Of a stretch of 39,448 nucleotides of DNA, positions 1 through 39,448 are shown piece after piece; position 1 is the stretch's first letter, and every line of letters starts with the position of its first letter. Location: positions 7,608 through 47,055 of IMG/VR virus record IMGVR_UViG_3300014827_000004, one strand, 5' to 3'. The position numbers and the translations under genes were made by a program. The notes below the pieces were generated by a model. The model did no database searches and was not told the DNA's origin. It saw only the letters and a list, made by a program, of their open reading frames with translations. This stretch comes from a virus.

Positions 1-25
1 GAATAGAAACATCACTAGCTAACAA
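1..25 (-). CDS. 5' end of the next gene, cut by the window edge
   Basis: The minus strand shows an AAAGGAGG ribosome-binding site at about 33-40, then a TTG codon at 25-23 after about 7 nt. The frame stays open to the window edge and reads M-L-A-S-D-V-S-I. It follows the large fibre gene by about 50 bases, so it probably belongs to the tail-fibre or lysis region. Only eight codons are visible, so nothing can be said about function. The call rests on the ribosome-binding site and its spacing. Confidence 0.55.
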
Positions 26-76
26 TATAATTCCTCCTTTAAAAATAATTAACTACTTGCGTCTATGACGTAGTAA

Positions 77-3000
77 CTAAACTAATAAATCTACTAAATA
101 TGGATATACTGCGTCTCCTATTTGTTTCATGCCATTGATGTTATTATGAACATCATCATTACCAATATTTGTGTCTAAACAACCTCTTGAAAGAGTAATA
201 ATTTCGCTATATCTACTATTTGGTTGTATTGTATATGTCGAATATCCATTGATGTGGTCAACAAAAGCATAAGACGTAACTATGTCAACAAATGAATATG
301 TTGCAAAAGTCGAAAACATTTTTTTAGCACATAACAACCTACTATACTTATTTCCGTTGACATCTTTAGTCGGCTCTTCAGTATATCCAAATGGTGGAAT
401 ACTAAATATTACATGAGCATTAGGATACTGAGCATGAAATAGGTCAATAAAAGTTTTACAATTAGTAATAAAACTAGAAGGGTCTGCCCATGTTCCATAA
501 TCATTCCATCCAAACATGAATAATAAAACATCAGGTGCTGCAAAACTCCATTTATTAATATAATATTGAAAGTCTACTTGGCTTGTAGCACTATTCCAAA
601 GGGGATTTCTGTCTAATACTTCTGAACTTGTATAATTAATTGTAGTATCACCAGTTCCACCTGTTTTTGCTAAAGTTCCTGTTGCTAGTAAAATTGCACT
701 CATATTTGTACTTGTAATCCTCATATACCCGTTACCGCCACCATCTAGTTTATATCCTGTAACTGTCCAAGAATATCCATTTGATGTGTATGATGCATAT
801 TGTTCAAAATGGATAGCAAAATCTTTAACAGTTAAATTTGATACGGATAGCTTATAAGTAACACTTGTAGATGCCCTACTATTTAAAAAGGTATTTGAAA
901 GTGTACCGCCAGTTTGATTTTCAGTAAATCCTAATTTACCAAACGTATCCATTAATCCAATAGTGTTAAGGGTGACTCCGTCTGCATTAGCTTTTTCTAC
1001 AAGACTATCTACCCACCAACCAATTTCTGTATATGAGTCCCCACAACACATTATATTCAAAGATTTGTTAGTTCTTACTGTTGCATCAACTATCTTATAT
1101 GAAAAACTATTTGTAATTCTATTGTAAAGGCTGTTAGTGTATGAAACTGTGAACGAACCTACTGCTTTATCACTAGCTGTAGGTGTCCCTGCAAACTGTC
1201 TACTGTAATTAGTCATGCCACTTACGGTATCTATTCTCGTGTAAACATTTTTTTTGTAATCTTTAAGCATGAAATTGTCATAATACAAACTTATATTTTT
1301 ATTTTTGCATAATTTTAAAACAGAAGGTAAAGCAATATCAATATTTTCGTACACATATGGATAGTTTTCTATATACGCAGTTGCCGTAGTTCCATATTCA
1401 ATTTGTAGTGAACTTAAATTAACAGTATCTAAAGAAGTTTGAAAATATGTTGCATTAGTGGGTATTGTTTTAGTTAATGTTACGGCATTGACTAAAGCAC
1501 CGTAACTAATAACATTGCCATTATAATCTAAAAATCTATAACCTTGTGTAGATGACATTGGATTTATTGCAGAAAGTGTAAGACTACCTTGACTGGAGTC
1601 AATTAATATTGGACTAGATACTGCAATAGTATAGGCAGTTGTTATTATTGTTCCATCTGTAGATTTTATATAATATTTAGCCCCATCGCTGTATAATTTA
1701 TTTTTGTTAAATAAATTTTTACCCGATAATACATAAGATAATTCAGAGAATGATGATTTTACATTATCTATAATTCCCACATATGCCGTTGCTACAGTTC
1801 CATATTCAATTTGTAGTGAAACTAAATTAACAGTATCTAAAGAACACTGAAAATATATTACATCAGTTGGTATAGGTATTGTAATTAAGCCAGTATTATT
1901 ATATGCACCATAACTCACCATATTACCTTTATAATCTAAAAATCTATAACCTTGTGTAGATGACATTGGATTGCTTGTAGACATAGTTAAATTGCCTCGT
2001 GAAAAATCAATTAATATTGGAATAGACATTGCAATATTGAATGAAGTCGACGATATACTTCCATCTGTAGATTTTATATAATATTTAGCCCCATCGCTGT
2101 ATAAATTATTTTTGTTAAATAAATTTTTATTTGTCGATAATACACTTGCCAATTTTGAAACTGTCGTCTTTATATCTGCTGTATATTTATAACCAGCAGA
2201 ATAAGAAACGTATGCTGTAGCTAAACTTCCATACTCTACTTGTAATTGAGAATTAGACAAATCCTGAGTACATTGAAAAGATACTGCGTTAAATGGTATA
2301 TTCAAAGTCCTCGATGTGGTGTTGGTATATGCACCATAGCTTATTACAGTATTATTAGCATCTAAAAACCTATAACCTTGTGTAATATTTAAATTTGAAC
2401 TTGCTGATATTGTGAGTTGTGTATTACTAGTATCTATTAAAATAGGATTACTAACCTTTAATAAAAAACCAGTTGACGTTATAGTACCATTATTAGGATT
2501 TATATAATAATTGCTACTACTATATAAATCATTTTGATTAAATAAATTTTTACATGTAGCTAAAATTTGAGTTAATAAGGCATAACTTGATTTACCCCGC
2601 AAATTATTTACAATATCTGTACTTAAATTATTTACAAATATGCTATTATCACTTAACCCCATACTTTGATAAACACCACCGTCTACCCAAACTGAACCAT
2701 TCCACCAATACCTATGACCATCAGTACATACATAACTATATATATCTCCTGCGGGTATTCCTGCTGTAAGTAATGCCACCGTTGAATAATTGGTTCTAGG
2801 TGTGCCACTTGCAACCGATTGTAGTTCTGCGTGAGTCGCTTTATCAGCTAAGTAGTTCGTAGTTTCAGCCTTATCCGACAGACGTGCGTTAGTTTCCGTT
2901 GTTAAATCTGTCTTATTTGCCTTCTCAACATTGCCCCCTACTCCATTTAAAATGGCGATTTGATTTGTGTTTTCATTAATTGCACTTACTGCATCAGTTT

Positions 3001-3787
3001 TTACAACGGTTCCTAAAGATGCAAGAGTTCCTAAATCTATATTATTTGCTTTTAGTGCAATGGCAGAATTTGCAGTGTCTAAATCTAACTGACTAGCCTT
3101 TAATATATCATTATAAACAGTAGTCTCAGTACCATTAATTTTTATATTACCATTCGTTGTTGAATTGGTAACATTCGTACCTGAACCTGCTAATGAAATT
3201 AATATCCAGTTGGTTACATTAGTTGGAAGTACATTTAAACAGGCTAAAATACATTGATATGTACTACCTTGATATGTAACTTTATTGAGTGGTAAATAGG
3301 AATGAGTAGAATTATATATTTCTATAAGTTTAAATGCAGTATTATCTGATTGACGAGTTATCTCATTGGAGACTCTAGTCACCTCTGAAGCTAAAATAGG
3401 AGTAGCATTAGTAACTACATCTTGTAGTGTTTCAATAACATTATTATTGCCATCTATTTTTGTATATACCATACTTGCTGGAACATAATGTAACCCAGTT
3501 CCCTTAAAATTGAATTGAAGTTGTAATCCATTCCTAGAAGCTTCAAAAGTAATTATATTCGCAATGTAATCAACTACATATTGATTAGCAGAAGGTATTC
3601 CACTTGGAATTTCATACCAAATAGTTCCTGCTCCTGTGACAAGGACTTTGGTGTATGAGGATGGTATTTCTGATAGAATTACAGAATTATTTTCTATTTG
3701 ATGGGATTCTGATAATGATACAAATGGATCATCACTTGTACCTTTTCTGCGCTTTGTAATTATACTTGTATCATTGAATATTGACAA
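77..3787 (-). CDS. Tail fibre / receptor-binding protein with C-terminal SGNH esterase
   Basis: Structural adhesin of about 1,236 residues at the end of the tail module. It probably binds and deacylates a cell-surface polymer. The N-terminal half (to about residue 400) is beta-rich with short heptad stretches. Three tandem modules of about 120-140 residues follow (about 411-532, 552-672 and 687-809), each opening with a KNLFN motif and closing with a Q-x-EYG-x-x-ATAY motif. The C-terminal third is an SGNH/GDSL hydrolase: GDS at about residue 913 (catalytic Ser), FGWNDY at about 1092 (block III GxND) and DDVHNN at about 1209 (block V DxxH). The start chosen is the TTG at 3787, because AGGAGG at 3797-3802 lies 9 nt before it. 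The ATG at 3823 falls inside the preceding terminator hairpin. SGNH function is well supported. The receptor-binding role is inferred from size, position and repeats. Confidence 0.85.
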   Translation of the reverse strand: MSIFNDTSIITKRRKGTSDDPFVSLSESHQIENNSVILSEIPSSYTKVLVTGAGTIWYEIPSGIPSANQYVVDYIANIITFEASRNGLQLQFNFKGTGLHYVPASMVYTKIDGNNNVIETLQDVVTNATPILASEVTRVSNEITRQSDNTAFKLIEIYNSTHSYLPLNKVTYQGSTYQCILACLNVLPTNVTNWILISLAGSGTNVTNSTTNGNIKINGTETTVYNDILKASQLDLDTANSAIALKANNIDLGTLASLGTVVKTDAVSAINENTNQIAILNGVGGNVEKANKTDLTTETNARLSDKAETTNYLADKATHAELQSVASGTPRTNYSTVALLTAGIPAGDIYSYVCTDGHRYWWNGSVWVDGGVYQSMGLSDNSIFVNNLSTDIVNNLRGKSSYALLTQILATCKNLFNQNDLYSSSNYYINPNNGTITSTGFLLKVSNPILIDTSNTQLTISASSNLNITQGYRFLDANNTVISYGAYTNTTSRTLNIPFNAVSFQCTQDLSNSQLQVEYGSLATAYVSYSAGYKYTADIKTTVSKLASVLSTNKNLFNKNNLYSDGAKYYIKSTDGSISSTSFNIAMSIPILIDFSRGNLTMSTSNPMSSTQGYRFLDYKGNMVSYGAYNNTGLITIPIPTDVIYFQCSLDTVNLVSLQIEYGTVATAYVGIIDNVKSSFSELSYVLSGKNLFNKNKLYSDGAKYYIKSTDGTIITTAYTIAVSSPILIDSSQGSLTLSAINPMSSTQGYRFLDYNGNVISYGALVNAVTLTKTIPTNATYFQTSLDTVNLSSLQIEYGTTATAYIENYPYVYENIDIALPSVLKLCKNKNISLYYDNFMLKDYKKNVYTRIDTVSGMTNYSRQFAGTPTASDKAVGSFTVSYTNSLYNRITNSFSYKIVDATVRTNKSLNIMCCGDSYTEIGWWVDSLVEKANADGVTLNTIGLMDTFGKLGFTENQTGGTLSNTFLNSRASTSVTYKLSVSNLTVKDFAIHFEQYASYTSNGYSWTVTGYKLDGGGNGYMRITSTNMSAILLATGTLAKTGGTGDTTINYTSSEVLDRNPLWNSATSQVDFQYYINKWSFAAPDVLLFMFGWNDYGTWADPSSFITNCKTFIDLFHAQYPNAHVIFSIPPFGYTEEPTKDVNGNKYSRLLCAKKMFSTFATYSFVDIVTSYAFVDHINGYSTYTIQPNSRYSEIITLSRGCLDTNIGNDDVHNNINGMKQIGDAVYPYLVDLLV
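1360..2560 (-). repeat. Three tandem copies of a fibre module within the adhesin gene
   Basis: Three in-frame units of about 400-425 bases each encode the KNLFN...QGYRFLD...EYG-x-x-ATAY module. The two downstream units (about 1360-1730 and 1770-2140) still share near-identical DNA stretches, for example around 1650-1725 against 2060-2135 and around 1540-1575 against 1945-1980. The upstream unit (about 2190-2560) has diverged more. The pattern suggests a recent duplication of one unit after an older one. Confidence 0.8.
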
Positions 3788-3820
3788 ATAAATCGACCTC
3801 CTTTTGCTATTTTGGGTATG

Positions 3821-3850
3821 CAAAAAGAGAGGTCAATTATTGCCTCTCTT
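3821..3850 (-). terminator. Rho-independent terminator after the endonuclease gene
   Basis: An 8-bp perfect stem (AAGAGAGG at 3825-3832 with CCTCTCTT at 3843-3850) has a 10-nt loop. On the minus strand it is followed by a run of T. It lies between the endonuclease stop (3875) and the fibre gene's ribosome-binding site (3797-3802), so it would insulate the two. Confidence 0.75.
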
Positions 3851-3859
3851 ATGCTTGAT

Positions 3860-3876
3860 TGTGGTATAATGATATT
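3860..3876 (+). promoter_or_regulatory. Possible extended -10 promoter, copy 1 of a duplicated 17-mer
   Basis: TGTGGTATAATGATATT contains a TGn-TATAAT extended -10 element on the plus strand. The identical 17 bases occur at 5694-5710, in front of the lipoprotein gene. This copy overlaps the 3' end of the minus-strand endonuclease gene, so any transcript would be antisense to it. No convincing -35 is seen. Confidence 0.35.
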
Positions 3877-5053
3877 AGAGTGCTAATGAAAGTTCTTTAT
3901 TTTTATTCTTTTCTAATATATATTGTTCTAATATACTTTCTATATTATCAAAATCCCAATACCATATTTCTAGTAATTCATATCCATTAGATAATGCGTA
4001 GGTTTTTTTACGCAAGTCATGCTCTTGTTGATATTTTAAGAATTTCTTAACAAAAAGATTACTTTTCCCATCATGAAATTCTCCTTGGTACTCTATAAGT
4101 AGATTGTTGTGTTGTGGTAGATAAAAATCATAAGATAAATTGCCATTTCCTACTCCAATTAACCCATCAAACTCTTTTTGAGGTATATAATCAATGTCAT
4201 GTTTCTTTAACCATTTTTTTATTTTAATCTCACCATGTGATCCTGAACACTCTGGGCAGTTATAACCATTTAGTTTTGTTCTAGAAACAACTTGTGATTT
4301 CCACTCATGACTACATTCTTTACATTTCCAATAAACAGATTTATTACTACTGGGACAATACTCTTCTGGCAATTTATCATTTTTATCATAATTCCATTCT
4401 TCACATGCTTCTGGGTGGCAAACTAGTAAGTTATAATCTTCTGAAGGAATTTTACCTGCACAATATGGGCAACAACTATTATTAAAATTCCTTCCAGCTA
4501 TCGTAGCTTCCCACTCATGCTTGGGATTTTTACTACATTGCCACCAAGCTCTTTTTATGCTAAAAGCTGTAAAATTATATGGAGTTAAATTATTATTTCT
4601 AGTAGGATGCCACTCTAATGACAATTGTGGACTTTTAGTTGCTAGACAGTTTGATAAACCAACTCGTCTTCCTGCGCAATAAGGGCATCCTCTATTATTA
4701 GTCATATCATTCCACATAGCTTCAAATACCTCTTCGCAACCAATAATAAAGCATTTCCATTTCAGTTTTATATTATTTCTACTATAAGTATAGCTTAATA
4801 ATTCAAAAGGTTTATTATTTAATTTTAACCATAATTTAATATTTTGTATTGTATAAGGATTAGATTTTTCTACTTTGCTGGGTTGATATAACATAAAAGA
4901 ATGAAGTGAACAATAATACATAAATCCCTCATTGTCTTTAAATGTTAATTTTTGCTTATTGTTTTTATATATCTTATCCATTAATATATAACCTTTAATT
5001 ATAAATATTTCCAATACTTCTTCATATGTATATTTTACTGTTGTTCTAGACAT
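3875..5053 (-). CDS. Zinc-ribbon endonuclease, probable free-standing homing endonuclease
   Basis: A 392-residue protein built of repeated zinc-ribbon units, with CPYCAG at two sites, a WKCKEC-x-HEW unit and a final CPECSG. A C-terminal nuclease-like domain follows, with a GEIKIKKWL helix, then YDFYLP and IEYQGEFHD. That acidic/EYxGxxHD pattern fits the PD-(D/E)XK or Vsr/EDxHD-like endonucleases often joined to such ribbons in phages. The zinc units would bind DNA and the C-terminal domain would cut it. The start chosen is the ATG at 5053, with AGGGAG 7 nt upstream; a start at 5098 has no such site. It has its own terminator downstream and a 17-bp inverted repeat upstream, so it looks like a self-contained insertion between tail genes. 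The nuclease class is well supported; the homing role is inferred. Confidence 0.75.
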   Translation of the reverse strand: MSRTTVKYTYEEVLEIFIIKGYILMDKIYKNNKQKLTFKDNEGFMYYCSLHSFMLYQPSKVEKSNPYTIQNIKLWLKLNNKPFELLSYTYSRNNIKLKWKCFIIGCEEVFEAMWNDMTNNRGCPYCAGRRVGLSNCLATKSPQLSLEWHPTRNNNLTPYNFTAFSIKRAWWQCSKNPKHEWEATIAGRNFNNSCCPYCAGKIPSEDYNLLVCHPEACEEWNYDKNDKLPEEYCPSSNKSVYWKCKECSHEWKSQVVSRTKLNGYNCPECSGSHGEIKIKKWLKKHDIDYIPQKEFDGLIGVGNGNLSYDFYLPQHNNLLIEYQGEFHDGKSNLFVKKFLKYQQEHDLRKKTYALSNGYELLEIWYWDFDNIESILEQYILEKNKNKELSLAL

Positions 5054-5103
5054 TATTTCGCTCCCTACTTTTAAATTTGCTCCTGAATAAAAACACATTA
5101 TTC

Positions 5104-5143
5104 AGCATTAGTCGAGTATTTCATATAATACTCGACTAATGCT
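5104..5143. other. Perfect 17-bp inverted repeat with a 6-nt loop
   Basis: AGCATTAGTCGAGTATT at 5104-5120 pairs perfectly with 5127-5143 across the loop TCATAT. Neither strand has a clear T-run after the stem, so it is not a textbook terminator. It lies between the 51-residue gene (stop at 5156) and the endonuclease start (5053). It may end or stabilise the small-gene transcript, or mark the edge of the endonuclease cassette. Confidence 0.8.
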
Positions 5144-5155
5144 TTGCAAATTTAC

Positions 5156-5311
5156 TTATGACATTGTTTCAGCTTGTAACGCTAGTTCGTAAAATTTCTC
5201 TTGCTCAACTTCAGTTAAGCTTTCAATTCCTGCCTCATATTCTTTAAGTGATAAGTCGCAGTGGTTACAAATTGCAATAAAGTTGAATACGGCATTACTC
5301 ATTTTTGTCAT
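5156..5311 (-). CDS. Small 51-residue protein of unknown function
   Basis: The 51-residue product (M-T-K-M-S-N-A-V-F...) has a hydrophobic N-terminal part with Cys residues (ICNHCDLS), then an acidic helical half. I do not recognise it. The start chosen is the ATG at 5311, 9 nt after a GGCGAGG site. A longer reading back to 5365 would begin inside the promoter spacer and is rejected. It has a strong promoter at 5348-5376 whose spacer carries GC-rich repeats. It lies directly downstream of the ribbon-helix-helix gene, so the two may form one regulatory unit. A toxin role is possible but nothing in the sequence shows it. Confidence 0.65.
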   Translation of the reverse strand: MTKMSNAVFNFIAICNHCDLSLKEYEAGIESLTEVEQEKFYELALQAETMS

Positions 5312-5347
5312 ATGTATGCGCCTCGCCTTCAAATATTTACTATACCA

Positions 5348-5376
5348 AGTATAGCACGCGTGCACGCATACGTCAA
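5348..5376 (-). promoter_or_regulatory. Sigma-A promoter with operator-like repeats, for the 51-residue gene
   Basis: On the minus strand: TTGACG (5371-5376), a 17-bp spacer, then TATACT (5348-5353). The spacer holds GCGTGCACGCGTGC, a GC-rich alternating purine-pyrimidine block that stands out in this AT-rich sequence and contains GCGTGC twice, 8 bp apart. This is where a repressor would sit. The neighbouring ribbon-helix-helix protein is the obvious candidate. Confidence 0.75.
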
Positions 5377-5383
5377 CTAAAAA

Positions 5384-5527
5384 CTATCTACTTTTTTCTT
5401 TTTCATCCAAGTATTTTTCAAGTGCTTCAGCTGTGATTTGCGCTAGTGGCCTATTTACTTTTTTTACATAATTGTCTAAACGTTGGCGCAATACCAATGC
5501 TATTCTAGTATTAAGTGTAACTTGCAT
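5384..5527 (-). CDS. Ribbon-helix-helix (Arc/CopG-like) DNA-binding protein, 47 residues
   Basis: The product begins MQVTLNTRIALVLRQRLDNY and continues through PLAQITAEALEKYLDEK. This is the plain pattern of a ribbon-helix-helix fold: a short beta strand with alternating exposed residues (Q-T-N), helix A, a turn, and helix B. Such proteins dimerise and insert the strand into the major groove, usually at short direct repeats in their own promoter. GGAGG lies 7 nt before the ATG at 5527; an ATG one codon earlier (5530) is also possible. It is probably a repressor of its own promoter (5561-5589) and of the 51-residue gene. Both promoter spacers carry GCACGC/GCGTGC repeats. Fold assignment is confident; the targets are inferred. 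Confidence 0.8.
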   Translation of the reverse strand: MQVTLNTRIALVLRQRLDNYVKKVNRPLAQITAEALEKYLDEKEKSR

Positions 5528-5560
5528 CATTCATCCTCCTCTTCTTGATGTAATGACACA

Positions 5561-5589
5561 AGTATACCATAGCGTGCGTGCGTTTAAAA
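5561..5589 (-). promoter_or_regulatory. Extended -10 promoter with CG-rich repeats, for the RHH gene
   Basis: The minus strand reads TGG-TATACT (-10 at 5561-5566). The spacer carries ACGCACGCACGC, and the -35 is weak (TTTTAA at 5584-5589). The GCACGC units match those in the promoter of the 51-residue gene, and both promoters share TATACTTG. This suggests one regulator for both. Confidence 0.6.
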
Positions 5590-5693
5590 GTTTTTATGGG
5601 TTTAACTTATTATTTATTATGTATATTAAGGTAAATTATGGTTATGTCTTGAATAATTAAGTTAGTGAATAACTCCCTCGACATTTGGAAAGA

Positions 5694-5710
5694 TGTGGTA
5701 TAATGATATT
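5694..5710 (+). promoter_or_regulatory. Extended -10 promoter for the lipoprotein gene, copy 2 of a 17-mer
   Basis: TGTGGTATAATGATATT contains TGn-TATAAT. It lies about 90 bases before the plus-strand lipoprotein start and is identical to 3860-3876. A TCGACA element at 5678-5683 could be a poor -35 with a short 15-bp spacer. The rest of 5580-5800 is AT-rich and I see no gene in it. Confidence 0.6.
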
Positions 5711-5801
5711 GAAAAATTTTACAAGTTTTTTATTGCCTTTATATTGTTAATGTGATATATTATATATATGGAATAGAAAAGTAAGGAAAGGGGTTTTACA
5801 A

Positions 5802-6149
5802 ATGAAAAAGATTATGTATTTACTGTCCATTGGAGTCATATTTGTAATGTTGGGATGTGGGGTAGCAACAACTTCAATATCAACTACAAAAGATGCAACT
5901 ACACCCCAAACAAATATTGCGTTGCCATCTAATTTCCCTGCGTCAAATGATCCAAGTATATCTAAACCTGAATTAGATCAAATTAAAAATGGTATGACTT
6001 TTAGACAGGTTGCTGAAATTATTGGAAGTGTAGGAGAAAAAGTTGTGGCGGGAACATATGAATTTAAAGGGAATAATAGTTTAGAGGGTAAAAATGTTCA
6101 ATTGGTATTTGAAAATGATAAAGTGATTATGATTATTTGGGGAATTTAA
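5802..6149 (+). CDS. Lipoprotein, likely moron gene
   Basis: The 115-residue product is the only plus-strand gene in the window. It has a lipoprotein signal peptide: positively charged MKK, a hydrophobic stretch, then a lipobox-like MLGC with the lipidated Cys at residue 19. A short Ser/Thr-rich linker follows. The C-terminal part (about residues 60-115) begins LDQIKNGMTFRQVAEIIG and resembles the small DUF3862/SmpA-OmlA-like domains of Gram-positive lipoproteins. AAAGGGG lies 8 nt before the ATG, and it has its own promoter at 5694-5710. Transcribed against the late genes and convergent with the Tal-like gene, it is probably expressed in the lysogen. Surface-exclusion lipoproteins of temperate phages are a known precedent; that role here is a guess. 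Confidence 0.75.
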   Translation: MKKIMYLLSIGVIFVMLGCGVATTSISTTKDATTPQTNIALPSNFPASNDPSISKPELDQIKNGMTFRQVAEIIGSVGEKVVAGTYEFKGNNSLEGKNVQLVFENDKVIMIIWGI

Positions 6150-6174
6150 TCTATCCATCTAAAATCAAATCTTA

Positions 6175-8937
6175 TTACAATGCTATGTACGATAAAATAT
6201 ATAGACTAGCGTTCACTCGTCCCAAACTTGCAGAACTCAATTCAATCACATGCCACCCACTTGTCTGAATATAAGGAGAGAGTTCTAAATTATTTTGGTC
6301 AGAATTGTAATGTAAGCCTCCATTATTGAGACGAAGTATTCCATCGACGTACACATCCACAGCACTAGCCATCGTTGACTCGAAAATACCAAATTGTAGC
6401 GAATGATTGTGCAATGGGAGTATTACACTATGATTATGAGGGGATATTATAGTTTGGTGAGAATGTGTAGGGCCATTATGAGTATGATTCCCAGAAGTTC
6501 CTTTTGTATATAAGTCACCACTAGTGGAAATTTCTCCTTTGCAACTCAAAGCTGAATTACCATCTGCACACCTAAGTAATTTATCATTAGGAGTTATTTC
6601 TGGAATAATTAACGGTTCAATATGAAACATAAGGTGACTATGGTCTCCATTTGCAGACCCTCCTGTTCCACCACCGCCCTCACTAGTTGGCGAACTAGCT
6701 CCTCCCCCTTCGCTAGAAATTGTAGTACCACCACCTGATGCAATTCCTTGTTCATATGCTCTAAACATTTCTAAACTAAAAGCTAATTTTACGCTTCTTA
6801 CTTCTAACACCTCATTTGGGACATATATCTTCAGTTTAAGTTTGTGATTTTCGTCAACATTGTCGACCAATTGTATACTGTCAGAATTAACAATTCCATT
6901 GGAAATTACAGTAACACCATTATTATTTATGAGTTTAAGTCCATACAAAGACCCATCTTCCAAATCAGAAATATCACCAAGTATTACACGTTTTGTAGTT
7001 TTATCTCCTTCAAAAACAGTAATGCTTTGTCCATTAATTCTAATTATTCCGTTTGCCGTTTCAATTATTAATTTTTCTCCGATCAATAATTTTCCAATTA
7101 TTGTCTCGGCATACAAACCCGCGCTGTTGATCGCTAAAGAAACAGTTTCACCACCATCTTCAGAAAGTAAAATTGAACCATGATTTATTCTAATTAAATG
7201 CATCGGAGAAGAAGGATCAAATACAGTTATTCCTCGTCTATTTACAACTACAGATTCATTATTACCCGATACAATTGTTTGATTCGCAGTCTTTAAACTG
7301 TTCTTCAAAAAATCGCTCAGTTCAAAAGCAACTTGATCTACGCTATTCCAAGTATTAGAATTTACCTGAACCACATTACTAGTAGAAATAGATTTATACA
7401 GGTCATTAATAAATTTGATTTCGTCAGTAATGATTTCCTGTACGTTGGCAACTGTAAGAGATATACTTCCATCCTCATGATTTATAGAAAACTCAGTAAT
7501 CTTTGCTTGTATATATATATCTAACTTATCATAATAAACAGTAATGATATCCCCAAGATTGAGTTTATCCCACCTTTTCTGTTCCTCAAGGATGTCAAGA
7601 AAATTTACCATATCAATTTTAACAGAAATTTGAGGGACTCTTATTTTATCGAACTCTAAAACACCAGCATCATATAATTCCTGAGCGTCCCAATAATTAT
7701 CGTTCTGCCAATCTTTTTCTAGAATAAATTGGGTACGTTCTCTAATTTCAGCCAATGTAAAATTATTCTCAGCATTTAATAAAGTTTGTAATGCTGTTAT
7801 TTGTGCATTAATAGATGCAATACTAACATTGGTTGTAGCTATTTCAGAATTTTTAGTATCCATTAATATTTGTTGTGCTTTTTGTTGCGCTACTAAAATA
7901 ACTGCTTGAGCAACTGAATCAGCATCTACTGAGCATTGAGCTATATCTAAATTGTCTGTAATTTGATCCATAGCAATTTGTAGATCTGCTAACTCATTTT
8001 GTTTAGTTACTAATAATTCTTGTGTTGTTTGAAGTTGAACCAAGTAAGCAGAATAAACTCCTTTTTTGGAATCAATTAATATATCATAAGCAATAAGTGC
8101 TTTACATAATTCATTAGACATATAAGGGGATTCTGCTAAAACATTACCATTGGCATCTTGAACAAATCCTGCAATAAAGTATGAAAAATCTTCTATGTAA
8201 TTACTCCCCATTGGATTTACTGAATTTATTGATAATCCATCTAATCCAGTTGGGCGAAATCGTGTTGCCATTAAAGAATTATCTACTACCTCTTCTACGC
8301 CTTTCATAAGATTCCCATAAGATAACCTAAAACCCTTGTTCGTCCCTACATCTTCTTGTTTATAAAAAGATACAGTTCTTAGCTCTGTGTCATAAATCAT
8401 TAAACTATTAAACGCAACAGCAATCTCATTTAAAAAATCAAGAATAGATTTATTATTTACTTTAAAAGAACGATAAATTAAATTAAAAGAGGGGTCACAA
8501 AACCCCAAACTCCATATCGTATCATTTTGTAAAATATCTTCAACTATTCTCTGTAGATTATATGAAATAGCTTCTAAACTCCTAATATTTTTAAAACTCA
8601 ATTCAAAAGGGATGGAGAAACAATGAATGTTTTTAACATCTCCACTTTCACTCATACTTTTAGTAGGTTGATTTATTATAAACCATTCTGTAGTATTACC
8701 AACATATTTAATTAAGTAGAAACCTTTAAGCTTATTTAGATTAGGATTAATAATTAATTTGTGATGCGATTCTACCTGAACGGGTATTGAAAACGATAAT
8801 TCACTTATTCCTCCAAGTTTGGGGGAGTAGACTATATTATATGCGTCATTTAATGGAGAAATTATATCCTTATTTGGTTTTGATAAATATAATTTTGCTT
8901 TCTTTACTGGGTTTGAACGATCAATTACTTGAAGCAT
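6175..8937 (-). CDS. Tail-tip (Tal-like) baseplate protein with histidine-pair tip region
   Basis: A 920-residue protein that follows Dit and one repeat protein in a siphovirus tail-tip module. Residues 1 to about 250 resemble the N-terminal domain of phage minor structural/Tal proteins, which forms the trimeric hub. About 300-390 is a Gln/Ala-rich coiled coil. About 440-520 returns to hub-like beta structure. From about 740 there is a Gly/Ser-rich linker, then histidine pairs: HSH (about 762), HTH and HSH (about 816-825), and HNH twice (835-846). Such HxH pairs bind metal ions in other trimeric tail spikes. The ATG at 8937 follows AGGTG at about 10 nt. No endopeptidase catalytic motif is obvious, so lytic activity is not claimed. 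The hub role is confident; the receptor-tip role of the C-terminus is inferred. Confidence 0.8.
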   Translation of the reverse strand: MLQVIDRSNPVKKAKLYLSKPNKDIISPLNDAYNIVYSPKLGGISELSFSIPVQVESHHKLIINPNLNKLKGFYLIKYVGNTTEWFIINQPTKSMSESGDVKNIHCFSIPFELSFKNIRSLEAISYNLQRIVEDILQNDTIWSLGFCDPSFNLIYRSFKVNNKSILDFLNEIAVAFNSLMIYDTELRTVSFYKQEDVGTNKGFRLSYGNLMKGVEEVVDNSLMATRFRPTGLDGLSINSVNPMGSNYIEDFSYFIAGFVQDANGNVLAESPYMSNELCKALIAYDILIDSKKGVYSAYLVQLQTTQELLVTKQNELADLQIAMDQITDNLDIAQCSVDADSVAQAVILVAQQKAQQILMDTKNSEIATTNVSIASINAQITALQTLLNAENNFTLAEIRERTQFILEKDWQNDNYWDAQELYDAGVLEFDKIRVPQISVKIDMVNFLDILEEQKRWDKLNLGDIITVYYDKLDIYIQAKITEFSINHEDGSISLTVANVQEIITDEIKFINDLYKSISTSNVVQVNSNTWNSVDQVAFELSDFLKNSLKTANQTIVSGNNESVVVNRRGITVFDPSSPMHLIRINHGSILLSEDGGETVSLAINSAGLYAETIIGKLLIGEKLIIETANGIIRINGQSITVFEGDKTTKRVILGDISDLEDGSLYGLKLINNNGVTVISNGIVNSDSIQLVDNVDENHKLKLKIYVPNEVLEVRSVKLAFSLEMFRAYEQGIASGGGTTISSEGGGASSPTSEGGGGTGGSANGDHSHLMFHIEPLIIPEITPNDKLLRCADGNSALSCKGEISTSGDLYTKGTSGNHTHNGPTHSHQTIISPHNHSVILPLHNHSLQFGIFESTMASAVDVYVDGILRLNNGGLHYNSDQNNLELSPYIQTSGWHVIELSSASLGRVNASLYILSYIAL

Positions 8938-8998
8938 TTTATTGTGTCACCTCATGTCTATAAATTATTAAGTTTTGGCGTATCATATTAAGATAAAC

Positions 8999-10012
8999 CT
9001 ATACCAAGCAATAACCAACTGAATATGTTGTAGAGTTAGCATTATTATGAGACACAGTAATTCTAAATGTCTTTGGAACAAAATCACTTACAACTAAATT
9101 CGCAACTGCTGTCAGACCAGGGTAAACCTTATAAACATTTGTACTTATCGTATTGACACTTGAGGATAAAAGTATAGTCGTATAACTACCCGATACTGGA
9201 TCTTTTCCCTCAATTTTTAATGTGATGTCAGAAGTTGCTACCGCTGTGACATTAAGATAGACTCTAATCCCTGTACCAAAGTTATTATTTAAATCAATAC
9301 TTGAAGTTGTTGTGGTTCTTGCTAACAATGCTAACGCTGATCCTTCAACATGTGTGCCGACTGCATTTATAGAAGTGATAATAGAATCCTGTTTGGCAGA
9401 AGTAGATGCACCTGTTGGTAATGCACTCGATAGTACATCCACATCTCCAATATTATTTGTACCAGATGGAAGTGCATCAGTAATTTTCTTTATTCCTGAT
9501 GTATCCCTTATTGCAGTTAAAATGGTTACTAAAGAATCTTGTTTTGCTTCTGTTGATGGTGTAGCAATAACTTTTGCTAGTAAAGATGCTAAAGTTGCTT
9601 GTGTGGCAAAGTCTTTAGCTATTAAAGTATCTTGTTTAGCTGATGTGGATGCACCTGTAGGCAATGCACTAGAATTTACAACTACTCCATTTGTGGTTCC
9701 TGCTGTAGTTTGATCAATACCAATCTTCCCCATTAAATTTGTACCAGATGGCAAAGCATCTGTTATCTTCTTAATACCAGTTGTATCTCTTATTGCTGTT
9801 AGTAATGCTTCTATACCGTCAACATAACTTATTATTGAATCTTGTTTTGTTTCTCTAGAAGCATCTGGTGCTAGTACACTCGTTTTTACATTTGTAAAAA
9901 TTTCGCCATTTAATCCTTCTGCTTCCTCAAAAAGTGAAGTGACAGGATTGTAGTACTGTGGTATGGGGTCTCCGTCCACTTGGCGCAAAATTGGGGCGAT
10001 AATAACTGACAT
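8999..10012 (-). CDS. Repeat-containing tail-tip or virion protein
   Basis: A 337-residue protein between Dit and the Tal-like gene. The N-terminal two thirds is made of short repeats: SALPTGASTSAKQD occurs three times in near-identical form, and GIKKITDALPSGTN twice, mixed with helical SLLAKVIAT-like spacers. About 230-337 is a beta-rich domain (SSIDLNNNFGTGIRVYLNVT...). Such AKQD-repeat proteins occur in phage structural modules, but I know of no firm function. AGGAGG lies 8 nt before the ATG at 10012. Position suggests a baseplate or fibre-attachment part; a decoration protein is also possible. Confidence 0.65.
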   Translation of the reverse strand: MSVIIAPILRQVDGDPIPQYYNPVTSLFEEAEGLNGEIFTNVKTSVLAPDASRETKQDSIISYVDGIEALLTAIRDTTGIKKITDALPSGTNLMGKIGIDQTTAGTTNGVVVNSSALPTGASTSAKQDTLIAKDFATQATLASLLAKVIATPSTEAKQDSLVTILTAIRDTSGIKKITDALPSGTNNIGDVDVLSSALPTGASTSAKQDSIITSINAVGTHVEGSALALLARTTTTSSIDLNNNFGTGIRVYLNVTAVATSDITLKIEGKDPVSGSYTTILLSSSVNTISTNVYKVYPGLTAVANLVVSDFVPKTFRITVSHNNANSTTYSVGYCLV

Positions 10013-10038
10013 TTAAAAATCCTCCTTTATAAATATAA

Positions 10039-10854
10039 TTATGATAAGAAATTCATTTCATATTTTATTTGAAATTCAAAGTTTCCTAGACATTGTAAAA
10101 CATTTACTCCCCTAACCATCTCTAAAAAAGTGCTATCTTGAGACATATTATTAAATCTATAGGTTGTATCTGAAACACTAGAAGTAATTGTTTCATTCTC
10201 ACAATCAATTTCTAACACTTCATTAGGTTCTAATCCTGTAAATTTTAATATTTGGCCATTGCTTAAATTTATTATAGAAAATCTTCTAGTAAATGTTTTA
10301 ATAAATATAATAGGTTTTATATTTATATCTCCATCATTAATAAATTCTATGTTTGTAGGCATAGGAGTTGGTTGCCAAGGAGAGAAGAAATATTCATAGA
10401 TTGTTGTATTTTGACTTAAATATATAGGAGAAAAGCTATATGGGGAGTTTGTGCGAAATTGGAGTGTTATGTAACCTTCGTTCCTGCCCGTATGTACTAA
10501 TTGTGGAGCGTCTACTATCATTGCATAATAGATAACTTCTTCCCCTGTTGGAACTAAATCATTATAAAATACTAATGGTTTATAATAATCAGAATCAAGC
10601 CAACGCTGTATCTCCCTTAATTTTTCATTAGATTCCCATCCACTAAAAAAAGCAAAAGTTACAGAAAATGAAAGATTTTGACGTTCAATTCCTTGGAAAT
10701 ATGGGGCATGGCCTCTAATCTGTTGTTCCTTTATTGTTCTGGAAGATAGAAAAGGATCTTGAAACATCCCGTTTTCAATTTTGCAATTGACTATGTTGAA
10801 TTCCGTGCTGTTAATTTCACCATAGCTAAAATACAAGCATTGTGAAATAGTCAC
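10039..10854 (-). CDS. Distal tail protein (Dit)
   Basis: About 271 residues, directly after the tape measure gene, where siphoviruses keep Dit. It has the N-terminal sandwich typical of the sipho_tail family (ERQNLSFSVTFAF, then a WLDSDYYKPLVF loop), followed by a second beta domain with NIEFINDGDINIKPIIFI. Dit forms a hexameric ring joining the tail tube to the Tal-like hub. The start is unsure. A GTG at 10854 has AGGTG 9 nt upstream and is preferred; a GTG at 10866 overlaps the ribosome-binding site. The family call rests on sequence pattern and gene order. Confidence 0.8.
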   Translation of the reverse strand: MTISQCLYFSYGEINSTEFNIVNCKIENGMFQDPFLSSRTIKEQQIRGHAPYFQGIERQNLSFSVTFAFFSGWESNEKLREIQRWLDSDYYKPLVFYNDLVPTGEEVIYYAMIVDAPQLVHTGRNEGYITLQFRTNSPYSFSPIYLSQNTTIYEYFFSPWQPTPMPTNIEFINDGDINIKPIIFIKTFTRRFSIINLSNGQILKFTGLEPNEVLEIDCENETITSSVSDTTYRFNNMSQDSTFLEMVRGVNVLQCLGNFEFQIKYEMNFLS

Positions 10855-10883
10855 TAATTTATTCACCTACCTTTATAGGAAAT

Positions 10884-10907
10884 AAGGGAAGTAATTAAAC
10901 TTCCCTA
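10884..10907 (-). terminator. Hairpin at the end of the tape measure gene
   Basis: AGGGAAG (10885-10891) pairs with CTTCCCT (10900-10906) over an 8-nt loop, followed on the minus strand by TTATTTCC. It overlaps the tape measure stop codon. The same GGGAAG/CTTCCC stem is found after the capsid gene (24277-24306). Probably a partial terminator or a 3'-end stabiliser. Confidence 0.55.
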
Positions 10908-13900
10908 TCTAATACCTTTTTTAGCTAATTCATTTCTAATTTTAGTTGCGAATGATACTGCTTCCTGTTGAGTTGTATTATTTAAATTAGCAATATTAAA
11001 ATTAATCTCAATACCACCAGTTCCAGCAACAGCAGGATTCATTTGTGGTATATTGAATTCAGGTATTTTAAAATTACTCATAAATGATTTTGATATATTA
11101 ATAGCTTTCAGGAGGTTTGAGGTATCAATTTTATTTAACACTAATTCTTTTTCATGAAGCATTGCAAGTTTTCCACCAGAAAAACTGCCCGTATATTGTC
11201 CACCAGTATCAAACTTAGAAATATAATTAGAAGATGCCCATCCAGTTTTCTTACCTTTAGCAGTATCATACTTTACATTGTACCAACTGCCACTTTGACC
11301 TATAATCTCCATTACTTCATTTGCAAACAATTTACCAATTACAGTTCCATTTGGACTATTACGAACATTAAGAGTAGAAGCGTCATGGACTTTACCTCTG
11401 CTACCAGTAGACGGAGCAGGATTAGCAACAGGTGCAGGTTGAGCAACCGAAGCAGGAGTAGCAGTAGGTGTGGAAGTAGCAGAAATCCCAGATATACCGT
11501 TACTTGCAATATTCACCTTTTGCATCAGACTCAATAAATCTTGAAAACTTTGCCCCATTTTTTCTGCCTGAGCGATGTTAATTTGACTAAAGTCCTCTGA
11601 GAATTTAGTCAATTCTGCTTTGATATTTGCGATATTCCCCTTAATAATATCTTCTCGCATAGTTGCCCATTTTTGCTCATTGTTGATAAGTTCTGTATAG
11701 GTATATTCAATGGATGTAGTGGTATCTTTAGTTTTCTTGTCTTCTAGAGTTTTTTGGTCTTCAAGATTTTGTTTTCGCAAATCTAATTCATGTTTGCTTT
11801 GAGTATCAGCAATGGCAGATTGTTTATCAGCTAATTGCTGTTCTAAGACAAAACGTTTTGCCCTTGCTTCAATACTATTATCAAGAGATAAAACATTTAT
11901 TTCCGATTGAGTCTTCTGAACATCTTTTTGAGCTTTGTCTAGATTCTTTGTGTAATCCTGAGCATTTGCTTCATCATCTAATTTTTTGATTTCTGCATCG
12001 ATATGATCCATTACTGTAGTATGACGTTCATTTTCTGCATCTATAGCAATATTCTTTTGTGTCTCAACTGCTTTTTTATAGACATCTATGATGGAATTTG
12101 CTTCTTCAGTACGAAGGGATACAATTTCCTCTGATACGGCTTTTATCGCGTCTACATTTGCGGTCCATGCTTGACGTAATTTTTGAATCTTAGCAAACTC
12201 TATATCCATATTTTTTTGAGATATAGCAGACTGAGCATTATATTCAGCTATATAAGAAGATGATTGTTCATTACTAGCAGTGAACCAATTAGAATGATTT
12301 TGAGCGCCTTGAGCATTAATTTTATTATTTGCATCATTAAGTTGATTTATTTGTGTTATTTGATTTCCGATTAGCTCATTAGATTTGGATATTGTTAATG
12401 CATAATCATTGTTGGACTTTGCCTGTGCAATCTCTTTGGTTAAATCGTCTGACCTTGCTTTTGTTAATAATGCTTGTGCATTTGCTTCTTTGATTAGGGC
12501 ATCAGTGTTATCTAGGACGGCAGGAGCTTCTACTGAACCCTTCCCACTTATTTCATCTATTGCTGTTTGGTTTGTCTTTCTAGAATTATAATCAGAGAGT
12601 ATGGTTTTTACATATTTTTGAGTTTCAGCATAAGGAGGAATGCCATTGTATTTAGTAACTGCACCAGGACCAGCATTATAAGCTGCTAAAGCTAGTGATA
12701 TATCTCCACCAAATTTATCAAGTTGTTGTTTTAGATATTTAGCTCCTCCTGCTAGATTCTGTGCAGGGTCATAGCTATTAGTTACTCCAAGTGCTTTAGC
12801 AGTTCCAGGCATTAATTGCGTTAAACCTACAGCACCAGAAGGACTTACAACACCAGCTCTAAATCCACTTTCCTGTTTTACCAAAGCATCTAAAAGAGTT
12901 GCAGAAATTCCATTTTGTTTTGCTGCTGCACGAATTAAATCTGCATATGGGCCTGTTACTGCTTCTTGTGCTTCTCCTGAATTAGAACCACCTGTACCAT
13001 TGGGGGGAGTATAACTACCACTAGTAGGTGTTTTTGCTAAATCACTAGCTTTTAAATTAGATAAAGTATCCCATGCACTACTTGTTAGATTTGCTTGGTT
13101 CAGCATTTTATTAGCTGTCGCTAAAAGGTTGCCAGCTTCAGATACTCTATTATTATTTAAGATAGAAAAATGCTCTTGTTGATCAGTATTTCCACCTTTG
13201 TCAATTTGTGAAGCATAAGCAGCGTTTCTAGCTTCAAGTGCTTTAACTTCTGCCCCAATAGCAGCAATCCTTTTAGTAGTTGCGTCAATTATAGCTTGAG
13301 TCTCTAATTTATGAGCCTCGGCAGATGATTTTAAAGAACTAAGTTCTATAGTAGCAAGTGCTTCTTGTGCAGTTTGGTTAGCCTTTAAGGCATCAATATT
13401 TACACCAATTGCACTAGTCTTATCATTCATAACCTTGCTATATTCAGGATATTTATCAATCATCTTTTGATTTAAAGACGATTCTTCTTCAGTTAATTTA
13501 TTCCCTTTGACAAGTTTATCTGCAACCTTTTGGTAACTAGTTATTAATTGTCCATTGGCAGCATTCTCACGAATCTTTAGAGCAATCTTTTGTGAATCTG
13601 CTTGAACAGACCCATAATCTAACGCAGTAGCTTCTTTTTTTGCAACGTTGTATTGTTGTTGAGCATCATCTACTGACTTTATTTTGCCCTCTAGAACAGC
13701 AAGAGCTTGTTGTTTAGCTTCTATTGCCCCATTATCAGTTGAAATAGTTTGACCATAATCATCAACGCTGGTGATATTGCCCATCGACTGTAAGACTAAA
13801 ATATCTTCTTTTAATTTTTGAATTTGTTTTTGATTCTCATCATAGTTCATTGCCTTTTTCATAGCTTCTAATGCTACGGTAGCATCGTCTATTTTTTTAG

Positions 13901-16490
13901 GGTCTAGTGTATTTTGAAAATCAGCCAACGAAGTGTTAAAATCGGCCTGAGCTTTATTTGATTCCTCTAATTGTTGTTTTACTTTTGCTTGCTGATTAGC
14001 ATATGAAACAAGTCCATATGTTAAAGCACTTACAGCAACTACAGCAAGGACTATAGGATTTGTTAATAACCCTAGCATTGATGCACCAAAAGCTCTTAAT
14101 CCAGTTGAAGCAACAGCCAAAGAAGCAGGGAAAACTCCACCGAAAAATGCACTTGTACTTAATACTGATGCACCTAATTCTATCATTGAAGTTATTGCGC
14201 CAATAATTGCTTTACTCTGAAATATAGTCATTGTAGCTAATGCGGTAAATATAGCAGTGTTTAGAAAACCAAATTGCGTAGTTACATTACCAATGGCAGT
14301 TACAAATGAAGTTAATCCCCCTATTGCACTATTGATAAAAGTAGATGATAATAAATTCAACCAAATTTTTTGGGTTGCATTGGTTAAGTCATTTAATTTT
14401 GCTTCTGTAGATTTTGCGAATTCACCGTATCTAGTCATCGCAGAACCACTAGAATCTAATTGAGCTGATTGTAATTTTAATGCGGTATCCATGTTGTTCA
14501 TTAATATCAGAAAATTCTCTCTTTGCCTTGTGCCAGCTAGAGCTTTTGCTGTAGCACTTTGTTCTACTTGGGAAAGAGTATTCCATTTACCACTTAACTC
14601 ATTAATTACAGCAGAGAAATCTTTGAATTCACCAGATGTTTCCCTTACTGATATTTTTGCATATTTTTGGAAGTCCCTTTCCACGTTGGAAACGTCTTCA
14701 TTATCCGCATCGAATTTTTTACCTCCCTTTACATCCTGGAAACGAGCGAACATAGTTTTAAAAGACTCACCAATAGAACTAGCAGATTTTCTACTAACGC
14801 TACTTACCGTTCCTATATAACTCACCAAATCACTAAAACTAGTTCCTGCCATTTGAGCTGAAACTGAGGTTCTTTCTAATGCAGTACCTAACTCTTTAGT
14901 TGAAGTAGCAGACATATTATCGACTGTTGTTAATTTATCAACTACAGTCATTGCTTCATCTGCATTCATTTTAAAACCATTCGTAATTGCAATAAGTTGA
15001 TCTGCACTGGACTTAGAATCTTGGCCAGCAATTGCACCCATTACAGTTGAAGATTGAATTAATTTTAATGTCTCTTCTTGGGTATGTCCTGCTCTTAGGA
15101 ATTCCTCTGCCGATGCCATTACTTCTGCTGTTGTAGAATGTAGTTGAGAAGCTAAGTCGGCATATGCTTTTGTCATTTCCATAACTGAGTCTCGTGTAAT
15201 ACCAGTAATCATTTGTATATTTGTCATAGATTTGTCAAGAGTATTTATGAATGTAAATCCTTCTTTTATTTTTGATAGAGTTCCAAAAATAAGACCACCA
15301 ACAATTGTCCACTGAGCCATCTTTATTCCATTATTTACCAAATCTGCCCCGAACCCTTGAGTAGCAACCCTTGCCTCATTTATACCTGTACGAATCCTCG
15401 ACATTGAGGTATTTATTGAAGCTGTTTGAGTTCTAAATCCATCTGCGTCCAAAACAGAACTACTTAATCCTGCAACAGTACCTTGAACAGCACCTATTTG
15501 AGATTGCACAGCAGGAGTTTGAGCTAAACTACCACCACTTGCTTGAATATTACGGATTGCTAAGGCATTGCGTTCCTGGTAGAGTCCAATTTGCCTTCTC
15601 AATTCAGCAGTTTCTTGTTCAGTAGTAACAACTGTTTGCCTAGCTGTTTCTGCATTTCTAGTATCTAATACTTCCCGTTCTCTAGCAGCCTGTAAATACA
15701 TTTCTTCATATCTATTACCATTTGCTTGTGAAGAATTCATTCTAGTCTGTGCTTGAGCAATAGTTTCATTTGAACCTAGAATTGATTGTTCTATCTGTCT
15801 TTGAGCAGAAGTAGTTGTTGCTACTCTTTGTGCTTCTTCATTAGCAGTCATTCTTCTTGCTGTGTCACTTGCTTCTTGATGTGCTCTAAGTCTTGATTGC
15901 TCATCTCTTTGTGCTTGAACATATGCCTGATCTGAAGCATTATTAACAGCAGTGTTTCCTGCTAAAGCAACAGCATTATCCCTACTAGCTCTAGCTAATT
16001 GTGATCGCTCATTACCCCTACCAATTGCATTAGCAAGTTTATCTGCTTCATTTCTAGCTATCTTTAAAGTATCAGTATAAGACCTAGTTCTATCAGTTAA
16101 AACAGTTGTGTAATCGCCAGCTTTGCTTACCAATGTTTTAAAAGTGTCTACTTCTTTAACTCCACGACCGAGACTATCAGTAAATTCTCTTGTCTTGGAA
16201 CTGATTTTTTCTATCTGCTCTCCTGTGCTAGTTGTAAAAATTTTAAACTTCTCACTTGTTTTATCTAGAGAACTAGAGTCTATATTTAGTCTTATTGCTT
16301 TATTTGCTTCACTATTAAGAGTTTGTATTTTTGAGGTGAGTGCATTTAACGCAGTGCTATCCGTAGTGACTTTTAGTATTAAAGGATCACCATTAATCTT
16401 TGCCTGAATCCCTTGTATATCTGTTAATATTTTCTTCTGTGAGACTTCCGATAATATCGCCTGTATATTAATCTGAATCATATCTGACAT
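10905..16490 (-). CDS. Tail tape measure protein with SLT and SH3b domains
   Basis: About 1,861 residues, the largest gene in the window. It sets tail length; at roughly 1.5 angstroms per residue this predicts a tail of nearly 280 nm. The N-terminal 400 residues are helical, Gln/Ala-rich coiled coil. About 400-720 is the TP901-type tape measure core, followed by hydrophobic helices (about 725-830). Long coiled coils carry a lytic transglycosylase (SLT) domain at about 1190-1300, with KQESGF (catalytic Glu), SGAVGLTQLMPGTA and ALAAYNAGPGAV. An SH3b cell-wall domain follows at about 1695-1755 (LNVRNSPNGTVIG), then a GG-x-LAMLHEKELVLN motif common at tape measure C-termini. The start chosen is the ATG at 16490, 12 nt after GAGGAG; the TTG at 16502 abuts that site. 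The enzyme domains would help open peptidoglycan during DNA injection. Confidence 0.95.
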   Translation of the reverse strand: MSDMIQINIQAILSEVSQKKILTDIQGIQAKINGDPLILKVTTDSTALNALTSKIQTLNSEANKAIRLNIDSSSLDKTSEKFKIFTTSTGEQIEKISSKTREFTDSLGRGVKEVDTFKTLVSKAGDYTTVLTDRTRSYTDTLKIARNEADKLANAIGRGNERSQLARASRDNAVALAGNTAVNNASDQAYVQAQRDEQSRLRAHQEASDTARRMTANEEAQRVATTTSAQRQIEQSILGSNETIAQAQTRMNSSQANGNRYEEMYLQAAREREVLDTRNAETARQTVVTTEQETAELRRQIGLYQERNALAIRNIQASGGSLAQTPAVQSQIGAVQGTVAGLSSSVLDADGFRTQTASINTSMSRIRTGINEARVATQGFGADLVNNGIKMAQWTIVGGLIFGTLSKIKEGFTFINTLDKSMTNIQMITGITRDSVMEMTKAYADLASQLHSTTAEVMASAEEFLRAGHTQEETLKLIQSSTVMGAIAGQDSKSSADQLIAITNGFKMNADEAMTVVDKLTTVDNMSATSTKELGTALERTSVSAQMAGTSFSDLVSYIGTVSSVSRKSASSIGESFKTMFARFQDVKGGKKFDADNEDVSNVERDFQKYAKISVRETSGEFKDFSAVINELSGKWNTLSQVEQSATAKALAGTRQRENFLILMNNMDTALKLQSAQLDSSGSAMTRYGEFAKSTEAKLNDLTNATQKIWLNLLSSTFINSAIGGLTSFVTAIGNVTTQFGFLNTAIFTALATMTIFQSKAIIGAITSMIELGASVLSTSAFFGGVFPASLAVASTGLRAFGASMLGLLTNPIVLAVVAVSALTYGLVSYANQQAKVKQQLEESNKAQADFNTSLADFQNTLDPKKIDDATVALEAMKKAMNYDENQKQIQKLKEDILVLQSMGNITSVDDYGQTISTDNGAIEAKQQALAVLEGKIKSVDDAQQQYNVAKKEATALDYGSVQADSQKIALKIRENAANGQLITSYQKVADKLVKGNKLTEEESSLNQKMIDKYPEYSKVMNDKTSAIGVNIDALKANQTAQEALATIELSSLKSSAEAHKLETQAIIDATTKRIAAIGAEVKALEARNAAYASQIDKGGNTDQQEHFSILNNNRVSEAGNLLATANKMLNQANLTSSAWDTLSNLKASDLAKTPTSGSYTPPNGTGGSNSGEAQEAVTGPYADLIRAAAKQNGISATLLDALVKQESGFRAGVVSPSGAVGLTQLMPGTAKALGVTNSYDPAQNLAGGAKYLKQQLDKFGGDISLALAAYNAGPGAVTKYNGIPPYAETQKYVKTILSDYNSRKTNQTAIDEISGKGSVEAPAVLDNTDALIKEANAQALLTKARSDDLTKEIAQAKSNNDYALTISKSNELIGNQITQINQLNDANNKINAQGAQNHSNWFTASNEQSSSYIAEYNAQSAISQKNMDIEFAKIQKLRQAWTANVDAIKAVSEEIVSLRTEEANSIIDVYKKAVETQKNIAIDAENERHTTVMDHIDAEIKKLDDEANAQDYTKNLDKAQKDVQKTQSEINVLSLDNSIEARAKRFVLEQQLADKQSAIADTQSKHELDLRKQNLEDQKTLEDKKTKDTTTSIEYTYTELINNEQKWATMREDIIKGNIANIKAELTKFSEDFSQINIAQAEKMGQSFQDLLSLMQKVNIASNGISGISATSTPTATPASVAQPAPVANPAPSTGSRGKVHDASTLNVRNSPNGTVIGKLFANEVMEIIGQSGSWYNVKYDTAKGKKTGWASSNYISKFDTGGQYTGSFSGGKLAMLHEKELVLNKIDTSNLLKAINISKSFMSNFKIPEFNIPQMNPAVAGTGGIEINFNIANLNNTTQQEAVSFATKIRNELAKKGIR

Positions 16491-16513
16491 TAATTTAATC
16501 AACTCCTCTACAT

Positions 16514-16538
16514 GAAAAATAGAGGGTGATTCCCTCTA
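16514..16538 (-). terminator. Rho-independent terminator just before the tape measure gene
   Basis: TAGAGGG (16520-16526) pairs with CCCTCTA (16532-16538) over a 5-nt loop. On the minus strand TTTTTC follows. It lies between the 159-residue gene (stop at 16540) and the tape measure start (16490), so it would reduce read-through into the tape measure gene. Confidence 0.7.
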
Positions 16539-16539
16539 A

Positions 16540-17019
16540 CTACATTGAACGTATCCCCTCATTCAGTAATGCTTTTACTAGTATTTCTTTCGCTTTACCA
16601 TTTTGTAAATCTTGCTTAGTTTTTTCTATAAATGGGCGAGGTTTTAAATAATCCGAACTGCCCATATAATCATATTCTCCGTAACCTGAACCATCTCCAT
16701 ATTCAACTAATCCTGCAAGTGAAAAAGGATCTTTATTATTGGGATTATAATTTTGATTGCTCATTGTGTTATTTTCTACATTTAGTACGACCATATTACC
16801 GCCCGAAAATGTCTCTGATTTCATCTGATTAACGTCAGACAAACCACCATTATCTTCTCTCCTTATATATTGCTTAGGAGAGTATGCGTCATAAACAACA
16901 GCCTTTACGTTATCTGATTCTAATTGTTTAACTTCAGATGCTACGGTAGTTGCCATAGCTTTTTGTACTTTTAACAAAAGATATGTTTCTAATTCTTTCA
17001 TGCTATTGAAATTAGGCAT
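16540..17019 (-). CDS. Putative tail-assembly or head-tail joining protein (HK97 gp10-like pattern)
   Basis: A 159-residue protein immediately upstream of the tape measure gene. The N-terminal half is helical. The C-terminal half carries AGLVEYGDGSGYGEYDY, then YLKPRPFIEKT, a pattern seen in HK97 gp10-like and minor-structural proteins with a conserved R-P-F. AGGAGG is 9 nt before the ATG at 17019 and touches the stop codon of the gene before it, so the two are probably translated together. A terminator follows. The exact role is unknown. Confidence 0.55.
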   Translation of the reverse strand: MPNFNSMKELETYLLLKVQKAMATTVASEVKQLESDNVKAVVYDAYSPKQYIRREDNGGLSDVNQMKSETFSGGNMVVLNVENNTMSNQNYNPNNKDPFSLAGLVEYGDGSGYGEYDYMGSSDYLKPRPFIEKTKQDLQNGKAKEILVKALLNEGIRSM

Positions 17020-17032
17020 TGAGAATTACCTC

Positions 17033-17584
17033 CTATAACACCTTTTTCTTACGAGGTGTTGATTTAGGTTTGGGTGCATTGAAGCTAGAAATGATACTTG
17101 GAAGTTTACCCATAATTTCTCCTAGTTCTCCCTGAGCTGGGAGCTTGAGTGCGATTTTATTTAATACCTGACTAAGAATAGAAGCAACACTATTACTAAG
17201 TTCGATTTCTTGAGCAATTTCACTTTCTAGTGTTTGAGTAAAATCACTGTAATCGCAGTTTATTCTTACACATTCAATTACCCCATGTTCTTTACAGAAA
17301 TCATAAAATTCAACAGCTAGTGCAGAATCAATATTATTTTCTAAATCTGTTAACCCTTCAAATTCAATGTCTGTGAAATTAGCTAGGATGTAGAGAGATG
17401 TGAATAAAGTTTTTAGAGTATAATCTATTTTTATAAACCCAGATTCATCTTTAGAGAGGGAAATTAGGATTATATTATCAATTATGTTTTGTTGAGAAGA
17501 GATAGGGACGTAGTTGGGTTTTATTAGAGTTGGGAGATTTGTATTGCCTGATTGGATCTTTTCTTTTAATTCGTTGAATTTCAT
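17033..17584 (-). CDS. Putative tail protein of unknown function
   Basis: A 183-residue, acidic, mostly helical protein ending in a basic tail (KPKSTPRKKKVL). It sits where siphoviruses usually keep tail-assembly chaperones, between the tail tube and tape measure genes, but no slippery site or frameshifted extension is visible. AGGAG is 9 nt before the ATG at 17584. It is the first gene after the recombinase, so this part of the tail operon may depend on read-through from that module. I do not recognise the family. Confidence 0.5.
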   Translation of the reverse strand: MKFNELKEKIQSGNTNLPTLIKPNYVPISSQQNIIDNIILISLSKDESGFIKIDYTLKTLFTSLYILANFTDIEFEGLTDLENNIDSALAVEFYDFCKEHGVIECVRINCDYSDFTQTLESEIAQEIELSNSVASILSQVLNKIALKLPAQGELGEIMGKLPSIISSFNAPKPKSTPRKKKVL

Positions 17585-17631
17585 TATTTTTGACTCCTTT
17601 TAATTTTGTTATTTAGTTGCTATTAGGTAAA

Positions 17632-18654
17632 TTAAATGAAAGCATCTTCAACATCTTCTGAACCATCCCTAATTATATAAATCTCAGTAGTTGTTGAACT
17701 CTTATGTCCTAACAATGCCTGTGCAGCCTTAATATCCTTATTCTCATACAACACAAGATCCGTGGCTCGCTTTTCTCTCAGTTGGTGAGGATGGACACGT
17801 CTATTAATAACTTTACTAAAGTCATCCTTGCACCAATCATTAAACAAACCTTCTCCTGCTTGACGATATTCACCCTGAGATTTAGTTACAAATACATAGG
17901 GGCAATCATCTTCTCCACGAACTTCTAACCATTTATTAATAGCGTCCATAGCAGATTGATCAAACTTTAACTTTCTTACCTCACCAATAACTCCTTTACC
18001 CTTACAGCGAGTCTCTTGAGTGGCATAGAAAGTAATAGTTTTTGTTTCTTCTGTACCATCATCATTCTTGATTTTCTTTTCCTTAATAATAGGAGCATAG
18101 TCAACAACTTCTTTGAGTAGTTGCCTGGATTCTGCTCTTCTACAAGCTGTTGAATAAGTGAATTTTAAATAAGCTAATTTCTGCCACTGCCCACGGTTTT
18201 CAAGGTCTTTTAAAAGCAATTCCCATTCTTCTGCATTCATTGGTTGTTTTACATGTAAATCGTTAAGGGCAGGAGCCGAAATTTTCTTAGTTATGAAGTT
18301 TTTGAACAAGGGATGCTCATCTTCATAAAATGTAATAATATATCCATTTAAAGAACTAATTGCAGCACGTTTTAATCTAACTCCAGAAGAAGACATTCCT
18401 CTTCTAACAAGGAAGTTTTGATATTTTAGAAAGTCTCTACTTTTAATCTCTAATAATGATTTATCTTCACAATGCTCATAAACCCAAAAGAAGAATATAT
18501 GTAATGCTGATAAATATTGTCGAAGTGTTTTAGGAGAGAGGTTCGTGGATTCTAATAAAAACTCTTTTGTAATATCACGATTGAATTTATTTAGTTTATT
18601 CCATTGTTCGTTTGTAACTGTTGGAAGCTTTTCTGCAATTGATACTTCTGCCAT
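17632..18654 (-). CDS. int: Tyrosine recombinase / integrase
   Basis: A 340-residue tyrosine recombinase. Residues about 15-115 form a SAM-like core-binding domain (SPKTLRQYLSALHIFFFWVY). The catalytic domain shows R172 (ACRRAE), a Lys strand near 218-228 (CKGKGVIGEVRK), H290-x-x-R293 (HPHQLREKRAT), H317 (LLGHKSS) and the nucleophile Y326 (TTEIYI), so the full set is present and it should be active. AAGGATGG is 7 nt before the ATG at 18654. It probably integrates and excises the phage, though resolution of dimers or DNA inversion is also possible. It is odd that it lies with a RusA-like gene inside the tail module, not near a lysogeny region. No attP could be picked out beside it. Confidence 0.9.
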   Translation of the reverse strand: MAEVSIAEKLPTVTNEQWNKLNKFNRDITKEFLLESTNLSPKTLRQYLSALHIFFFWVYEHCEDKSLLEIKSRDFLKYQNFLVRRGMSSSGVRLKRAAISSLNGYIITFYEDEHPLFKNFITKKISAPALNDLHVKQPMNAEEWELLLKDLENRGQWQKLAYLKFTYSTACRRAESRQLLKEVVDYAPIIKEKKIKNDDGTEETKTITFYATQETRCKGKGVIGEVRKLKFDQSAMDAINKWLEVRGEDDCPYVFVTKSQGEYRQAGEGLFNDWCKDDFSKVINRRVHPHQLREKRATDLVLYENKDIKAAQALLGHKSSTTTEIYIIRDGSEDVEDAFI

Positions 18655-18679
18655 TTATACGCCATCCTTATTCTTATTA

Positions 18680-19246
18680 TTATTTGTATGCTTTAAATTT
18701 ACTACAAACCATGTCAATAATCTCTTCTTGAATCCTGCCTTCAACAGCTTTATTAATGATACTACAATTATTTTTATATCTTTTACATTTGATGCAATTA
18801 GATTCAAATTCTTCTAATTGTGTGACAGTAGGGAATATCCCCACATAATCAACAGGATAAATAGCAATATTAATATGTGGGTCTTTTGAATCATAAAAAA
18901 TGCCATTTACTCTTTCACATGTGGTATTATCATCTATCCAAATTAATTGTGTATCTGTAATGGAATCTAGGAGTAATTTAAAGTAGTTATTTGCATCTTT
19001 ATCTATCCTATCGAAATAAAAAACACAGTCAACATAAAAATGTTGCGTCTTATTAGGTCTTAAATTCCATCCTTGAATTTTTACTTGCTCATTTATGTAT
19101 TTGATAAAGTTCTTCTTATACTTTTTTGCTTCAGCAGTTTCATACATTGTTACCATAGGTTTGCCATGAGCAATAAAAGGTCTTGGTTTTAAATAATGGT
19201 TTACTGAAACTGGGATAGGTGATATTAAATTAAGTATATTTGGAAT
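18680..19246 (-). CDS. rusA: RusA-like Holliday junction resolvase, apparent ATT start
   Basis: A RusA-family endonuclease that cuts four-way DNA junctions during recombination and replication. The acidic metal-binding residues are present: D82 and D84 (RIDKDANNYFK) and D105-D106 (WIDDN), counted from the ATT start. The conserved N-terminal strand and motif (SPIPVSVNHYLKPRPF, matching the PPSNNRYYR region of E. coli RusA) lies upstream of the first ATG at 19156. The frame is open back to a TGA at 19255 and holds no ATG, GTG, TTG or CTG codon. AAGGAG at 19256-19261 is exactly 9 nt before an ATT codon at 19246, taken as the start (188 residues). The C-terminal end adds a Cys cluster (CIKCKRYKNNC) of unknown use. 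It opens a two-gene module with the recombinase, just after a strong terminator. Confidence 0.8.
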   Translation of the reverse strand: MPNILNLISPIPVSVNHYLKPRPFIAHGKPMVTMYETAEAKKYKKNFIKYINEQVKIQGWNLRPNKTQHFYVDCVFYFDRIDKDANNYFKLLLDSITDTQLIWIDDNTTCERVNGIFYDSKDPHINIAIYPVDYVGIFPTVTQLEEFESNCIKCKRYKNNCSIINKAVEGRIQEEIIDMVCSKFKAYK

Positions 19247-19261
19247 ATTAATTCACTCCTT
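19244..19261 (-). promoter_or_regulatory. Ribosome-binding site and ATT start of the rusA-like gene
   Basis: The minus strand reads AAGGAG-TGAATTAAT-ATT: a full Shine-Dalgarno site, 9 nt, then ATT (19246-19244). The 9-nt spacing equals that of most ATG-started genes nearby. The upstream frame contains no standard start codon. Confidence 0.65.
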
Positions 19262-19281
19262 GTCGTTATTCTAAAAAGGGA

Positions 19282-19322
19282 TAAAAAAAGAGAAGAAGAC
19301 AAACAAATGTCGTCCTCTCTTT
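19282..19322 (-). terminator. Strong rho-independent terminator of the major tail operon
   Basis: A stem of about 14 bp with one mismatch (AAAGAGAGGACGAC with GTCTTCTTCTCTTT on the minus strand) and an 8-nt loop is followed by a run of T. It lies between the 85-residue gene (stop at 19328) and the rusA-like gene. It therefore separates the head and tail-tube genes from the recombination module. Confidence 0.85.
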
Positions 19323-19327
19323 ATGAG

Positions 19328-19585
19328 TTATTTCTTAATCTTTATATCTATTGTTTTCTTTTCTATTTTTACTTCGTCTGCAAATTCTACGTCTTCCCAC
19401 TTAATATTCTTAGGAGTGAAAAGCATCTTGATATAATCTTCTTCTCCTTCAAACTCCAAAACACCATCAGTAAAATAGAGTTTATCTTCTTTCTTAACAA
19501 TATGATAAACTTTATCCATATGTATACCACTTGGAGGGAAAGCATAGCAAGTATAAGATAATTTAACCTTGTCGAATCTTATCAT
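19328..19585 (-). CDS. Small unknown protein after the tail tube gene
   Basis: An 85-residue protein with a mixed beta pattern (VYHIVKKEDKLYFTDGVLEFEGEEDY) and a very Lys-rich C-terminus. GGGGG lies 8 nt before the ATG at 19585, and it follows the major tail protein by only 15 bases. A strong terminator comes straight after its stop, so it is the last gene of that transcript. I do not recognise it; position fits a tail accessory protein. Confidence 0.6.
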   Translation of the reverse strand: MIRFDKVKLSYTCYAFPPSGIHMDKVYHIVKKEDKLYFTDGVLEFEGEEDYIKMLFTPKNIKWEDVEFADEVKIEKKTIDIKIKK

Positions 19586-19600
19586 TGAATAATCCCCCTA

Positions 19601-20347
19601 TTAGACCTCTACATAGTGCATCATATTACCAGCACTATCGGCAAGAATATCCCATTCGATTGAGAGTTTAGCCACGTTGTCTACGTCCATTGTCAGGCTT
19701 ACATTTGATTTTGGTTTTACATTAAGTAATTGATATTGAACAAATTTATCAACTTGATCTGTCCCCCGAATCGCCGAATCTGCATAAATCTTGAACCCTG
19801 AAGGAAATGATGCATTATCAACTGTAAATTTACTAACAGTCGAATCTACCAAATAGTAAGCAACAATATACCCAGCAGTAGAAAAAGTTGTAGCATTAAG
19901 CGTCAATGCTAATGTAGCAATACTATATGTATTTGGAGTAGTAGCAGGGGTTCCTGCAAGTTGCTCGATATCTTGAGAAACCATATCGCTATTGAGTTTA
20001 AATACAGACAAAGAACCTGCTTTTGGAGCAACTAAAAGACTTGCACCGCCACCACCAGCTTGAACTGCAAGAACTTCTCTCTTAGCGATTGACATACTTG
20101 TGCTTGTGATAGTTGTACCAAAAAGCATTGCGATCATCTTTGTTTCAAAGATCTCCATTTCAGTTTTAAACGTACCTTCACGAGCCTTATCCCAACGAAT
20201 TGCTTTAGTTGTTTTATTGAACGCATAGACAGAGTCCGAAGTAAAGTCAATCGAGGAAGTTTTAGCATAGTTGCAATACATTACAGGTTTGTTTGTTAGA
20301 GTTGAAATGATTTGCAAATTTGCACAGTCTTTAATACCATATAACAT
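19601..20347 (-). CDS. Major tail protein (tail tube)
   Basis: A 248-residue protein that forms the tail tube. The opening (MLYGIKDCANLQIISTLTNK) and the conserved stretch around AIRWDKAREGTFKTEMEIFE match the major tail proteins of several Gram-positive siphoviruses. The rest is beta-rich with a Gly-rich loop (AGGGGAS), and about 130-210 looks like an inserted beta domain. AAAGGGG is 10 nt before the ATG. It lies after the joining proteins and before the tape measure group, as expected for a tube protein. Confidence 0.8.
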   Translation of the reverse strand: MLYGIKDCANLQIISTLTNKPVMYCNYAKTSSIDFTSDSVYAFNKTTKAIRWDKAREGTFKTEMEIFETKMIAMLFGTTITSTSMSIAKREVLAVQAGGGGASLLVAPKAGSLSVFKLNSDMVSQDIEQLAGTPATTPNTYSIATLALTLNATTFSTAGYIVAYYLVDSTVSKFTVDNASFPSGFKIYADSAIRGTDQVDKFVQYQLLNVKPKSNVSLTMDVDNVAKLSIEWDILADSAGNMMHYVEV

Positions 20348-20411
20348 TGTTAATTATCCCCTTTCAATAATAGATTTATATTTAATTTATAATAAAGAGT
20401 CTTACAACTCA

Positions 20412-21125
20412 TTATTCTTTTGGTTTGTAATTGAGTTTTATCAACTCTGACCAATGTTTGTCTTCGATTAAATCTTTTTCACCTGAAATCAAATAAATAC
20501 TAAAACTATCTTCATAGCTACTAATCCCCATAATTGTTTTATAGCAATTAATTATTCTCCATAAAGACCATTTTTTTATTTCCTCAATAGGTATATGATA
20601 TCTACCACCAAATTCACATACATTAAGTACATCTTCCAATTTCAGTTCATTCTTTTTGGCATTTCTAGCCCTACCTGCCTGAAGTTTCTCCCAAATATCC
20701 CTTTGAATATCATTAGCAAAAGTCTTTCTTTCTGCCTTTTGACGTTCTCTGCTACATATTTCTAATATCGTTTCCGCAAATTCATCAAAGTTATCTTTAT
20801 GTAATCTTCCTTTAAACCCCTTAAACGCTATTCCTTTTTCATCGGAATCCATTTCAGATTTGCAGAAAAATTCTAAAGACATGAATAGATAACCCATAAA
20901 TTCTTGTGAACTACATAAAAGATCAAAATTAGTTAAATCTTCTTTTTGCTCGTCTGTTAAATCAACTGAAACATTATCAAGAGTAATATAGTAGGGAAGA
21001 AGGAGTTTTTCAAATTCATCTATCCCATATTTTAATATTTCTTCAAAACTTGGTTGATGAATAACACAGACATCGTAGAAATTTATAGGGTATTGCACTT
21101 TTAGATATAAATTATATTTATCCAT
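20412..21125 (-). CDS. Putative tail-assembly protein, Gp15-like position
   Basis: A 237-residue protein whose N-terminus (YPINFYDVCVIHQPSFEEIL, then FEKLLLPYYITLDNVSVD) resembles unnamed proteins that sit beside the tail tube gene in many Gram-positive phages. The middle is helical and charged (ERQKAERKTFANDIQRDIWEKL). It may act as a tail-assembly chaperone, but I cannot name the family with confidence. AGGTG precedes the ATG at 21125. It runs 9 bases behind the gene before it. Confidence 0.5.
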   Translation of the reverse strand: MDKYNLYLKVQYPINFYDVCVIHQPSFEEILKYGIDEFEKLLLPYYITLDNVSVDLTDEQKEDLTNFDLLCSSQEFMGYLFMSLEFFCKSEMDSDEKGIAFKGFKGRLHKDNFDEFAETILEICSRERQKAERKTFANDIQRDIWEKLQAGRARNAKKNELKLEDVLNVCEFGGRYHIPIEEIKKWSLWRIINCYKTIMGISSYEDSFSIYLISGEKDLIEDKHWSELIKLNYKPKE

Positions 21126-21133
21126 AATTTCAC

Positions 21134-21610
21134 CTACTGAAATTCAGTTGATTTATAGCAGATATAAACCCCAGAGTAATTTTCATTTACAATAAATTCA
21201 TCCATCTCATAGAATGGTAATTTACCCAACCCTAAATCTCTTGAGGAATTAAAAACTTCATCTATGTACCCAAGAAGCATATCATATCGAATTGAACCAT
21301 AATCAGTCTTTAACAATGAGTTGTGCGTTATAATGTAGAAGTAAATACTACCATTTTTATATGTCATTCCATCATGTCTGTAACTAAACTTCATTGTAAT
21401 AAAACTATTCGCTTCTGTTTGTGCAGTAGGCACAAATCTCCACGGATAAATTTGTGAGTAAACTAAAGAAGACACATCAAAATCAACTGGCAGAGGTACA
21501 TCTAGAAAATTATCTTCATTGTTTACAAGGCACTTTACGATATTGTCATTTTGAATTAACTTCATTAATATATTTGTCTTATTTTGACCAAGTTCACTAA
21601 ATCTTGAAAT
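21134..21610 (-). CDS. Putative tail-completion / head-tail joining protein, apparent ATT start
   Basis: A small protein (158 residues from the ATT start, 143 from the first ATG at 21565) between the Ig-like joining protein and the tail-assembly candidate. The ATG at 21565 has no ribosome-binding site. Instead AAGGGG (21620-21625) overlaps the stop codon of the gene before it and lies 9 nt from an ATT at 21610. That start gives an extra N-terminus, S-R-F-S-E-L-G-Q-N-K-T-N-I-L, whose helical character continues into the known part. The frame upstream has only ATA and then a TGA stop. Position fits a tail terminator or completion protein. The role is inferred; the start is well supported by the site and spacing. 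Confidence 0.6.
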   Translation of the reverse strand: MSRFSELGQNKTNILMKLIQNDNIVKCLVNNEDNFLDVPLPVDFDVSSLVYSQIYPWRFVPTAQTEANSFITMKFSYRHDGMTYKNGSIYFYIITHNSLLKTDYGSIRYDMLLGYIDEVFNSSRDLGLGKLPFYEMDEFIVNENYSGVYICYKSTEFQ

Positions 21611-21625
21611 TTCTATTCACCCCTT
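21608..21625 (-). promoter_or_regulatory. Ribosome-binding site and ATT start of the tail-completion gene
   Basis: The minus strand reads AAGGGG-TGAATAGAA-ATT: a Shine-Dalgarno site, 9 nt, then ATT (21610-21608). The layout matches that of the rusA-like gene, where SD-TGA-six bases-ATT also occurs. Confidence 0.6.
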
Positions 21626-22868
21626 ACATAAGTGATTTGATCTGGATTCTTAATTCATTAGAACATGAATCAATATCATTACGACTCTTTAATCTAACAT
21701 ATCCATAAATGCTACTCGAATTGGCTTTCACAATAATAGTTTCACCATAAGTTCCAGATGTAGAAATGACTGAAGCTAAGGCTGTTGAAGATACTCCATC
21801 ATCAGCAAATAAACCCCAAATAATATTTCTCATATCGGAAATGCCATTATTAGTTACAATTGCACTATATGTACTTTGCTGACTAACTTTAATACTACTA
21901 GAGCCACTAATTGCCAATGCATTATTTGGAACTACAGCTATATTACCATTAACAATAATATTAGTAACGACATTGTGGTAAGAAGCTCCAATATTAGATA
22001 TTCCTGTTCCAACGCAAGTAATAGTTAGTGTACTATTATCTACGGTAGATACATTAAGATTATCATTAGTGATAGATAGAATTGGAGAAATTTCTTCAAT
22101 ACCATTTGCAAAACATTTCAAAATGATAACCGAAGTTTCGTTAGTGAATAGTAAGTTTACAATAGGATTACTAATCAATTGCATAGTATAGACAATCTGA
22201 TGTGAATAATAATTAGCAATACCCAATTCTAAATTATCATCAACTACAATCAAGTCTTTCTTAATCCTTACATCCAACAACCCAACATTTGAAATTGCAT
22301 CCACACCGAGCACACTATAAGCACTCCCACTCAATATAAATCTTGTATTCAAATCAATATTGCTTGAGTCTGCTGTATTAGGACATGAAATGATATATTC
22401 ATCTGATGCAAGAGAGATAAATTTATCTATGCTTAGACTTATATTGCCTTTGCCAATTATACAAGGAATGGATATGAGATTTGATTGTGGGGAATAAAAT
22501 TTTAGGATGTTGTTACTTTCCTGCATGACCCCTTTATAGTAAATATCATTAAATTGTTCACTTTTAGTTACAATATAATCCCTGCCTAAATAGAAGAACA
22601 AATCTCCAATATCTAATACTTCAGTTGGTCTCAACAAAATAGCTTTCCCATCATCAACTTTTTCTCCTCTAGCACTAGAACTATTATCAGTAATTATAGC
22701 TCCTACAGGAGTAACAATATTGTCTCTAGTCCTTTGTATCTCAAAATAACTAGGATTATCATCAGTAAATTGTGATAATACCATTGCACTAAAATCATTC
22801 TTTTCTCTTTCACCTTGAGAACTTCCACCATTCAAAACTCTAATAGAATTTGCTTCTCTAATGCTCAA
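21624..22868 (-). CDS. Head-tail joining or neck protein with C-terminal Ig-like domain
   Basis: A 414-residue protein. The first 150 residues (NDFSAMVLSQFTDDNPSYFE, GDLFFYLGRDYIVTKSEQFN) look like a head-closure or stopper-type beta protein. The rest is Ser/Thr/Asn-rich beta structure, ending in an immunoglobulin-like domain (about 320-405: SGSSSIKVSQQSTYSAIV...GYVRLKSRND). Ig-like ends on phage structural proteins often bind host-surface sugars weakly or decorate the neck. It starts at a TTG (22868) after GGTGAT; the start is less certain than others. Its stop codon overlaps the ribosome-binding site of the next gene. Confidence 0.6.
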   Translation of the reverse strand: MSIREANSIRVLNGGSSQGEREKNDFSAMVLSQFTDDNPSYFEIQRTRDNIVTPVGAIITDNSSSARGEKVDDGKAILLRPTEVLDIGDLFFYLGRDYIVTKSEQFNDIYYKGVMQESNNILKFYSPQSNLISIPCIIGKGNISLSIDKFISLASDEYIISCPNTADSSNIDLNTRFILSGSAYSVLGVDAISNVGLLDVRIKKDLIVVDDNLELGIANYYSHQIVYTMQLISNPIVNLLFTNETSVIILKCFANGIEEISPILSITNDNLNVSTVDNSTLTITCVGTGISNIGASYHNVVTNIIVNGNIAVVPNNALAISGSSSIKVSQQSTYSAIVTNNGISDMRNIIWGLFADDGVSSTALASVISTSGTYGETIIVKANSSSIYGYVRLKSRNDIDSCSNELRIQIKSLM

Positions 22869-22885
22869 ATATTATCACCAGCCTT

Positions 22886-23212
22886 TCATGATAAACCATA
22901 TTGCTTTTGAAGTTTCTGAACTAAATTTATACAAGAGAATATTTCCTTCTTAAAAACTTTATGATCTACTTCTGTATCAGAAATTAGATATTGTACTTTA
23001 CACATCAAACTAATAAATCTTGCATCATTTTTTAAGATTGTAATTAATTCTTTACTCCCAATCAACTCTCTATTGAGACTTTCAAGGTAACTGAGCAAAG
23101 TTTCACTATTATCTTCTTTTAAGCAAAGACTTTTGTATAATTGCCCAATAAGGAACTTCAAGTAATTCTCAAATGCTTTTTCATTAAGCATTCCAAATTT
23201 CACTTCAATCAT
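22886..23212 (-). CDS. Putative head-tail connector protein
   Basis: A 108-residue, mainly helical, charged protein. Its ATG overlaps the stop of the preceding 145-residue gene by 4 bases (ATGA), so the two are translationally coupled. AAGGA lies 9 nt upstream. Placed between the capsid and the joining proteins, it is probably an adaptor or connector, but no specific family is recognised. Confidence 0.5.
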   Translation of the reverse strand: MIEVKFGMLNEKAFENYLKFLIGQLYKSLCLKEDNSETLLSYLESLNRELIGSKELITILKNDARFISLMCKVQYLISDTEVDHKVFKKEIFSCINLVQKLQKQYGLS

Positions 23213-23646
23213 AATCCCAAATCCTTTTTGGGATCAAAATTAGAATGTAAATAAGAAGTAATCATTCTGTTTGCTGTTACTGTTGCTAAAGTATGTGTTT
23301 GTCTAATCTCTTTAAGTAAATTTGCAGGGGAGAACATACTAAAATCTTTACTCGATAAATTATTTCGCAAATTCTCAATCGTATAGAGCTTTGGATTAAG
23401 CCATTCTACAACTAATAATTTTGCAAGAATACCTTTTTCTTTATCAGTTAATTCTAGATTAAATTGCTTTAAAACTTTATCTCTGTCTGATAAATCTATT
23501 TTACATTTACTAAATTCACCAATTGAACTTAACAACCAACCTTCGAGAATTTCATTTTGAATGTCAGAAGACAAACTTAAAAACTCATAGTCAGAAGTCA
23601 TGCCTGAAAACAAATCATAAATATCACTATATGGAGTTGGAGTCAT
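23209..23646 (-). CDS. Putative head-tail adaptor protein
   Basis: A 145-residue protein, mostly helical, with a central DKEKGILAKLLVVEWLNPKL stretch. This helix-rich pattern and its place after the capsid gene resemble head-tail adaptors of the gp6/gp15 type. AAAGGAG is 9 nt before the ATG at 23646. It is coupled to the next gene through a 4-base overlap. The role is inferred from position. Confidence 0.5.
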   Translation of the reverse strand: MTPTPYSDIYDLFSGMTSDYEFLSLSSDIQNEILEGWLLSSIGEFSKCKIDLSDRDKVLKQFNLELTDKEKGILAKLLVVEWLNPKLYTIENLRNNLSSKDFSMFSPANLLKEIRQTHTLATVTANRMITSYLHSNFDPKKDLGL

Positions 23647-23662
23647 GTATCACAACTCCTTT

Positions 23663-24253
23663 CTACTTAATAAAGTCTTTTAAGCTAGTGTGCATTATTT
23701 TATCAATGACACTAATAATTCTAGTATCATATAAAGTACCGTTGTCAATCATTTCTCTTGCCTTATCAGCAATCAATACTCTTGTTCCGTTAGGTGCTTT
23801 ACTTAAGATTTCCTCAATTTTCTTAGGAGTTTTTTGAAAGAAATCTTCTAAGTTTTCTCCAACTTCAGAAATTGTTCTGTATAGTTCTGCAAGACCACGA
23901 ATTGAAGCAACAACTTCTTCATCCTCAATAATAATCCAAGGCTTTGTAAGAAATTTAGGTTGCGATGCCCTCATGGTTAATATTTCACCGTACTCAACGT
24001 CTTCTGTTGTTCCAAAATCATTCCAAACTATTGTAGTACCAGTTCTAGTAGAGATATAAGTAAGTCCACCATAAGTAGCACTCCTGCAAGGAATTAATTC
24101 ATTTCTATCTATTTGTATTTTTGGCTTTCTTTGTACGGGTTGAGTTTCAGGAATCAATTCAACTTTTTCAATTGCAGGTTTCTTGGTAGCTACTTTTTTC
24201 TTTGTAACCACTTTTGTTACTGGTTTATCCGTAATATCTTTTTTAACTACCAT
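23663..24253 (-). CDS. Unknown virion-region protein
   Basis: A 196-residue protein directly after the capsid gene. The first 50 residues are Lys/Val/Thr-rich and probably unstructured (KKDITDKPVTKVVTKKKVAT). The middle is a small beta domain (GGLTYISTRTGTTIVWNDFG), and the last 80 residues are helical. AAAGGGAAG precedes the ATG. Such proteins recur after capsid genes in large Gram-positive phages, and a head or neck role is likely. No motif gives a function. Confidence 0.5.
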   Translation of the reverse strand: MVVKKDITDKPVTKVVTKKKVATKKPAIEKVELIPETQPVQRKPKIQIDRNELIPCRSATYGGLTYISTRTGTTIVWNDFGTTEDVEYGEILTMRASQPKFLTKPWIIIEDEEVVASIRGLAELYRTISEVGENLEDFFQKTPKKIEEILSKAPNGTRVLIADKAREMIDNGTLYDTRIISVIDKIMHTSLKDFIK

Positions 24254-24276
24254 TTATATTCTTCCCTTTCATTCAG

Positions 24277-24306
24277 ATAATAGGGAAGAACTAACTTCCC
24301 TATTAT
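24277..24306 (-). terminator. Hairpin after the major capsid gene
   Basis: A 12-bp perfect stem (ATAATAGGGAAG with CTTCCCTATTAT) and a 6-nt loop lie 15 bases after the capsid stop codon. The 3' arm ends in a U-rich stretch but there is no pure U-tract. It is probably a partial terminator or a 3'-end stabiliser that keeps capsid mRNA above downstream genes. Confidence 0.65.
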
Positions 24307-24321
24307 TATATTAACTATAGA

Positions 24322-25314
24322 TTACAGATCATAAATTCCATATAATTTGTTGAAAATGGTGCTTACACCGAAGTTCTTAACCATTTTGTAAGCAACGGAC
24401 ATATCAAGAGTAGATTCTCCATTGGACTCATCTACGATAGCACTGACACCTTCATTGACGATTTTAATAGGTTTAACATTCATTGGAAGGATATAAAGAA
24501 GAGTGTCATCCAATTTGAAATCAAAAGTATTCAAGTTATGAACTTGGGTAATAGGCATAAGAGGAAGACCTCTCCAGAAACCAAGCTTACCTCCTGTATA
24601 CATTTCATTCTTCATGTTTTCACTCCAAGAAATATCAGCAGTACCATAAAGGTTGCCCAATGCAACTTTTGTCCCAGCGATTACGATAGGTGCATTACCA
24701 TTGGCAGCTTGAACATGATCACAAATGCTTTGAAGAGTTGCAGCAGCAAAAGTACCTGTCATTTTGAAAACTGAAGGAAGGTATGCAATTGAAGCATTCA
24801 TCGAAGTATAAATGGTATCTTTTAATTGATTGTCAAAACCTTCTTGCACTTTACCTACTAATTTACTCCAGTCTAAGCGACCAGCCATAATACGAAGCAA
24901 CGATTCTCCAACAGCCAAACCATAAGTACTAACTGGTACAGAGAATACAGAACCTACGTCCATTCTTTGTGTCTTAATGTCCAAGTTGCCTCGTGCAATC
25001 TTGGATACTGTAAGAATAGAATCTGACTCAACTACGAATTCATTTTTGTCTCCAAGGTTCATGTCTTTGAAGTCAACAAATTGATTGAAAAATGTATTGT
25101 CAGCCCATCCAGAAGTAACAACCTCATCAAGAGCTACCTCTACAATTTCAAAAATTTCATTCTTATGTTTTCTGAAAGTTCTATAGTCAGGTGTAGCAGA
25201 ACCACAAATTTCAACAAGAGCTTCTTTAACAACTTTATTACCATCTTTTACAGAAAACTTATCAACCGAACCACGAGCAGTATCAACCATAACTTTAATT
25301 AAATCTTTACTCAT
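24322..25314 (-). CDS. Major capsid protein
   Basis: A 330-residue capsid subunit. Length, position after the protease/scaffold and decoration genes, and the sequence pattern fit an HK97-fold capsid protein: helical N-terminal region with R-T-F-R-K-H, DNTFFNQFVDFKDMNLGDKN, then GTADISWSENMKNEMYTGGK and the C-terminal beta part. AGGAGG lies 12 nt before the ATG at 25314. A hairpin follows the stop. It should be among the most abundant proteins of infection. Confidence 0.8.
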   Translation of the reverse strand: MSKDLIKVMVDTARGSVDKFSVKDGNKVVKEALVEICGSATPDYRTFRKHKNEIFEIVEVALDEVVTSGWADNTFFNQFVDFKDMNLGDKNEFVVESDSILTVSKIARGNLDIKTQRMDVGSVFSVPVSTYGLAVGESLLRIMAGRLDWSKLVGKVQEGFDNQLKDTIYTSMNASIAYLPSVFKMTGTFAAATLQSICDHVQAANGNAPIVIAGTKVALGNLYGTADISWSENMKNEMYTGGKLGFWRGLPLMPITQVHNLNTFDFKLDDTLLYILPMNVKPIKIVNEGVSAIVDESNGESTLDMSVAYKMVKNFGVSTIFNKLYGIYDL

Positions 25315-25348
25315 AATAATTACTTTCCTCCTTTTAATTTATTTATTA

Positions 25349-25891
25349 TTAAACGCTTAATACACGAGCACGAATTTTCTTATATGTATTTCCTACTTGA
25401 CCATTAGAACCTACATATGTCATAAGTCCAACTGTTTCAACAGCTTCAATTTTCAGAACTGTTTTAGCAGTGCCAGAGGCAGCAATTTCTGCAAGTTTAT
25501 AAGAAGCATTTGCAGCGATTAAAAAGTTTCCTACTACTGCATCAGTAGCGAGCAAAGTAACACCATCATAAGAAATTTCTACAACGTCACCAACATTGAG
25601 TTCATAACCTTTGCAGATTGTGTTAGCTTCAATAGAAAATTGTCCTAGTTGTTTCTTTGTATATGTGGACTCATCATAAAGAATTTCATCCATGTAGACC
25701 ATTACTGCCGTAGCTGTAGGAATAGTTGCAGTTGCAAATTGATTCAGATCATAAACCTCTTGTTCACCAGAAACAATATTACCTACGATACCTACGAAAC
25801 CATTTTGAAGAACTGTTGCATTTTTAACATTATAGATATGACCAATTTTACGACTTTTTACCTTAACTAAATCACAAATTGAGTTTGCCAT
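25349..25891 (-). CDS. Putative head decoration / stabilisation protein
   Basis: A 180-residue protein, beta-rich and Ala/Val/Thr-rich, lying between the protease/scaffold gene and the capsid gene. It shows repeated strand patterns (LLATDAVVGNFLIAANASYK, LMTYVGSNGQVGNTYKKIRA). Position and composition fit a decoration protein that binds the outside of the capsid. GAGG is 9 nt before the ATG at 25891. No specific family is claimed. Confidence 0.55.
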   Translation of the reverse strand: MANSICDLVKVKSRKIGHIYNVKNATVLQNGFVGIVGNIVSGEQEVYDLNQFATATIPTATAVMVYMDEILYDESTYTKKQLGQFSIEANTICKGYELNVGDVVEISYDGVTLLATDAVVGNFLIAANASYKLAEIAASGTAKTVLKIEAVETVGLMTYVGSNGQVGNTYKKIRARVLSV

Positions 25892-25923
25892 TTTAAAATT
25901 CCTCCTTATTTCTTATTTATATA

Positions 25924-27492
25924 TTATTTATCAAGATATTTTGTAAACAACCCACCATAAGGTTCATTGTCAACATCATCTTCATGGGAAACGCTAATTT
26001 TAACTGTAGCTTTCTTAACTTTGTTTACTGAGAAGTTTGCAGTCTTTTTGACAAATAAAAGTGCTAATTCTTTTTCAAGATTTTCAAGTGTGAAGTTAGC
26101 AGAATTTGTTTTTAATGCTTCAAACTCTTCAACACCAGTAAGCTTCTCTTCGTATTGAGAGAACATTTCTGTCTCTTGATCTGCACGTAATTCAGAAAGA
26201 GTAACTACTTCAAATTCTTGAAGTCTTACAATTTCAGGTTTAACTAATTCATATTCAGTTGTAATTGTGTCTAGTAAAGTTTGTACTTCATTAACTGCTG
26301 TTTCCTTTTCAGTAGTAAACTGAGCAGTCAATTCTTTTTCTTTGTCGCTAATAGCATAGTCAATTGCTTCTTGAGGGAACATGCTGATTACAACAGTACC
26401 TTCAATAAAATCAACTATTTCAAATTTCTTGCGTTTCTTTGATGTGAAATCAACGACAACAGAATCGCCACTTGCAGAATAAGCGAATCCAAAAAGATTA
26501 TAATTTTCTTGTCTGTCATAAGCGAACACTTCTGAGTCAGTGTGATCAACTGGTGAGTATTTGGAACAATTGTCGCCCCATCTGTCAACAAACATTTCTG
26601 ACCTTATAGCGTTATCAAGTTCTTCTTCCTTTTGAGAAGCTAATAGTTCAAATTGTTCTTTAGCTTTAACTTCTATCTCTTCAATTGAAAGTTCTTCAAT
26701 ACTAAATGAAATACTTTCTGGTGTAAGATTGTATTTGGTTAGGACTTCTAACTTTTCATCCAATTTCAATTTCTCCTCCTTTTCAAAGTTATTTTCTGGG
26801 GTATTTATATCAACCTCTGGATTAGCAGAGGGTTGAATCTTAGAAAACTGTTTGAACTGTTCCATCTTTTCTTGGATTTCCTTCTTAAAATCTTCAGAAG
26901 AGAATTTTAGTTCAATAGACGCTTCTTCCATAGCAGGTAAAATATCTATATTAGATAATGCACATGCACCAAAGAATTGGAAAGATGTAAAATGAAATAA
27001 ATTATCATCTTCAAAACGACCTTGATAATTTTGATGAACTTCCATAGACTGCTGATGTTTTGTATCCCTTTGGAGAATATCAATAGGGTCATCCCATTTT
27101 GTCCAAAGAAGACCATCTACAACAAGATACTCACGTTCAATGCCACTCTCAGTGGTTTGTTTTTCAAATCTAGCATTATTAGTTTCAGGAATTACCCCAA
27201 TTGCTTGACCAATATATTTAATTTTATATTGACCGTCATCTTTAACCAATACCTGCCTATGGTCTGAGTAATCAATTTCACCATCTTTATTCTCTTCTAT
27301 GTAAGCTAGAATTGGCGTGTTAGCTAAAGATGGAATAGCAGATTGCACAACATCTTTTGCAAAATATGAGCCATTAAAATTTTCTTCTGTATGCATGAGC
27401 TTAATAGTTACTTCCATGAATCTCGTATCTTCAACTTCATATGTTTTTCTTACAGAAAATTCAACTGGAATATTCCTACCCACAACATCCAC
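25924..27492 (-). CDS. Prohead protease fused to scaffold
   Basis: A 522-residue protein between the portal and decoration genes. The N-terminal 200 residues look like a phage prohead protease: His78 in YSDHRQ and Ser149 in HQQSMEVH form the likely catalytic pair, with an upstream FNGSYFAKDV pattern. From about 200 it is acidic, Glu/Lys-rich coiled coil. A small beta domain is inserted at about 300-360 (FAYDRQENYNLFGFAYS), then more coiled coil. This fits a protease that frees itself and the scaffold as the head matures. It starts at a GTG (27492) with AAGGAGG 9 nt upstream. The protease call is reasonable but based on motifs only. Confidence 0.7.
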   Translation of the reverse strand: MDVVGRNIPVEFSVRKTYEVEDTRFMEVTIKLMHTEENFNGSYFAKDVVQSAIPSLANTPILAYIEENKDGEIDYSDHRQVLVKDDGQYKIKYIGQAIGVIPETNNARFEKQTTESGIEREYLVVDGLLWTKWDDPIDILQRDTKHQQSMEVHQNYQGRFEDDNLFHFTSFQFFGACALSNIDILPAMEEASIELKFSSEDFKKEIQEKMEQFKQFSKIQPSANPEVDINTPENNFEKEEKLKLDEKLEVLTKYNLTPESISFSIEELSIEEIEVKAKEQFELLASQKEEELDNAIRSEMFVDRWGDNCSKYSPVDHTDSEVFAYDRQENYNLFGFAYSASGDSVVVDFTSKKRKKFEIVDFIEGTVVISMFPQEAIDYAISDKEKELTAQFTTEKETAVNEVQTLLDTITTEYELVKPEIVRLQEFEVVTLSELRADQETEMFSQYEEKLTGVEEFEALKTNSANFTLENLEKELALLFVKKTANFSVNKVKKATVKISVSHEDDVDNEPYGGLFTKYLDK

Positions 27493-27522
27493 GTATTTTC
27501 ACCTCCTTAAACAGTCACCAAG

Positions 27523-29040
27523 TTACTCAATGACTTCATCTAAATCTATAGTATATGCGCGATTAGCAGGATCATTTGAACCATTAGCAACAGTTTTATC
27601 TCCACTTGCAGTTTTAACCCCATCCGCTTTCTTAGGCGCACCGCCAGTTCCATCAGAACTTAAAGTTGCAGATGATTGCATTGGAATCATAAGATTTGGA
27701 AGGTCTAGAATTGTATTTTCTAAAAATAATAAATTATTAAATGAGTTTGGGGAAATTCCTAAACAAGCAGCAGCTTTCATTTTAGTTGGAAGACCATATG
27801 AAGCTGATGTAATAAAACTATCAAATAATTCTTTATAATTGAATATAGTAGAATTTATATATGATACTTTAAATTTATAGGTTTCTGAATTATATCTATC
27901 AACTAACCTATTTACATTTCTTTCTATCTGCTTAACTAACGACCAACTCAATGCTTCATCCGTGATCACGCTTTTTGCTAAACTAGCACCCGTTCCATCA
28001 GCAGCAGACATTAGCAATTGACTTACTCCAGATTCAGTCCAGAACTGAGCGTTACTATCAGCTACTCTGTTAGTTTGTGTTTTCTCTTCATCAAATTTAA
28101 TAGGTGCTAATTCAGTTGGAGATAAAAGCAATCCAATTTCAGGAGGTAAAATACTGGCAATGAAATTATAATATTTTGTAACTTCATCAGGATCAATCAG
28201 ATATGGATTAGATGCATCAGACTTCGGATCTAAAGGTAGTGTCATAGCAAGCAAGGAATAAGCACCTAATGCAGTTCTTGTTTTTTGGAGTGCCTTATAG
28301 TCTTCAATGTCGTAAAGACTAGCGAAAACTGAACAAAATGGCACTAAAGGGTAATCAATATCTTCACTTATCTTTAAACAAAAACATTTTTCTGGGTCAA
28401 CTTCTTGCCATCTTTTATGTGTTTGGTCTTTTTTGTAGATAGCAAACATTTCTTCGAATTCACTAGGAAATTGTGCAAATATAGCTTTGTTTTTACCATT
28501 AAAATATAAAAAGTCAAAACTATACGTATAGCAACCATCTACTATACTAGTTATCTCGCAATAATCATTTGGAAGTTTTTGAAGAAAGAATGAGTCTTTA
28601 GTTGAATGAGCATATCCAAAGAAAATATCTTCTCTCCAAGCACCCACTCTTGCTTTAATTAACTCATGTTGTAAATTCATATTTTCTACTGTTAAACAAA
28701 GGTCATTATATGTTTTTAAGAACATTTTATTATTTAACTTTTCATAATTAATATAATAAGGTTCAACAGTATATTGCATTAAATGAATAGTTGCAAAGTA
28801 ATTTATCAAACGTCTATACTGAGGTGAGACTACATATAGAAAATTACTCATTCTTCTCAAGTTTTTAGAATATAGCTCAGGTTTCTCCAAATACTTAATT
28901 ACATCTTCTCTAGTATATTTAGTAAAGAATGATTGAGTTTTTTTAGCACTTGAGTTATTTAAGTCCTGTAATATTAATTTTGCTAATTTTGAGAAGTCTA
29001 GATTTGGGACAGTTGGTGGAGTAGGTTGTTTTACGGTCAA
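27523..29040 (-). CDS. Portal protein
   Basis: A 505-residue portal, the dodecameric ring at the capsid vertex through which DNA is packed. It follows the large terminase as usual. Features include an N-terminal helical part, a stem/clip-like section (YFNGKNKAIFAQFPSEFEEM), a long helix near 340-400 (FWTESGVSQLLMSAADGTGA, then KQIERNVNRLVDRYN) and a disordered Gly/Ser/Lys C-terminus. The start is a TTG at 29040, 7 nt after GGAGG. The call rests on pattern and gene order. Confidence 0.85.
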   Translation of the reverse strand: MTVKQPTPPTVPNLDFSKLAKLILQDLNNSSAKKTQSFFTKYTREDVIKYLEKPELYSKNLRRMSNFLYVVSPQYRRLINYFATIHLMQYTVEPYYINYEKLNNKMFLKTYNDLCLTVENMNLQHELIKARVGAWREDIFFGYAHSTKDSFFLQKLPNDYCEITSIVDGCYTYSFDFLYFNGKNKAIFAQFPSEFEEMFAIYKKDQTHKRWQEVDPEKCFCLKISEDIDYPLVPFCSVFASLYDIEDYKALQKTRTALGAYSLLAMTLPLDPKSDASNPYLIDPDEVTKYYNFIASILPPEIGLLLSPTELAPIKFDEEKTQTNRVADSNAQFWTESGVSQLLMSAADGTGASLAKSVITDEALSWSLVKQIERNVNRLVDRYNSETYKFKVSYINSTIFNYKELFDSFITSASYGLPTKMKAAACLGISPNSFNNLLFLENTILDLPNLMIPMQSSATLSSDGTGGAPKKADGVKTASGDKTVANGSNDPANRAYTIDLDEVIE

Positions 29041-29061
29041 AAGATTACCTCCTTTCTGAGA

Positions 29062-30840
29062 TTATGAACGTAATGTTGGTTTACGGAATTTCATAAGTGA
29101 TGATAAATTAGTATGTTTTTTCTTTCTTTGCTTGTTTTTCTTTTCCTGTAAATGAATCCAAAACATTCCATAAAGCAATGCAGAGAACTTATCCTTCTGG
29201 ATTTTTCTTGACACACGTTCAATTTTAGTATCATTACCGTTTTGCTTATATACTAAATTCATAATTTCTTCACTTAAATTATCACTTAATATATATGGAA
29301 TTTGATAATTAGCTAATTCATCGCTATCTCTGATTTTATGTTTAATTTTCTTTTCCATATCCTTTATACCTTCATATGGACTTTTCAGTAAACCGATATC
29401 CATTTTATTAAAGACTTGCATAAAGTTATTTATCATGTCACTATTTTTTGTATCTTTATTCTGTGCTTTTAATGCAAAGACCATAGGGATACCATTCTCT
29501 GACTCGTATTTTTTCCATTGTGCTTTTTCATCATTTACAACATTATAGGGGGGATTACCATCATCTAAATTTAACACTAATTGATCTACTACCCCAGAAC
29601 CAATTCCGTTTGCATCAACTATTAGGATTCTAGCTTTAAATTCTTTTACTTTCTGTTTTAAGAATTTTGCTTGCCAAGTATCATGTTGTCCCTCCATAGA
29701 AAATAGATTTACGACTTCCTTAACAAAATTTCCATCGCTTCTAGGAGTTAACTTTATAATAACTAAACAAGAAAGAGCGTTTTCGTCTCCTTCATTTCTA
29801 CTAACGTCATATGCTAAACAGTAAATGACATTGTTATCACCACAGTGTTCCCACTCAGCAACACCTACTGTTCTACACTTCCGTAATTTATCGTCAGAAA
29901 CAAGAGAGTCTGTGCTAGAACCTGTCCAGATACTTTGGTATTCTCTCATGAAGTCAAGAATTGAAAATGTAGGTGATTCTCTAAGTTCTTCAATAAAATC
30001 AATATCTAATTGTCCATACATACAAGGCAACTCGTAAGAGTTACCAATGCAAAATGCAGATTTACCATTAAGCATGTCTTGATATACTTCAGCCATCTTC
30101 TCGTATGCAAATTGTTGTTGCGTCCCTGCTGTAGTGATATATAGCTCACATTTATGAACTTCACTTGGGTCAACGCCACCACATGATGCTATACGATCAT
30201 TAGCCATTAAGGGCACAACTACAGCATTAAGTATATTCCCATCAAATTTCTTATCGGAAATTTCCTCAATTGCTCCTCCGTATCTACGACCTCCACGACT
30301 AGAATCACGCATTTGAACAACGTCATATTTAGAACCATTGTGGAAAACCAATTTAGTATAATCTTTATTTTCTGTAAAAATCTTTATTTCATTTCTTAGC
30401 AAAGGATAATGCTCTAAAATATCATTAATATTATCAGCAGTAATTTTAGCAGCTTGTTCTTTACCGACTGCACATGTGAAAAGTTTTGTTTTGGGGTACA
30501 TAATACATTTTAAAATAAAAGCTAAATTTTGAAGATAACTCTTAGAAGTACCCCTAGTGGCAGTAAGAAAAACTTTTCGATATCTCATCATTATTCTTAG
30601 ATATACTCTTTGATAATAATACAATTGTATTTTAGAATCAGGCGAAGAAATGAAGTCAAGGAATTTATCAGGGAAAAACCTAAAATAACTACATAATTCT
30701 CTCCATTTTTCCTTAGAAGCTTCAAACCCTTTAATTTGCAAATTATTAATATTATTAGATTCAATACTTTGTGGATTAGCGAATGTATCGCTATCTTTTG
30801 TTCCTCTGTTTCTTTTACTAAAATTACTTGACGATGCCAC
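29062..30840 (-). CDS. terL: Terminase large subunit
   Basis: A 592-residue packaging motor. The ATPase half has a Walker A-like TRGTSKSY (about residue 95), a Walker B region GGAIEEISD and a TAGTQQ coupling motif. The nuclease half has acidic residues in LAYDVSRNEGDENAL and ILIVDANGIGSGVVDQL, the RNase H-like set typical of TerL. The start is a GTG at 30840 whose G is shared with the TAG stop of the preceding gene (TAGTG), so the two are translationally coupled. Confidence 0.95.
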   Translation of the reverse strand: MASSSNFSKRNRGTKDSDTFANPQSIESNNINNLQIKGFEASKEKWRELCSYFRFFPDKFLDFISSPDSKIQLYYYQRVYLRIMMRYRKVFLTATRGTSKSYLQNLAFILKCIMYPKTKLFTCAVGKEQAAKITADNINDILEHYPLLRNEIKIFTENKDYTKLVFHNGSKYDVVQMRDSSRGGRRYGGAIEEISDKKFDGNILNAVVVPLMANDRIASCGGVDPSEVHKCELYITTAGTQQQFAYEKMAEVYQDMLNGKSAFCIGNSYELPCMYGQLDIDFIEELRESPTFSILDFMREYQSIWTGSSTDSLVSDDKLRKCRTVGVAEWEHCGDNNVIYCLAYDVSRNEGDENALSCLVIIKLTPRSDGNFVKEVVNLFSMEGQHDTWQAKFLKQKVKEFKARILIVDANGIGSGVVDQLVLNLDDGNPPYNVVNDEKAQWKKYESENGIPMVFALKAQNKDTKNSDMINNFMQVFNKMDIGLLKSPYEGIKDMEKKIKHKIRDSDELANYQIPYILSDNLSEEIMNLVYKQNGNDTKIERVSRKIQKDKFSALLYGMFWIHLQEKKNKQRKKKHTNLSSLMKFRKPTLRS

Positions 30841-31811
30841 TACGCATCATCTCCATTAACAATATCAGAACTGTCATCAACCTCAATGTCATTAATAATA
30901 ATTTGATTAATGTTATCAATCTCATCCATTTCTATCTTTGGAGAGTCAAGAGGAGGTGATACCATTGACTCTACTTTATTTAATTTCAAAGTGAAGTTTT
31001 CAATATGCATAATTGTCTTATCAACAATATCTTGAGTAAGACCCCTAATTTTTCTGTAATGCTCCCAAGGTGGTATAAACCCATCCTTTTCAACTTCTGC
31101 ATAAATGGTGGAAAAATTACGAATTCCTCCTGTTTTATCTGCATCTGTCTTATCCATTGCTCTAAACTTAGAATCAGCCATATATTTGGAAAATAAATTA
31201 CCTAGTTTTGTAGCTTCATCATAATGACTCTCTTCAAGCTCTTTATCCATTTTCAATGAAATTATAGCTAACTTTTTTAGATAAACCTTATCTTGTGCAG
31301 TCTCAATATTATTAGATAACTCCATGCCACTATAAAAATCTTCTAGTTTTGCATAGTCTTCTCTAGGATGAATGCCCCAACGAATAATAATTTCTTCTGT
31401 AACCTCAAAGGCAGTTGTTGTATTTATATATTGACCCATGTTTATCTTTACAGGATTAATACTATCTGGCTCGAATTTACTATCTTTCCATGTTCCTTTT
31501 TTAAATTCATTAATTTTAGAGTTCGCCATTGTAATATATCTACTCCAAGGATCATCTGGGTTATTTTCTTTTGCACTTCTCCAATATGAGTAAATGAATG
31601 GAATGTCTAATAGCTGAAGGATCTTATATACAGTTTCTATCGTATTATAATCAAGCATGGATTTTACGCATATCTTGCATATGTTTAATTTACCATCCAC
31701 GGACAAGACGGAATTTGTATTATAGAACGCGGAAAATATTAATTCCCTGTGGCAATTATCACACTCTTTTTTAGGTCTTGGTTCTGTATTTTTTACTCTC
31801 CTAACTACCAT
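30840..31811 (-). CDS. terS: Putative terminase small subunit with N-terminal zinc-binding motif
   Basis: A 323-residue protein coupled to terL through a TAGTG overlap, the usual place for the small terminase. The N-terminus has a Cys4 set (ECDNCHREL...LNICKICV), likely one zinc site. The rest is helical with a Pro-rich region, and the last 45 residues are very acidic (IEMDEIDNINQ...VDDSSDIVNGDD). Small terminases recognise the packaging site and are usually shorter, so this may be a fusion or a different packaging factor. The start chosen is the ATG at 31811, 9 nt after GGAG; a longer frame to 31868 begins in a hairpin. Confidence 0.55.
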   Translation of the reverse strand: MVVRRVKNTEPRPKKECDNCHRELIFSAFYNTNSVLSVDGKLNICKICVKSMLDYNTIETVYKILQLLDIPFIYSYWRSAKENNPDDPWSRYITMANSKINEFKKGTWKDSKFEPDSINPVKINMGQYINTTTAFEVTEEIIIRWGIHPREDYAKLEDFYSGMELSNNIETAQDKVYLKKLAIISLKMDKELEESHYDEATKLGNLFSKYMADSKFRAMDKTDADKTGGIRNFSTIYAEVEKDGFIPPWEHYRKIRGLTQDIVDKTIMHIENFTLKLNKVESMVSPPLDSPKIEMDEIDNINQIIINDIEVDDSSDIVNGDDA

Positions 31812-31850
31812 ATTTTCATTCTCCTTTAATTCATGTTTATAGACATAACG

Positions 31851-31880
31851 AAATTCTCCATCAAACAAGATGGAGAATTT
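31851..31880 (-). terminator. Perfect 12-bp hairpin before the terminase genes
   Basis: AAATTCTCCATC (31851-31862) pairs with GATGGAGAATTT (31869-31880) over a 6-nt loop. It lies between the Cys-rich gene (stop at 31895) and the putative small terminase (start at 31811). On the minus strand only UUUCGUU follows, so it may be a weak terminator or a regulatory leader. Confidence 0.55.
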
Positions 31881-31894
31881 TAAACACCTACAAA

Positions 31895-32359
31895 TTAATC
31901 TTCCAAAAAGTCCTGCATTTCTGCCTTAACTTCCAGTTTTCCTAATTCCTTAAACTTATACAATGTCTCAATAACTTTATTAATTGTGCAATCGACACAA
32001 CCGTCAGAATTAAAAACAACATCCAAACATTCACTAATCAATTCATCTTCACGAGTCTCATTACATTCAGGACAAAAACAATCTTCTAGCTCATCTTCAG
32101 GGTCTCCACAACCTTCACATTGAGTGCAGTCATATTCGCATGTACTACATTCTTGTTCTTCCTGCTCTAGTCTACGTTGTTCTACGCAATCATCACAATC
32201 ACATTGGATAACTAAAGGTTCTTCTTCAGTGGCAAGTTCTTCACATGCAACTTGTTCATAAAACTCATCAGATGATACCATTAAGCTATCTACAAAGAAA
32301 TATTCAACCCAATCCTGAGTTTCTTTATCCCATAGTGATTCATTTTTAAATACACGCAT
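31895..32359 (-). CDS. Very acidic Cys-rich protein, probable metal binder
   Basis: A 154-residue protein with about 15 Cys residues and many Glu/Asp. The middle (about 52-105) packs CDCDDC, CSTCEYDCTQCEGC and CFCPEC, and there is a final GCVDC at about 123. The pattern suggests several zinc or iron sites but fits no ribbon family I know. The C-terminus is an ordinary helix. The ATG at 32359 lies 12 nt after AGGTGG. It sits between the ClpP-like gene and the terminase group. An anti-sigma, DNA-mimic or metallothionein-like role are all open. Confidence 0.6.
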   Translation of the reverse strand: MRVFKNESLWDKETQDWVEYFFVDSLMVSSDEFYEQVACEELATEEEPLVIQCDCDDCVEQRRLEQEEQECSTCEYDCTQCEGCGDPEDELEDCFCPECNETREDELISECLDVVFNSDGCVDCTINKVIETLYKFKELGKLEVKAEMQDFLED

Positions 32360-32413
32360 ATTTATATTTATCCACCTTTATTTATTATTTTAATGTTATT
32401 AATGTTATTAAAC

Positions 32414-32755
32414 CTAAAGTTCGGAATTATCCTTTGCATTAGAAACATGTTTAGAAACTTCAATTGAACCATTTGCAGATATCTCACTTATCTTAATATT
32501 GTTCTCTATGTTCATTTTATTGAATATATATGCAACACTATCTTCCATACTCCAACCACAATTTATCAGAGCAGTATACATACCACATGCACAACTTGCT
32601 TCTTTAATACCCCTAATAAACTCTTCTTTATCAAGTTGCTTAGGTACACTTAACTCCATAGGTTCAAAGAACATAATTATATCTGAATCTGGTTTATTTA
32701 ATTCTACAGGTAGAATAGCATCTTTTGTTTTTGTTTCCTTTTCTTCTAGCGACAT
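32414..32755 (-). CDS. Small unknown protein before the Cys-rich gene
   Basis: A 113-residue protein, helical in the middle (EEFIRGIKEASCACGMYTAL), with a Ser/Asn-rich end. GGAG lies 7 nt before the ATG at 32755. It follows the ClpP-like gene by 17 bases and is probably co-transcribed. No family is recognised. Confidence 0.55.
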   Translation of the reverse strand: MSLEEKETKTKDAILPVELNKPDSDIIMFFEPMELSVPKQLDKEEFIRGIKEASCACGMYTALINCGWSMEDSVAYIFNKMNIENNIKISEISANGSIEVSKHVSNAKDNSEL

Positions 32756-32772
32756 ATTAATTCTCCTATTTC

Positions 32773-33360
32773 CTACAAAATTTTATCCACAATATTGAAC
32801 TCATCTGTAACTGCATCAGAACCCCAAAAATACCAGTCATACTTCATTTTCTTGATTTCTTCTAATCTTTCATCTGAAATATTTGTAGTATCAGTTATAA
32901 TTGTTTTAAGTTTATTCCATATAGTTGCTGTTTCTTCCATGTCATCAATCATATCTTGATGTTTTCCAGAAGTTCCAGATATAGCACTATGAACCATAAT
33001 TCTTGAATCAGGCAAAGCTCTACGTTCACTTCCACTTATTAATATCCAGAACCCACCTGAAAAAGCTATCGTATGAACAGTAGTAATAATCCTGTATCCA
33101 TCATTTACAACCATACTTCTGATTTTAGAGCAGAGGGCAATTGTTGAATATGCATCTCCACCGTATGTATCCAAAACAATCTCAATAGGTTTTTTAGTTC
33201 CTGATTTTTTATCAATAGCTTGAAGTCGATCTAGATAATAAATTACCTTAAAGATAGACTCTCTATCAATCTCCTCACAAATAAAAATACGTCTGTCTCT
33301 GATTGCAGAATTTATTTTCATTTCTTCTATTACTCTATCTGGTTGGATCATAATTTCCAT
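32773..33360 (-). CDS. ClpP-like serine protease
   Basis: A 195-residue protease of the ClpP/crotonase fold. The pattern matches ClpP: DTYGGDAY oxyanion strand (about 64-71), nucleophile Ser101 in AFSGGF, His124 in IMVHSA, and a likely Asp175 in KYDWYF before SDAVTDEFNIVDKIL. The triad looks complete, so it should be active. In many phages a ClpP-type enzyme is the capsid protease. Here it lies upstream of the terminase, while another protease candidate sits next to the portal, so its target is unclear. AAAGGT is 9 nt before the ATG. Confidence 0.85.
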   Translation of the reverse strand: MEIMIQPDRVIEEMKINSAIRDRRIFICEEIDRESIFKVIYYLDRLQAIDKKSGTKKPIEIVLDTYGGDAYSTIALCSKIRSMVVNDGYRIITTVHTIAFSGGFWILISGSERRALPDSRIMVHSAISGTSGKHQDMIDDMEETATIWNKLKTIITDTTNISDERLEEIKKMKYDWYFWGSDAVTDEFNIVDKIL

Positions 33361-33386
33361 ATCTATATTACCTTTCAGTTTAAATT

Positions 33387-34604
33387 TTATTGTAAAATTA
33401 CATCCTTAATCAATTCAATTTTCCCATTATCATCAACAATACAAATGGTTTGAGATGCAAAAGTTGTAGCTCCAAACTTAACTGAGTAGTCATTATATCC
33501 ACTCAAACAACCTGTATAAATAACATATCTTCCGTTATTCTCAGACTCAATATTAAAGTTATGTAAATGGCCCTTAAACAGAACATCATAGAATTGGTTA
33601 TCTACAGAAATCTCATTTCTCATAGCCCTCTTACCATCTTTAGTAGAGTCCTCACCATGAATGAATTTACATTTAAGTCCATTAATACTTTTAACTATTT
33701 CTTTATCTGTATGTGATCTATCAATGACTGTTACACGTTTATTATCGGTTATTTCTACATAAGTTTTAAGTTGTTCTCTAATAATAACTTCTGCATTATC
33801 TCCATCAAGATTAACTTTCTTATCTCCATTTATTCTGTCGTGATTTCCGTAAATGCTATCATATTCAACTTTTGTATATTTGCTTAACGCACACAGAAAT
33901 CTATAAATTAGTTTAATAGCTTTATTTATTTGCTCTGATTGTGTAAACTCACAGAATTGACTTTGATTTGCTCTCATGTAAGTATGTTCTATTATATCTC
34001 CTGTGTTGACAACAGAAATATTACTAATTCCATACAATTCTATGTATTTATAGCATTCAGAAATAAGTTTATCTACTCTTTTATTAGCAATTTCCCAATT
34101 ATAGTAATTACCCTTACAATTATCAATCACATACCCGATATGCCAGTCTGTCATATGGACTATCATTTTATATTTGCTATTATTTACATTTAATGTTTCA
34201 TGACAATATTCAGGAATAATAATCGTACAATTTTCTGATAGATAATCTTTAATATCTTCCGCAACACTAACAGACTTAATGAAGTCTTTTTTTAGAGCAT
34301 TAAGTTGTCTGTTTTGGTCTCTAATTTGTTGTTTCTTAATATCAAGTTCTCCGACAATTTCTCTAACTTGATCTAATTTCTTTTCTACAATAATATCTCT
34401 GATTACTTCTTGTTTTTTGAGAGTACCATCTTTACCTTGGCGTTTTTTAATAAATTGTCTATATGCTTCTCCAGTTGGAAACGGTAGTTCATAAAAATTG
34501 TTCAAGTCTGACCAAGAAGGTTTATTAGTATTAAGTAGAGTCTTATATTTATTTCTATTATTTTTGAAGTCTACGCCTATAGTATATAATTCGTTTTTAG
34601 ACAT
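33387..34604 (-). CDS. Calcineurin-like metallophosphoesterase
   Basis: A 405-residue protein. Residues 1-130 are charged helices with a coiled coil (about 75-110). The phosphoesterase domain shows D153-W-H155, GD203-IIE, GN254-H255-D (YGNHDR), HGED and KGHLH, a nearly complete set of metal ligands. It is similar in outline to SbcD/Mre11-type nucleases and to phage phosphoesterases. The GDxx[DE] motif carries Glu where Asp is common. The start is the ATG at 34604, 6 nt after GAGG; a longer frame to 34619 is rejected. It probably acts on DNA ends or nucleotides, but the substrate is unknown. Confidence 0.8.
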   Translation of the reverse strand: MSKNELYTIGVDFKNNRNKYKTLLNTNKPSWSDLNNFYELPFPTGEAYRQFIKKRQGKDGTLKKQEVIRDIIVEKKLDQVREIVGELDIKKQQIRDQNRQLNALKKDFIKSVSVAEDIKDYLSENCTIIIPEYCHETLNVNNSKYKMIVHMTDWHIGYVIDNCKGNYYNWEIANKRVDKLISECYKYIELYGISNISVVNTGDIIEHTYMRANQSQFCEFTQSEQINKAIKLIYRFLCALSKYTKVEYDSIYGNHDRINGDKKVNLDGDNAEVIIREQLKTYVEITDNKRVTVIDRSHTDKEIVKSINGLKCKFIHGEDSTKDGKRAMRNEISVDNQFYDVLFKGHLHNFNIESENNGRYVIYTGCLSGYNDYSVKFGATTFASQTICIVDDNGKIELIKDVILQ

Positions 34605-34668
34605 TCTCAACCTCATCACAATTTATTTTCATTATTAATATCATAATCGACCATATGATTTATCTTAA

Positions 34669-34794
34669 TTAAATCTCATTCCAAAAGGAACAATCTTGAC
34701 AATACAGAATAGTTTTTTCACAATAAAATTTTAGGAAATACCTATGCTTACCGCAACAGGGGCATGTTGTATCTTCAATATTTAGTTTTTCCAT
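34669..34794 (-). CDS. 41-residue zinc-ribbon protein
   Basis: A tiny protein (M-E-K-L-N-I-E-D-T-T-C-P-C-C-G-K) with CPCCG, then CQDC near the end, so one Cys4 zinc ribbon. GGAGG is 9 nt before the ATG at 34794. It lies between the tRNA genes and the metallophosphoesterase. Such mini zinc ribbons are common in phages and may bind nucleic acid or the host polymerase. No function is assigned. Confidence 0.7.
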   Translation of the reverse strand: MEKLNIEDTTCPCCGKHRYFLKFYCEKTILYCQDCSFWNEI

Positions 34795-34832
34795 TAGTTT
34801 AATCCTCCTTGTAAGAGAATATAATAATTATT

Positions 34833-34906
34833 TGGAGCCGAAACACAGAATCAAACTGTGAATCTCTGATTACAAAACAGAAGTTTTATCATTAAACTAT
34901 TTCGGC
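34833..34906 (-). tRNA. tRNA-Thr (anticodon UGU)
   Basis: The cloverleaf folds well: acceptor stem GCCGAAA/TTTCGGC, D arm GTTT/AAAC, TpsiC arm CACAG/CTGTG, and an encoded CCA end with discriminator T. The anticodon loop TTTGTAA gives anticodon TGT, reading ACA. One T-T mismatch closes the anticodon stem. It follows the Asn tRNA by 3 bases. Confidence 0.85.
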
Positions 34907-34909
34907 ATT

Positions 34910-34985
34910 TGGCTGCGAGAGCAAGGTTCGAACTTGCGACATTCTGATTAACAGTCAGACGCTCTACCAACTGAGCTATCACGCA
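34910..34985 (-). tRNA. tRNA-Asn (anticodon GUU)
   Basis: The cloverleaf has a TCTGA/TCAGA anticodon stem with loop CTGTTAA (anticodon GTT), a GCAAG/CTTGC T arm with loop TTCGAAC, discriminator G and an encoded CCA. The acceptor stem has one T-T mismatch (TGCGTGA/TCTCGCA). It reads AAC and AAU, codons an AT-rich phage uses heavily. Confidence 0.9.
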
Positions 34986-34991
34986 ATATAG

Positions 34992-35209
34992 TGCAACAAT
35001 CTAAAAACATTAAGTAAGTATTAATACTCCCCCTAAGAAAAACTCATGTTGCAAAGTTTTTGTTCGGTGCTAGTTTTTATCTAAGATATCACTAGCAAAC
35101 CTATTTAGTATAGTATATTTAGTATTAATAAGCTGACATAACCCAACCAACGACAGCACGTGCAATCCCCACACTAAAACACCAGAGCGTTTAATGGACT
35201 TTATTGCAC
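34992..35209 (-). other. Non-coding stretch with several inverted repeats upstream of the tRNAs
   Basis: The 286 bases between the tRNAs and the 54-residue gene hold no gene I can support. Three inverted repeats stand out: TGCAACA/TGTTGCA (34992-34998, 35047-35053); a hairpin TGCTAGT/ACTAGCA (35068-35074, 35091-35097) with an inner 4-bp stem; and GTGCAAT/ATTGCAC (35160-35166, 35203-35209). This may be a structured RNA transcribed with the tRNAs, or just their leader. No known RNA family is recognised. Confidence 0.4.
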
Positions 35210-35270
35210 TTCCCAAATATAAGAAGGAGAGAGAATAATTTAAATTATAGATTTATCTCCCCAAAAAGTC

Positions 35271-35435
35271 TTATTCAGCTTCTTCTGCCGATAGATACTG
35301 TTCACAACCATTTATCTTAATATCTAAAATTCCTGGTTTCTTTTCTGTGCCTTCGAGTTTATACAATTTTTGAGACCATTCACAGACACTAGCTTTTACA
35401 CATGATTCACAAAAAGAATTAATAATTTGTACCAT
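35271..35435 (-). CDS. 54-residue Cys-containing small protein
   Basis: The product (M-V-Q-I-I-N-S-F-C-E-S-C-V-K...) has CESC, then a third and fourth Cys (VCEW and NGCEQY), so a possible zinc site, and an acidic end. AAGGTGG is 11 nt before the ATG at 35435. It lies between the HU-like gene and the tRNAs. Function unknown. It is short, but the Cys pattern, ribosome-binding site and lack of a competing frame support it. Confidence 0.6.
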   Translation of the reverse strand: MVQIINSFCESCVKASVCEWSQKLYKLEGTEKKPGILDIKINGCEQYLSAEEAE

Positions 35436-35547
35436 ATTATTATATTCCACCTTATTATTTTATTTTACTTGTTACACAAATACAATTTAGTATTCATGTT
35501 TCTATATGGTAATGGTGTAATGTGGGATTGTTCCACATATACCTCTC

Positions 35548-35832
35548 TTATGCTTTAACTTTGTCAGAAAATGCTTTTCCGCAAGAGTACGCAACCTTAA
35601 AGGAATCCTCAGTAGTCCAAGTTTCTCCCTTACGATCACCAAATTGAATTGTTCCAGATGTTCCTTTGGTTGCTTTTTTCTCGAAACTACCAAAACCAAC
35701 AATTTGTACCTTCAAACCTTCTGTTACAGCATCTTCGATAACTTCTAATGTCGCTTTTAGTGAAATTTCTGTGTCCTTTTTAGAGAAACCTGTTTTCTCT
35801 GCAATAGCATTAATTAATTCTTGGCGATTCAT
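35548..35832 (-). CDS. HU-like DNA-bending protein with an altered arm
   Basis: A 94-residue HU/IHF-family protein. The N-terminal half is classical: MNRQELINAIAEKTGFSKKD, then the VQIVGFGSFE strand. The DNA-binding arm is unusual. Where HU proteins have an RNPxTG tip with the intercalating proline, this one reads KGTSGTIQFGDRKGETW with no such proline. The C-terminal helix (GKAFSDKVKA) is normal. It may therefore bend DNA less or bind other shapes. GGAG lies about 10 nt before the ATG at 35832. In SPbeta an HU-like gene (yonN) lies beside the yonO RNA polymerase gene, and this window has both within 2 kb. Confidence 0.85.
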   Translation of the reverse strand: MNRQELINAIAEKTGFSKKDTEISLKATLEVIEDAVTEGLKVQIVGFGSFEKKATKGTSGTIQFGDRKGETWTTEDSFKVAYSCGKAFSDKVKA

Positions 35833-35863
35833 TTTATATTAACTCCTTTTATTCTGTTTATTT

Positions 35864-37099
35864 TTAATCCAATAGATCAGCTAATTCAGCCGACTTTGAG
35901 CGTTCTGTAATATTTAATTCTACACATCCAAATAATTCTTGACCTTTTAGTTTATTGATGACTTGTTTTAATCCATTGTTTCTTTCAAATAACTTATCAT
36001 CAATTTGCTTGAAGTCTCCATTTAACCACAAGACACTACCTTCTGCTAAACGACCAATAAGCAATTGGATATGTTCCTTACTCATATTTTCTGCTTCTGT
36101 GCAGTAGATAATTGAGCGTTTTAAATCACGCCCACGAATAAATCCTAGATGCTGTAATACAATTACTCCATCATCAATTAACTTAGTTAATCCTTCTACT
36201 CCTCCAACATGGTCTGCCAAAGGCATAGCAAATGAAATTAATTTGTCATCAGCACTCCCAGGTAAAAATCCTAATGGTTTACTTCCTAAAACCTCAATAT
36301 TATTTCTTACAAAAACTAACTTATCAAATACACCTTGTCTTATCATAGAAAGTGCATGAGTAGCCATAATTAGATCCTTGCCTGACCCAGCCTTTCCAAA
36401 AATAGCTTTTATAGTTATTAACCTGTTTTGGAACAAGTCAAAAGCTAACTCCTGTTGGTCGTTCCTTGGTTTAATTTTATCTGTATAAGTAAAATCAAGT
36501 TTGCTCTTTTTACTTTCAAAAACTACCTTGAAGAACTCATTTCCATTCCATCTTTGTTTATCAACAATTTCTCCATCTTCATTTTTAATAAAAACGTATT
36601 CGTTTGTCAATAATCCTATATTATTAAGTTTTTTATTTTCATAAAATGATGCTAATTCAGAATCACTAAATGTTACTTCTCTATATCCTTTGTAATTATC
36701 ATCCTCAGATGATTTCTCTTCTAATTTGTCACAAGGAATCATGAGCAGATTGCATTTTTCTCTAAACAGCAGATCATTGCTAATTGCGCGTACTTCATTA
36801 TTACTATCATAAAGTTGATTCAGCACAGAGATAATCTTATTGTCCATTGAACCAATATCAAAATATGAAGGTAGGTCAAAATTACATTCATTAATTATGT
36901 ATTGAATTTTATCCGCATATTTCTCAATTGCTCTGCCAGCACGACGAGCTTTAAATTTCTTATCATCTACATGACTCTCTTTATGTTTATCTAATTCTTG
37001 AAGCACATACCCACAAATGTAGACTTTATCATAATTCAAAAAGATGGAATCAGGGTCTTCCATTAAAACGTTTGTGTCTGGAAAACGTTCTTTGAACAA
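35864..37099 (-). CDS. phoH: PIN-PhoH protein (PhoH-like ATPase)
   Basis: An N-terminal PIN nuclease domain (PDTNVLMEDPDSIF near residue 10, LQELDKHKES near 45) is followed by a PhoH P-loop ATPase. Walker A is FGKAGSGKD at about residue 237, and a Walker B-like IIYCTEAENMSKE comes later. Cellular PIN-PhoH proteins are RNA-acting ATPase/nucleases; phage copies are common but of unsettled role. Start choice: a TTG at 37099 lies 10 nt after AAGGG (411 residues). The ATG at 37108 is only 1 nt from that site, and a still longer frame to 37237 overlaps the upstream gene by 100 bases. The domain call is firm; the exact start is less so. Confidence 0.85.
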   Translation of the reverse strand: MFKERFPDTNVLMEDPDSIFLNYDKVYICGYVLQELDKHKESHVDDKKFKARRAGRAIEKYADKIQYIINECNFDLPSYFDIGSMDNKIISVLNQLYDSNNEVRAISNDLLFREKCNLLMIPCDKLEEKSSEDDNYKGYREVTFSDSELASFYENKKLNNIGLLTNEYVFIKNEDGEIVDKQRWNGNEFFKVVFESKKSKLDFTYTDKIKPRNDQQELAFDLFQNRLITIKAIFGKAGSGKDLIMATHALSMIRQGVFDKLVFVRNNIEVLGSKPLGFLPGSADDKLISFAMPLADHVGGVEGLTKLIDDGVIVLQHLGFIRGRDLKRSIIYCTEAENMSKEHIQLLIGRLAEGSVLWLNGDFKQIDDKLFERNNGLKQVINKLKGQELFGCVELNITERSKSAELADLLD

Positions 37100-37136
37100 A
37101 TATATCATTCCCTTATTATTTATTTTGTCTACATTA

Positions 37137-37376
37137 TTACAAGACACTAAGCAAATATTTTTGATTATGTTTAACTGTTTCTGGGTTAACTTTAGTTCGA
37201 GACTCAATTCTAAGTAATTGATTAAATACATTATCATTTACAAATCTAGTTTTTTCTTTCCCAGAACCTTGTTTATTAACAACTACCAATTGATCACCAT
37301 AGTTACCCTGTGAAGTGAGTTTGAGAATCTTATTGTCTATGAGAAAGTCCATCTGAAGTTTTGATATCTTTTGCAA
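37137..37376 (-). CDS. 79-residue unknown protein
   Basis: A charged, helix-rich protein (L-I-D-N-K-I-L-K-L-T-S-Q-G) with a basic middle and no motif I recognise. It starts at a TTG (37376), 11 nt after AAAGGAG. It ends 37 bases before the PhoH start, so the two are likely co-transcribed. A promoter-like element and a 10-bp inverted repeat lie 45-80 bases upstream, which suggests regulated expression. Confidence 0.6.
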   Translation of the reverse strand: MQKISKLQMDFLIDNKILKLTSQGNYGDQLVVVNKQGSGKEKTRFVNDNVFNQLLRIESRTKVNPETVKHNQKYLLSVL

Positions 37377-37419
37377 GTTTATGTAATCTCCTTTGGAGTT
37401 TATTTTTGTTACTTTTATT

Positions 37420-37454
37420 TATATAGTTAAATTGTGATCGACCGCACAATTTAA
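37420..37454 (-). promoter_or_regulatory. Operator-like inverted repeat overlapping a possible promoter
   Basis: TTAAATTGTG (37427-37436) and CACAATTTAA (37445-37454) form a perfect 10-bp inverted repeat with an 8-bp centre. On the minus strand TTGTGC (37444-37449) and TATATA (37420-37425) are spaced 18 bp apart, so the repeat would cover the -35 and spacer. A dimeric repressor could bind here and control the 79-residue and PhoH genes. Confidence 0.5.
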
Positions 37455-37463
37455 TAAATTACT

Positions 37464-37632
37464 AAGGGTACAATTTTACAATCATACCCTTCTTCATAAG
37501 GGTCATACATATCTCTTTATTTTGTATATTAGGCTATGTTTCCCTTAGAGACTATTATGACGAATTGCTGTAATGCAGTCATACCAACGGTTACATCAAT
37601 TATGGATATTTGGTTAAATCTCAAACCGTTGG
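37464..37632 (-). other. Non-coding, hairpin-rich stretch downstream of the RNA polymerase gene
   Basis: Between the polymerase stop (37656) and the 79-residue gene I see no gene. Stems found: CCAACGGTT/AACCGTTGG (37584-37592, 37624-37632); a GACT...AGTC stem near 37551-37581 with an inner ATTA/TAAT; and AAGGGTA/TACCCTT (37464-37470, 37485-37491), which competes with ACCCTT/AAGGGT (37486-37491, 37498-37503). The two last stems share one arm, so only one can form at a time. It could be a terminator/antiterminator pair or a structured leader; there is no U-tract. Confidence 0.45.
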
Positions 37633-37655
37633 GAGAGTAAGGGTGTAGCATTTTT

Positions 37656-39448
37656 CTATTTGCGAGATTTATTATATCTAAGTCGTTGTATGGCTCTGTC
37701 ATTCTCTAATTTTGTAGCTCTCGCACATATTTTACAGTATTTAAGTTTGTTATTCGTCTGGTCTATTAAGTCTCCGCAAGCTTCACAATATGTTTTATTA
37801 GTATCCACATTTCCCTTTAGATTCTCAACAATAATATTTCCAAAGCATTCCCATAATGTAGTTTTAAAATTTGACTTTTTAAATTCATATAGATATTTAA
37901 CCAATACGTCAGTTACATAATATATGTCTTCATTAACTTCTAATATGCTTTTTACAATTTCTTGATAAAGATAAGTTACGTTGCTTTGTTCATCATCTTC
38001 ATATGTAGAGTTCATCATGAAATGCTTCTTCAAGTCCATCTCTTTATACTTTTTAATAACATCTTCATCTAGCTTTATTCTTTTGTTCTTTAACATCATC
38101 TTATAATCAAAATTTCCTAAATTCGCTGCAACAAAACTTATCTTAGTATTAGGTATTATTTTCTCCAATCTATTTACTATACTATTATTAACTTCCTCAA
38201 CTTTATCCTTTTCTTTATCCTTAGCGTAGATAAAAAAGTGTGGAGTTTTTAACTTTGTATAATCAGTAATCATATTCTTCTTATATTTTGGTCTTACTGG
38301 TTTATACAATGTCTTAGCATAATCAATTGTAAAATTATTTTCCATACAAAGTAATTTAACTACTTCAAGGTTTACATTTCCACTATTCCATATCTTTGTA
38401 ATGTTATTACTTACCGTTCCTATGTTCCCTCCTGTATATGCAGTCTTTAGTCCATTATAGATACTATTATTAGTGATAATTTCAGCAGGAGCTTTTCTCA
38501 TGTTATAGTATAAGGGAACTATTCCTTCCATATTACGCTCCGCTATAGAAATTAGAGTAGGGCAAGCAACTACCAAAGACTTATCTCCATCAACATCAAA
38601 TTGTAGGATCTTAGATATTAAATCGTGACAACTAGTATATACCCCATTAGTAATAAACCATTTTTTCTTATCATCATCAATAATATTATTTCTGATTGCG
38701 TGTTCCCTGTAAAGATGTGGGCTGCGTAGGCAATCCAGTTTAGGAGAATTAGGATATAGGTTACAATATACATCTCCATCATTGAGCAATCCTTTAGGGT
38801 CTGTATCTCCAAGAATCAAATACTCACAGAAAGCGTAGATGTCAGGAATAATAAAAGTATATACTCCATTTATGTCTAACTTAGCCGATCTACCTTCTTT
38901 AACCATACTTTTTTTAACTTGTTTCAATATTTCCTTACTATATGTATCATTCAACAACTCAGGATAAATCTCCAATGCTTGTTGAATATTATTCTTATTC
39001 TTGTTAGACTTCTTTACTCCTAATACTTTAAGCATGGTTTTTCTATCTCTGCCAATGTTCAAGATATTATATTTAGTTGTCTTTGCAATAGTTTCTAATT
39101 CTTTATTGTCCATATCAGTTAATGTCTGAAGCATCTGATAGTTTATTTTTGCATCGCTAAAATCTTCTTCCTCTTCATTACATTTTCCAGCTTGACACTT
39201 ATACTTTATGTAGTTATCTTGGTATACTTCCCACCCTGACATTTTAGTATCTAATGTGTTTTGAAAATACTTATACATCTTGAATTGACTACGAGTGAAA
39301 ATTACTTGTATTCCTTCCCCTAATATATCGTGGCATTTCCCATAAATATCTACCACATTTCCATATATTTTACCTTCACTATTTTTATTTGATTCTATAA
39401 TAAACTCATCAAACGCAAATGGAACTAGCAAACCTTTAATCCAAGGTC
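37656..39448 (-). CDS. YonO/QDE-1-like single-chain RNA polymerase, 5' end cut off
   Basis: About 597 codons are visible and the frame stays open to the window edge. A TTG at 39431 is preceded in frame by P-W-I-K-G, so the true start is outside. The hallmark is FDVDGDKSLVV (Asp triad at 38583-38597), the DxDGD catalytic motif of two-barrel RNA polymerases (multi-subunit beta', QDE-1 and SPbeta YonO). About 40 residues before it, CLRSPHLYREHAI matches the conserved R-x-P-x-L block of the RdRP-like family. The C-terminus adds a zinc ribbon (CEAC...CKIC). YonO is a DNA-dependent polymerase shown to transcribe SPbeta late genes; the same job is inferred here for the head and tail genes downstream. 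The family call is confident because the catalytic motif and its partner block sit in the right order. Confidence 0.85.
   Translation of the reverse strand, partial: PWIKGLLVPFAFDEFIIESNKNSEGKIYGNVVDIYGKCHDILGEGIQVIFTRSQFKMYKYFQNTLDTKMSGWEVYQDNYIKYKCQAGKCNEEEEDFSDAKINYQMLQTLTDMDNKELETIAKTTKYNILNIGRDRKTMLKVLGVKKSNKNKNNIQQALEIYPELLNDTYSKEILKQVKKSMVKEGRSAKLDINGVYTFIIPDIYAFCEYLILGDTDPKGLLNDGDVYCNLYPNSPKLDCLRSPHLYREHAIRNNIIDDDKKKWFITNGVYTSCHDLISKILQFDVDGDKSLVVACPTLISIAERNMEGIVPLYYNMRKAPAEIITNNSIYNGLKTAYTGGNIGTVSNNITKIWNSGNVNLEVVKLLCMENNFTIDYAKTLYKPVRPKYKKNMITDYTKLKTPHFFIYAKDKEKDKVEEVNNSIVNRLEKIIPNTKISFVAANLGNFDYKMMLKNKRIKLDEDVIKKYKEMDLKKHFMMNSTYEDDEQSNVTYLYQEIVKSILEVNEDIYYVTDVLVKYLYEFKKSNFKTTLWECFGNIIVENLKGNVDTNKTYCEACGDLIDQTNNKLKYCKICARATKLENDRAIQRLRYNKSRK

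What the first reader, a model, noticed from the sequence alone, without database searches (positions are those of the whole stretch)
37656..39448. Single-chain two-barrel RNA polymerase upstream of the late genes
Seen: a DVDGD catalytic triad, an upstream CLRSPHLYREH block, and a C-terminal Cys4 zinc ribbon. Known: this set defines the YonO/QDE-1-like branch of RNA polymerases, which is rare in phages and poorly sampled. Inferred: it transcribes the head and tail operon from a phage-specific promoter. The added C-terminal zinc ribbon could be a new lineage trait.
Basis: partly seen in the sequence, partly recalled or inferred. Interest (0 to 1): 0.78.

Follow-up and report, generated by a model that had tools for sequence, protein, structure and literature searches.

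The report
Truncated phage YonO-type RNA polymerase gene
This is the 5'-truncated gene of a phage's own one-piece RNA polymerase, a relative of the known YonO enzyme of Bacillus phage SPbeta; the enzyme is a known kind, but just behind its gene lies a conserved, undescribed DNA/RNA element that is a testable candidate for the unknown start signal this polymerase uses.

Summary
Window 37656-39446 (- strand) is a 596-aa fragment of a YonO-family single-chain RNA polymerase. It lacks about 278 N-terminal residues because the contig ends there. It is 51% identical to SPbeta YonO. A full-length model of its 93%-identical relative folds like the two-barrel polymerases RDR2 and QDE-1 (Z 24.6 and 21). 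The DxDGD triad is present in 132/132 homologues aligned. Head and tail genes follow on the same strand, as in SPbeta, where YonO was shown to transcribe the late genes.

The novelty claim is wrong. The C-terminal four-cysteine ribbon is a family trait: at least three of the four cysteines occur in 131/132 homologues, and SPbeta YonO has all four. The one exception is cut off by its contig end.

New here: a conserved cis element at window 37500-37557 (-), 98 bp behind the yonO stop, absent from Rfam. It recurs at this place in most yonO loci, and in 44 Bacillus genomes it occurs only in the four with an SPbeta-type yonO. It joins a promoter-like block (TAATnGTCTTTAAGGGA) to a hairpin. The only mapped YonO start site falls inside a TAATAGTC copy, so the element is a candidate YonO promoter. 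That reading is suggestive, not shown.

The parts
37656..39448 (-). yonO gene, 5'-truncated by the contig end: 596 C-terminal residues of a YonO-type single-chain two-barrel RNA polymerase; about 278 N-terminal residues missing
   Evidence: fold
38583..38597 (-). catalytic DVDGD (residues 284-288), the metal-binding aspartate triad
   Evidence: DxDGD in 132/132 aligned homologues; Asp-to-Asn mutant of the triad in SPbeta YonO is inactive (PMC5467207)
38700..38732 (-). CLRSPHLYREH block (residues 239-249); R241 and E248 invariant
37725..37787 (-). C-terminal CxxC...CxxC putative zinc ribbon (C554, C557, C571, C574), followed by a basic tail
   Evidence: at least three of the four cysteines in 131/132 homologues; all four in SPbeta YonO
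37500..37557 (-). conserved element behind yonO. Module A: promoter-like TAATAGTCTCTAAGGGA (about 37541-37557). Module B: hairpin with loop CTAATATACAAA..AAGAG. Candidate YonO promoter and transcript leader
   Evidence: no Rfam match
37584..37635 (-). 9-bp stem-loop CCAACGGTT...AACCGTTGG between the yonO stop and the element; SPbeta has an annotated stem-loop at the same place
35864..37237 (-). PhoH-like gene, first gene behind the element
   Evidence: phrog_2765 E = 7.5e-93
35548..35832 (-). HU-like DNA-binding protein gene (yonN counterpart)
   Evidence: phrog_379 E = 1.5e-22
34833..34985 (-). tRNA-Thr(TGT) and tRNA-Asn(GTT) in the yonN-yonJ gap, the gap that holds the mapped YonO start in SPbeta
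33387..34619 (-). exonuclease gene (yonJ counterpart)
   Evidence: phrog_284 E = 6.4e-76
6175..33360 (-). late operon: head protease, terminase, portal, virion proteins, tape measure, tail protein

Best explanation
The gene encodes the phage's own late RNA polymerase, an orthologue of SPbeta YonO: one chain carrying two double-psi beta-barrels, with catalysis at DVDGD. Most likely the host polymerase makes yonO mRNA earlier in infection; YonO then transcribes the downstream PhoH, HU-like, exonuclease, head and tail genes as late transcripts. The C-terminal four-cysteine ribbon and basic tail are ancestral to the family and probably contact nucleic acid. A conserved element 98 bp behind the yonO stop (37500-37557, -) is the best candidate for the signal where YonO starts in this phage. 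Shown here: homology, fold, conserved catalytic residues, gene order, and the element's conservation and specific linkage to yonO. Inferred: activity, late timing, and the role of the element.
For: PHROG 8308 E = 1.3e-192; 51% identity to SPBc2 YonO. Full-length relative L003 (93% identical) modelled at mean pLDDT 85; Foldseek finds only RDR2/QDE-1 chains at E <= 0.001, best 1.8e-15, and structural alignment gives Z 24.6 (RDR2), 21 (QDE-1) and 14.8 (P74-26 gp62). The window's own truncated model gives the same top hits (E 6.8e-7). DxDGD 132/132. Gene order yonO, (PhoH), yonN, yonJ, terminase, portal shared with SPbeta. [quoted passage not shown]
Against: The N-terminal third is missing here, so integrity of this copy is unproven. 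The contig holds no data on expression, timing or activity. Whether YonO alone recognises a promoter is unknown even for SPbeta (PMC5467207). In SPbeta the mapped YonO start lies upstream of yonK, not directly behind yonO.
Confidence: 0.93

Rival explanations
1. (On the element, not the enzyme.) The element behind yonO is the YonO promoter: module A (TAATnGTCTTTAAGGGA) is read as DNA, transcription starts at or near GGGA, and the hairpin caps the 5' end of the late mRNA.
For: In 35 loci anchored at GG, conservation is concentrated at -12 to +4 and persists in Paenibacillus loci that lack the hairpin loop. Leave-one-out, module A is the best site of the whole locus in most loci, and is the single best site on the window by 5 bits (20.4 against 15.0). 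Covariance model R1 hits exactly the 4 of 44 Bacillus genomes with an SPbeta-type yonO and nothing else. The only mapped YonO start (168 position 2225998; G037 is 4,215,606 bases) is the second base of TAATAGTC; seven TAATnGTC copies lie on that SPBc2 strand, so chance is about 7 x 8 / 134416 = 4e-4, after the fact.
Against: At the mapped start the AGGG lies about 14 nt downstream with a different spacer. The ungapped matrix does not recover it and a gapped one ranks it 15th in SPBc2. The 2017 study reports initiation upstream of yonK, not behind yonO. Module B behaves as RNA.
Confidence: 0.4
2. (On the element.) It is an RNA-level cis signal in the transcript that runs out of yonO: a leader, processing, antitermination or autoregulatory structure, not a promoter.
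For: Helix with compensatory changes: on A8, 45 cells changed on both sides against 24.5 in shuffles, 0/500 shuffles as high; on the MAFFT alignment A7 weaker, 12 against 7.8, covariation score 11/500. Many copies place AAGGGA opposite TCCC.
Against: A8 was fitted to the structure. RNAalifold alone predicts no pairs on it. A swap test of the two arms gives only p = 0.047. Several loci keep module A without the loop.
Confidence: 0.35
3. A degenerate remnant: the gene is broken in the unseen 5' part and no longer works.
For: The contig ends inside the gene.
Against: The visible 596 codons are intact with every family-invariant residue tested, and the 93%-identical relatives L002 and L003 have full 885-codon frames.
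Confidence: 0.03
4. An RNA-dependent RNA polymerase of the QDE-1 kind, as some records label such genes.
For: Closest solved folds are RDR2 and QDE-1; two phage records carry that label.
Against: Orthologous SPbeta YonO is a strict DNA-dependent polymerase (PMC5467207); the context is phage late genes.
Confidence: 0.03

Closest known systems
YonO of Bacillus phage SPbeta (SPBc2p063; Forrest et al. 2017, PMC5467207)
   Same: 51% identity over the overlap, DxDGD, Cys4 ribbon, place upstream of yonN, yonJ, terminase and portal on the same strand
   Different: This phage has a PhoH-like gene between yonO and the HU-like gene, and a shorter gap with two tRNA genes instead of the 1.7-kb non-coding stretch upstream of yonK/yonJ; the spacing inside the element differs by a base or two
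Eukaryotic RNA-interference polymerases QDE-1 and RDR2
   Same: Same two-barrel single-chain fold over most of the chain (Z 21-25)
   Different: About 12-15% identity; they serve RNA interference and use RNA templates; no significant sequence match found
Two-barrel phage RNA polymerases P23-45 gp64 / P74-26 gp62, P23-45 gp96, crAss-like phi14:2 gp66 (PMC10770324)
   Same: Single-chain two-barrel phage polymerases (Z 14.8, 9.3, 9.0); the P23-45 enzymes have their own promoter motifs
   Different: Much more distant; gp96 and gp66 are virion polymerases; for P23-45 the promoter motifs were mapped from transcript ends, which is not done here
T7 late promoters and their 5' stem-loop leaders (own knowledge)
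   Same: Analogy only: short AT-rich promoter running into GGGA, then a 5' hairpin
   Different: Unrelated polymerase fold; no promoter activity shown here

Membership tests
YonO family (single-chain two-barrel phage RNA polymerase) | Full-length sequence homology to SPbeta YonO | tested here: met
   51% identity over 575 aa; phrog_8308 E = 1.3e-192; only the part present could be compared
YonO family (single-chain two-barrel phage RNA polymerase) | DxDGD catalytic triad and conserved lysines | tested here: met
   D284, D286, G287, D288, K4, K56 in 132/132
YonO family (single-chain two-barrel phage RNA polymerase) | Two double-psi beta-barrels in one chain | tested here: met
   Model of the 93%-identical full-length relative aligns with RDR2/QDE-1 over residues 10-825, Z 24.6/21; window fragment alone E 6.8e-7; barrels inferred from the fold match, not traced strand by strand
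YonO family (single-chain two-barrel phage RNA polymerase) | Place upstream of the late structural genes | tested here: met
YonO family (single-chain two-barrel phage RNA polymerase) | C-terminal Cys4 ribbon (shown here to be family-wide) | tested here: met
   131/132 homologues with at least three of the four Cys; SPbeta YonO has four
YonO family (single-chain two-barrel phage RNA polymerase) | Complete N-terminal third | not testable with these tools
   contig ends inside the gene
YonO family (single-chain two-barrel phage RNA polymerase) | DNA-dependent RNA polymerase activity; late genes depend on it | not testable with these tools
   needs the bench
T7-type single-subunit RNA polymerase | T7-type polymerase domain by sequence | tested here: not met
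   no Pfam family at E <= 1; all significant fold matches are two-barrel polymerases
QDE-1/RDR RNA-dependent RNA polymerases | RNA-templated RNA synthesis in RNA interference | not testable with these tools
   fold shared, but orthologous YonO is DNA-dependent (PMC5467207)
Rfam-described RNA families (for the element behind yonO) | Match to a curated covariance model | tested here: not met
   no Rfam 15 match over the element, even at E <= 1

The most novel reading that the evidence does not exclude
The conserved element behind yonO is the promoter of YonO-type polymerases, a start signal for a two-barrel single-chain RNA polymerase that was stated to be unknown in 2017: TAATnGTCTTTAAGGGA directly joined to a 5' hairpin leader, encoded beside the polymerase gene itself across phages and prophages of Bacillaceae, Paenibacillaceae and other Firmicutes.
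Probability: 0.38. Interest if true: 0.65.

Novelty: new member of a known kind. Interest (0 to 1): 0.42.

Why it matters
The polymerase itself adds one more member to a family characterised in 2017. What matters is the element: the promoter of YonO-type enzymes was left open in that study, and a short conserved sequence tied to yonO makes the question directly testable on SPbeta, a laboratory phage, with a run-off assay and a handful of mutants. How a polymerase without sigma factor or most msRNAP domains finds a promoter bears on how cellular transcription initiation arose.

Tried and rejected
Zinc ribbon as a lineage trait: rejected. Solved YonO structure: none found by sequence. Sigma-A -10 box: a CATAAT with a weak -35 exists in the window, but many loci read CTTAAT or GTTAAT, lacking the A at position 2, so a conserved sigma-A promoter is unlikely. 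Intrinsic terminator: the element has no T-run behind its stem; a separate terminator-like hairpin lies at 37464-37491. A conserved fold in the stretch between the yonO stop and the element: shuffle z-scores inconsistent. Further copies of the element in the window: none above background. RNAalifold on the CM alignment predicted no pairs, and the arm-swap test was borderline (p = 0.047), so the hairpin is stated with reserve. A motif in the yonN-yonJ gap of the window matching the SPbeta start: none found. Later papers naming a YonO promoter: none in the held library.

Full report
What is there. The open frame 37656-39446 on the minus strand gives 596 residues without a start. The window ends where the 47,055-base virus record ends, so the gene is cut at its 5' end. 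The closest relatives, L002 and L003 (93% identical), have 885-codon frames, and the first residue here aligns with residue 279 there.

Family. PHROG 8308 matches with E = 1.3e-192; Pfam and NCBIfam have no family for it. SPbeta YonO is 51% identical. One scan each of IMG/VR and the GTDB contigs gave 78 and 80 loci, mostly Bacillaceae, Paenibacillaceae and Lachnospiraceae where the host is named. Across 132 aligned proteins D284, D286, G287, D288, K4, K56, R241 and E248 never vary. DVDGD is the commonest form (77), DNDGD the next (50).

Fold. The full-length relative modelled well (pLDDT 85.3, pTM 0.79). All Foldseek hits at E <= 0.001 are plant RDR2 or fungal QDE-1 (best 1.8e-15). Structural alignment gives Z 24.6 and 21, then phage polymerases P74-26 gp62 (14.8), P23-45 gp96 (9.3) and crAss-like gp66 (9.0). 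The window's own fragment, modelled with lower confidence (pLDDT 75), gives the same family (E 6.8e-7).

Zinc ribbon. C554, C557, C571 and C574 are invariant in 54 of 54 near homologues including SPbeta YonO. In the wider set, 131 of 132 have at least three of the cysteines, with His at the fourth place in four proteins and Ser at the third in one; the exception L098 is cut by its contig end. Some members carry a second Cys4 behind the first. So the ribbon is ancestral, not a new trait. That it binds zinc is inference.

Function. Gene order behind yonO is PhoH-like, HU-like (yonN), two tRNAs, exonuclease (yonJ), head protease, terminase, portal, tape measure, tail, matching SPbeta apart from the PhoH gene and the tRNAs. 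In SPbeta, YonO is a processive DNA-dependent RNA polymerase, its aspartate triad is needed for catalysis, and 37 late genes stay silent without it (PMC5467207). The same role here is inference from orthology.

Promoter question. Doing so, a block at window 37500-37557 (-) turned out to be conserved behind yonO in most loci: 58 of 60 assessed nhmmer hits lie 41-152 bp behind the stop, on the coding strand. A covariance model (R1) searched over 1.45 Mb gave 50 matches up to E = 1, of which 46 are at this place by my count; 17 of the loci served to build the model, the others are independent. In 44 Bacillus genomes R1 finds only the four that carry a yonO at least 69% identical to SPbeta's, each within about 110-210 bp behind the matched yonO sequence. 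The two other genomes with weaker or remote homologues have no match. Rfam knows no such family.

Anatomy of the element. Module A is TAATnGTCTTTAAGGGA. Per-column information is concentrated between -12 and +4 around the GGG, with a small peak at -20. Leave-one-out, it is the top site of its whole locus in most loci; SPbeta-type and some others rank lower, at least partly because their spacing differs by a base or two. Module B is a hairpin whose loop reads CTAATwTACAAA..AAGAG. Covariation is supported on the model alignment (45 double changes against 24.5, 0/500) but that alignment leans to the structure; on MAFFT's own alignment support is modest, the arm-swap test is borderline, and RNAalifold is silent. 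Loci such as L023, L030, L090, L155 keep module A without that loop.

Link to the known start site. The one mapped YonO start is 168 position 2225998. Genome G037 is 4,215,606 bases long, which I know to be the length of the 168 reference, and matches the yonN-yonK gap of SPBc2 at 100%. The start is the second base of TAATAGTC, in GGAT^AATAGTCATTTATGAGGG. On that strand of SPBc2 TAATnGTC occurs seven times, so a chance hit is about 4e-4, counted after the fact. Against it: the GGG lies 14 nt further down, the gapped matrix ranks this site 15th in SPBc2, and no start directly behind yonO was reported. I therefore give the promoter reading 0.4 and an RNA-level role 0.35.

Verdict. An ordinary but well-supported new member of the YonO family, wrongly credited with a novel ribbon, plus an undescribed yonO-linked element worth one experiment.

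Noticed in passing
L072:11074-12338, L077:11074-11379, L062, L066, L074-L076, L078, L079: yonO is split at one site, after the conserved NNFTID (residue 375 here). L077's 305-bp insert matches the group I intron model (E = 2.6e-8, below the gathering score); a longer insert (L072) carries a 268-aa open frame.
   Followed up: partly
L052:8974-9989 (same in L054, L055, L057, L058, L060; also L053): yonO is interrupted by about 1 kb inside the catalytic motif (ILQFD / VDGD); no Rfam intron match, a 115-aa open frame inside.
   Followed up: partly
L080:10242-11922 (SPbeta yonN-yonK gap): The 1.7-kb non-coding stretch downstream of the mapped YonO start in SPbeta holds a DUF3800-VIII RNA (11601-11666, E = 7e-7) and two 25-nt repeats (10461 and 10618) containing TAATnnTCATTTATGARGGT, each the 5' arm of a possible hairpin.
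   Followed up: partly
window 17632-18654: Integrase-like recombinase gene inside the late operon, as yomM in SPbeta.
   Followed up: no
window 3875-5098: HNH/homing-type endonuclease gene on the late strand near the tail genes.
   Followed up: no
window 37656-39446, residues C84, C207, C228, C367: Further cysteines conserved in 120-129 of 132 homologues, outside the C-terminal ribbon; role unknown.
   Followed up: no
L033, L043, L047, L103-L105, L109: A second Cys4 or Cys3His-like motif behind the first in some YonO homologues.
   Followed up: no
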